Of a stretch of DNA of 64,000 nucleotides, positions 1-64,000 are shown piece after piece. The stretch is taken from contig OY855906.1 of NCBI GenBank assembly GCA_963693305.1, forward strand, positions 3,529,001-3,593,000, read 5' to 3'. The notes under the pieces were generated by a model, which did no database searches, was not told the DNA's origin, and saw only the letters and a list, made by a program, of their open reading frames with translations. Every line of letters starts with the position of its first letter. Within the stretch, counting starts at the first letter, position 1. Position numbers and translations under genes: made by a program. Source of the stretch: Meandrina meandrites. Taxonomy: Eukaryota > Cnidaria > Anthozoa > Scleractinia > Meandrinidae.

Positions 1-139
1 TTTCGCGGGTTTCGATGACTCGCAAGACTGGAAGACTTCGGCAAGACTGGCGTGAGTCCATGGGGGATACGTAGCGTATCCGCTTACACCAGGGGCTTAC
101 ATAATGTTGTAAGATTTCATTTATGGTTCATTTATTAAA

Positions 140-300
140 ACTGATAATAATCGATAAAAATCGATACAATTAAGAGGACTTGAGATTGTGAGTATCGATT
201 TTCATCGATTGGTGAGACCAATCGATATTAATCGATTGATTTTTATCATTATTATCAATTATATCGATTAATTTCCGATGATCGATTATCATCGATTGGG
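140..300. repeat. ATCGAT-rich palindromic patch
   Basis: TCGAT/ATCGA words recur about ten times in both orientations within roughly 150 bp, able to pair with each other (for example around ATCGATTGGTGAGACCAATCGAT). It looks like the end of a foldback-type element or a palindromic simple repeat. No coding potential is seen. Confidence 0.5.
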
Positions 301-584
301 CACGCCGGGATTGGTTGTAGGATGAAACAAACAATAATAAGTGAAAGTTAAAACCTTTCTGGACATTTTATTAAAGGGTTAAAAGCTGGGCTCATTTACC
401 CCCTCAAAACTGTAGTAAGCCACCTTAAGGTGATTCCACTGTATTGCATTGCGCATCCTTGCTGCGCATAACTTTTCGCGTCATTTAGCGCGCGCATAAG
501 CGCGTGCCACAAGCACGCGCACACAGCATTAGGCGATTTCCTTCAGGTTAAGCTCGGCAGAGAAATAACTAGTTATTTTCTTCT

Positions 585-993
585 AAACGAGCACGGTGAC
601 CCCCATTTTTTAATGCAGTAATTTAATTGACATACGGTTGGCTACAATATATCGCCATTTAAAGAAAAGTTAAATACTCTACTTTGAGATATTTTAATTT
701 GAATGCTTTAAAAAGCACGTAAATAGGTAGTGCTGCTTACGTGCGCACACAGCAAAATCTTTAATTTCTTCCATAATCTCAATTCCAGTTCAATTAAAAT
801 AGTTGGTTATGTAAGATTAAAGTCTGTTTTGTCGAACTGCTTCGATATTTTAATGCAAGAAATGGTTTTTGCTAGAAATGATAGTTCACTTTTCGGATTT
901 CCAGGGTTACTAATATAAGGCTCGTGGGTCATATATTTATCATAATAGCCATCCAGGTTACACAAAAACGAGCACGGTGACCCCCATTTTTTA
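585..993. repeat. 28-bp direct repeat pair
   Basis: The same 28 bases, beginning AAACGAGCACGGTGACCCCC and followed by ATTTTTTA, occur at 585-612 and 966-993 in the same orientation, with unrelated sequence between. This is probably part of a dispersed repeat. Confidence 0.6.
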
Positions 994-1147
994 TTGCATT
1001 TTTGTAATACTCATAATATAGATATGAACTGGACCAAGTCTTAGAAAATTCTAAAGACTCCTTCTTTTTCAGTGGAATCACCTTAAGTGCCAATGTAACT
1101 CTCTCGATACAGTACGAAGATCTGCTCTCAAACAGCAGTACACTCAC

Positions 1148-4100
1148 CTTTCCTTTCTTGTCCTTCTTCTTTTTGTCTTTTTTATCATCCGACTTTTTCT
1201 TGTCAGAATCGTCTTCATCCTCTTTCGTCTTGTCTTTATCTGTCTTCTTCTTCTTATCCTCTGTTTTTTCCTTGGACTTTTTATCTAGAAAAACAGAAAG
1301 GTACAGTCAGTTGAAACTTAGACATGCAACTGCTGTGCGCTGTTTATAATTAGAGAACATCCTCGACATTGTACTCTTCCACCTTGCAATTTTTTGAGAT
1401 TAGGGACGAGCCAGTAATTTTATTGTAACGAATCATGACATGACATTATTGATACCTTTTTTAGGATCCTTCGTTTCTTCCTGCTCTTTTTCCTTATCCT
1501 CCTCTTCGTTTTCTTCCTCCTCTTCATCCTCATCTTCGTCGTCATCTTCTTCACTTTCCTCTTCAGCTTCTTGTTTTTTCTTGGAATCAGCTTTCTTATC
1601 TTTTTCTTTAACTTCAGATTTCTTGTCCGAAACTTTTTGCTGCTCCTTCTTGTTGTTTACCTCATCTTCTTCATCTTCGTCCTCGTCCTCTTCTTCGCTT
1701 TCCTCTTCTTCCGAATCCTCTTCCTCCTCCTCCTCCTCCTCTTCTTCGTCCTTCTTTTTCTTCTTCTCCACTTTTGTAACTTCAATTTTCTTTCCAACAA
1801 CTTTAAGTTGCTCGCTCTTCTTGGGTTTTCCTTCCTCTGGACTATCTTCCTCGTCACTTTCTTCCTCTTCGTCCTCTTCGCCTGATTCCTCTTCTTCACC
1901 TTCTTCCTTCGAATGAACCTTATCTATCTTCTCTAGTTTTGTTGTGACAGTTGTAGCAGTGGCTGTTTTCTTTGTGTCTGAGGGCCCCTCCTCTTCACTA
2001 TCACTTTCATCTTGAGTCATGGATTCCTCGGATTCTTCATCTACAATTTATCAGCAAATAGAAAATAAAACAGTAAGAATAAAAGTACTACAAAACGAAA
2101 ACTTTCTAGATTTTCAGCCTCAAGCCGAAGCTACACGTTTCAACATTGTTGTGCGACATCTCCAACACCGCAAATGTCGGATATGTCTGACAAAGTTATA
2201 CGCTACTTCTTGGACTACTTGATCTGCCATTTCAAATATCCAATGTTGTCGGCTTGGGGACTGGGTGCTTAAATATGATTGGATGTTGGCATGTAACATT
2301 GTTGGAAAGCCGGCTAAGCCTTCTTACATTATTTGACGTTGGGCAAACTGTTTGACAGCAATCAAAACACTCGTTTGACAAAAAATGTTGGAAAAACGTC
2401 ATCCAACATGTGTGCTACACGTTCCAACATTGTCGGATCGACAATAGTTGTACAACAATGTTGGAACGTCTAGGCCTAGCTTAACCGTTCATTACAGGAA
2501 TGCATTTAAAATCAGAAAATTAATATATAAAATATTTTTAACGAGATAAGTACATCGAGCCTGAGGGCTAAGAAAAATTCACGCTTAGTTGGTGAGCTAG
2601 TGCATTAAGTTTCCATCTCAAAACAAATTTCTCATGATGTGATTGCATCTTCACGATGAAAAACACTGCACTTGTCCTCCAGCAAATTTGCTCAAGGGCA
2701 AATCATGCAATTCAAATCTAATCTTGCATAAGCAGATACTTCTAATTTTTATAAATAAAAATGTGGTGTAAAGGTTATTCAGTGCAGGCTGTTTGATTAC
2801 CTACCTGCTTTCTTAATATCTACTTTTTTCCCTTCTTCCCTCAAATTAGCTGTTTTGCTTGTCTTTTTCTTATCTTTCTCCTCATTTTCATCTTCGTCGT
2901 CTTCACTCTCTGATATGCCAGAGGAACTCTCAGCATCCTTTGGTTTTCCAGCCCGTTTAGTGATCTATGTATCACAGTGAACAGAATTAGTCCACAGGTT
3001 TTCTTTTTAGCTGCTTATATGAAGAGTTGAACTATAACTGCGAAGATCTCATTCTCTTTCGTTACAATTAGTGCAGTCAATTGAAAACTTCAGTGTGCTT
3101 TCTCAGATCCATTGCTGGGTTGATCTACTAATCAACAGATTAAGACCAACAAGACTTGCAACAGAAAACAGTCACTCTGGATGGATTCGAAAATTTAAAA
3201 AATACAAAACGGATGACGTGAAGGTGAAATGCAGCGGATTTTCACTAGTTCACTGAGTTGCAAAGCTGGTTTGGCGAATAACAATGTAACAATATACATA
3301 ATTTATGTAGAAAAAAAGTGTAGAGAATTCTTTTGTATTGACTAGAACAATGACCAATACCTTTAAGAAGCATGTGTGATGGCAAAGTTTTCAGTTGCAT
3401 GTTTTGAAGGCATCAACAGTAAAGAGAGTTGTGCATACCACTTGGGATGTCAACAAGACAGGAAACCTACATACCTTTGTTTCTTTGCTTGTTGATGACT
3501 TGTTTTCTTTGTCTGAATCGTCATTTCTTTTTTCCCTTTCTACTATTGATGAGTTAAATAAGAGAACCGAGGGTAAGTCTGGTATGTTTAACAATTCCAC
3601 AACTAAGAATCCATTCAAACAACATGTTTCCTCCATTTGTATCTACACTGACAGTGACGCATGTAGAATCCCTAACATGAAAGCATGAATGCTGGATCTA
3701 TACTAGCCTGATGACAACACTCAATGCAGCAGGCTTTTTTAAACACTGAACACCCATTAATTGTATGAATCAGGGCAAATAAGAGATAATGAAAACAACA
3801 GACTATGAAAAGCTCATCTTTCAAGCATGAAGTGAAAAAATGGCCAGTGGAAACATGGCTGTATTCAAAATCTGGGGGAGAGCTGTACCCGGTAAAGTGT
3901 GCAATTACCTTGCTCATCGTGTGATATTTTAGGTAATGTAGACATGTCAAGTGGATTGGCAGGCATCTTTTCCTCTTTAGACACCTCCTTCTTCAGGGCT
4001 GGAAGTGTCCGAGACAAAGGAGGTAAAGTGGACTTATTGATTGGTGGCAGTGACCCTCCCATCGAGTTACCAAGGCTCTAAATAAGAAACAATTGCTCAG

Positions 4101-7100
4101 TAGTTAACAAAAACACATGGTTAATTAAATTATTAAGCTGCCAAAGGTCCAGATAATTAACAATTGGTTCACATGTTTTAGCGTACACTATTGAGTGTAG
4201 TGCAGATGATCATCTTCTTGGGGACATTATTCCTTTTGGCTACCCTGTAAATCCAAGATGAAAAAAAAAAAGTTATGTATGAACTCTACCTCTATGTTTC
4301 TTTGTCGACGCTTATTCCTTGCTGCACCCCCTGCTGGAAGAGTAGCAGCAAGACCACCCCTATAACCTGGTGGTCCATCCACAACATCCTGCAGACTTTT
4401 AGTAGATGAAATTGAAGATGCAAGAATATCCTTCTCGGCTTCAGCCTCGCTGTCTGTACCGTCATTGTTCTCAGTTGTTTTAACTGCAGTAACAAGTGTG
4501 TGACATCCCCCACAGGCAACTTTTTGTACCGTGAAGTTATCAAATCTAGTCACTTTTCCAAGCTTAAAAAGATTAGAGAATGACTCCTCTCCCATTCCAA
4601 GTTTTCCATGTCGTCCATCTCCACACATGTAAAGATTTCCATGTTTTGTTATTACTGCCATGTGAGACTCGCCGCAGGCTACATATCGAACATGAATATT
4701 TCCTAGAGAAGTCACTTGTTTAGGAGTTGGGCACTCTAGCAATGAAGATCCATGCCCAAGCTGCCCATGATCTCCTTGTCCAAATGTATATAATTTTCCA
4801 TTACTGGTGACTGCCACTGTGTGATTTCCACCGCATGCAACAGTGATTACTTGTTCATTTATACTAGAAAGTTTCTGAAGTTGTGATGTGTCACTGAGTT
4901 GTGAATCATCCAGTCCTAGCTTGCCACTTTCATTCTCTCCACATGTGTACAAAGAACCATCATCTGCAGTTATAATTGATACATCAGAATTTAGTGTAAA
5001 TATTCAGAATTTAGACATGTAAATATTTTTAACTTTATGTAGCTTAGATATATTTTAATGTAAATAGTGTCCCCAAATAGTTTTTAAAAGCTAAATACTA
5101 CTGATACTATAGTTAAGTATTTCATTCACATCATTACAACTTGAATCCTTTTATTATTTTTTTTAGCAAAACAATTGTTTCTCCTTGGATTAATTGCAAG
5201 GCATTATACATGTAGGCTTGTTGTGTGTAGCTATATCTCTGCACGCATTCCATGCCTATGATTCTTTGCAACATCATCACATAGGCAAGAAATGCGTGTA
5301 AAGAGTTATGTTGCAACACTCTCTGTACAAATTATGTTATTGTTGTGAACCATTACTAACTTTGTCATAACTCACCGGTAACTACAGCCATGTGATAATA
5401 GCCACAACTGACTGCCACTACTTTTCCTCTTAACTGCAGACGGGTAGGTACATTACAGTCCTCGCCACCTTGGCCTGTTTGCCCTTCACTGCTAGAACCC
5501 CATGTATACAGCTTTCCTTCAGCTACAGGAAAAAGAGCTACAATAGTAAGATGCCAGCTGTAAGTCTTTAAGACTTCCCCCACCCCTGCCACTATTAGCC
5601 CTCCCAGTTATCGGACCTCCTGTCTGCTAATGAAAAAAATATCCCAGTTTTAAGTCCTCCCCATCCAACTTTTCATATTCACTAAACTTACTCATGGAAC
5701 ATTGCAATTCAAATAGAAAAAGGTAATGAATAGGTTTGCAAGTACAGTGCAGATTCAAATGTTTAACCAGAATGGCTTTCTTACAATGTATCCCTAGTCA
5801 GAGGACTAGAGTAAGGAAATATTATTAGCAACCAGGGATTAAATAATCCATTACCAGTAACTGCTGCAGTGAAGTCTGATCCACAAGCAAGCATCTTATA
5901 CTGCTGATCAGGTAAAGACTCAATTGCTTTGGGGACATTGGAATTCTACAGGTCAGAACAGTAAAATAAATATTTATTTACTACTTATAATTGGTAAAAT
6001 TTTGAAATTAACAAGCTGTAAGCTAAGCTACAAAACTTGGGTTTGACATTGCAAAGAAGTTTGAAAAATAGTTTCTTTAGCTTCAGTTTGTCTAACAAAT
6101 CCTCCCTCCACCACACCACAATAAATGCTGTTAATAATTCCACTAATTAATAGCGGAAGGACTGCCAAGCTAAAAATTGTTGTTTACCTCACAGTCGCCA
6201 TGACCTAGTTGTCCATCACTTCCAGAACCAAAGCTGTACAGTTTTCCAGATTCTGAAGGGGAGAGAAAGTTTCATTTAATCTGACAATATGAATGTTAAC
6301 TGTGTCATATGGAGGCATGGTTTTTCCAGTGATGGGTGTACCCAATAATTGTAAATAGGGTGGGGTGGTGAAACTAAGGCTCTGAAACCCTGACCCTATC
6401 CAATTTAATGTGAACCAAGTTCCTAGAATAAAAGACTTTTGACGTGAGCTTTACCTGAATAGGATACTACGAAGGGTTGAGAAGGCTGGAACTCAATACT
6501 ACAGATGACTTGGAGAAAACTGGGCACGTATGTTACAGTTTTAATTGAATCAATTATCTCTCAGTCATAACAAAATATAGAAAATCTGAACATATTAAAC
6601 GATAATGTAAACGTGGGTGCCAAAACCGCCACAAATAAAAAGAATAAAACTGAATAAGCATTAGGAAAAAATGACTTATAGTGGCGGAACCCGTCCGTTG
6701 GCAATAAGGGCTGGCGAAGGGAAATATTTTCTTGAGCTCTCGACACTTGAATGGCAAGGAATAGAAGGACGAATTAAGCCATTGTTGCTGCTTTTGCTAA
6801 AATCTTATTGGTTTAACTTTGTACCTTGTATGAAACCTCCCAACGGGTTATCAAAGGAACATGCCTCAACATGAACATTATGCTAGACATAATGTTTGGT
6901 TTTTAATGTTTAATCACTGATCTACAGTAGACTGGAGGAAGATGCAGTGTACCCTGTTCAACACAAACGACCCTGACAAAGTACAGAATGTCTAAGCTTA
7001 TGCCGAACATAAATAAAGGGGCAAAAATTCTTGTTAACTGACCAGTTGATACAATTGTGTGATTCCTTCCAGCAGCTACTATCTTTACTTTTTCTGGTTT

Positions 7101-9202
7101 CAAACCTGTAAAAAAATTCCCATTTAAGTAACAACAACATAAAAATTCACAATCCAGTAACTACAATAAATTTTTCACCACCTCAATTTAACCTTTTAAC
7201 TTACCTGTAAAGTTTTACATGCAAACCAGAGTAAAATGTTACTACAGCTAGTAGGGAAATTAATTTCCATTTCACTCTTTGTTAGTCCATTGTTGCCCTC
7301 AGTGGTCCACACAATCAGAGGTGTTGATCTATTTAATATCGGCATGAGGGGAGATTTCAGGTCAAGCAAAATATTAGGGTTTAATAATGCATCAGTCAAT
7401 TCCAAAATTGTTGATCACCCTGGGGAACCCCTGGAGAGTTGGATTTTTGGAAAACTTTTGTTCAAATTCCCTGCTACGTTGGCAGTTTAGGTGGCCACCG
7501 ACATTTCGGGCAAAGAAATCCCAGTGTGTTCTTTCACTCCATGTACCGGTAGCTTAAAATCGCTCTTTCTAGTACTGCTTATATGTTTTCTGTGAAAGAT
7601 TTCTGGTACTCCCTCATTGAGTGTTCTATTTCAAATTGTTGCAGTTGCTACAAAGCCAGGTTTGTGAAGAGTCCAAGGCTTGGCCGAGTAGTACTTAAGG
7701 GCGACCTCTTGGAAGGTCCGGGGATATGCCTCTAGTAGGGTGCCTAAATTCTAACTTTTCATAACAGAAAATGGGCCAATTTTCACTTTGCCAAAACTTG
7801 CACTTGTCTTTGATCAGACTTGATCCCATCATGACAGGGTAATTGCAAAATGGATAATGCTAAGATACATTCCAAACTGCTTTCCTATTTCATCTATGAA
7901 CTTGAAAGTGCTTTGCATTCAGCATTTTTTCGTTTGCACATTTTTAAACAACAAGTGGGTTGAAAAAATTGCAGGCCCAGGTCTGCAGGCTAGCTATGCC
8001 ATGCTACTATGGTATCTCTGAGGGTATGTGTCTGGAACGGCAATATTATTGCTTGATGTCAAGCTAATTAAACTGACAACTCATGAATTGTCTGTAATAA
8101 ATTATTAAACCTGGTTTTAATTAGGAAGTTGGAAAGGAAAAAACATGAAATTTGATATATGATCTGACAGGTGCTCTTTATCATCCAGGAAGCACAGAAT
8201 GTGATTGATCAGTGCCTATGATACCAAGTACTAGCAGTACCAAAAACAGCAAAAATAAAAAGAAAGAAAAACAAAAGAAAAAAGAAAAAAAAAGAAAGTG
8301 AAAAACACTAAAAATTAAGATGCTTAAGTGTGTATTGTCACAAGTTGCTTGGAAACCCTTAAGCTGGTGACTGTATGGCTGCGGAAATCAAACAAATCAT
8401 TCAATAATTAAATAATAATTATTTTAAAACCCGATTAGCCAAGTCAGCTTGCTTTTGAGCTAGAACACCTGAATAAAAATATAATTTAGTGAAAAATAAC
8501 CTCGTTGTAAACCACTTTTCTATATACTTCATACAAGTATGAAAGCTATTGACCACAACTAACTTCCTCACTGCAGCGATCAGCCGAATTTTAATATTTT
8601 CACGGCAATTGAGTTACTGTAAGTCTTAATTACGACCGCGATGAAATTGAAACTTACGTTTGACAAGCTTTGGGCTCGGAAACTGCACAGTGCTTCCATG
8701 GCCGAGCTGCCCCCAGTCGTTACTTCCAAATGTGTAAAGCTTTCCGTTTTCTGTGCGAGACATTACAAAGCGTACAATAACGTTATTAGCTTACAGTAAG
8801 TTTATTTGTGATACAAATCAGTGTTGTGCGGAATCTGTACTGCACTTCCCCGCAGATTGTTCAGTTCAGTTTACAAGAAATGCAACAAGATCAGTTTTAA
8901 ATAATACAGTTTTATAGTTAAGGCTACCTGTAACTACAGCGGAATGCTCGTCTCCACAAGCGAGATGGATGACCGCATCATCCCGAATCCAAAATTTGTT
9001 GTCCAAGAAACGGCTTTTGCCAAACGTAAACACGGCTCCAGAATCTGCAACAACGCGAAACCGAATCACACAAGAGGACAAACATTTCGAGACTCGCCTA
9101 CATCATGACCTGTCTAATCTTTAACAGCTGAGGACCATTTTTGAAATAAAGACAAAAAAGTAAAATAAACAAACCTGGCACATCCTCGTCGTCCGACGCC
9201 AT
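1148..9202 (-). CDS. RPGR: RPGR, retinitis pigmentosa GTPase regulator (3'-partial)
   Basis: A ciliary scaffold protein; in vertebrates it acts at the connecting cilium with RPGRIP1 and PDE6D. Exons read on the minus strand: 9202-9175, 9044-8928, 8750-8658, 7105-7043, 6252-6188, 5945-5855, 5522-5376, 4963-4290, 4077-3909, 3578-3475, 2964-2805, 2040-1456, 1284-1148, about 811 codons, all junctions in phase. Residues about 10-360 form a seven-bladed RCC1-like propeller. [10 protein letters not shown] and [10 protein letters not shown] at the start match RPGR rather than other RCC1 proteins, and the repeated GKLYTFG/GQLGHG blades follow. After a linker containing LPPI come Ser/Lys/Glu-rich exons and a 194-residue, almost wholly acidic exon (1456-2040), then a lysine-rich exon. 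The acidic tail resembles the vertebrate ORF15 region, but with Asp/Ser/Lys in place of Gly. The start is the first ATG, nine codons before the conserved SGAVFTFG block. It is divergent with OTC. The 3' end lies outside the window. Confidence 0.9.
2129..2481. repeat. Inverted-repeat element rich in CCAACATTG
   Basis: This lies in the RPGR intron between 2041 and 2804. The left end (GCTACACGTTTCAACATTGT) and the right end (CAACAATGTTGGAACGTCTA) are imperfect inverted copies. The interior repeats TCCAACAT/ATGTTGGA words many times. It is consistent with a small non-autonomous inverted-repeat transposon. No target-site duplication was identified. Confidence 0.5.
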
Positions 9203-9353
9203 CTTGGTTTCCACGAAAGAATCCTGCTGACCAATCAGTGCGCTTCTTGCGTTGCTCCCGCCAAAATAATCTTCGGTATTACTCGGAAATACTTCGTGAC
9301 TCCTCGTAAGTAAGATTCCGGTCGGTGTGAAACTGGAGTCACGAAAGGCAAGT
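9203..9353. promoter_or_regulatory. Bidirectional promoter RPGR/OTC
   Basis: 151 bp separate the two divergent start codons, so 5' UTRs and core promoter must share this space. Visible elements are CCAATCAG at 9231-9238 and CCGCCAAAA near 9249. The RPGR start codon itself sits in CCAAGATGGCGTC, a YY1-like AAGATGGCG motif. No TATA box is evident. Confidence 0.75.
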
Positions 9354-12300
9354 ATGGCTTTCGTTCGTGGACTTCGAGGGTGCTACCGACTTAGTTCTTC
9401 AATTTGTAAAGCTGCAAAAGGAACGGAACTTTCCTTTTGTCATTCCAGAGTAGCAGGAACTTTTCCTTCAATTAAAAAGCGCCACTGCAGTGAAAGGTAA
9501 TGTCTAATGATTAATCAGAATCAATGAGTAGTCCTGTCGGATCAATTGTTCTGAGAACACCTCTTGATCCCTAAAATATTAAATATTAAATCGCTGCATG
9601 AATGTCTTTTGGTAACCGTTCAACACCTGGAATAATCATCTGTTATTTTAACACATTTATTTATTTCCTTTGTCTCTTGGCGAGACAAATTTGTGAGTTT
9701 GGGCCTGAGTTTTGTTAAGTTCGTAATTCATGAGTTAATTGATGTTGGTTTTGGTGTACAAAGGCTAAGTGTATTTAAGTCTTATGTGACTGTCTGAAAA
9801 GTGTGTTTAAAAAAATAAGATCACTGGAAATTCTGGAATGATCTACTCAGTATCACACTCATACTCATCCTCTCCGCTCCTATCGATATCATTAGTGGGC
9901 CCAGGATAATGGAGCATTAGCTCTACACAGTAAAGTTTTCTGGGCCATGCCATTATGCATTCAACCCCCCCACCCTCCTGTTGACGAGTTTTTCTGAAGG
10001 GGTTTTGAAAGTCATTTCTGAGGGGGAAGCTTTGTCGGCATTCTTTGATCTTCAAATTAAATACATCTGAAGGGATAAGGAGAAAAGGTGGCTTTTTTTC
10101 TGATGGGGTTAAGGGCCTCTTTATATGAGTCCGGTTAAACTGGGCTGGCTTGGTGACTGAGATCTCACCTCACTCTTATTTCCTTTGTAAAAATTTCATT
10201 GTGTTTATATGAGAACGCGGGCCTGACAGGTTACCGCGATCTTGGTTTCTTCAACCAAGATCTCAGCAACTGGGATAAAAGTTTTTCCACATGAACACTC
10301 CAGCTTGGTTACCAGGACAAACTTTTTTTGCAACAGGGTGGCCAAAATGGCATAATTTTGCCTTAAATGCATTTCCACCTCAAAAGTATATGTATTTGAA
10401 TTAGTTTTATTACTTAAGTTACAAGAGTTGGCAAAGCTATGATAGTCCCGAACAATACATGTTTATGTGGCACCATTTTGGTTTTGTTTCTTGAATTTCA
10501 TCCCGCTCAACCAAGCTCAAATTTCTCATGTGAACAGACAACAAAATTTGTCCTGGTAACTGAGCCAGCCCGGTTACCAGGCTCATATGAAGAGGCCCCA
10601 AAGAAAATTTTCTCTTTTTTTTTTTTTGCGGGGGGCATCATCACTCAGCACTTTGATCTTTTTTACTTGGGGGTAAATTTTGACTTGCCCCATTGATGTC
10701 ATCAGGAGGGGTGTGGATATAAAATGAAATGGCGCTCCCTCCTTCGTGATCTTCAATGCTGTCACTTTCTTTATTTATACAGGAATGAGGTAGTCAGAGG
10801 ACCAATAGTGAAAATCAACCAATCAGATTGCTCCATAGTGGAACAATCTGATTCTAAGTGTTGTTCAAACCAGATATTATTCCAGAATTAATGATCCTGT
10901 GTGTATTGTAATGGCTCACAAAAATAAAAAAACAAACTTGACTTGCAACTAAAATGAAAGATCCTCTGGTAGTTATTGGTTTGTAAAACAACGTTAGGAA
11001 ATTCTTTTCCAATGAAAACATGAGTCATTTCATCCTTTTCATTTTTGACATATAAGAATCTTTTTCAGTCTTATAATAAATCTCTTAGTAACCACACTTG
11101 CTTGGGACAACTGGGAGAATATTGACCCTTGGTCTTTTCTGTACAGACTTCGCTAAACTTTGTCTGTATTATCAAGACCTTAGGCTCATATTGACTGCCA
11201 GTAGCAACCCTCCAAGTTTATTTTTTTCCTTAGTGGTCATTTGACCACTGACTGCTCAAGTTTGGTCACCAGTGAAAAATTTTAGTCGCTTAATTAAGCT
11301 CATGCTTTCAATCCTTCTTCTCAATTGTAGTCGCCAGACTGGCGACTTCTGTTCCAATTTAGTTGCCAGCTCCAAACTTTTAGTCGCCATGGCGACTAAA
11401 ATGGTCTTAACTTGGAGGGTTGAGTAGAGCTCTCGGCCTTGGTTAATAACTAAGGTGTATGTGTCACATAATTTCTGTTATGTTGACTTCTTCAGCCATG
11501 GATTTCCATCTGTTGTTGGACGAGATCTACTCACTCTTAAAGACTTTACTAGCAATGAGATTGGATATCTGTTATGGAGTGCTGCTGATTTAAAGGAGAG
11601 AATTAAAACATCAAAAGAGGTAGGCAAAACGTTTAACATTATTTTGATTAGGGCTGCAACGATACATTTTCTTTGCAACCGATACATATCTCGGTACAAG
11701 TGCCACGATACGATACACGATACGATACATCATAACATACAACTGACAAGTGACGTAATGTTACTAAACTCATTTGGAATCTTTAATTTCCATTGATAAC
11801 AATTAACAAATGGTAAAAAAATAACACAAGAATATAACGAGAAGTGTCTTATTCCTTGGCCATCGTAAAAAGCTTTGAATCCAAAGTCTTTCCATGCCTT
11901 TGACTTATAAGAGGACGGTGCCAGTTGTAACTCAACTGCAGAGGAAGACATTTTGACGAAAGAACCAACGTGACGAACGAACCGCGTGTTTTTGTTGCGG
12001 GCGCATAAGACTGTGTCAGCTGACAACTTATTGAAACTACGCATGCTTTCGTGCCGCCATCTTGAAAAATACGTGACTGGAAGCATGCGAAGCGATACTA
12101 AGCAACAACGAAGCCGTGTGGCTAAAAAAAGGCCTGTACTAACTTGGGTAAGGAGTCATAAAACTGATTAAAACAGTAATTTCTGAATGTTGGTAAAGTA
12201 ATTTTTCATTTTTGATGATAAATATTTTGTTGTTTTGCGATACAGCGATATCCCATTCAAATATCGATATTCGTATCGTGACAAAAAATATCGCGATTCA

Positions 12301-15300
12301 CCGGTGCACCGGTGTATCGTTGCAGCCCTAATTTTGATGTTTACTTCTGCAAAGAAACATTGCTTGGGGGTATTTTTGTTGTTCCAGGTTCAATGCTCTG
12401 GGCTTTGGGAAAAGGGAGTGGGGTTTCTTCAATTAATGTAAGCTACATACTGTTAGCCTTAGTTAGCTACGCATAGTAACAGTTGTAAAGAATTAAACTA
12501 TGTATACAAACTGGTGTTATGATTTCATTTATGTTTCAGACAGTTCGACTCTTGGAAGGAAAATCAGCTGCCCTTATTTTTCAGAAGCGTAGCACAAGAA
12601 CTAGAGTGTCAACGGAAACTGGTACAAATGAACCTGTCTTGCTTGCCAATCATTTTTAATTTAGTTTCTGATACATAGTCGATACTAATTCAAATTATGG
12701 ATTAGCATATCTAATTTTTAATATTATTAAAAATTTTTTTACCTACATAGCTTTTGTGATTATTAACTTTATTTGATAGAGATTGATCGTTTCGAACTAA
12801 GGGTTTTAAGTTTAGATTTTGTTTGTTTTGGAAGTATCACTTGTTTAAGTTAATACTCTGTCGTGCTACATCAGGTGCTTTAGCTATGGCAAGTAAGAAT
12901 TTTATCTATGAGGAACAGTCAATGAGATGTTATCTCTCTATTTAGGACTTGCTCTGCTTGGTGGACACTGTGTTTTCCTCACAGAACAAGACTTTCATCT
13001 TGGAGTCAATGAATCAACAAGAGACACAGCCAGGTATGTACAGGTTTATTAGAGCAGTAATTAACCCATTGACACCTGAACTGCCCTATATCATATGGTA
13101 GGGGTATTAGCCACTGTTCCACAAAAATGCATCAAAAATGTATTTTTTCTCTTATAAACTCCGGCAAGGCACTAACCATTAGGTAGAGGGATTTCCCATG
13201 GTTTTCACACATACCTATACCAGCTTTTTTCTGAGATGAGGTACTCAACATAATACTCAGATCCACAAATCCATGCTAGTTTTTGGCCCAATCCATCAAT
13301 TGGCCACTGTTTTCATTTCTGTGGTGTAAATTCACTCCTGACTAATTAATGCACTCTCGATGTTTGTTTTTTGATACCAATTTTTAAAGAAGTTGTACAA
13401 AATTAATGTACAAATTAACTAAAGCTAACATTACAACATGTCAAATGTCAAACAGTCAATATAATAAAATACACCTTCAGCTGGTAAATGAATTCTAAAA
13501 TTTTTGAATCCGATTTATTTACCCCCCCCCCCCCCTCCCGCAAGAAAAAAAAATGGACAAAACCCCATCAGATGAAACAAGGCCCAACAAAGACCTGTGA
13601 TCCAAACTCTGTTAGTCCATGATCTAAACTCCAAGAGACAGAGTCTGGAATCACTGGCTGATCCATGATCTGCCATATTTTTCACCCAACTCCACTGACG
13701 TAACTTACTGGTACTTTAATTTGTAAAATTGTATACAGAGTGCTCTCTGGGTATTGCGATTTTATCCTGGCACGGGTCAACAGACAGCAAGATCTGGAAG
13801 TGATGGCAGAAGCGGCCACAATACCAGTCATCAGGTAGGTCTATGGAGATTCAGACCCTGTTCCCGTACCGTCGAAACCCTTGTCTGAATTCTTTACTGG
13901 GGACATCTCCTAACCATGTAACCTGGTGGGGTCTGTAGCTATTAAGTCACAGTTGCTGTAATCTTCTACTTAATAAATAAAATTAACATGTATCTCGGTG
14001 TGTTAACATCTTAAAATATATTTTGTCAGTTCTAATTTGCACATAAATTATTCTACGGAGTTTAATAGCAAACATGGGATTGTTCTTCTACGTGAATTAA
14101 CTATTTAGTGCTACTTACATTGTTTTATACTCTGATTGTTGTCAATTTCTCATTGCGCAGTGGTTTATCAGAAATGTACCACCCTTTACAGATACTTGCA
14201 GACCTTTTGACTCTTCAGGTAATTGGAATTTCTATATTTTGAAAAAGATCTATATTGTCATAATGTTTTATTTTTAATTAGCTTTTTAGGATAACCACTG
14301 GTTCATCAGCTGTTATAAATCACCCTCAGGAAATAAAGTTATTTATAATATTTTTTATAATTATTTATCGGAAAACACCTTCAAAATGAACACCGAGTTG
14401 ATACAGTTGGTGACCTGACTAACAACTTTAAGATCCTAAAGAAATGTCAGGGAAAGTTCGATTGCTTGATCCACGAAATGTTGTGGATTCGCAAGAAGAA
14501 ACCAAGCCTTAACACTCAGTCAGACTCCATTCGCGCAAAAGTATTTGTTTAGGCTTTGAACAGACACTGCACTCATTACCAGTGTTTGACACCTCACTGG
14601 AATGAACATGAACAGTGAACAGCTATTTTTAATCTTAATTTATTCAATTTCGCACCTCCACCATTGGTATAAATTAGTTACTTTTCGTTCAGATAATTTT
14701 TTTAACTTGAAAATGGTGCCAGGATGACACCGAAACGTCGTTCCTCAGTTTTTTCGCTAATCTTTATTGTTAACTGTATTATATTATTATAAATAAATGT
14801 AACGAGCAGGGGAGCAGGGATGGCGCAGTGGTGAGAGTGCTCGCTTCCCACCAATGTGGCCCGGGTTCGATTCCCGGACCTGGCGTCATATGTGGGTTGA
14901 GTTTGTTGTTGGTTCTTGTCCCTGGTCCGAGGGTTTTTCTCCGGGTTTTCCGGTTTTCCTCCCTCCACAAAAAACAACACTTCCAAATTCCAATTCGATT
15001 GGGAATTCGAGGGCCACAGGTTTGTCAGTCGCGAGACTGTTATGTGCTACCCTCGTTAAACATAGTTGATTTATTTATTTTTATTTTATCTAGGTCTCTG
15101 AAATGGTGTGTCTGATATGGACATGTGATTGATACAACAACAATGCATGCTCAATTACCAAACTTATATCAATTGATGTTTATTGATTTAGAAAGAAAAA
15201 CCACTTGTTTGTCCATAGTCTTTAAAAGGGTCAATTTTTTCTGTCCAAGGAGCATTTTGGCAGTCTGTATGGCCGCACTATTGGCTGGGTCGGAGATGGC

Positions 15301-18300
15301 AACAATATCATTCATTCGCTGATGATGGCAGCTCCCAAGTTTGGAATTCACTTAAATATTGCAACTCCAAAGGTCAGCTATTTTTTCTTTCAGTGGTAGA
15401 GATGATTTTGTCAGCTGAAACTACTGTCTTGACTTACTTGACTTACATCCTAGGTCTCATCTGGGAGAATAGGGCCATAACACTACTGAAACTACTGTAC
15501 ATGCTTTTAAATACACTTTTTAAATAGAGCAGTAGCAGGAGCTGGTGGAAAAGGGGGATTTTACGTGACCATCAGACTTGTGGTCCTGACCACAAATGTT
15601 ACCATTCCCTTCACAGAAGGCTCATGATGTGCGTCACATTTGCCTGATTAGTTTTTATTTTTTTGCTCCATTAGGGCTATGAACCAGACAGTGAAATAAC
15701 AAAGGTTTCCCAAGGTTTTGCTCAAGAGGTAAGTTACATATTTACCTTCTGCTACACAAGATCTTTGGCAGGTTTGATGTGTACATCAGCTAGATGTTGA
15801 CGACAAACACCCATCTTTAAGGTTACCTTTATTTTCCTGCATTTTCCTGTTCTAAATTTGGTCCATACCTTCCTTTTGTCCCTGTTTTGTTCAATTGCCA
15901 CTAGCTGTTAATTGGGTGGGGTAGGTTATTAGAATGGGCTTCAGAGAAAACAAGCTACTGTCTAAATTATCTATAATCCTCCTCCCTGCCACTAGATGGA
16001 TTTGTGTTCAACACCTCAGTGATTTCTAAACAGCCATCTGTTCAGTCTTCCATGAGTGTTGTTGGTTTTTTTTTATCAATTCTGTTTTATTTGCAATATT
16101 TGTTTGTTTATTTACAGGGTCCATAACTAATAAGTGGAAATACTTTGATACTTGTTAAATAAAGTGATTCATTTTATCAATTTGACAAATTGCACAACTT
16201 AAACTTTCAATGTATAATATTTGTTGTAATTCTAGAATGAAACATCTCTGAACTTGACAAATGACCCAAGAGAAGCATGTTCTAATGTAGATGTGATTGT
16301 GACTGACACGTGGATCAGTATGGGACAGGAAGAGGAGAAAGCTGGTAGACTGAAGTCTTTTGCAGGTTACCAAGTTGATAACAAGGTAGGTGATGCTATG
16401 TCTTACAGATCACATCATTCTGTCAACAGTCCATAACCATAAAAATAGAAAAATAAATTTCACACATTGCAGACCTATTATTCTTGATTATTATCTCTCT
16501 GTACTCATTGCAGACCTATGAGATCAAATTATTGGCTCTCTGTATGCACTGTAGACCTATGATGTTAGATTATTTACCTCTCTGTACGCACTGCAGACCT
16601 ATGACGTTAGATTATTTACCTCTCTGTATGCACTGCAGACCTATGATGTTAGATTATTTATCTCTCTGTACGCACTGCAGACCTATAACGTTAGATTATT
16701 TATCTCTCTGTACGCATTGCAGACCTATGATGTTAGATTATTTATCTCTCTGTACGCACTGCAGACCTATGATGCTAGATTAGTATCTCTCTACGCATTG
16801 CAGACCTAGGGTGTCAGCTTCATAATCTCTCTGCACGCATTGCAGACCTATGATGGCAACTCATTTGGTTGTGAGTAACATAATTTCAGTTGCCATAATT
16901 TCTATGGTCATGATGTGAAGAGTTCTATCTCGTCACCACTGTCCCTGGGGTCCCATGAACAAAGGCACTTGGTACAGTTGGTGACTCGGCAGGTAAAGTC
17001 TGCTTATGAGCCGAGGGGCCTATCAGGCCGGAGCTTATCCCGGTTTCCGTAGCATGAAGCGACTAGGAGTATTTCTACTCCCCCCTGGACGGGATGCTAG
17101 TCCATCGCAGGGTTACCCCCAGCAGTGACTCGGTAGAATCTCTTTCAAACTTCAACTTAATTTTCTAATTATGGCAGCCTGTTTAAAGTGCAATGTGATC
17201 TAACAAAATGTTTCAAACCTGTTTTGCCTGCAGCTGATGTCCCTTGCTAAGAAAGAAGCTGTTTTCCTTCACTGCCTGCCTCGAAAACCTGAGGAAGTGA
17301 CAGAAGAAGTATTCCATTCTGACAAATCCCTTGTTTGGCAAGAAGCAGAGAACAGAAAGTGGACGACAATGGTAAGATCTTTTGTCCATACATTGCAGTG
17401 AACAGTCTGCGAATCATATCTCGTCTGTTATGTCGGTTGATATATCGTCCTGCAGCTGGAGGGAAGCCAGATAATAGAGGGTAGCAAAGGGGAGATCGTG
17501 ATGCCGTTTCACGCGCAAATTTTAACCAAATTCACGTATCACATATACTTGAAACAGCAGAATTCACGAATCACGTGTCTTTTCTAGATATTTTCACGCC
17601 TCACGGTCTAATTTTTGCCCTTTTCACGTGTCACGCATAAACCTTTTGGCAGCAGGAGGTTTCGCTCCCAACCGAGTTCGTACCCACCGAGTTCGCACCT
17701 TACACTTACCGCGTTCGCACCCAGTAAGATCGAGCTCGCTCCCAACTGTACCGAGTTCGCTCCCACTTAGATTGTGTTCGCTCCCACGTACTATATAACT
17801 TCTTTTAAAAATATCACAAGATATTAATGAATGCTTGTTACTTAGTTTGTCACGATTCCACTACAACAGAAGCCCAACCGATCATGTGAAGTTATTGGTC
17901 AGCCGCTGACTAGATGTCATGAAACCTTATTGCCCCCGCAGGGTTTTGGCCCAGAGGCCAAAACCCGAGGAGGCATCATTGTAGTCCGCGCGTATATAGA
18001 ATATATATACTAGAAGTAATCATGGATTATGGGAGTGCGTTCGAGAGTCTCTCATGCGAGAAGACATTAGAAGGCAATTAATTGCGTTACATCAACGTCA
18101 ACAATACTACGACAAATGAATATTCAATGTACGTAACTTACCGATCAGAGCGAAGAAAACAACAGCAAAACGAACAACCATAAGGTCAACAACTCCCCCA
18201 AAACGTGGAATCAACGTCGAGTTCGTACCAGTTTCCAGCCGACACGAGATACGCGAAAACGAGGCCACGAGTACCAGTTTCCCGGCCGAGTACCCCTTAA

Positions 18301-20155
18301 AAAACCGAGCGGGGTGGACTTTTTACAAACTTCACACGAAATCTCAAAATTTCCTGGCTGTACATGATTAGGTGGCGTTCTCGTTCCTCGAACGCAATAA
18401 TATACCAGACAAAATCTCGACTTGGCCAAAGTGGGACTGCAAGTAGTATCGGTAGGTGTGATAAAATGCCCGCAAGTAGTATCGGTAGGTGTGATAAATT
18501 TCCCTGTACGGTGATTGGTAAATGATGACGCAAGATAAACGATGATTGGGTGATGATGACAAACCAAAGCGTGAGCACGTGCACAAATGTCAAGTCAACA
18601 AACGACGCTTGCACACGTTGATTGCAGTTGGGTTGCTGCAGTTTCCTTCGAGCTTTATTGATTTCACAAGGTCTAGAACCCGAAACTTACGCAATTGATA
18701 TGATCAAAAACAAGAATAGTACGTGTTGGTCTAGAAATTTCTCTTGTTAGCGTGTTGCGAGCAGCTCTCGTTCGCTCGCAGGATTGACAGACTTAATCCG
18801 AAATCGAGATTTGTCAGACACAAATCACACTTTACACGAGGGGTTTGAAAGACTCAGGCCACAACCAAGATATAAAGTTCAAAAAGAGTTAAAGAAGGAA
18901 CGTTTTTGAAAGATGCCGCGAGCATTGAAACTCACAGAGAAGTGAGAAGTTTTCACTTGAGACATTATTACATGTATAACAAGCCAGCTGTCGATCCAGT
19001 GCTTTCGGCTATTAGGCGGAACATCATAACTTAAAAAAACTCAAGTGGTAGAAATAAAAGATAAAAGACTCGATCAGTCTTTAGGCATTTCAGTAAAATT
19101 TGTAACTGAGGCACTTTGCAGCAATTTAACAAACCTCAAAGTAAACGTAACATCTTATATAACTTGTAGTTTCTCAGCATGCTTGCAGTGTGGCAGAGAA
19201 GGATTGAATTATACATCAATAAATTAAATATTAACTGTTTTGCAGTTTATATTCACCGAAGTGGAGGTGAATAGTGGTGGATATTTACCTCGCCGCTTCG
19301 CGGCTCGGTAAATATCCACCACTTTCACCAACACTGAGGTGAATAATTGTTTTAGTATATACCACACAAGTTGAATAACTAACGGACCAAAACATTACTT
19401 TCGGTACACAAAGCGACGTGCGAAGCCATTTTGTTTCTATTCCACTGCTCGGAGGTGAATAGTACTTTGCTAATCACCTCCGAGTTAACCAATCAGCGCG
19501 CGCAGAAAGCACTATGCACTTGTGTGGTATATACTAAAGTTAGTTAGTGGTTAAAGTGCTGGACTTGAAAAATTAATTCAGAGTCAATGGATTCAAAGCC
19601 TGTTCTGACACAATCTCAACCCCATATCCTGCTTTGTTTTGGTCGGCCGCACCAAGAACTCTGACAACAACGGCCAGGTCAGATTGTTTGAGTGTGCGCA
19701 GAGGACGCAGAGTGCTCATTATCGATTGCTAGGCAACCAGCTTTGAGTGAAATAAACTCCGTATCTGCACACAACGAGATAAAGTCCGTGAATCGCGGAC
19801 TTTCAAATCGGACTTGGCCAGAACGTGCATTCTTAGTGCTGACCAAAAGAAGAGCGGGCTTTGGGGACGAGATTGGTTCAGAGCACAGGTGTTATTCTTG
19901 GTATTCCAATGTTGCGCTTCTAAATAGCCGAGTCATCTGTCTCCTGCCAGTTGGGATATTTAACCATTTGTGTTTATTAACAGCGTTTGTTTCAGGGTTA
20001 TTTATAATGGCCCTTAAAAATCCCATTGGGGCGTTGGTCATATTATTATAACATATTATGTATTGAAATATATTTTTTCATCACTCTTCCCACAGGCTGT
20101 GATGGCGTGTCTGATGTCTGATTACTATCCCATTTCCCCAATGCCAGAGTTTTAA
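9354..20155 (+). CDS. OTC: Ornithine carbamoyltransferase, mitochondrial
   Basis: Makes citrulline from ornithine and carbamoyl phosphate in the mitochondrial matrix (urea cycle and arginine synthesis). Eleven exons: 9354-9496, 11496-11619, 12540-12621, 12946-13033, 13739-13834, 14161-14218, 15250-15372, 15675-15728, 16236-16385, 17234-17371, 20096-20155, giving 371 residues; human OTC has 354. All junctions are GT-AG and in phase. Residues 1 to about 48 are Arg/Ser-rich and lack acidic runs, fitting a mitochondrial transit peptide. Carbamoyl-phosphate motif STRTR is near 107-111 and HPLQ near 185-188; the second domain has GDGNN near 212, the ornithine-loop DTWISMGQE near 280 and the catalytic HCLPRKPEE near 319. 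All key residues are present, so the enzyme should be active. Introns hold many transposable elements. It is divergent from RPGR, as in human. Confidence 0.97.
10112..10599. mobile_element. MITE in OTC intron 1
   Basis: Terminal inverted repeats of about 40 bp with mismatches. The left end begins AGGGCCTCTTTATATGAGTC; the right end is the inverted counterpart ending CTCATATGAAGAGGCCCC. The roughly 490-bp interior has no open frame of note, so it is a non-autonomous DNA element. Confidence 0.65.
11205..11422 (+). mobile_element. AACCCTCCAAGTT MITE, copy 1
   Basis: An element of about 218 bp bounded by CAACCCTCCAAG and CTTGGAGGGTTG, inside OTC intron 1. The interior carries nested inverted words GTCGCC/GGCGAC, for example GTCGCCATGGCGACTAAAAT near the right end. 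Related copies lie at 25083-25280, 30073-30250 (inverted) and 44681-44859 (inverted). Confidence 0.8.
11649..12330. mobile_element. Non-autonomous hAT element
   Basis: The 682-bp element starts TAGGGCTGCAACGATACA and ends with the exact inverse TGTATCGTTGCAGCCCTA. It is flanked by identical 8-bp duplications ATTTTGAT (11641-11648 and 12331-12338). The 8-bp duplication and the end sequence fit the hAT superfamily. No transposase is encoded. It lies in OTC intron 2. Confidence 0.85.
14809..15064 (+). mobile_element. tRNA-derived SINE in OTC intron 6
   Basis: The head is tRNA-like, with an A box (TGGCGCAGTGGTGAGAGTGC) and a B box (GGGTTCGATTCCC) spaced as in a pol III promoter, followed by an unrelated T-rich body. 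A second, diverged copy is at 22191-22432. It lies in the intron between 14218 and 15250. Confidence 0.8.
15977..16178 (+). mobile_element. SINE tail fragment
   Basis: From CCTCCTCCCTGCCACTAGAT to TTAAATAAAGTGATTCATTT this matches the 3' body of the SINE at 20721-20998, without the tRNA-like head. It is a truncated copy in OTC intron 8, just upstream of exon 9. Confidence 0.65.
16473..16860. repeat. 42-bp minisatellite in OTC intron 9
   Basis: About eight to nine tandem units of roughly 42 bp, each containing CTCTGTACGCACTGCAGACC and TATGATGTTAGATTATTTA-like parts. Middle units are nearly identical and the ends decay. The period is a multiple of three, which keeps a frame open across it, but the sequence is intronic and has no spacers. 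Confidence 0.85.
17655..17793. repeat. Degenerate GTTCGCTCCCA repeat
   Basis: Words of the form (A)CCGAGTTCGC(A/T)CCCA recur six or seven times at irregular spacing in OTC intron 10. It is a decayed short tandem repeat with no coding meaning. Confidence 0.5.
18439..18498. repeat. 27-bp tandem duplication
   Basis: The 27 bases beginning GCAAGTAGTATCGGTAGGTG occur at 18439-18465 and again, identical, at 18472-18498, a 33-bp period. This is a recent local duplication in OTC intron 10. Confidence 0.7.
19273..19323. repeat. Near-perfect palindrome
   Basis: AGTGGTGGATATTTACC and its inverse GGTAAATATCCACCACT bracket CGCCGCTTCGCGGCTC, giving a strong stem-loop. It adjoins the inverted-repeat element at 19351-19538 and may belong to the same composite. 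Confidence 0.7.
19351..19538. mobile_element. Short TIR element (MITE)
   Basis: TTTAGTATATACCACACAAG at the left is matched by the exact inverse CTTGTGTGGTATATACTAAA at the right, about 188 bp apart, in OTC intron 10. The interior has no open frame of note. It is a non-autonomous inverted-repeat element. Confidence 0.7.
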
Positions 20156-20537
20156 CTTAACCACCTGGACTTCAAGGGCCAGGAATTATGGAAACAAAAT
20201 TCATATTTTATGTTTACGTGGACCACTTGAGTTATAGTAGGCTAGATAAGTTCACTAACTGTTTGAATTGAAACTTGCCGAGTGGGTGGAATATTGCTTC
20301 ATATTTTTTCTGTCATCATTGGTTAAAATAATACCCAGACACCCTGCTTTGCAGTATAAATGAGTGTTGAAAACATCACAGGCTACGTCAATGAGGTTGA
20401 GCTCTTTAAATCAATATCAAGAACCTACACAAAAAAGGTGGAGGAATGTTATAAAAGATTTTACTAAGAAATGACTGCACAAAAAATGGTTAGAGTATAA
20501 TTATATTATTGTAACATGTATGAAGCAATGAAAGTAC

Positions 20538-20543
20538 AATAAA
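20538..20543 (+). promoter_or_regulatory. Poly(A) signal for OTC
   Basis: AATAAA lies 383 bp after the OTC stop codon and is the first canonical signal in that direction in unique-looking sequence. Confidence 0.5.
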
Positions 20544-20720
20544 CTAGATCACTCTCCTGTGGTTAGCATTACCCAAAGTCTGGCTGTCGGAAACTGCCAT
20601 TACCACCGCTGTAGACAATTCACTTGCACTGTGAGTACACCTGGCACGTTCTTGGATCGCAAACAAAACATTCTACGTTACATTACTTTCTTAGAACTCC
20701 ATACAGTACATTAATTAACG

Positions 20721-20998
20721 GAGGCAGCGTGGTCCATGCCCAGCGTGGTTAGGGCGCTGGACTTGTAATCCGGAGGTCCCGAGTTCAAATCCTCCTCCCT
20801 GCCACTAGATGGATTTGTCTTCGGTGGTCCCGAATTCAACTCCTCCATGCTTTGTATATAGCCAACTGGTCAGCCTCCTGCCAGTTGGGATTTTTAACAA
20901 GTTTCTGTTTGATTTATAATATTTGTTTCCCTATTTACAATGTCCTCAATTAGTACAACCGTGCTAAATACACTGACACTTAAATAAAGTGATTTATT
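20721..20998 (+). mobile_element. tRNA-derived SINE
   Basis: The tRNA-like head contains CGTGGTTAGGGCGCTGGACT and a B box GAGTTCAAATCC, and the body ends in AAATAAAGTGATTTATTTT. The 5' end is embedded in a duplicated GCGTGGTC/GCGTGGTT. The 3' body is shared with the fragment at 15977-16178. The head does not form a clean cloverleaf, so it is not a tRNA gene. Confidence 0.7.
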
Positions 20999-21857
20999 TT
21001 ATTTTTATTTTATTAATTATACTATACTTGATTTACAGTACATTGTCTACAATTGACTTAAACAGTTCATAAACCTTACAGAAGAACAAAACAAAGCTGA
21101 AAAAAAAAAGTAACATGACCTAATTACATACAAAAACTGCTTACAAAAAAACTTTTATATAAATTCGCCATATCTTTGATAATAAAAAAAACAATAACAT
21201 AACATTAAAATGGGATGTCAAGAGCGTTCAAGCAACAAAATGCCTGCATCAATTGCCTGCATCCGTCTTGACTAAAAAATGCGACTAAAGAAATTCAGCT
21301 ACCGTCACGCCTGGTGCTTTTTCTTTCCGTTTTCGCAAAGTGCAGCTCTATTTTCTACAAAAACGTGATCAAGGCAATGAGTGGTAAACGAATCTCTGCA
21401 AAAACGTTTCGCTCTTCGCCCTTGTGCAGCCCTTCTGTAGCCCTACTGCCTTCGGTTTGTTCTACCAACTTCTTCATTTAAAATTCTACTTTTCTACGAC
21501 TCTACGTTCATGAAAGTGTACGCTTCTGTGGCTCTACGTTCTCATTCTAACCTCTACAACTCTACGGTAGGTTTTCATTCTAACCTCTACCCTTCTGAGG
21601 CTCTACGTTTTCATTCTGAACTCTGCTCAATATTTTGTCAGTGACCACGTTTATTGACGAAAATGGTAAAATGCATTTGCCAGATGAACGTTTCTTGTCA
21701 ACATTGCATACAGGTTGGGAGGGGCAAAATGTGTGGAAACAATTATTTTCTACAGTTGTGGCCTTGGTTGTAGGTGTCCTGACCTTTCCTTTTTGTAGCA
21801 GGTATTGCGAAGTATGTGACTGTAAATGTTCAAAGATCACAATTTGGTGCTGAAAGT

Positions 21858-22028
21858 AGCCTGCGTAGCAAGCGTTCCCGTGGGAGCGAAGTGCTATGTG
21901 TCGCGTGCGAGCGAAGATTCTGTTCCTTTCCCTTTTTTGCTCTCGCCCCATTTTTCGCGCAACCAGAATCTTCGCTCGCACGCGACACATAGCACTCCGC
22001 TCGCACGGGAACGCTTTCTACGCAGGCT
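21858..22028. mobile_element. Foldback element
   Basis: Long inverted arms of about 65 bp: the left begins AGCCTGCGTAGCAAGCGTTC and the right ends GAACGCTTTCTACGCAGGCT. Both contain the GTGCTATGTGTCGCGTGCGAG block (inverted on the right), with a loop of about 40 bp. It would form a stable hairpin. It is non-coding. Confidence 0.8.
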
Positions 22029-22190
22029 ATGCTGAAAGATTTGTCAACAATGTAAAAGTGTTGCAGGTCTAATCTTGGGTATGAGGCTACTGCAAAACAA
22101 TTTTCAAATGTGAAAAGAAGTCAGTGAAAAAGTGTACAAGACTGTGTTCGGTTGCTGTTTCTTCGAAAAGTTAAGGAAAAAATTTGGTAG

Positions 22191-22432
22191 AGCTGGGGTG
22201 GCGCAGTGGTGAGGGTCAGTGGTGAGAGTGCTCACCTCCCACCCGTGTGGCCTGGGTTCGATTTTGGCCAGGTGCCATATGTGGGTTGAGTTTGTTGTTG
22301 ATTCTCGTCCTTGCTCCGAGGTTCTTCCTCCCTCTACAAAAACCAACACTCTAAATTCCAATTCGATCTTGGATGCACGTACACGTCTCGAGCTGCTGAG
22401 CTCTCATCTGTGTAACGTGGGTAAATAAATTA
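22191..22432 (+). mobile_element. tRNA-derived SINE, second copy
   Basis: Same family as 14809-15064: GGCGCAGTGGTGAGAGTGCT with a 15-bp internal duplication of GTGGTGAG, a B box GGGTTCGATTTTG with substitutions, then the shared CATATGTGGGTTGAGTTTGT body. B-box decay suggests it is inactive. Confidence 0.75.
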
Positions 22433-25082
22433 CATTTACATTTTTTTCAACTGGCATCTAAATTATATAAACTTGGTTGAAAGTTTCCCAATAGAACTTT
22501 ATTTAACTGGTTAAACAGTTGATAATGATCAATAATTTATTACATTTTTCCCACCAAGAGCACTTTTTCCACAAAGAACTCTTACATTCGATCGACCGAC
22601 CAACCGAGATACAGGTGACCCAACAGACCACAGTCCAAAAGGTATCAGCGGCTCTGACTGACAAGGTCTGACAACCGTCAAAACAGTGTTTTATTTAGGG
22701 ACACATGCACCAAATCAACCAGAACCACTTGTGGTTGAAATGGTTGGTTTGAATAAGACACAACCTAAATTGTGCGATTTGCGACCGGGCAATGAAGGGA
22801 AGTAAACAGTGTTCGTCTTGCACGCCAAGTTTGTCGCTAACTTGATGTTATCCGAAAACCCAGTCACAGTAAAACCAAATCAAGTTTACTTCTGTCATAT
22901 CAGAATCTGGACAATGCTTTTACAGGAAAAATGTCATCTGCAGATGTCATACTTATGATCAAAAATCCTTATTTTCGCTTTCCTTTAGACGGAACTTCCA
23001 TCTCATAATTTTATCTAATTCCTTGACTTCATTTACACCAACTCAGAAGCAACTTAAGGAAAAAGCCATGTTGTAATCAGTTCATAATAAAATAACAGAA
23101 ATGATAAAAAATGTTGTGTATGGAGGTTTAATGGTCTTTAATAATATTACAAAACCAGAAACTGAAAAACTAATGAATGATTTTACTTACAATACTGTAC
23201 AGATAAATGCAAAACTATCTTGCGTCACGGGCGAACTAGATCCCGGTATAGTCTGGTTTACCGAGGTTTAGTTCGTCTGCAACGAGAGCTAATGCACAAC
23301 ATGACGAAATGAAAATGGCTGCCGAGATTCCGTTTGACAATGTTATGGTCAACTAAGACTTTATCACCTTCACATTATTTATTCTGCCCCCAGTCAATAA
23401 TAAGTATAATATTTTTTGTTATTTAGTAGGCATTAAAAAATTTCAGGAATTTCTCAATTTCAGTTTAATGGATTATGACTTAGCTTTAATTAAGTTACAT
23501 GTAATAGTCTGGGTGTAAAAACTAAATTTTGTCGTTTGACACAATCAAATTTTACTAGTTATGTTACAGTCACAAGCTTGTTCCCCCACTCAGAAATCCA
23601 ATTGTTTGATTATTATACAAAAAAAACTTTGTTCCAAATCAGTGTAACTGATTGGACTACAAGTTCCATTGTTCACCACGTATTAACAACACTGACAAGC
23701 AGAAATTCACAACCTACCTTATCACAGGAAAGTTTTGCAACATCGACTTTTTAAAATCACAAAATTTTCATCATGTTACAAAAGAAGCTGTCAAAAATAG
23801 TATATAAAAAATTAAATGCCGAATATGCGCAAGTCTGTAAAGTAAAATAAACTTGTTTTTAACCTAACACTGCGTTCATTTCATTACATTGTTTGTAGGT
23901 TCTCGTAGCTGTCCATTGTTTACAATGTACTGATTACATAGACTGCATTCATCTCATGAATGACTTAATGCATGCAAGTTACAACAAAACAGCATTATCT
24001 GGTTAGGAATCTTTCATCTGTACAAAAAACTGTGAAATTAATAATCAAAAATAACTTTGGGAAGCTATGCAAATTATGAAAATTTAGCATTGCCTTTCAA
24101 GACATCACACAAATTTCCTGCAATAAGGTGGCAAAAAAGTCTGTGGCTAGTTCTCTGCTGTTAATGTTGAACCCTGAATTGAAAATCTATTATTAAAGCC
24201 CTGAGAAAAGTGACCAGTTCCTAATTTCTTATCATATTATCAATACAATATCAAGCATGCAGTTTATCAATCACCATGGGAAATTTTATTTTATATAGAA
24301 TTTTTCCAACAGTTTCTATGAGAAATGTATGCAGATCAGTAAACAGAATTTAAATGTTCATTGTTGAGAATAAGACCCCTTCACAAAGTGGTAAAGAAGC
24401 ACATCTAGAGCAGAATGTACCACTTCATCTCACAATCAAAATTAAAAAATACACGTCAGTTATGTATATTAAATGAACCGTTCACCAAGTCGCTCATACC
24501 TCATTTGAGAGCTCACGCACAAGAAGTTGAATGAATATTCTTTTTCCAGGCATGTATTACCAATTTTTCGTCCCTAACATAAAGTTTTAAATATTCCAAT
24601 CCACTTTAAAGAGAATTAAAAATAATTGCATTCACCTGGTTGTGGTTGTGGCTCAAAAATGTGTGTGCTAAAAGCTCTCTTATTACTATTACACACATCA
24701 GGCCGGTACTTAAATTCAAAAATAAGAGTTCGCAAAAATTTAACATTTAACCAGAAAACTATTTACAAAAGAAACCCAAATCAATGGTAAAAGTTATACC
24801 GTTTTTAAAGTACAAAAAGTAAATGTAATGTTACCGTTTATAAATAATTCACTTCATAACTTGCCTATCTAAGTGTAAAATGAAAATTAAGCTTGCAAAT
24901 ACAAGCACATTCCCAGTACATGCATATTTGTCCACTCTAAAAATTAAGTTGCTATCAATGCTAAGCAACTGGTTGTAAACAGTCAAGGGAGAAGCTCAGA
25001 AATAAGTAACATCTTGGTTTCAAAGCCTGATGACCCACTCGACATAAAATAGTTGGTAAAACAAAAAGAGATCTGCCATATA

Positions 25083-25280
25083 CAACCCTCCAAGTTTATT
25101 TTTTAACTTAGTGGCCATTTGGCCACCAACTGCTCAAGTTTGGTTGCCAGTGAAAAATTTTAGTTGCTAAATTAAGCTCACGCTTTCAATCCTTCTTCTC
25201 AATTTTAGTCGCCAGGTTGGTGACTTCGGGTTCCAATTTATTCGCCATGGCAACTAAAATGGTCTTAACTTGGAGGGTTG
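25083..25280 (+). mobile_element. AACCCTCCAAGTT MITE, copy 2
   Basis: Bounded by CAACCCTCCAAG and CTTGGAGGGTTG. It has the same interior order as copy 1 (GTGGCCATTTGGCCACC, GTTGCCAGTG, GTCGCCAG, CGCCATGGCAACTAAAATGG), with about 20 bp less. Confidence 0.8.
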
Positions 25281-25479
25281 CATATAGGATATGAAAAAAC
25301 TATCTCAATGGTGATGTGAAACCAGATGGTGAAAATACCTTGAATTAAAATCCCTTGATGATCTACCTGGTAAGTACGGGTGATATGTACATGAAAGTAA
25401 CAAGAATGTATTGTGCAAAACTGTAAAACAATAAAACTGAAGCTAAATTTGGATTTTCACTGGCAGCAAATACATAGCC

Positions 25480-25563
25480 TAGTCTCCTTTGCAGCCATTG
25501 TTTGGGATCGTCACACAACGCTCCCTCCCGCGTGACAAGCCCAAACGGCTGCAAAGGAGACTA
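25480..25563. mobile_element. 84-bp foldback
   Basis: TAGTCTCCTTTGCAGCC on the left and GGCTGCAAAGGAGACTA on the right are perfect inverse copies, and further pairing (GTTTGGG/CCCAAAC, GTCAC/GTGAC) continues inward. It is a MITE-like hairpin. Confidence 0.75.
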
Positions 25564-25735
25564 ATACATAGCCATGCCACTTTTCACCTTGATATGCTGA
25601 GAATTATAATTTACATGCAAGTGTTGGAGCCCGTTCCCAAAAGACTAGACGGAGGATCAACCATAGGACTGGAGACACTGAGTGTTATATGAGTACATAA
25701 AGGCTAGGATTTGTCTTTTTTACAGGTTACATTAA

Positions 25736-25741
25736 TTTATT
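25736..25741 (-). promoter_or_regulatory. Possible poly(A) signal for ZDHHC14
   Basis: AATAAA on the minus strand, about 200 bp after the ZDHHC14 stop. Other AATAAA motifs lie further downstream in this AT-rich DNA, so the true 3' end is uncertain. Confidence 0.3.
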
Positions 25742-25939
25742 GTCAGATAATACTTCTGCTTATTATGAGTGTTCCCCCTGAGCAACTTCCCATCTCTTGT
25801 CAGTGACATCTACATGTTATACTTGCCACATATTCTATCAAAGGAAAGTAAGATAGTACCCCAACTTGTCCACACCACTGCTATTACAACCCTCCCCCTG
25901 AATACAGTTAGAGCTGTAGATTGATAGGAATATGTTTTC

Positions 25940-28900
25940 TTAGACACTGCTCAGTTTAACAAGTCCCTTTTCACTGTCTGCCTGAAGACTGTCTTGTTCC
26001 TGAGCTCTTGGCAATACGCTGTTTGGATCTTCCTCCGCTCTTTTGGCGTCATGCTTGACGCCATTTGTTGAGCTTAACTGTGTTGGAGACTGCAAAAAAA
26101 TAAAGAAAGGCTTAGTAAGCACTTGCATGTACAATCAAAGCTCGCAAAAGGAGATATGGTCTGTCTGTCAGTCCGTCCGTCAATCTGTCTGTCCGTTCAC
26201 CTTACAGAATATGGACGAAAACAAACATTCTTTTAGTTAGCTTTTTATTGACAAGAAAATACTTTTTACTGACCATAAGAAGACTAATAAAAATTAATTG
26301 ATTTGTTTTGTGACACTGATCACAATAGGACAGTTGGAGTCAATTGAGCAATCGTTTTACTGTTTATCCAATCTGTATGTGAATTTTTCACAGGCCTCAT
26401 GAATGTGCTTTAATATACACTTCAAAATAATACCCACCATAGGTGCCACTGTTGTCCTTACTGCTCCATACTTGTCTGATTCAGGAGGCTCGGGTATTAT
26501 GACTCCTCGTCTGTTTATTAAACTAACATATCAAGGCAACAGTATTACAATCACAACAAAATGCAGAATCACTCTTCACAAGAAGGTAGGACTAAGCTAT
26601 CTTATATAGACTAAAACTTCAGAACAGCTTTAAACATTTAGCAGGACTAGTAGTGACAGTCACTGGACAACGGCCGACCAATAAGTGCTCATGTCCAACA
26701 AAATTCCAACCATTACCCGAACATCATCTCTAGCCAATTTTGTTAAAAAAGTGACAGATTAACATTGATAAAATGCATTACTGTAAATCAGAAACAATTT
26801 CCCTGTTTGTTCAAAATGGAAAAAAAATAGCATTATTTGTTGCATTATGCATTACGGCAGAATGAAATGTAGAAAAAGTAAAGTACATACAGTCATACAC
26901 TCATGTCATGTCTGGTCACAATTTTATTTTGTCCAGTCATTTAATGTACAGTTTTGTACTAGCCACAGTAAACTGTCATGACGAGTTGAAAGCCACTCGA
27001 TCCCCTTGGACAATTTATGTAACAGTGTCCTAAACACTACTAGGGACCTTCAGATTGGAGTGTGAGTACGAGATTGAGTATAAGAATGACTTTCGAATTT
27101 CAATCCAGTTATGTTCCCAGAGCCCTCACTCCTCCCTGTTGCTGACCAGTTGAAAAGAAGACTATCGGTACAAGATTGGAGTGAAATGTGACAATCCAAT
27201 GCAAAAGCGCTGGGTTTGAATAGTCATACTCGTACTAAATCTCCAACTTGTATTCCAATCTGAAGCTCCCTACTGACTGTTATGTTTGTACCTAGGATGT
27301 AGTGGCCCACAAAGAACTTCAGCACAGTTTTTCCAAACTGAGCCCTGGCTGTAGGGATTAGTATTTCCTTGACCACTCCGAGAGGAGAATGATCCTTTAA
27401 TCTGCCAAACCAAGAAGAGTACTGTTTAAGTCAATCAGAGAAAGGAATTTTGAATACTTAACACACTGTGCTAACTCAACTAGTTGCCTTACTTTGACAT
27501 GTCTACTCATATTTTTTTTTCACTTGCGAGTTAGGGTAAATCCATATCAAAGGGTGACAAATGATTTAAATTGCCTTCCTTGAATTTTTGCATGTTTACC
27601 CATCTGTGACATGCTTATTAAAGACACCTAATTCCCACAGGGTCTGCATTGAGGGTTCAATCTTCCGGTCATACTTACATCTTCATTTGTAGTTTGATTA
27701 GAAGCAACTAAATATGAGTGAAAACCAGTCAATCCAACTATTGACCAAATAGAAAAAAAGCAGATGATGGCCTCTAAGATAGTAAGAACAGTTAAGGACA
27801 ACTCCTTTTAAATGCAAAGAATTTATGCAAAGAAATAGAAGTTCTATTAATCTTTAATGTTTCAGTACTTGTAGGTTGTATCAGTCACATTCTTTTCTCA
27901 TTCTAAGCATCCTGCTCATTCTTATTGGATTTGTCATCACCTACTATTACTACTATGTTTACAGTTAGCAATTAGTTTTAGGGTTCCTTCAATTAAACAT
28001 TGCATAAGGAAAAAAATTTAAATGCGCCTGAATGTAACCTGCAGCATAATTTTACAATAAATCATAAAACATTCAAGGAACTCAATAAAAAGATTGCTAA
28101 ATAATAGATTTGAGAACGTCTATAGGTCATTAAAATATTAAATATTACACCATCTAGACTGACACTGCTCAGTAGGCCTAGTATTATTGTTAACTGGAGA
28201 GTATAAGAAGAGTCTGGACACAAAAGGAAGGTAAATAACATGTTTAACAGTGGTCTCCTTAAGCACCGGTGACCAGCAAAAATAACCATCTAGTAGTCCT
28301 GGGTGTGCTGGCTACTCATGGGATAAATAGCATTTTTTTTGGAGAAAGTGAACTACTCTTGGCTCATTAATGGTCAGTCAGCAGTTTGCATTTCATGTAA
28401 GATTACATAATGTGTATATTGCTTCATTGCTCAGTGCCGCCTACTACAAAACATTCTCCGGGAGAACCCTGTGTTTAATTTCAGATAACTTCTAAATGAA
28501 AGGATATCTAGCAGGTGACTGTTTCATAGCTGAAATAAATGATTTCTCCTTCCCTTGAGATACTGAAAGAAAGACAGATAATCAACAATCATGGTTAATT
28601 AATTTGGGAAGATCTACTATTGACCACTAGGTGTTCAGCTGGAACAAATGATACACTCTGAGCTGTTCCCAAGAATATTAACCTTGTGTTTGCCTTCACC
28701 CACCTACCGGTAACCATCCAACCTCTTCCCCCCCCCCCCCCCCCCCTTCCCCACCACTACCACCACCTGATAGTTCTCGGTCAGTATTTTACAAACATAT
28801 ATGTACATGTAATCATCCTTTGTTCTCCAGTGAACAATCAGGCTGGATGGTGCAGGGGTTTGAAGGGAGGGGTGGGGGGCAGTTTCACAAATGGGATGTT

Positions 28901-31900
28901 GCCGTGGTTACCCCTTATTTTAATAATGAACTCTCGCATTTACTTGCCTATTACACACGTTGCTCACAATCTATGAATGTGATAAGAATAAAAGTACACT
29001 TACTATATGCATCATATTTTACTTAATAAGACTGATAAAAACTGAAAGAAAAAATGTAGCCACTTACACATTACAAGATGAGTTACAACAAAAGCAAAGA
29101 GATAACAGCAGTAGACTGACAATGAAACAAGAAACATGAAGAAAAACTTGTAGTTCCTCTTTCCTACACAGTTGCCAACCTAGGACAAAGCAAATCAGTT
29201 TTAAGTTTGACTGTCAATACCTGATTATAAAGTAGTATGCTGAAAGGACATCTTAACTAAAATTATTTTGGATTCTGCTTGCCTGCAAGGCCAGTGCAGC
29301 AGGTAAGCCATCTGAAATAAAAAACCTGTATCCCCAGATTCTGGCATACCCATTGTAGTGCTTACAAAGAGACCCAGCATCTGCCAGTGCCCCGGCAGGT
29401 ACTTTGAGGTGAATCACAGGCTGAAATTGATACAGTTGTTTACAGCTTCTTACATTCCTCACTGACTGGTGCAAGTCAAGGGCAGACACCCTGCACACGT
29501 ATTTACACCATGGATGAGAAAGTCAATGTGGCAGCTACATGTCACCTGCAGTCCTATGCACACTACCATTAGATTAGAGTGTATCCCTCTTATACTTTGT
29601 AGAATAACATCAACAACAAATTTAAGTTTTTTTATGCGTGTGTGTGGCAGGACTGCACAATCTTTACACCTACATTGCAAACAATATTCTTTGGATACTT
29701 ACCCAGGGGCAGTGATGGTCAAACCGTTCTGAAAATAAGAAAACATAATTACCTTAGTTAAGCTACAAGTAAATGGCAACAACTACAAACTAATAAGTTT
29801 GTCGTTTTCTACTCACCTACACAGTTATCGCACATACTGCAGTGCGAGGCTCTGGGTGGTCTAAATATTTTGCAAGTAAAACAAAACTTAAGTTTGACAG
29901 GTTGTCCGTTAATTGTTATCTCTTTAACTCTAGGAGGCGGCCTATATGTTTGTGGATCTTGATTAGGAGTTTCTGAAAGAAAGAAAGAAAAAGGAAAATA
30001 GGCTACAATCAATATTTCAATCCATCTACATAGAAATGCAAACGAGAGCGAATCTAATTGCTTTAGTGGGGGCAACCCTCCAAGTTAAGACCATTTTAGT
30101 TGCCATGGTGACTAAAATTTTGGAGCTGGCGACTAAATTGGACCCGAAGTCGCCAGCCAGCCTGGTGACTAAAACTGAGAAGAAGGATTGAAAGCGTGAG
30201 CTTAATTTAGCGACTAAAATTTTTCAATGGCAACCAAACTTGAGCAGTCAGTCATGAGGGGGATGCTATATATATATCATAACTGTTAACCAGGGTGTAG
30301 GAGAAAGCCGCCATCTTGGATGTTTTTGCGATCGCACTGTGAGCGAACTAGATCAAATGATGGGTGAAGCAACCCCAGTATCCTAAAAACCAAGAGAAAG
30401 GTTCATAAAGGCTGTAGAACTCTTGGAACTCTTGTTGTAGAGTGTTCATCAGCTTATTTACAACTGAATGAGGTACAGGTGTACATGTATTATTACACTT
30501 TTTTGGACACGTGCCAAAGGCTTCTTAGTGCGGATTGTTCTCCCATATTTGCTATGTCAGCAAACTAGGCAGAGCTTTAAGCACCAAAAGAAAAGAGCAC
30601 AACTAAAATTTTAAAACATTTGCCAAAGGTTTAAGATCCATTGAATTTGAAAATGCCTCTGTATTTTCTTAAATTTAATGTCCCCCTTATAATCAATTTA
30701 CATAGTAACCTATCCTGTTGTATTCTAACGCATTTATATTTAGAATTTTTATCGCCCCTTGTTTTTATATTTTTATTTTACCCATTGAAGAGCAGGGTTG
30801 GTGGGGAAAGTAAAATTCTTTCACTTTTTTCTTTCACACATCTTTCATTGAGACAAAATTCTTTCTGGTGTTAGGCTGGTTAGGCTTTCCAGTGGTTTTG
30901 TTTCAAGGTAGCCGGGGCTCAAACTTGTTTCAGCCAGGGGAAGTCCTGCTTTCCCAGCCCTTAGTGACAGCCCTGGAAGACTGTCTTTTAAATGCTTAAA
31001 ACCTCATGATTTTAAAACTTTTTAGCCAGAGACAATTTAAATCTTCTTCATGATTCACCCTGGCCCCAGCCACTGTTTATGGCAGGGGCTTGACTGTAAT
31101 AATTAGTTTGGCTATTAGCGCGTATCAGGAAATGGTCTATTGTTCAGTATATTTTTACGAAAATAAAAAAAAATGAAAATTAGTGTTGACCCAAAAGACA
31201 TTTTGCCTGCAGCCTTAGCAGTATCAGACTCATTTAATTGGTTACTTCACAGAAAAGTTAAAAGGCCTCACCTAGGGTTTTTTCAATATATGCTGCCTCT
31301 TCAGCTGATGCTCTTGGTACAATGCCAGGGTCACTGAATGCCGTTCGAAGTAATGTCGCCATGACAAAAATAAATAACCAAGCTGCTATAAATGGAGCTG
31401 CTGGGGAAACCTTTTTAAACAAGTATGGACAACTGCAAAAGAAATGAAAATTCAACATTAAATTTGCATCCATTTCTAACACAGTGGCCTTGGTCCCAGT
31501 CCTAGTTGATTGTAGTTGGCTCGGGAAAATACTCACTAATTGATATCATTTCTAAAGTGAAATTCAGAAATGGTGCAAACAAACAGCGTGCAGTGGGAAA
31601 CCATCAAAGTCGTTCTACAATAGTCATTAGAAATAAACACCTGCCAGGTAGCTACCAGAATTAAAATCAGTGTTAGGTCCTTACTTCTTAATTTCTGCAT
31701 ACTATTATTCCATAGCAAGACATTATTTTTGTTTGAATAAATCCAGAATATGTATTTGAATCTCTACTACTTCAATAAAACACAACAAAACACAGCAAAA
31801 GCTATTAAATATTTATTCTTTACAAATTATTGCTTCTTATGACACACCACCCAAAAATGACACTTTATAAATGTATACTTGCTATGAAAGATTTTTTAGT

Positions 31901-34093
31901 ACCTTGTGGTTTCAATTGTACCAAACCAGAATAATGATCAATAAATTTACAAAATATATTTATAAAGTGCATTTTATTTTTTTACATAATTTATTGTTTG
32001 CTTTAAAACTTCTGTAATTATTATTATACACACTTTCCAGCAAAAAAAGGATCAACCACAACAAAAGCAAGTTTATAATATTTTGCAAAACATTTTGCTT
32101 TGGTTATATGATTCCACTTGTCATGCAATGCATTTTTCAGTAGAATCAATAACCTCAGTTTTATTTAGAAAATAATGATGAAAGTAGATGTACCACAACA
32201 GAGGGTCCACCATACCCCTTTGCAAAACTGAATCATGTAAAAATATTTGTCCTTTTCACGCATCACAAATAATAACTAATTAAAATGTTTTCATGTTAAC
32301 ACAAAAATTGAAGCAATTCCTGTTTACTGCTGCACTCGGAAGGCGTAAAAGTGCAGAAATTTGATTTTAGCATCGTATATTATGGCTCAATAGCTCATAA
32401 AAGTTTTATCTGTTCAAAAACCAACCACAGAGCTGAAAACAAAGACATACATTTACTAGAAAAAACAAGATGATTTTACAAACCATGTTTAAAAATTGAA
32501 CCCTTTGTTCATGAGCCATGTTTGAGTAAAAAGTTGTGCTCACATTCACATTAAAAGATCTTAAAATTGAGAATCACAAAAGAAATAGAAGCTTTACTCA
32601 CATTTCACAGAAAAATATATAGCTTCAATTACACTGTTATAAATGTTGTAGACTATGAGCAGTCCCCTTTATTTCTTAGTCTGTTGACTGTGAAGTGAAC
32701 AAAACAAATGGCCAGATTTCGCGCTGCCATTTCTTTTTCACTTCGTGCTCCATGGACCAAGAAAACACAGGGCTGCTAATAGTCTATAAATGTTGTTAAC
32801 CTGGTGCCTCATTCTAAAGTAAGATTTTCATCTGACGTTTTGGTATTTGTTTGCAGTTCTGGCTACAAATTCAAATTATCAGGTTTATACTACATGTATA
32901 TCAATGATTAATCTACATGTTTTATAGTTTCCACAAGAACCCATGACAATTGGCTCTATTATCCCAGGAATCCTGGTCCAGTACAGTTTTTATGCTCAGC
33001 AAAACGTAATTTAATTAACTAGATGGTTCTTGCAAGACAGATGAACCAAAAAAAAAACAATAAAAAAGGAATGCAATGCCATCTTTTGATCTTGACCAAT
33101 TTCTACGAAAATAATACCATAATGTGAGCTCAGGAGAAAACTGAGATATAGAGCTCAAATATTTCTCATTTATGAGCAATATTTTTCCACTGTTGGGTCT
33201 TGTATTTTGGCATTTTTAATAATATTTTTTTTGGTTTTGGTTCATTTGATAATTTATCTTCAAATATTGGACCAGCACAATGCCTTCTCATCAAGCCGCC
33301 AAACCAACATCATGTTTCCTAGCAAAGTTTTTCCAAGGCTACTTAAAATACATGTGTGTTACATAATTATGTCTGTATAGTTCGAAAAAACTGTAGCTCA
33401 CTTGGCCAAAAAAGTGAAAACACTCAATTTATTACAATTATATAAATTTATTTTGTTACCTGGGTGTCAGAAAATTTTATTATTTCACAATTATGCTCAC
33501 ATTATTGACAATACATACATCTACATGTATACTCTGAAATGACGTTTCAAATGCATCAGAGCAAGTTATGTTGCCTTCAAAATTCACAGATAGATATAAC
33601 ACGACGTCCGAAGATAAAGCAATTCTGAACAATAGCAACTCCAATTAGCAACAAGCGACGCGGAATCATTTTATTTACCTTGTAAAGCAAACACAAAACA
33701 ATTAACAACTTGGATTGGGAAATATTTTGTAATTCGTAACCTCCAGACAAAATGGGTTATATACTTTTTTAAAATATAAACAGGTGTAAAACAGTATAGG
33801 ACCGGAGAAATAGTGACGATCTGGGTATCAAAGTCAGTGACTTGTCGATATACAGTGTACGGCATAAAGATTATGGTAAATGTTTAATTTCTGTAACTTT
33901 TCTCCGCATATGATCTCATGACCGGGATAAAACAACAACTTCATACTTACTCAAATGCAAAGAAAAGTCCGCTAGTGACTACAATGAGCACCACCGTAAA
34001 ATAAAAGACGCCGTTATTTCTCGCCATAATAATCCTTCCATCGCAGTAAAACTTGTTTCTGCCTGGAAAAACCTCCCAATTCCTATTTGACAT
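25940..34093 (-). CDS. ZDHHC14: Palmitoyltransferase ZDHHC14 (ZDHHC9/14/18 family)
   Basis: Transfers palmitate to protein cysteines on Golgi or plasma membranes. Exons on the minus strand: 34093-33951, 31432-31272, 29972-29817, 29728-29703, 29179-29068, 28562-28513, 27804-27679, 27401-27292, 26522-26438, 26089-25940; 372 residues. Family start: [16 protein letters not shown]. Four membrane segments lie near residues 27-47, 60-80, 173-198 and 222-250. The cysteine-rich domain ([20 protein letters not shown]) leads to [17 protein letters not shown] with catalytic DHHC near 157-160. NQTTNEDIKGS and NPYSQGS follow. The C-terminus GLVKLSSV matches vertebrate ZDHHC14 and is a class I PDZ ligand. 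The 28513 junction shows no GT donor; the phase-preserving reading needs a GC donor, so that edge is less certain. It is divergent from TMEM242. Confidence 0.92.
28728..28746. repeat. Poly-C run
   Basis: 19 consecutive C in a ZDHHC14 intron. Similar runs occur at 13522-13535 and about 38154-38171. Assembly length may be unreliable here. Confidence 0.9.
30073..30250 (-). mobile_element. AACCCTCCAAGTT MITE, copy 3
   Basis: The inverted copy starts CAACCCTCCAAGTTAAGACC and carries GTTGCCATGGTGACTAAAAT and GGCGACTAAATTGG. The far end is lost after CTTGAGCAGTCAGTCATGAG, so it is truncated. It lies in the ZDHHC14 intron between exons 2 and 3. Confidence 0.75.
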
Positions 34094-34371
34094 GATGGGC
34101 GTGTATTGCTTTATAGTCATGGAGGCTTTCTTTGTTTACTGCGGTCAAGGCCAAGAACAGGTTTCCCTCGGCGAGAAAACAACCATCACCGGTGCTGGTT
34201 CCTGTGTGCCGAAGTACACGAACAAATTTTAACGGGTACAACTCCACCTGAAACACTCGCTATCCATCATGTTCATTGCAAAGCGGAACGAAATGTCTTC
34301 GGCAGTCTTCGGCCACACCGAAGAATACATTATCGCGCATGCCTCTGTGAGCCCGCGATAAAAGTTTCAAA
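34094..34371. promoter_or_regulatory. Bidirectional promoter ZDHHC14/TMEM242
   Basis: 278 bp between divergent start codons, richer in CpG than its surroundings. GCGCATGC at 34335-34342 resembles an NRF1 half-site and lies within a small inverted repeat TATCGCG...CGCGATA. The TMEM242 start codon lies in AAAATGGCGGACG, a YY1-like motif. No TATA box was seen. Confidence 0.7.
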
Positions 34372-35426
34372 ATGGCGGACGAAGGGAACAAAAAGTTACT
34401 TGAGGAAAGTGCTTCGTCTGAAAACGTTAGCACAACTAATGTGCTACCAGGAACCTTGTTCTTAACTGGAGTGACTTTAGCGTCAATGGTTGGTGGCTTT
34501 GGTTATGCCATCGGACAAGTGCGTGGAAGAAGTCCAGGGTCTTTTGATCAGCGCCAACAAGAAGGGGTGAAGTTGGCTATGAGGGCTCTTGGCTGGGGTA
34601 CTGTTCTTGCTGTGAGCGGCGTAGGACTTCTTGTATTAGGAGTGAAGACTGCTCTAGGAGTTAAGGATGTAAGAGAACATGACATTCCTTTTTTTGCTAG
34701 TCTTGTATAGATGGAGATGTCACGTGACATTGTCAATCAAAACAATCGCCGCAAGCAAGTAATTGTTAGTCAAAATACACTGTAAGTAAAAAAATAAAGA
34801 AAGATGGTAAATTTGAAGCTCGGTAAATGAAAGTGAAAGATGAAATATTCAGCATGTCACTAGCATGGGACAAAGAAAAAATCTGAGTTCCCGACGGGAA
34901 TTGAACCCAACCTTCCAAACACTGGGTGGGCGCTCTATCCATAGCCCAGTGTTTTGGAGGTCATGGGTTCAGTTCCTGTTGGGGACTCAGATTTTTTGCT
35001 TTGTCCCGTGCTCACGACATGCTGAATATTTCATATTTCACTTACACTGTAAGTACTACTGAACTAAAGAATACAGGGCCACTTTTTCAAAATATTTCAT
35101 TCACACAGCACAGCAACAACCCAGTCAAATAGAATAAGTAGAATGCCAAGGACAGGAAAACATGGAAGCGCTGGGAAACAGGTTTTACCAAGTATCAGAT
35201 GCTTAAAAAAAAAGTATCAGATGCTTACTGCAAGAACTTACATGTACAATGTGTTTTTTTTTCTTAGGCAAAAGAATTTGGTCTGAAAATGAAGAGCATT
35301 CTTCCCACAAAGGATGGAAAACTGGTGACCTATTTTGAGTCGTGGAGAATTCCACGCAATAAAGGTGGTGGGAACAATGATGAGTGGTCTTCCTCCACTC
35401 CGCAATCAGAGTCAGAAAACAGATGA
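34372..35426 (+). CDS. TMEM242: TMEM242, mitochondrial inner-membrane assembly factor
   Basis: The human protein is a mitochondrial inner-membrane factor needed to build the ATP synthase c-ring and linked to the complex I MCIA assembly complex. Two exons, 34372-34668 and 35268-35426, joined in phase 0 by a GT-AG intron, give 151 residues (human 141). Two hydrophobic segments (about residues 24-47 and 66-90) flank a polar loop. The family signature MRALGWGTVLAVSGVGLLVL and the following ALGVKD...FGLKMKSILPT match human LALRALGWGSLYA and ALGVHSMNDFRSKMQSIFPT. The C-terminal tail is longer and Ser/Asn-rich. The start is the ATG in a YY1-like context; upstream in-frame codons lack homology. The intron carries a tRNA-like foldback. 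It is divergent from ZDHHC14, as in human. Confidence 0.88.
34840..35034. mobile_element. Foldback with two opposed tRNA-like arms
   Basis: Inverted arms ATGAAATATTCAGCATGTC and GACATGCTGAATATTTCAT bound two opposed, similar tRNA-like segments. The left, read inverted, has GGTTGGGTTCAATTCCCGTC; the right has GTCATGGGTTCAGTTCCTGT. Both have the ATCTGAGT/ACTCAGAT trailer. This looks like two SINE-like units inserted head to head, in TMEM242 intron 1. Confidence 0.7.
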
Positions 35427-36368
35427 ATGAAGCCGGTTTACTGGGCGTTTGAATTGAATTGCCAGTGCTTATGACTGGCCAGAGTAAAATCTAGCAATTA
35501 CTCAGCCTAAAAACCTAACTCTGAAATTGAATTCTGGAGACGTTGCCTGTTCCCGACAGACCTATCAATTTTTGAGAGTGGTTGCAAAGAAGTAGCAATA
35601 ACAATAACAACAACAGGACTATGGTCAGTACACGTTATGGACCAGTTTGTCAATATTTTTTTGTCATCAGATTTCCTTGCATCATGTTTGCACTCACATT
35701 ACACTAACTATGAAAAAAGTGACCTGTTTTATTTTTTTTGGACACAAGAAACATGGGAACCCAACAGAACATCCTCTAAATTTCATGCAAGCAACACAGA
35801 AGACGTCAAGACAATGATAATAGAGTTCAACAGTTTCTCAGAATGAGACTGTTTTCTGTACAGAGCTAGAATTTTATGTGCACATTTTGCAAGTTCAATT
35901 GTTCAAAATAGGGGGAATAATATTAATACTGTCATCTGATTTTAAAATAATTTCAAGAACCCTTCTGCATTAGGAAATGTGGGTGACTATTAAACAATGG
36001 CAAAGACTGAAATGGAGCAGTCATTCATCGTCCACTTCCCCATGGAAAAAAAAAGTTGGGCATACATTTCCTATGAAAATCACACCAATGTCGCTGGTTC
36101 AACACATGGTCTTTGTAGTGACCTTGTAACACCATGTGACTGTGTGATTGCTTTTTCACTCAAGAAATAGCATTTAAGGTGGTAACATGATCAACTGAGC
36201 ATACCTTCACAAATAGCTCACAAACAAGCTTCCACCACCTCCTTTCTCTTGCCACTTTCTTTTTGCCCCATACTCAACAGCAGAGCTTGTTTCACAGGCT
36301 ACTTCATAAAAATGCCCTGGCCTTAGAAAAGCTAGTTTTATCAAGACCTGCACAGCAAGATTTTGAGT

Positions 36369-36436
36369 GGGGGGGGGGGGGGGGGGGGGGCTCAAGCGTG
36401 AGCCAGATTGTTTTTTTTTTGGGGGGGGGGGGGGGG
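36369..36436. repeat. Two poly-G runs
   Basis: 22 consecutive G at 36369-36390 and 16 at 36421-36436, separated by CTCAAGCGTGAGCCAG and a poly-T. G-quadruplex formation is possible. Exact length in the assembly should be treated with caution. Confidence 0.9.
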
Positions 36437-37238
36437 CAGAGGCATGCTACCCTGGGAAAATTAGGGTTTTAGTTACTCTCAGATATCGGAAGGTGGATTT
36501 AATATTAACAAACAGTGTGTTAAGCGCAATGTTTTTACAACTTGAAACAGCAATGGTTGCAAAACAACAATGGTGCTAATGTACCAGGATCTAAGAGATT
36601 TTTGCAATTTATTTGTGCTGGCCTTCGAGCTGGCATTATTTAGATTTGCTACACCACGCTGATGAGTCCCAAAAAGGACAGAATGGCTGTCCATGATTGT
36701 AACCCTACTTTATCGTTCTGGTTGTGTTGGTGTCTTGCAAAGTTACTTTTTCACATAGTACTTATCGGCCTTGCTATATTATTGTAATGCTTTTACAGTA
36801 TAAGCATACTAAACATTAAGAACCAGACCTATAGATTTCCTATCAAATCCTGCTTGAAGCAATTTAATTTACTCCAAATCAGTACAACTGCCATTAGCAT
36901 TTACAAACCAGGAATCTGACGATTTTTGCTATACTTCTGCTTAACGTTGTAAACGGTGCCAAAATTTCTCTTTCTGTTGTTGCTACAATCTGCAAATTCG
37001 TTAGTGATGTCAAAAACCATTCTTCATGACTCTTTATCATTGTCTAAATCTGTTTATCATTACTAAATCTCTTGCGTCATTGTTGGGCAAAATGTTTATT
37101 CTTCGGGCAGTGGAAACTGAATGATCATTCACCAGATGCACTCGATACATGATTAACCAATATGGAACTCAAAAACAAAATTTATCACCAGCTTCTGGAA
37201 AGGTGTTCAAATGAAATACTTTTAGTAATTGTTCGTTC

Positions 37239-37266
<28 letters not shown>

Positions 37267-37271
<5 letters not shown>

Positions 37272-38035
37272 GACCTGTGGTAGTGCATTCTTTTATCTGT
37301 ATTATATCCGGCACATACGAAAATACCTTACTAGCGAATGTACTGAGAAATTGATTCATGCATTTATAACCAGTAGGTTAGACTATTGCAACAGTCTACT
37401 CTATGGAGTTCCAGACCATCACGTGCAAAAACTCCAACGTGTTATGAACGCCAGTGCGCGATTGATTTTCTGCGCACCTAAACACTGTCATATTACGCCG
37501 CTCCTTAAACAACTTCACTGGTTACCTATCCGCCTACGCATCGAGTTTAAAATCCTTTTGATCACCTTTAAAGTACTCCAGGGCTCAGCTCCTAAATATC
37601 TCATTGATTTAATTTCTGTTTTACCGCCATCCCGCTATGATTTACGGCGAAATAACAAGGGAATTCTTTTGAGCACCCCAAAGCGTTTCACAAAAGCTAC
37701 CATGGGAGATCGATCCTTCATGATGGCAGCACCACAGCTTTGGAACAGTCTTCCCATAAGCATTAGATCTGCTTGCACCACAAATGATTTTAAAAAGAAA
37801 CTTAAGACATTTTTATTCAAGAAGGCATTTTGTTAATACAATTAGGTTATATTTAGATTTTTATATAGTTCTTCCGTAAATTATTTTTCTTATAGTTAAT
37901 TGTAAATAGTGTAAGTTTCGTTTTTGACTTCATAGAAATTGTAAATAGGTTTTTATTTTTTGTATTTATTGTAATGCGCATTTGATTATTTTATAGAAAA
38001 TGCGCAATATAAATATTAAATATTATTATTATATA
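37267..38035 (+). mobile_element. 5'-truncated non-LTR retrotransposon (CR1/L2-like)
   Basis: An open frame to a stop at 37834-37836 encodes the C-terminal end of a LINE reverse transcriptase: SRLDYCNSLLYGVPDHH, KLQRVMNASARLI, HITPLLKQLHWLPIR, GDRSFMMAAPQLWNSLP and FKKKLKTFLF are the family hallmarks. The endonuclease and the catalytic part of the polymerase are missing, so it is dead by 5' truncation. The 3' UTR ends in a TAT/ATA microsatellite, and an (ATA)n tract also precedes it. The frame itself has no stop, suggesting a fairly young insertion. Confidence 0.88.
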
Positions 38036-38448
38036 ATAATAATAATAATAATAACAATAATATTTTTTTTCCTTTATTTCTTTCTTTATTTGCTTATTTA
38101 CTTAATTTCTTATTATTTTTTCTTTTTACTGTAAAAAAGTGGGGGGGCTAAAGCCCCCCCCCCCCCCCCCCAGCCCCTCCCTCTGTGCAGGCCCTGTTTA
38201 TAAGTAAGTTGGGCAGAACTTCATCAGGATTTAATACGTAACTATTTACCTTGAGCCAACTTCTAAATTCACTTCTGTGCAATGTGTCTATCTAAACCAG
38301 CACACTACAGTGCTTTGTGTTGACCTCCCTCTGTTTTACTTGTACACTGAAGTTTACTCCACTTCTTTATTCAGTTCAGTAACTGTATGATCAACCATTT
38401 CTTACCTCCAGGAAGAAAAGACAAAAGTCTGTTTTACAAATTGCAACC

Positions 38449-38454
38449 TTTATT
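38449..38454 (-). promoter_or_regulatory. Poly(A) signal for MPC2
   Basis: AATAAA on the minus strand, about 570 bp after the MPC2 stop, followed by GGTTGCAATTTGT, a plausible GU-rich downstream element. Confidence 0.5.
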
Positions 38455-39026
38455 TTTGAAAGACAATTTACATTATTATATTGATAATACAACCCTCAGT
38501 GTAGATAAATATACTACTTTTAAATAAAAAAAATTATTGCTGATGAAGTTTAAAAACCATTTTGTTTCCTAAAATAATGTTTCCTGCATATTCCCTAGCC
38601 ACTGTAGTAGCACAAAGCAGGCGATACATTTTAATCTAAAACCTGAAGTTTTCTATGGCTAATTACCTACTAATTTAAAGTGAGGTGTGATTGCTATTAA
38701 TAAATGAAAATGGCTGATCCCCATGGCTGGTTGGCGGACTATTTACAATTAAATAGTTTAGTGCAAAGATAAATGAGCAAAAGTAACAACTTTGGTGCAA
38801 AAACAAAAAAAAGATGAGTCAAGGAACGTTATTTTGTGACAAAAATAAACCTGTGAAAGCACATAGACAAGCTGAAAATATTATTAATAACATTTCAATT
38901 GTGGAACTGTACATTATTAGCAATGTCCTCTTGATCAATCCCAGATGAGAACTGGTTATACTTCAGTTCAACTCTTTTAAATTACAATTAATGCCCTCAA
39001 GCCCTAGCACATAATATACAGTTCTT

Positions 39027-41516
39027 TCACTCTTCAGTTGATTCTTTTAATTTTGCTTGTGAATACCTGTAACTGAAAACATAAAAGAACAAAATTATCA
39101 ACAGTATTGCAACTCATCTGGATTTTACAGTTATTCACAGTATATGGCGTTACATCAAGACAAGATTCCCTAGATGACGATTTTCTTAACCTGATCACTT
39201 TTCTGGTAAAGGTGAAAGAGGGGTTGGCTGGTACATGTATAGTATGATAATATTGCCTCCTTAAAAAAAAACCTACCGGTAAATTAATTTGAATGCCTTG
39301 ACAACAGTAAAACTTCACAGTTGTTGCCACAAATGAGTTACTAAAGATGCAGCAATAAAATACATACTATGCTATTCTACAAAGTTGATTAACTCCTGTG
39401 ATTCCAAGACCAATGTTAACACTAAACAGCAACCAGTTTTTGGGGATGATCACCATGGAGTATCGAGCCCATATCAATCCTGCAACAACAAAAATGATAA
39501 ACTAAAATTGGTGCCTGTGGTGCTGCATTCTTATGTTGTGTTTATGCACTTATGATCAATTTTCATTTGCCACTTAAGAAATGAGGAACAATCTGCGGTA
39601 AGTCACATCTTGCACGAGCTTGTGGGATTGGTACTGGGGAAAGACAAAAGATGAGAAGCTATACTGTTGTGTCTCCAGTAACAGTCCTACAAGTGACTGC
39701 AAGATGAGACAGATTTCTTCCCATTTGTGAAGTGGTGAATGCATGGCATTATCGATCATCTGCAGTTGAGAATAAAAATGTCATTTTTTTTTTTTTAAAA
39801 AAAAGCCTCATAACCTTACTTCTCAACATCCAGCTATGTAAAAGTAGTGTGTGGATAAAAATACAGTCATGTCCTTCACAATTTATGTAGTGTACTGTTT
39901 TCTTGCATACACAGCTATTTTGTGAAACGTTGCCAAAAAGGTATTGTGGATAGTTTTAGGTTCATGGTGCCTTGACTTCAGCATTTCAGGGAAATCTGAA
40001 AAAATGGCACACGATGCCATAGATGCATGTTTGCGAGTGCTAAAAGAAAGCAACTAAAGTAGGTTCGACAGCTACAGTGTCAGGAACAGTGTATTGATCA
40101 CATCCCAGATTACTTTTTGGGATTGCCATGTGCACTTTTTCTTACAACTTTTCTTGAAACAGCTGTATACATATAAATAACAAAGAAATGCATACAAAGA
40201 ACTTGTACAAGTAGCACATTATAGCAGGACAAAACAGCTGAATACAGTTGGTGAGAAAGTGCTAATAGTTTAGCAGCCATCTAATCAGATGCCTGTTTTA
40301 ACACTTTTGATAAATCTCAGAGTATTCTCTATTTTCACTATTCCCATGGTACACCTTGCTCACCCCACAACGTTTTTGCATAAGCATTGTTTTAATTTCT
40401 CTTGGGACCATTGTAAATCCCAAGAGAAATTGAAAACAATGCTTATGCAAAAGATTGGGGGTACACAAGGTGTATTATGAGATCACAAAAATAGCAATCT
40501 CACCTGTAGCTGCCAGGGCAGTGGACTGTGATGGGCTAAGTTTATCAGCTGGTCTTGCAAGATCAGCAATTCCAGCAAATACAAGACCCTTTAAGAAAAC
40601 AGTTCACATTAAACCCATTAATTGGCCTAGCAATAATCTTCTGGAAATCAATTAGTACATCGATAAAGTGAAGTAACATTATTATTTGATGTATAGAGAC
40701 ATGCAATTCTTACCCATTTGAAAGCTGGAGCCCAGAAAAAGATGGTTTGCGGCCCTGAAAAAAAAAATTGAACATAGATCTTATGCAAGCTCTGTAAAAA
40801 CAGCATCAGTCCAAAATGTCAGATGCACAGTTGTCACAGTTGGAGGATCTTTGGGTAAGATTTCTGCACAGCCCCATACATTAATTATGTATGCAGCTAT
40901 TTCATACTATCACTATACACAAACAGCAATCATGAAAAGAACGAGTCAGTCAGAAAATTGTATGCAGAATTGATGTATGGGGCTGTGCGGAAATCTTGCC
41001 GATCTTTGAAACATGACCTAGATGGCCCTGTTCCCAACTGCATGGCAATACAAGGACCCATTATCTTAACAGAAAACAGCCAAATGTTTTGTTTCCACCG
41101 ATAAAATGGATATGAAAATCACCGGAATGATAACCATGATCCAAAGGGGTAAAGTTCATCTTTACCCTTCAGATATGCGTGAATGCATACACAGCGAAAC
41201 GCAGAAAAAATATTGACAGCAAGATGCCATCGCTAAAACCCTATTAAGCTTAATTACATGTTTGACAAATGACAAAGTTTGTCTTGCGAACAGAACACTT
41301 CTTTCAGAATTCTGATCGCTAGATCCGATGTGAAACGCGTTCTGACGAAGGTTTATTTCGAAATCGATGGATGAAAGAAATTTTATGTCAAACTCAACAA
41401 CACACCTAAGAGAAATACTTACCAGCTGGAGCTTTCCAAAACGGAACAAGTTTGCGAGGTAATGCCGCTTCGATCTGTCCGAGGAAACGCACCCAAATTA
41501 CCCTCACTGCACTCAT
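39027..41516 (-). CDS. MPC2: Mitochondrial pyruvate carrier 2
   Basis: Half of the MPC1/MPC2 heterodimer that imports pyruvate across the inner mitochondrial membrane. Minus-strand exons 41516-41423, 40754-40714, 40588-40504, 39479-39368 and 39072-39027 give 125 residues (human 127), all in phase with GT-AG introns. Diagnostic segments are an N-terminal amphipathic helix ending LPRKLVPFWKAPAGPQTIFF, FWAPAFKWGLVFAGIADLAR, RPADKLSPSQSTALAATG and IWARYSMVIIPKNWLLFSVN, which form the three membrane helices. The C-terminus RYSQAKLKESTEE corresponds to the human RYNQELKAK tail. If exon 4 ran past its donor it would stop at once (CRIA-stop), so the GTATGT donor at 39367 defines the proper end. The promoter is shared with the nuclease gene. 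Confidence 0.93.
40349..40473. mobile_element. Foldback MITE in MPC2 intron 3
   Basis: GCATAAGCATTGTTTTAATTT and its inverse with one change (AAATTGAAAACAATGCTTATGC) lie either side of TCTTGGGACC...TCCCAAGAGA, with outer arms ACACCTTG and CAAGGTGT. It is a short non-coding hairpin element. Confidence 0.75.
40846..41008. mobile_element. Foldback MITE in MPC2 intron 1
   Basis: Inverted arms of about 50 bp: GATTTCTGCACAGCCCCATA on the left is matched by TATGGGGCTGTGCGGAAATC on the right, with ATGTATGCAG/TTGTATGCAG words inside. It is non-coding. Confidence 0.75.
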
Positions 41517-41918
41517 TTTACGTACACTGCTACACTGTTGACAATGGTCGCGATTCGATTAGGTAATTTTCAACAAAATGGACAATCTCGTTCCCTGAGT
41601 CCACAGGCTCCACGGTCAGCGGTTTAGTCGCCGGGCGACTAAACCGGCGACTAAACCGCTGACCGTGGACCCTGCAAAATGAGAAAGACTGGAAGTAAGT
41701 GACATTCTAAAAGAGCAGATGATTGGTTAAAATGTGAAATAAGCAGCCAATTGAAGTTCTTGTAAGAAAAGACCCAATCAAAATGGGATATCGAATTTCA
41801 CAGCGAGGAGCGGGAACTTGGAAGCGGGAATAGCAAGATGCAGTTTTGTTTGTTATGGTAATGTAACTCGCAGTTTTCAAGCAGTTTTGCTGGAAATGTG
41901 AGAAAGAACAAAGGAGCA
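41517..41918. promoter_or_regulatory. Bidirectional promoter MPC2/nuclease
   Basis: 402 bp between divergent start codons. Two GCGGGAA motifs (41810-41816 and 41824-41830) match the E2F consensus, and CCAATC is at 41774-41779. A perfect palindrome occupies 41609-41669. E2F sites would suit S-phase expression of a repair nuclease. Function is inferred from motifs only. Confidence 0.65.
41609..41669. repeat. Perfect 26-bp-arm palindrome
   Basis: The 26-base arm starting TCCACGGTCAGCGGTTTAGT is repeated exactly in inverse at 41644-41669, with a 9-base loop GCGACTAAA. The loop itself can pair with GTTTAGTCGC in the arm, so alternative folds exist. The GTCGCC/GGCGAC words recall the dispersed MITE family of this window. 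Confidence 0.9.
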
Positions 41919-44900
41919 ATGAGACTTTACATCCGTAACAAAGAAAAATATGATCCTTTGAAGGCTGGGAAGGCGTTGGTATTCGTGGAATTCCCAGATC
42001 CTCGCGTGTTTTCAGTTGGACAAGTGAAGGAGGTGCGTACTGAACGTAACCTTGAGTTTAGTGTCGTTGCCATACAAAAAGTATTTAAAAAGCTGAGTTA
42101 AATATATGTAAAGAATTTATACAATTTAAATACCCGCTTCCTCGAAAGTTTATAATTATCGTAAACTAATGCAGACTAATGATAAAACTGCCCGTTGAAT
42201 CTACTCTTTCCTCCTGACAGACAAACATGGTGTTTACCTTACAGACGTCGACCCCTTACACTCCTCCTCCCCCGCGTTTTACCTGCATGGCAGGAACTTT
42301 TCTCATGTCTGGCTGTGTCTGGACATGCAGTTTTATACAACTATAAAATTATCAGCTTATAGAGACTCAATCCACTGCTCTGGGCCAGCAATGGACATGA
42401 AATGAATCCTGCGTGATTGTTTCTTATTTCATGTGCCAAGAAAAGACCATTATTTTGTGAAACAACTGGAGCAGTGATAGGCTGTTCCAGGTATTTGTTT
42501 AGTTGGGGAGCAGTGCAAAGACTGGCTGGTGGAAAAAATGGTGACAGAGGTGTCCTCTTCCCACACCACTCCCCTGGGGGAACAGGCTAGAATCACAACT
42601 AACCTTGCATTTTTCGGCAGCCTGACACAATATTACATGTAGGTGGAAATCTGTCTTTGTTTACATGGAAAACCCCTTGGGTGTCCAAGAAAATTTTAGG
42701 AATGATTTTTTGTTCTTTTGTTTTATCGACCCATCTTTTCTCTAACAACATTATTTAGGAGGTCAGTGGTATTTTCAATTTACCTTCCCAAACGAGTTCT
42801 GTTGTGCAACCTTTCATATAAAAACATAGTTTGATTTGCAAGCAGGACTGTGCTCTAAGGGCGCCCGGGTGCCTCAGGTGACTAACTTTTGCCTTTAGGT
42901 GACCAGAAAATCTTATATATAAGCTTTATGCTGGGCACCCTTCATCTCATAGTTTGGACCCTTTGGGCTCCTTATAATTTTTCTTAGAGCACAGCCTTGG
43001 CAAGACAGTAAACATGGAAGTAAAACTCATTTTTACATGAAAGGTTGTGCACCAGAACTCATTTAGAAACAGGGGAAAAAGGCATCTCGGAAATGGACTT
43101 TTGAGTGGCATAAAACCAAAACCAAAGTAATCACTCTGCTCAATCACAAAGGACACAGAAAATCCAGTGATCATAAACCAATCAAAACTTGAAGCAAATA
43201 CATGAAGCCTGCACATGGTATGGGCAAATGTGTGCAAGCCAGTCACAATATTGGTTTTGGTTTTGCATCTGATTGGACAAGAAAGTGGCGTGAATTTTTA
43301 AACCAATCGATTGACTGGGGGGGAGGGGGGGGAGAGACCCTGGGAACGAGGTTGATACTAAGTGAATCTCAATGCCTGCTACATTTGTGTGAACTTGATT
43401 CACAAGTGACTAAGGACTATATGGGGTGAATTGTACACATACATTTATGTCTAAAGATGATACTCTCCCTGATTTTATATGTACGTATTTTAATTGTCAG
43501 GAATTTAAAAAGAAAGCCAGGGCAGCAAAAATTGACTCTTTATATTTTCGACAAGATGATGGCTCTTATGAGGTCTTAGCTGATGATAGGTAAGATTTGT
43601 TTAGAGCTGGCATCACTGAGAATATTTATCTAGCATCTTTACAAATATAGTAGGATTATCACTAAGATTTAGAGTGGATGGTAAAAATACTGTGAAGTAG
43701 GCGGCTGTTGAAGTTGTGGATTGTTACATGTATTGGCTTTAAAGAAAGTAATAAGTAGTGAAGTAGATTATAGTAGGCAGTGAATTTTTCCAGCCACTTG
43801 CTGTTCTAAAAAATCATATGAAGGCAAAAAGATATCTTGTAATGGTTTAAAACCGATTCCAAACATAAGTAATTTTACATTTATCAGTTTGACTTGGGTC
43901 TTTGCAAGGTGCTTAACTGAGTGAATCTGGCAAAATTGAACTTGTGAGTAAGTGTACTCAGCACTGCAAAATTGTAGCACAATATCAGAGTTATCCATGT
44001 AACATTGCCTCAAACCACCAAAACTAACGGTATAATAGTCAGTTTCCTCAACTGTATTTTAAAAACTTATAAATTTACAATATACAACAATAATGCTGTC
44101 GTTGTGTGGAATTATAACAGAACCGTGGGCTTCTACAATATACAAAATGATGCCATTTTGGAAACAACAAGCAACCCTCTGTGGGCTGCTGCCATCTACT
44201 ACAGATTGCGGGAAGTGGAAAGAGATGCCGCCAATCGTGCAGATGATCCAAGGGCTGCTAGAGGATTGGAACAATCACTGATTCAGAAGTACATGGCATT
44301 GGGTATTCTCTTTAATGGAGGAAACAAGTGAGTTATTCAAACCTCTACTTTGGGATACCTCCAATAAAGGGGACAGTCATGTGGTACAATTTTATTCTTG
44401 GTTCAAATTTTATTTTCCTTTGTTTTAAACTCATTATCGTTCATTACCATACACCAAAACAAAGGAAAATAAAATTTGAACCAAGGATAAAATTGAACCA
44501 CAACAGACACACCTATAACCACCAATAAAAATCTGACACCTCCAATTATGGGACACCTTGAAGACTCCACCTTCAGGAAGGATGCACCTTCCATAAGGGT
44601 ATATTTTTCATGAGAACAAACTTTCCTATAGGGTATGCTTTTCATAAAGGCACACTTTTCATAAATCTAAAACACCCCTTCAACCCTCCAAGTTAAGATC
44701 ATTTTAGTCGCCATGGCGTCTAAATTTTGGAGCTGGCGACTGCCTGGCGACTAAAATTGAGAAGAAGGATTGAAAGCGACTAAAAGTTTTCACTGGCGCC
44801 CAAACTTGAGCAGTTGGTGGCCAATGGCCACTAAGGAAAAAAATAAACTTGGAGGGTTGCCCTTCCATACATTTGAGGACACACTTTTCATGAGGTTATT

Positions 44901-47900
44901 CCTCTTATAAGGGTACACTTTTCATAAGGACATACTGGTAGCTTCTTTAAAGGCACACTTTTCATAAAAACACCCCTTACATACATGTAAGGACACACTT
45001 TTCATGCGGTCATACCTCGTGTAATGGCACACTTCTCATAAGGACATACATCCCATAAAGGCGCACTTCTCATTAAGGTCACACCCTCCATAAGTCACAC
45101 TTTCCACAAGGGCGTACATTTCATAAGAGAACACTTCATGAGTGTACATTACTTTTATTAGCAACCTTAGCCATCCCTAACAGATCACATCCTACATGTA
45201 CCTGCAAACCTAAAATATGCTAATTTAAATAAAATAGATTTTGACTAGAAGTGAAGCCTTTTTTGTTTTTTTAGTCGAGAACGACAGCAGCCTCCGTACT
45301 TTGAAGAGTTGGATCAGCTCTTTGAACATCTTCAAACTGCAGGCAAAAAGCCAGTGCATATGTCCCAACAAACCTTGAATACCATGCAGCAGCTGAAAGA
45401 TGATTATGAACAGAATGATGTGCATGAAAGAGATTCCATTGGTCAATTTGTTCGTAGACAGGCTGTGAAATTAGGACTTACTTCAAGTAAGGAGTCACGT
45501 TAAGTCACCAAGTACAGTACACTGAGATTTATCTATCATGTGATAAATATATATTTGACATTGACCTTGTATCCATGATCTCTCTTCTTCACCCCACTAG
45601 GTGGACTGTAGGATTTATTTTGTGTTTTACATCCCTACCAAAACTTAACCCAAACATTAATGTTTAAAGGAAAGAAAATCCTTCTGCTAATAACCCTCAC
45701 CCCCTACCTGAAAAGAAGCCCACCAAACAAGCCTTTTGAACAAATTTGCACCCATTACTACATTAAGAATAAGTACCGGTAGTAAATGCATTGTCATGCA
45801 AATAGTTTGGGTTAAATAAAAAAAAACAAAGCGTTTCGTGGGGACTACTTAAGATCATTTTAGCTTTTAGTTCGTTGATTAATCATTATCCAATTACAAG
45901 AACCCTTTAGTATGAAAAATAATCAGGGCTCAAAATAACGGCCGGTCAACGGACAATGTCCGGCCAAAATGACGATTTGTCCGGACAAAATTTTTGTTTG
46001 GCGGTCATTTTGACTGGTCACGTACATGGCTTTCAAATAAATAACACAAAAAAATTTATTCGCAGTATTTCTTGAAATTTTACAGTAAAATCACAAAATA
46101 TCATAGCAGCGTGCAGTCACAAATTTGTAGAATACAGATGAAACGGTCACGTTCTGCGGATTTGTTAGCGGTTTGCTTAAAATAAAACAGGAAACATCCA
46201 CGTCTGTAAATACACTAAACAGACAACAATGAACATCCCATCAATCAACGTCTGCTATTAACACGAGTACGCAATTACAGTTTGAATTGTCAGGTGGGCC
46301 GAGAAAAATAGCACTCGTTAGTGGATTTAAAAAACTATATGCACCTATAGAAAGTACGAGTTCCTAGCAAGTTTTTCACAAGCAAGATCATGAGAAAATA
46401 ATAAATTCATTAAATGCTTTGAATTTTTTAAGTTCAGTTTCAAGCACATTGTATTTTGAAGTTTTGACAACTTCCTGACCGTATTTGTTGCCTGAAAAAG
46501 CAACAAAGACGTGTTAAACTTCCGGCAAACCCTTACTGAAAGGCCTGATTGCTAAGCATTGTGGACGAATGTGAAATCTTTTCTTGGCGGTTATTTTGAA
46601 ATGGGATATTGGTATCGCATGATACAGGAGAGATATCTAATAGTCGAGGACGTAAATCCTTTTTACTGGACACAGTTGACATGAAGCCGTTGTTGTTTCC
46701 TTTCTTCCTACATGCCGAGCAAAGGCACAGTTATCTCACTTGTAGCATGGGCATATGTCCAATTACTATTTAGTGTTCGATAGTAAAGACCAGTAAAGTG
46801 CTTACAACCAAGATCGCCTCCACCCGTAAGTCATTAACTAATGTAAAACTATGCAGAGTATCAGAGTAACATAACATTACGGCTACTGAGCATTTTGTTT
46901 TATGTAGAGTACAACGCAGAAGAAATGGAAATTCAAAAAGCGAACATAATAAAATGACACTTTTAGCGATCAAAACATTTAAGCTTAAGCCTTATACTCT
47001 TAAACAACGAGTGTTTTAGCTTATGAGGCGAAATTTTTGGTAGAATGGGCTATTGCTTCAAGTAAATACTCAATATTTTGACCGGTCAAAAACGAGACAT
47101 GACCGAGCAAAAATTGATTTGGCCGGTCAACATGACCAGTCAGAATTCCAAAATTATTTTGAGCCCTGATAATAATTAACAATAAAATGATTGTTTATTT
47201 GTTGCAAACAGATGTTTTGCTTATTTCCAATTAGTTAGTCACTTAAAGGGCCACAATGTAAACTACTGGGATGCTGGTAATTGTGTTTAACCCAGTTATT
47301 GTTATTATTCTATTTTATTGCTGATTTTTACATGCTTGTGTATTATTGAACCTTAGCATCTTCATGATCTTATTCAATCGAACAAACACAGTCAATCAAA
47401 TTAAATTGTTTTCATTGATACAAATTTAAAAATATGAATAAAGACTTTTTATTTATTTATTTATTTAAATGTAGAAGAATCAAATGGAAATGGTGAAGAC
47501 CAGCATAATGGAGGCAGGACTGTTGGAGAAGGAGAAGTTGGCAGGTAAGCACAGCCTCACCCAACTGGGCAAAAACTGGTTGGCCTTGCTTTATGATAAA
47601 TGTAGATGTAAATCAAATTTTGACTCTTACTGAAGTCAAAACCAAATATCCATCCATGCTGTGCTTTGAGGTGAAAACTGTTTGATACTTATAAGTCAGG
47701 GTGCAAAGAAAATGTATTTTCCAGGTTTTCCTTCAGGTAAGTTGGAGCCAGTATGTGCTACGTGGAAGGTCTTTCTCAGTTGTCTTCATCTGCCAAGTAA
47801 AAAGCCCAAAAATGTTGCTTGGCCATCAGGCAAGTGATGGGTGAATTCCACTGGCCTGACAGGAAAATCCACTAGTCCTGGGCTATCTAGCCTCATTCTC

Positions 47901-50900
47901 AGATGGTCCAGGGCCCTCACGGCCACGGACAGGATTGCACACTGAATGTAAATAGATCATCAAATATAGAAATGTGCCAAAACCTTTGATCACTGTAAAG
48001 GCATCAGAACCGATTTAATACACCTGGATGTGGGAGCAAAGTGTTTTACCCGAGAACACAACACATTGACCCTGGCCAGGGCTCAAACATGGACTGCCCA
48101 ATCTGGAGTGCATTGCACTAACCCAGGGTTCATACAGGCCATGAAAAACCTTGAAAGTCATGCAATTTTTGAATTTCAATTTTCAGGCCTGGAAAGTCGT
48201 GGAATTTAAGTGTGGGTCATGAAAAGTCATGGAAAATTATGTTCATTAAAAAGTACAAAATAAATAAGTTTTTTTTTTCATGAAGATAATGGTAAAAACA
48301 TACCCAAAATGGAAGATGATTTCCAGGAAAAGGAAGAACTGAATTTAGGAGAACTTGGAGAAGTCATGGAAAAGGTCAGGGAATTTCAAACGCTTAAAAG
48401 AGTATAAACCCTGTAACCAACTGGCTAATCCTATAATAAAGGATAAATTCTGGCTGTGAGGGCCACTAGACATGTGAGAATGAGACTTATATGTACTTTA
48501 TCTTATGATCATGTTTCCATATTAAGACCTCAAGGCAACAGAGGTGGCACAGGTAGAGGAAGAGGTAATAACAGGGGTAAGAGACCCACTGGAGTTGGCA
48601 GAGCTGTTAGGAGAGCACCTCAGAAGCAAAGGATGTGTGAAGACTGCGAGGAGAATGCAGCTACTCAGTTCTGTGCTGATTGCCAGCCACCTTTAGTTCT
48701 TTGCGATAACTGTGCAGTTGTACTTCACAGGGGAGTAACAAGAAGAAATCACCAGTTGAAAGGTGGGATTTCATTAAGATTAAGGCAGGTGCATACTGAG
48801 GTTGTCTTGCACCATGGTCAGAATACTGCTAATCAGGAGACTAAAGCCATTGCATCAGCAACTGCATGTGGTTTGAAGTGGCGAATTTGTATTGTGGCCC
48901 CTTTGAGATAACTATAACTACAGCAGTTTTTTTTGCCTCCAGGACATTATCTTTACCCATGTTAGTTATCAAATCCATATCTTGACAAGCTACATCCACT
49001 GGGTTCAGTTAAATTGCACCCAGTTGACAAAGAAAACAGGAAACAAAATTGTTGTGATTGATTAACCCCACTGTGTGCAATTCTCATAGACTCATTATTA
49101 GACCTGACATGACCTTGGACCTAATTTTGGTCTTTCACTGTTTCATCAGATGTCTCAGAAGCACCTGTACCAGCAAAGGGTTACACCCCTAAGGTAAGTA
49201 ATAAAGGACACAAAGTGTGCAGCACCTATGGGCAATGTTGACATCTGAGTCTGATAAACTGGGAAGTGCATGCAATTGCAACAGTACTTATCTCCAAAAC
49301 AATTCAGTGTTACTTCCAAGGAAGAACACCACCTTGCTTGATTCAACAGATATCTGACCCATTCAATTAATGGTGGACAGTATCTTGCATTCTATAATAT
49401 TTCAGCATGTTTAAAGGCATCTCAAATTTTAGTTTATCGTTACGGGCACACATACCCTCAGACCACACAACGATAAGGTAAATGTAAATTGTGATAAAAA
49501 CCAGAATATCTCCTGGTGTTCACAAAACCCCTGGGGAAATGTAATGTACATTATAAATCAAGTTTCATAGTTCTTTTTTAATTGGAGGGTCCTGCAAATG
49601 TGGCAACTTAAGAAGTGAGACATTTAGTTTGTTTTCATGAGTGTGCAACATGCATCCTGCATACTGCTACTGATGTCAAAGGCATCCTCTGTTGAAATAG
49701 TGGAGTTAACTATTTTAAATAATTATACTTTTTTGGGAATTTTTAAATTGTTCAAGATAGCTCTCACACAGTTATAATTGGCTCTGAGTGCTTTCAACAA
49801 CAGTTCACCAAAGATGGCACTCATTCGTATCATTTTTCATTTTTTAGCTTTACTTTGTGGTAGATGAGAAAACTCCAACAGTGGAGAATAATATGAAGGG
49901 CCGCGAAAGAAAACGTCGCCATCGAATTTTGGCAAAATTGAACATTGTCAAAAACATTCCAAATTTCACATGCAGGTTTGTTTATGTGTGCTTTACACTG
50001 ACCTGTATCTCATTTCGCATGTCTTTGCTTTCCTGTCGATAATTATCGTATGCAGAAATGAAAATAAAGTGCTTGCAGCTTTCATTCTTCACAGTCAGCC
50101 AGTAGTATGAGTTTTTCAACACAATGCGTGGTAATCTTTCTTCGTAGGGTTTTGTAAGTGTAACGGGAAGGCGAAAAGAACTTCAAACTCGCCATTACAC
50201 GAACTTGCGATGCCGCAGCCATGTTTTCATTTTAATTTGCATTGGGGGTGGGGGGGGGGGGGGTTAGAAAGGGACTGGATACCACATTGTGAGGTTGAGC
50301 TGACGTGTGAGAAAAGGAAAAAAGTCGGCGATTTGCTTGTGAAAATAAAATGCTTCGAATGCAGCCGTCTGGTGGTTGAAGGACATCATAAAGTCTGGAT
50401 ACTCGCAAGTCAATAGTATCTCTCGAAGAACTGAGGGTTGTTCTGCGCTTTGTTTGCACAATAGCGTTATTTTAGGCGCTGGAGGTGAAAGTTGTCTGAC
50501 AAAGGCAGGTTGATCCAGGCGGAAAGTCTAAGGCAGGTTTCTTGTCGTGAACTTTGTCAGCACGAGTTTTGCAGTGTTCGCTGGGATGCTTCGGCATCAA
50601 AGTTGCCGATAAGCGACCTGGTTTTAGACTTATAAAAATTGTTGGAGTGTTGCGGGCAGGACCTCTCCTGTCGACAAAAATTCGCAGTACCTCATTAAAT
50701 ATCGATCGATCGATCAATCGATCGATCGATTGATGCAGCGAAAACCAAAAAGTGCGTGAAGTCCTGTCTTGATTTCGCGGGATTTTTTGTAGTGTGTGTG
50801 ATGCGATGATGCAAGGATTGGAGAAGTGAGAGCAAACAGTGCTTTACTGAAAGCAAAACTAAGATGTAGTATGAAAACCAGCGTAATTTAACATTGACAG

Positions 50901-53900
50901 CGACCGCCATGCATGTTTACTTCGCGTTCGTTAAATCGGATCGACGTTAAATCGTGTCGTGTCGTGTCACAAAAGTAGTCGAGTGTTGTGGAGCCAAACA
51001 AGGAAAAAAAAAAAGCTAACTGCAAGCACACCGGATGGAAAGCTAACCGCAAGCAAACCGGAGTGAAAGCTAACCGCAAGCAAACTGCACTCAAGGCGAA
51101 CCGCGGGCCTAGGGTTAAGCGTTTGGTTTATAGCTCAAATGCTAACCCTAATCCCAAATTCTAACCCTAAACTGAAACGCTAACCCTAAACCTTGGAGTT
51201 AGGGTTAGAGTTAAAGTTTAGGCTAGGGCTTAGAGCTTGGGTTAAAACAGTAACTGGTTAACCAGTTAACCTTCGCTGATTTCATTGTTTCAACAAATGA
51301 AAGGCTTCTTTTGTTTATTCCTTATCCAATTAAGACATCGCAAGCAAAAGCCATGGTTTTTTGCATGCGTAATTTATGGAGAAAGAGACCAAAAAACAGC
51401 GGAAGAAATACCGGGCAATGTTTAGCACACGTAAACAAAGCTGCATGCAAAATTTGGAGTTGTTTTGACAATGTTCAATTTTGCCAAAATTCGATAGGGA
51501 CGTTTTCTTTCGCGGCCTTTCATATGATGTAATTGCTTGAAAGGGCTTAACAGTGTGTTTGTACTGGGTTGGTTACCTTTCTCAGCACATTTTAGCTACC
51601 ACTTTTCTTTCAGGCGTACAGAGCACCGTTTGCCATGTTGGTGGCATTCCACAGGTATGTGATTTGTTTCTCTTTGTTTCTGTAACTTTTTCTTTACAAG
51701 ATAGTTTGGTCTCCTTCAGAGTATTTAGTTGTTTGTGCACTTACAGGGCTTCTAATGAAGTTCCCAGTAAAATGAGTTTGACTACAGATGAGCTGAAATC
51801 CAGAGCACAACCTCTCACAAACACAGATTTGGAAATCAAACAAGGTGATGATCTTGTTTTTATCAACTTGTAGAGCTCTTAACGTTAATGGGCCAATCAA
51901 TCTCTGCTTGGAGAAGTGTCTACCTATGGGCAGTGCAGGTTCAACTACCATAAAGTTCTATTTAAAGCCCCTGGGGGTTTATTTCTTTTTAGGACCATTT
52001 GAGTAGGGGGAGGGGAAGTTTAATAAAGAGGGGGGTGGGGCTTATAAGAAACAGGGGGCTTATTTAAAATTGTCTACCAGTTAGTGTACATATAAAAGAA
52101 ATGTGGACTTTTTAATGTTTAGAGGCTGTTTGATAACATGTGTTCACAAAATACCAACAATAATTTGGTGGATGAAAACCTTAAAAAGCCTACATTTCCT
52201 TTTTCATAAAATTAATTGTTATGAGTTTTCATCTAGGGAAGGATAATCTTTTGTGGGGTGGGTGGGGGGAGTGGGGGTGGGGGTGGGGGTGGGGGCTTGA
52301 TAGAACCTTTACAGTATTATTTTGACAATCAAATAACTGGGTAGTGTTTATCTTATATTGAGTTAGGGGTAAAGCACTTATCCTTTAGGTAATAACAATA
52401 ATCACTGTCAATTTCTTCTATGTGCACTAGTATACTAGATTATGCCTTTCCGTGCTGTCCAAATTGAGATGATGTGCTGAAGTGATATACCATATTCAGG
52501 GTCCTGTGCAAAATAATGTACAGAATTTATAAAACAGCCATTGTTTCTTGACATCATGTAATCAGATAAACATGAAGCAAAGAAAAAGAAAATATTTAAC
52601 CCATTCTCCAGCTTCTGTTTATGATCACTGTGAACCTGAGAAGTTCAAGAGTCTGTTTTCATTAAATACAGGTAGATGGTTTGGAGGCTTTGACTCACTG
52701 GAAAATGCTTTGATGAAGAATGACCTTGTACAGAAGGAAGCTAGAACACCAAAGTAAATGACCTTAAATGTATTACAGTCAACTCTCTCTAAGATGGACA
52801 CCATCGGGACTGGCTCCAGCTGTCCATCTTACATAGGTGTGTGTCTTAAAGGGCGTTTAGTTACATGACTGACTGAAAAATGGCAGGAATGGTGAATGTC
52901 TTGTAGAGGTGGCCGTCTTATGGAGGTGTCCATTGAGAGAGAGTTGACTGAATGTGAAAATGCTCTTAACGGCCTTATAATTACTGCTTCTATTACACAT
53001 CTTAATACTCACTCTGTTTGTTTCTTACCAGATGAAATTTTTGGTGTTAGAAAACCAAAAGTATAGTAACTAGCCACTGGTCTTTGAAGCCCAGTAAAAA
53101 ACATTTTTGAATAGTGGGCAAGATGGCAGGATTAGTAGGCAGCAGAGGCCACAAGCTCATTTGGACACCATCTTGTTTGTAGCTGCAAGAGCACTGAGCA
53201 CTGACCATTCACACAACTCATAATGTGGACCCAGTAACCCTGCCGCTCAACATGCAAAGTCTGTTTGTGGGTGGCTCGGTTCACAAGAAACAGTATTTTC
53301 TTTTTGGTTGCGATTTGAACTAGAGGAGACCTATTTGGTATTATTGAAGTTTAGCATAAAGTACGCAGCAAATATCTTGCTGTTGGTTCGGACTTTTGGA
53401 CTGGGCAGGTCTTAAGAGACAATATTCTGTGGTACCCTTTGGTGCCACTGACCAACCCTCTTGCCATAAATATCATTACAGGTACTCTCTCTTGGAAAAA
53501 GGCCAGGCCTTAGCTGCGAGATGCTCAGAATTTGATTATGCCATTCAGAATCTCACTCAGGCAGCTTCAGTTCCAACCATACCAGTCATGGTAGCAAGGT
53601 TTGTGTCATTTCTTAATAATGTCAAGATTTTGTTTTAGTTATTTGTAGGCTTCTTACAGTCTCTTTCGTCTCTTTAGTAACTTTGTTTCACACACTGTGC
53701 AAAGGCTGGAGAATGCTATCCACTGTTTAAATCTCTATCCAGTGGATGAGTGCTGACAAAACAAACTGCACTTTCCAGTGGATACTGAGTTATCCAGTGG
53801 ATAGCATTTCCAACGTTTCGACAACAGGGGCCTTGCCTGTTTTGTTAAAAAAAGTCTTAGGTATACTAATCAGAAAACTAATTCAGTAGCAAAACAACTA

Positions 53901-56900
53901 CCCCTGCACCCTACCTTGGAGACAAATTAATGGGCAATGCGATCATCATTATGTTGCAGGCCAGTGTTCAGAAATCGCCAGGTGTGTTTGTTAGTGGACA
54001 GTGAAGAACCATTGAGGGAGCGTTTTGTTAGAGTGGCACTACAGCGAGGGCTGTCAGCAAAGACAAGGAAGCTTCCTGTGGGGGATTTCCTATGGGTTCT
54101 GCTACCTCCTGGAGTGAATCCTGACACAGTCAGAGATATGCCAGAACAGGAACTGGTACATACAAATGCTTTCTATTAATCCTTCCAAGCATTATGCTGT
54201 AAAATTAATAGACAAACATTCTTATAATACGTAGTGCATGGTTTACAGTGAACACTTTGATTTGTTTTTGACATGTCTGTTGTGAAGATGAAACCACAAG
54301 GAAGACAAACAAACAGTTTCTCTTTGGCAGATAAAACAGTTAAGTCAGCATCAAAAATTGCATGGTAATATCCAAGGTTTTGCGATTGAGACAGACCATT
54401 TGTTCGCTTTCCTTGTAGTCTCATCTTGCATCTGATTGGTGGCTACACAATCGACATGTCATAATATAATAAAATGTTCACTGCTTTATGAGCTTTCACA
54501 GCAATATGGTGGTGGTTCGTCAAGAGAATGTCATTGTCACTTCTGACCTGTCTGCTTGATAGTTTGTTGTGATACAATGATCTGTTATTTGTTAATCACT
54601 CCTAGTCATTAAAGGAACTCAGTGTTACTTACATGTAGTTTAAAATTGTGCGTACCCCATCAGGTTTTATGATGGTGATACTCATGTTTTTCAGGTTCTT
54701 CCTATGATTGTGGAGAGGAAAACATGGGATGACTTGTGGTCCAGTCTTAAGACTACAAGATTTGTGAACCAAGTCCACAGAATGAAGGTAAGCTAACAGA
54801 AAGCTGCATTATGTTACACTGAGACAACTTATGAAGCAATTCTGTCAGACCTGATTAATCTTGTATAAAAATTTTAAACACTTAACAACTACAAGAGAAC
54901 AGTACACCTCTCTTAGAACTATTAATTTGTTAGCAAAACAGTGTTCAGCGTATTGTTTACATTTAGATGTCAGCTGCTTTGTAATGAAACCTCTATATAC
55001 TGAGATTAATGTTATTGTATTGTTAAATGATTGTGTAGGTATAAACTTGAATGGTTTTTCTTTTAGAATTGTGGTTTAGAGAATCTTTTCTACTTGGTGG
55101 AGGGTAGTCCAAAAGAGCTGAAAGGAAAGCCATCGCCTGAGGTGGAGAGTTTCCTGCAGGTACATAGACTTTCAATAAAGTCCTTCGTCTTTGTTATGGC
55201 GTGCCAGGACGAAGGACTTTTCATACTTGATTCGCACCAATTTTAGCGACCCAAAAACGGGTCACTGCGCTTAGACCAATCAGAGCAGCTCCTCAGAACA
55301 GTACTGTCAATCACAAGGAATTAAGCGCAATGAAACATGACTTGCGGTTGAAATCCGACATTTCACATTCAAACATGTCGTTGATTGCGAAAGCGATAAA
55401 AGATGCTTTGAAGGGTTATTCGCTCTTGCGTTACTAGTATGAGAAGAAGACACAAAATGGAAGCTTATCTTTTTCGGGAGAGATGTTTTTGCATCTCCTG
55501 TGTCTGCTCCAACCGGAGCTGGGAAAAGCTTGACTTTTGAGCTACACATTTAACTCACTTCTTGAAGATGAAAGCAACGTAATGGTCTTTGTTGTTCTCC
55601 CGCTCATTTCTCAAATGAAATTAAAGATATGCTCGCTACAAACAACGCTCTCTTGTTGCTGCGAATGTCTTTGCCCAAGTCACGATCAGTGCGTGCTAGA
55701 CTTTTCACAGATGTAATACCTGCTTTCTCTGCTGTGATCGCTTTACTCAGTTGTCGACTCGAAACTTAGCCTCACTTCATGGAGCTTCCGAACTATTGTT
55801 TTATTTCTGTCTGCACAGTTTCGGCACAAGATCTGCAAGATACTTGTCAAATAACCTTCGTCACTGGGCCCGGTCACAGAGGAACTCTTTACCAATTATC
55901 GACACTATTAACTCGAGATTTAAACAAGCTTTGATCTTTTTTCGACCACCCCATGCCGTCAGCTTTCGCTTAAAATCTTTGTTAACGATATCTTTTGCCC
56001 ATTCTTTAGATGAAGGGGAAACGCATACACGTTTGATTGTTTTGGTTGGAGTATAATCGATACATTCTGTGCGCCATTCAAGTCAAAATAAAAAATCTGA
56101 GACACCAGGCAGTGCTCCAAGCTGCGACCATTTTGGTCGCCATGGCGAGTGAAAATAAAATTTGGCGACTAAATTTTCCACACAGGTCGCCAATTTGGCG
56201 ACCAGGGCAGTGCAAAGGGCTGGCTAGGCATCAGAAATGTTTTTTTGCAGTTCAATTACTTTGCCAAACAAATTTGACCGCAAAATGTTCCATTACAACC
56301 ATTTCAATTGCCTATCTTACTTATCTAAATTGTGTTGTTTGATTAAATTTTACTTTTCCATTATTTAACTGAACTGTGCAAGATTTAACATGTTTATCTT
56401 CTTACCTGTTTCTTCAATCTTTTATTTACTTTTCTGCATGATAATTGAGACAGTTCAACAACAAAAACTCTTCAATGCAAGCAAAAATAACTACGTCGAA
56501 CGTTCTTCAGACGATTTTAATGTAGCTCATCATGGTCAGCGGTATTACTTCATGTAAGCTGACATAAGGTGTCCTTTAAAATGCTTTGCTTTTGGCGACC
56601 AAATTTTTCTAGTGGCGACCATTTTACAAAAGGAAGTCGCCAGAAGGCGAGTTCTAAAAAACCTGAGCTTGGAGCACTGCCAGATGAAAGTCATGCTAGA
56701 GGCAAATTCCGCCCCTTGAAAATTGATACTTCTCATTTTTGGCACGAAACAAAAGTGAAGACCCTGCAAGCGAGACAAGTTGACCTCTTGCGACTTTGTC
56801 GCTCGCTAGGCCGCTTCGCGGCTAAAAGCTCGCTTGCTTGGTTATTTAACTCGTGAGGTCGACTTGTAGCAAGTCTAGCAGGTACACAGTGATTATAAAA

Positions 56901-59900
56901 CCTCTCAACGTAATGCAGCATGCATGATTATTTGGAAGAAGACTAAAGAAACTAAAATATACCTTCATTATTTTATAAGAGTGATGCCAATCAAATTCTG
57001 AATATATTTTCCTAAATTGCTTTCTGACAGGTGCTGCACAAGAGCAGTCACCAACTAAACTCTTATTGAAAGAAAGCCCTGCATGTTGCATTCCTTCCAG
57101 GTCATAAGATAACATAGCTACAATGTTATGACAATAGGTAGTTACTACGTTGTAATACTACTTTGTGGTACTGGAAAATGGTGAATGATTTTCAATATCA
57201 TTATCATGCCTTACAGGACAAAATTGACAGCCTGCTTATTGAGGAGCAGTTTCTTGTGAACCGCACTGGATCATGGCTCAAAACTGTGGAATGGCTCTGT
57301 CATTTAACCAACATGGCAATAGAATCTCTGCAGTCAGGTACACAGTATTAGAAAAAGTTCCTTGCATTTTTTGGAAGCTCTTACAGACTTAAGTTATGGA
57401 TTGATATTCCAGTATGATAACTTTGAAACATAACTTGACCAAGTCTTGTCTTGTTGGATGAGGGTTTAGAAGGTACTAACCACCGAGGGATTTGTAACAT
57501 GTATTTTTTACTTTCTGGTGATGAGGCCAACCAGTTTGCAATTCTTTCATTTGGGCCATACATGGAAGAACTGTACTAACCAAAACTTTGCACTTGGTGT
57601 ATGTGTGCTGCTTCTTTATGCCATAAATTGCACTGAATCTTTTTAATTCAACTTCTGGAAGTCTATACAAAATCATAACCTTGAAGCCCTTTGTTGTGAA
57701 CGTCTACACAGAGTCAAAGTCATACTGTTCAGTTTGAAATATGAGTTTTGAAAGTTTCCATTTGGAGATTTGCATTTGGTGTATGTATATTGCTTCTTTA
57801 TGCTATGAATAGTACTGAATTATTTAAATTCAACTTCTTGAAGTCTATGCAAAATCAAAACCTTAAAGCATTTTTCTTTTTGAAAGTCTACACAAAATCA
57901 GAAGGTGTACTGTTCAGTTTGAAATAGAAGTTTATGCTTGTCAATGATGATTCAGCCATTTCATGTGTAGCACAGGGATGCCTAACTGCTTTGCTTTTCC
58001 CTGCGTGAATATTAAATGATGGGTTCATCTTTTACAGAAGGAAGTCCCAGTTTAATGACATACAGTGAATTTTCGAAAGGAGGAAAATTAAACAAGAAAA
58101 ACCTAACCACAATTACTACAGCATCTGCTGTTTCAGGTATGGTTGTAATTATTTAGAGCATGCAAGGGTCTATTTGAAATGTGGTAAGGTTAAATTTAAA
58201 GTAGTGCCTATCACATTTAAATTAGTTCTTGCACTTTGAACAAGCTGATGCTACAATTCACTATCTCAAGGATGTAAATAATAGGCAGAAGGCGGATTTT
58301 CCAGTTGAAAGACCATGTCTGGTTACCTCTTTCTCTTTAACCCAAGTTTTCAATGTACATTTGCTATATCTCATGGGCCTAATGAGATATAGCAAATGTT
58401 CATTCTATAGGATAGTAGTGGAAAGAAGTCATTAAATGCCGTTTTAATTCAACAGCTACCTCCACGGTTTGGTCAGCAACAGAATTTACAGATATTATAC
58501 GCAGGTAACCAGTCTTTGAGTTGTGTTAATGTATACTTCATTGTCATTTCTAAAGATAGTTTTACTACCCCGTTTTCTTAGCTCAGGTTACAATGTCACA
58601 AATTAAAACACTTGAGTAGGTCATTCATGAGAACAGAAGACTTGGTCCAGGGTTTTCAAAAGTAACTGGCGCCCGACGCAAGTCACCGGCTACTTCAAGC
58701 GTTAGTGCCGGGTACTTTTGGAAGTCAAAATTAAAAAAATAATAGTAATAAAAAATTGCGATTCCTATGGGTTAAGTTAAAGATAAAATATTTTGTTCTT
58801 GCCCATTGCTCGCGTTCCAGCATCAGAAATCGTAGCTCTTTTAATCAAAAGCATTCAACGTGGACCGGGAACCATTTCCGTTTTCCCGCGAAAGACTGAC
58901 ATTTGATCCTTTCGTGACTAGTTTCTTCTTGCGTAAGCGAATGTGAATCCGTGAGAGCTTTGTACTTGGTGCTTTCTTTAAGAAAATGGTCCCAGTCACC
59001 GGGTGAAAAGGCAGAAATCACAGCCGCTTTTAACCCAGTTTGGGTTCAAACATCAAAGAAAGGAGATTGCTGGTATGAAACACTTTTTAAAATGCAAATT
59101 GTTTAGTGTTCGCCAGGTTTCTGTTTACAATCCCCCAGTCGATCAGAAAATAAGTTTTGGTGCTTGTTATGAATGAAACATTGCTTGAAAACAATATTGT
59201 ATCGCTTAGGTTGAATTATTTATTGTCAACAAGGCAATTTGTAAGGGATGCTTTTATTTATTCAACGTTTGGTTTCGTGAGGCGCCGTTTCGTGAATGTG
59301 AACAGTGGCAGACTCTAGCGATTAAATAAATTTTATGCTGACACAAATTTGTTCAAATTTAACTTTTGATATAAGCCAAGGCATTTTTAAGATTTTTGTG
59401 AGACTTAAAGTTTAATTTCAAGTCTTCATCATTAGTAAACCGGATGAAACTAAATGTTTTACAGTTCTTTATGGAAAATTAATTTTATACAGAGCCGACA
59501 CAGCCAGACTTGTCGGGACTATGTCGCGCAACATGTTACGGCTTGCTTAACATAAAATTTTTTAACCTTTTGTTTTCGTGGAGTTTTACTGAAATCGTTT
59601 GTTTAGCAGAGCATTGTTACTTTGATAACTAAACAACAGTTAAAACAGTTGTGCCCGCGGAATAAAATTGATTTATCTAATCGATTGAAATTTAGCTAAC
59701 AATGCATTATTTACGGAGCTTGTATGTAGCGCTAAAAAAATAAAATTAAATCTCCGCCTTTTACTCAAATTTTGTATTCGCGAGGTCATTACGTGAGGCC
59801 GAAATAACTATGCTTGGTTTCTTTAACGCGTTGGTCATGAAACTGTTCATCTTTATTTTCAATAAGAAGGAAAACTCTGACTGCAAAAATAAATTTCAAA

Positions 59901-62900
59901 AGTTGATTCATGTTATAACAGGTCAATGAAGTACTGATGAGGGAAAGAGGTCAATTTTTATTCGGATGTAATATGTAACATGGGAAAAGCATTGTAATAT
60001 GTATGAGTAAACATAATTTTCAAAAAAACTCTAGGTTATAATAAAGTGTACAACGACCTAAAAAATAACTTTTTGGTCCTGAAAATGCACCAGAATGCAC
60101 CTCAGAGCATGCAGATTTTCAATTTTTTTCTGGGGGAGGCCCCCCATACCCCCCCTGCAGGAGGGGGAAACCCCCTCCCGCACCCTCCCCATGGGCGGCG
60201 TCGCCGCCCAGCACCGCTAGCGCGGGACATTTCTGCTCCCACTATTTTCCAATTTCCTCCTGATACTTTTTTCCATTTTGAAAACCCTGTTGGTCACCCA
60301 AGGATAAAACTGAAAACCTTTCAGGTAAATCATATACAACAAGTATACCTTGATTTTGATCTTGGGACTTAGTGTTGTGAAAGGTTCTGCACAAAAATTG
60401 TGGAAACACGTGATCCACTTGCCATGTGGAGGACATTATCAAGTTCTTTACTTATCAATAGCTCTCTATATGTCTATATGACTCTGTGTTACTGACAGTA
60501 CTCTATCTACGACTAAGGTCATCAAACAGATTGCGGATGATTTTAGCCATTAGATCTGAGATGTGGTAAGGGACTTGTTTATCTCTGTAATTTTCCAGTA
60601 TTCGTTTTGTTTAGTCATAGCCATGGTGGGATGGAACTGCGCAACCTACCTGTCAGCTTCAAAGAAGAAAGATCTTTGATTGTGATCCAAGGCCTTACTC
60701 TTTATAATAAGGTACGTTGTCTTCCCAACTGTATTGTACATGTATGGTTTGAAAGTCCAATGGCTTGTGGTTGCTTATAGTCTCTGACAGACACCTCCTG
60801 CAAGCAAACACTTATGTAGTTATGGTCCCAGCCATCCCATCTCATATTAAAGTGGAGACCTTTCCTATAAGCAGACACTTGCTCTGGTCCCACATGTTTT
60901 CCTTATGGTAGGTTTGATTGCAGTATTATTACTCACTTACTATACCAGTTCTGCTATTTCACAACTACAGTATTCACTGATAACAACTAATCATTTTGAT
61001 ATTTTTCAGCAATGTCACAAGTTACTGGACAAAGCTCTTGCTGACTTCTTGGAGAACACACATCAAACGGCAGAAGGTAGCTCTTTTCAGAATTTCATAT
61101 CTACTATTTACATGAAGACAATTTGCTGATTTTTCCATTCATGCTACAAAGCATTTATTGAAGGTAAACAGTCCCTGTTAAATTGATCAATGCCGTTTTT
61201 GTGAAGCGGAAAGCCCTTGAATATGGATACACTTTTGACACATTCTAAAAGTTTTGCAAGATACGTTGAGCAGTCTTTAAATTTCATACTGTATCCTCAT
61301 GGCATATTTTCCACATCAAATAGTGTCAAAGGGTTGGTGGCTGCTAGATACCGAGCACCAGCCAAGGGTTAACCTATACAATTCAATCATCTTACCACCA
61401 ATGCACTGAAAATGAAACAGAAACAGTTAAAGATGAAGGCTTCTTTGAAAACTCCCAAGATTCGTATGTGAACTGAATTTGAAGTTGAAAGTTTTACTTA
61501 AAATCCTGTTGAATTGCCAGATTTGTTTTGGAAAACTTGGGGTCTATTTCAAACACTGAACAAAATACAGGGTAAGTGAATTAGCTGTGTCGGAATGTTC
61601 CAACTTAGGATATACTCTGTATCTTCCTATACCCTTTGCTCCTACATGGGGCATTGAAAATCTTCAAGTCTATGTTACTTATTACTATCTTTTGTAAAGC
61701 TTTGGTCATAATGTCACTGCATCTGGTGAATGCTATTTACTGTAATGCATGTGGTGAATGTGTTGCACATTTCAAATGAAGTGTGTCAATGGCATAATAG
61801 TCAACCTGCTAATCACTGCAGAGTGTTGCTGAGATTATGAGATTTATTACTAATTAGTTTTACAATGTTCCACCATTAGCTTGTGTTCAAAGACATCTTC
61901 AGGGTGTCACGGACCAACTGATTCATGAGGATGTGCCACAGTGGTACATTCTCTGGCTACAGGTCAGTGCCCCAGGAACAAACAATTAAATATATGAATA
62001 AATAAAAAAAATAAATACTGGTAAGAAGTTAGGTAGAAAGGTTGGTAGAAACCCTGTAGTGTGCAGTTTTAGTAAATCACAAACTATCTGCTCCAGTAAT
62101 CAGGGAAACTCATGGTTAACACTTTATGTTGGTAAAGCTTACCTGAGTTGATTTCACATACGTAAAAAATTGCATACCTGGTACATCTTGCCACCTATTT
62201 GCACACAGGAAATAGATAGGACTTTTCTGCTTATGAGCAGTCTTCATTTTATCTGGTCTCTAATTCTCGAAGTCAACAATTTTGCTTATCTTTCCTTTTA
62301 GGTTTTTAAAGGAGTGATAGTGCGTAGAACAGACACCGAAGAAGAGTCAGCCGAAATTCTGGGCAGATTCTATCAAACCTCAGCTGGTAATGTATATCTT
62401 CAAGTAACATCCTAAGCAGGGAATAAGTCCCAATGTGATTTTCTTTTTACCATTTAATAATAAATTCAAGTAGGCGGCTCATAATCATGATCGTTTTAGT
62501 GCCAGTCTTGTCTTAAAAGGATAGGAGTTATGTGAATATTATTATTAATATGAATATGAATAATTTTTATTGTTTTGTACATGTCAGGTGGTTTAGATGG
62601 TATTATTCCACATAATGAGGAAGGTGGCCCTAAAGCAGAAAGGTACTTAGGGAATCAACTGCCTTTCTTCGTAACTTTTAGTTCAAGCACTCTGATAATT
62701 ACAAATGCTTGCAATTCCCTGTAATGAGTTCTTTCCAAAAACCTCATATCAGCATACAACCAAGTCAATTATTATTGAAGACAAAAATCCAAGGTGAAAG
62801 CCATTGTTCCCCAATTTAACAACATTATCACTCTAATGTCTAAAATACTCTGATAACAGAGAAATGTTAGAGCTGTGTGTCTGGTAACCTAACAATGCTA

Positions 62901-64000
62901 AGAGGCAAACTTCAATGGTCTAACATCACATTTAACTATACTGAGCCACTGCACGTGTTGGCCCATCTGAAAACCAGCTTTTTCTAAAGGACTGTGCTGT
63001 GTTAATTGTTAGGCTGCCTGAGGATGATCTCATGTTTGCTAGTGATTCTCAAGAGGAAGATGCAATGATCCGTCAGGTTTGATTTGTTTTTTAACAAGGA
63101 ATGCATGCATCATTTGTCAACATTTCCTCCACATTCAGTAGTTGCAAATGTTTGTGTTTGCATATTTCAACGTGTGATTACGTAAATTTATTTTCTTTTC
63201 TTTGTAGGCTCTAAGAGCGTCACAGTATGAAGACAAACTGCCAGAGGTATATATCGTTTATGTAGCTTGATAGTTTACATTTTTTTTGTGTAGGACATTT
63301 GAACAAGACTGGATGTAATTATGTGGACCACAAAAACTACCCAACCAGTGAAATGACAAATTCCTCTATTTTATTTGTAGTAATCGTCTGCCAAGATTGT
63401 TGTCTATCTTCCCATTTTGTTTTTGTACTTCTTTGTTGCAATCTGTGTAAATGTCATCTTGCATTTCCATCTGCATACTCTGAAATAATATTGTTCTCAT
63501 TAATTCTAAGTTGTTTGTCTTTTTTCAATGGAGGATATTGTACACCCATCCTTGGTTAGACCACCAAGCAGCACCACAACAAAACCTGTTGAAGAGCTGA
63601 TATCTAGAAGTTCAGAGAATGGATTGCAGAAATATTCCTTGGATTCCATGAATGAAATGGAACAGCTGGAGCTTGCTATGCAACTCAGCAAAGCAGAAAA
63701 TGAAGGACGTGGAATTCATAGTGGGCACCGTTTAGGTCATGACAAACCCCTTGCAAAAACACCAGTTACATGTTCTGCAACGGAACAACGCAAAGTTAGC
63801 TCACACACTCCTGTTAGGCCAAGAACTAAGATGGAAGTGCGTAAATCAAGACATACAGCTGCTTGTGTTAACAAGACAAAAAGTGATGGCACAAATGATG
63901 AGCTTGAGAACGCCCTGAAACAAAGTTTGAAAGAGTTTGAAAACATGAAGCAAAAAACGGATGACAGAAGTAACATATCTGACACATTCAGTGACCTGGA
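41919..64000 (+). CDS. MUS81-like ERCC4 nuclease with ubiquitin-like, B-box and UIM modules (3'-partial)
   Basis: 25 exons in phase, about 992 codons: 41919-42032, 43501-43589, 44121-44327, 45275-45486, 47475-47544, 48527-48762, 49150-49193, 51614-51654, 51747-51844, 52612-52753, 53482-53598, 53960-54155, 54695-54787, 55067-55159, 57217-57337, 58038-58136, 58456-58504, 60615-60711, 61010-61076, 61880-61962, 62302-62386, 62588-62642, 63013-63076, 63208-63246, 63534-64000+. A ubiquitin-like fold (about 1-85) has FSVGQVKEEF and LADDRTVGFYNIQNDAILE, without a GG end. Then come an RG-rich tract (about 232-262), a B-box (CEDC...CADC...CDNC...H...H, about 266-306), a MUS81 winged helix (GYTPKAYRAPFAMLVAFHR to KYSLLEKGQALAARC, 319-445) and an ERCC4 nuclease (LLVDSEE, LPVGDFLWV, ELVLPMIVERKTWDDL, FYLVEG, LMTYSEF). 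Catalytic GDX(n)ERKX3D is intact. Three UIMs lie near 818, 880 and 962. Neither MUS81 helix-hairpin-helix domain is recognisable. A DNA-structure nuclease tied to ubiquitin signalling is inferred; canonical MUS81 or a paralogue are both possible. Confidence 0.8.
44380..44502. mobile_element. Foldback MITE, nuclease intron 3
   Basis: GGTTCAAATTTTATTTTCCT and its exact inverse AGGAAAATAAAATTTGAACC, extended outward by TGTGGTACAATTTTAT/ATAAAATTGAACCACA, bracket a loop of about 30 bp. Confidence 0.8.
44555..45150. repeat. Degenerate CACTTTTCATAAAGG repeat
   Basis: Variants of CACACTTTTCATAAAGGCA and GGACATAC recur more than fifteen times with irregular period (about 20-30 bp) in nuclease intron 3. 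A MITE copy at 44681-44859 interrupts the array, so the array is older than that insertion. Confidence 0.7.
44681..44859 (-). mobile_element. AACCCTCCAAGTT MITE, copy 4
   Basis: The inverted copy is complete, from CAACCCTCCAAGTTAAGATC to CTTGGAGGGTTG, and inserted in the CATAAAGG array. CCCTT occurs on both flanks and may be the target duplication. The interior has GTCGCCATGGCGTCTAAATT. Confidence 0.8.
45924..47168. mobile_element. 1.25-kb non-autonomous TIR element
   Basis: The ends CAGGGCTCAAAATAA and TTATTTTGAGCCCTG are exact inverses, with inner GGCCGGTCAA/TTGACCGGTC and TTTGACCGGTCAAAA words. Flanks AAAATAAT and ATAATAAT match at 7 of 8, as for an hAT 8-bp duplication. No transposase frame is seen. 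It lies in nuclease intron 4. Confidence 0.75.
48124..48413. mobile_element. CAGGGTT-ended MITE
   Basis: CAGGGTTCATAC on the left pairs with GTATAAACCCTG on the right. The interior repeats AAAGTCATGGAA-type words. It is about 290 bp, non-coding, in nuclease intron 5. Confidence 0.65.
49848..50068 (+). other. Possible alternative terminal exon of the nuclease gene
   Basis: After TTTTTTAG at 49847 the frame that continues phase 0 from exon 7 (ending 49193) stays open for 64 codons (LYFVVDEKTPTVENN..., then a basic GRERKRRHR stretch) to a stop at 50040-50042. AATAAA follows at 50063-50068. Used as a last exon it would give a ubiquitin-like/B-box protein without winged helix or nuclease. An internal GTTTGT could also act as a donor, but it does not keep phase with the normal acceptor of exon 8. 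Confidence 0.45.
50699..50734. repeat. (ATCG)n microsatellite
   Basis: About nine copies of ATCG with two changes (CAATCG, GATTGAT), in nuclease intron 7. It is self-complementary at every unit. Confidence 0.9.
51108..51235. repeat. Telomere-like CTAACCCTAA words
   Basis: Several (C)TAACCCTAA/TTAGGGTTAG words in both orientations within about 130 bp, separated by short non-repeat spacers. This is a decayed interstitial telomeric-type repeat in nuclease intron 7. Confidence 0.6.
52253..52296. repeat. G-rich (GGGGGT)n tract
   Basis: Several adjacent runs of four to six G separated by single T or A, in nuclease intron 9. A strong G-quadruplex candidate on the coding strand. A plain poly-G run also lies at about 50249-50263. 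Confidence 0.85.
52775..52950. mobile_element. MITE with CAGTCAACTCTCTC ends
   Basis: ACAGTCAACTCTCTCTAAG on the left is the near-inverse of ATTGAGAGAGAGTTGACTG on the right. Internal GATGGACACC and GGTGTCCATT extend the pairing. It is about 176 bp, in nuclease intron 10. Confidence 0.75.
53712..53809. mobile_element. Short MITE with ATCCAGTGGAT words
   Basis: AATGCTATCCACTG on the left and CCAGTGGATAGCATT on the right form inverted ends. TATCCAGTGGAT is itself palindromic and occurs three more times inside. It is about 98 bp, in nuclease intron 11. Confidence 0.7.
56108..56681. mobile_element. GCAGTGCTCCAAGC element
   Basis: Exact 16-bp inverted ends GGCAGTGCTCCAAGCT and AGCTTGGAGCACTGCC. 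Near each end lie several GTCGCCA/TGGCGAC words like those in the AACCCTCCAAGTT family. It is about 574 bp, non-coding, in nuclease intron 14. Confidence 0.75.
58358..58398. repeat. Perfect 17-bp-arm hairpin
   Basis: CATTTGCTATATCTCAT and its exact inverse ATGAGATATAGCAAATG flank the loop GGGCCTA, 80 bp upstream of exon 17 of the nuclease gene. Confidence 0.85.
58648..60289. mobile_element. 1.64-kb non-autonomous TIR element
   Basis: CAGGGTTTTCAAAA at the left and TTTTGAAAACCCTG at the right are exact inverses. TTGGTC directly abuts both ends as a 6-bp duplication. No transposase frame is seen. The right part is very rich in C and G (CCCCCTGCAGGAGGGGG). It fills most of nuclease intron 17. 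Confidence 0.8.

Follow-up and report, generated by a model that had tools for sequence, protein, structure and literature searches.

Animal nucleases of the ERCC4 type are described, in excerpts of PMC3834828, as requiring a partner subunit together with (HhH)2 domains, and both (HhH)2 domains of MUS81-EME1 are reported there to contribute essentially to junction binding. SLX4 recruits in trans via UBZ4 and SIM motifs (PMC8599992, in excerpt), and SUMO-binding and Rad3-ATR control have been described for the Eme1 protein of fission yeast (PMC9032445, in part). The locus analyzed here resembles MUS81 in encoding an ERCC4 nuclease with GD and ERKxxxD motifs and an upstream winged helix. It differs in that neither (HhH)2 nor an N-terminal HhH was detected in our searches, in the addition of a ubiquitin-like domain, a B-box, an array of UIM-like motifs, a CCHC knuckle and a second domain after the nuclease, and in its position on a separate side of the ERCC4 tree. 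We lean towards reading its product as a MUS81-type nuclease that would carry, within one polypeptide, its own dead ERCC4-like partner and be targeted by its own UIM (and perhaps SUMO) motifs.

The window, by which we mean the whole 64,000-nucleotide stretch that was analyzed, covers bases 3,529,001-3,593,000 of contig C4 in the 551-Mb genome of the coral Meandrina meandrites. The original prediction was of 25 phase-keeping exons encoding, in order, a ubiquitin-like domain, an RG-rich tract, a B-box, a winged helix, an ERCC4 nuclease and three UIMs. Rebuilding the gene from the sequence reproduced the 25 exons and these modules, with AG/GT borders and a frame unbroken throughout. The gene extends past position 64000: reading the next 10 kb brought the total to 30 exons, exon 25 running from 63534 to window-equivalent 65527 and exons 26-30 lying downstream, with the stop at 70315 (locus L003). 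The final protein has 1,667 residues, and its 5,004 coding bases, stop included, span 28.4 kb. Domains follow one another in the order ubiquitin-like domain, helical region, RG-rich linker, B-box, MUS81-type winged helix, ERCC4 nuclease, second domain, nine UIM-like motifs, SIM-like motif, CCHC knuckle and basic tail (Table 1). For exon 10, an acceptor before 52612 was rejected, as the 20 residues it adds are present in none of 10 aligned homologues; the acceptor before 52672 yields conserved sequence and also keeps the frame.

Table 1. Features of the nuclease gene, in window positions
Feature	Position	Strand	Exons and remarks
Ubiquitin-like domain	41919..44178	+	Exons 1, 2 and start of 3: 41919-42032, 43501-43589, 44121-about 44178
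Conserved helical region	44179..45486	+	Exons 3-4: to 44327, 45275-45486
RG/GN-rich linker	47475..48629	+	Exon 5 (47475-47544) and start of exon 6, from 48527
B-box type zinc finger	48630..49160	+	Exon 6 to 48762, its end spliced to exon 7 (49150-49193)
MUS81-type winged helix	51614..53598	+	Exons 8-11: 51614-51654, 51747-51844, 52672-52753, 53482-53598
ERCC4 nuclease domain	53960..57337	+	Exons 12-15, with GD encoded in exon 12 and ERK in exon 13 (54695-54787)
Linker like the MUS81 'TFSDFN' segment leading into (HhH)2	58038..58136	+	Exon 16; tblastn, E 1.3
Second domain, perhaps ERCC4-like, without catalytic motif	58456..62386	+	Exons 17-21: 58456-58504, 60615-60711, 61010-61076, 61880-61962, 62302-62386
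Variable linker	62588..62642	+	Exon 22
First UIM-like motif, the most conserved	63013..63246	+	Exons 23-24
Start of exon 25, UIM-like motifs 2 and 3	63534..64000	+	Beyond the window, the exon adds six UIM-like motifs and a single SIM-like one (I-L-L-D-S-Q)
CCHC knuckle and basic tail	End at window-equivalent 70315	+	Exons 26-30, outside the window, L003

Two homologue searches returned 25 family proteins, the named members coming from Stylophora, lancelets, oysters, mussels, scallops, a clam and abalones; these searches require shared 5-residue words, and absence from vertebrates, arthropods or echinoderms is not implied. The union of a MUS81-type nuclease with ubiquitin-linked modules in one gene, as originally predicted, is borne out by 25 related database proteins, and a cnidarian relative was found (in Stylophora) along with those of lancelets and molluscs. 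From its distribution, the fusion looks like an old animal gene, common to these three groups. Completeness varies: in the alignment the ubiquitin-like domain is complete in 17 of the 25 proteins and the B-box and the CCHC knuckle in 23 each, the gene models of the remaining members beginning late or being without that part. A third homologue search, which scored just the 7,990 candidates sharing most words, added P0011 alone, a protist protein in which an ordinary MUS81 is fused with an unrelated gene model; we excluded it from family counts and kept it in the tree.

The expectation that no MUS81 protein with ubiquitin-like, B-box or UIM modules was known held only in part, since members do sit in databases, but a description of the family was not found in open-licence papers, a literature in which it seems uncharacterized. 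Members are labelled 'Crossover junction endonuclease MUS81' or 'uncharacterized protein', and UniRef automatically names some of them MUS81. The labels of a scallop protein (P0020), 'platelet binding protein GspB-like', and of an abalone protein (P0024), 'serine-rich adhesin for platelets-like', match none of the domains that we found. Misleading names such as MUS81 or 'platelet binding protein GspB-like' may distort the annotation of MUS81 in invertebrates. An NCBIfam search gave nothing useful.

The domain assignments of the original prediction fared unevenly in Pfam. ERCC4 was matched at E 1.3e-22 (in a scan of the draft protein, with the 20-residue exon 10 insert) and the B-box and winged helix were matched below their cut-offs, but the window's own ubiquitin-like piece reached just E 0.22 and UIM scored 14.8 bits in the window-gene protein against a cut-off of 21. 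In the nuclease core, whose catalytic motif is intact, the catalytic residues (GD and the ERKxxxD motif) are invariant in 14 of 14 aligned relatives, and the top Foldseek matches are MUS81. The winged helix upstream is MUS81-like: the corrected piece, scanned by itself, scored 23.7 bits (E 6.5e-5), the cut-off being 27.

An ordinary MUS81 exists alongside this gene. A genome search, conducted exon by exon, located at least two ERCC4 places, the window gene and a gene on contig C7. In the latter we found the end of the winged helix, the ERCC4 exons and three (HhH)2 pieces, the N-terminus not being clearly found. When a human MUS81 C-terminus was used as a tblastn query, four pieces aligned in the C7 gene (three of (HhH)2 plus the preceding linker), and the window gene aligned solely at the linker, with E 1.3. 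By its exon content, the C7 locus is the standard MUS81 whose presence elsewhere in the genome was to be checked, and the window gene is a second MUS81-type gene, paralogous to it. Within the span of the canonical gene (contig C7, 14832266-14836375, minus strand) lies a long frame that is probably a mobile element, type B DNA polymerase-like by eye only. The ERCC4 tree, built from eight relatives plus the window gene over 163 columns with three outgroup rows, places the family on one side and four canonical MUS81 proteins (one from a protist) on the other, with support of 99/98. Branches are long, and this split may be older than animals. As far as it was looked for, an origin of the nuclease in viruses or mobile elements was rejected: tblastn against phage gave no match and a viral scan with two patterns gave one viral contig, at 29% identity. 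In a viral fold search the first ranks went to EP364R-type ERCC4 proteins.

The absence of (HhH)2 after the nuclease, a feature that the original prediction did not contain, is the most informative oddity of the window gene, because these domains are reported to be essential in junction binding by MUS81-EME1 (PMC3834828, in excerpt). Pfam detects no HhH family, and the modelled region after ERCC4 is alpha/beta. In an AlphaFold2 model of the relative P0001 (pLDDT 86, pTM 0.86, blocks mostly at pLDDT 83-94), the ERCC4 domain is followed by an alpha/beta domain of the order strand-helix-strand-helices-strand-helix, which, judged by eye, appears to fit the C-terminal half of ERCC4. Of the 25 members, 14 entered the second structure alignment, P0020 having been dropped from the 15 prepared. 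The second domain was scanned against Pfam in 13 relatives plus the window gene. ERCC4, in its C-terminal half, was the commonest match, below cut-off in six of these 14 members, the other eight being without an ERCC4 match. In P0001 it was the top family (E 0.0013, profile positions 81-140), and a full scan of this protein counted two ERCC4 stretches. The window's own piece reached just E 0.19, and in one member the unrelated SepSecS family was matched nearly as well as ERCC4, at E 0.0026. Alignment of the second domain with the first by hhalign was not significant (probability 0.3%), and profile searches of PDB with the second domain returned neither EME1 nor anything else relevant. The listing of a structural aligner was filled by first ERCC4 domains, on which the EME1 chains fell; matches to the second domain are missing from it rather than negative.

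In our view the second domain is likely, though not proven, to be a degenerate half-domain, ERCC4-like and non-catalytic; if this is right, an EME1-like partner would be carried in cis. Like EME1 and EME2, it would be a module without catalytic function, possibly derived from ERCC4, next to a catalytic ERCC4 domain; unlike them, it lies in the same chain, apparently corresponds to the C-terminal half alone and has no (HhH)2 that we could find, and an EME1 identity is putative. The suggestion that the nuclease is 'self-contained' thereby gains a possible physical basis, although hhalign and PDB searches lend the ERCC4 identity of the domain no support. In the mechanism we propose, the winged helix and the ERCC4 domain would bind and cut branched DNA as MUS81 does, and the second domain would replace or supplement (HhH)2 and a separate EME1 subunit. 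In its strongest form, which we put forward tentatively, the protein would be a single-chain MUS81/EME1-like nuclease in which catalytic and dead ERCC4 modules pair without (HhH)2 and the same chain reads ubiquitin and SUMO marks, joining recruiting and cutting roles that in vertebrates are divided among SLX4, MUS81 and EME1, in a protein that cnidarians, molluscs and lancelets would have retained next to ordinary MUS81. The rule that partner and (HhH)2 are required would be directly tested by a conserved member of this class in which (HhH)2 is not detectable and the partner is perhaps integral.

The same negative profile searches also suit an active MUS81-type nuclease that still works in trans, with EME1 or as a homodimer, its second domain being a DNA- or protein-binding module. 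A non-catalytic partner is reported to be required for junction recognition and cutting by such enzymes (PMC3834828, in excerpt). Against this, no Pfam family matches the second domain of P0001 better than ERCC4 or recurs in more members, and the order of secondary-structure elements, judged by eye, fits the C-terminal half of ERCC4. We regard a partner in trans as rather unlikely.

Pfam ubiquitin matches nine of the 11 family members scanned, at best with E 5.1e-4, which is under the cut-off; a longer piece from the window gave no match. A family profile of this domain compared with PDB found single ubiquitin, with E 0.003 at best. The helical region of exons 3-4 has 13 invariant columns in seven aligned sequences, the window's included, and a convincing match to it was not found in Pfam or PDB. 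The RG-rich tract is present, variable and poorly conserved among relatives. Pfam zf-B_box matches the B-box at E 1.4e-4, with 22.4 bits against a cut-off of 24.1, and all eight Cys/His zinc ligands are invariant in seven of seven aligned sequences, again with the window's among them; the B-box profile found nothing in PDB but weak ribosomal S14 and ZZ-finger matches. No N-terminal HhH was matched by Pfam in the N-terminal pieces; a human MUS81 N-terminus used as query had no clear match in the canonical coral MUS81 either. An AlphaFold2 model of the N-terminal 767 residues of P0001, from six sequences, was poor (pLDDT 46.7). In the mechanism favored here, the B-box and the ubiquitin-like domain would connect the enzyme to ubiquitin enzymes or to the proteasome.

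Innate signalling commonly employs ubiquitin-like, B-box and UIM modules, and an ordinary MUS81 coexists that could cover repair. One may consider an immune or genome-defence nuclease, with ubiquitin signalling steering the enzyme to foreign or mobile DNA in the manner of TRIM-type B-box sensors. However, TRIM proteins have the order RING-B-box-coiled coil, and here no RING precedes the B-box, as Pfam returned no RING family at E values up to 5; furthermore, the retained MUS81-type winged helix and catalytic core suit branched-DNA substrates. We hold a defence function to be improbable.

The original prediction counted three UIMs. Three UIM-like motifs do lie in the window, but the tail beyond it holds six more and a zinc knuckle. 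Using a pattern of our own, applied to eight relatives plus the window gene, we counted nine such motifs in the window-gene protein, where shuffled sequences gave a mean of 0.06 and a maximum of one. Pfam UIM scores above cut-off in P0002, P0003 and P0022 among the eight relatives scanned, and in the first motif the D-S-Q, M-I and Q-A-L residues are invariant in an 11-row alignment. The same pattern found 3, 4, 2 and 4 motifs in four bivalves (the count of 2 being no higher than the shuffled maximum) and none in the abalone. The CCHC knuckle is of the zf-CCHC_6 kind, with 23.6 bits against a Pfam cut-off of 22. In nine of 11 members (ten relatives plus the window gene) the tail repeatedly shows hydrophobic residues with DSQ directly after them, against a shuffled mean of at most 0.05, for a pattern that was picked after the sequences were viewed. 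Near residue 1310 the window protein has hydrophobic residues followed by DSQ, as a SUMO-interacting motif beside a possible ATM/ATR site would. SQ/TQ sites are not enriched overall in this protein (11 against 14.0 in shuffled sequences).

These motifs suggest how the nuclease we favor would be targeted: the UIM tail, by binding ubiquitin, and the hydrophobic-DSQ motifs, as SIM-like elements binding SUMO, would bring the enzyme to marked sites, and one chain would do what SLX4, with its UBZ and SIM motifs, does in trans for MUS81-EME1. As with SLX4, MUS81-type cutting would be coupled to ubiquitin and SUMO readers; SLX4, however, is a scaffold in trans (PMC8599992, in excerpt), whereas the readers predicted here are UIM and SIM-like motifs of the enzyme itself, and the SLX4 domains UBZ4, BTB and SAP/CCD were not found when the full protein was scanned with Pfam (E up to 5). 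Fission yeast Eme1 offers a parallel in the SUMO-binding and checkpoint control of a MUS81 partner (PMC9032445, in part), and the SIM-like motifs of the window gene end in DSQ; yet Eme1 is another protein of another kingdom, and SQ/TQ enrichment is lacking here. We infer cleavage activity, cis pairing, binding of ubiquitin and SUMO, and a pathway that would be fork or crosslink repair; the originally predicted tie to ubiquitinated chromatin or proliferating-cell factors stays putative. This would be a natural design joining ubiquitin signalling and junction cutting in one chain, two functions that are difficult to tell apart when several nucleases are brought together by SLX4. A pseudo-enzyme scaffold, which would read ubiquitin and bind branched DNA but leave it uncut, would suit the failure to find (HhH)2, a domain credited with an essential part in junction binding by MUS81-EME1 (PMC3834828, in excerpt), but is very improbable given catalytic residues invariant in every aligned relative.

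The exon 7/8 junction, 49193^51614, was the point at which the original prediction was most exposed, and it holds: the alignment is gapless there, with identical residues around it in 18 of 20 positions in Stylophora, 16 of 20 in a lancelet and nine of 20 in an oyster. P0001 is identical in 16 of 20, with two extra residues nearby. The contigs behind P0001 (source tag 'lgn', which we take to mean a read assembly) are at most 5,003 bases long and, because this is far below the length of the window gene, we treat P0001 as a spliced transcript. That exons 1-7 and 8-30 are two genes misread as one, as the long intron 7 (2.4 kb) and its inverted-repeat element might suggest, is scarcely credible and was rejected, since lancelet, oyster, mussel and Stylophora proteins run unbroken across the same point and the P0001 contigs are so short. 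The 25 exons of the window and the five beyond it form a single real gene, not a chance fusion. This element accounts for at least part of the length of intron 7 and looks like a short DNA transposon, with inverted arms of 124 bases (49888-50011 and 51405-51528) that are 86% complementary and 1.4 kb apart.

Other features were seen around the gene. Just downstream of it, a long open frame (L003, 8579-10000) is a probable mobile element, for which Pfam gave nothing useful. At the other end of the window, on the minus strand, an RCC1-like repeat frame (4227-4952) and a nearby glutamate-rich frame (1433-2020) are perhaps, by eye, an RPGR-type gene. A neighbor gene at about 40700-41515, on the minus strand, resembles, by eye, MPC2 of the mitochondrial pyruvate carriers; the joined two-exon piece matches Pfam MPC below cut-off, at E 3.5e-4. 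It is divergent and starts about 400 bases upstream of the nuclease gene, from which it reads away, so that the two genes may share a divergent promoter.
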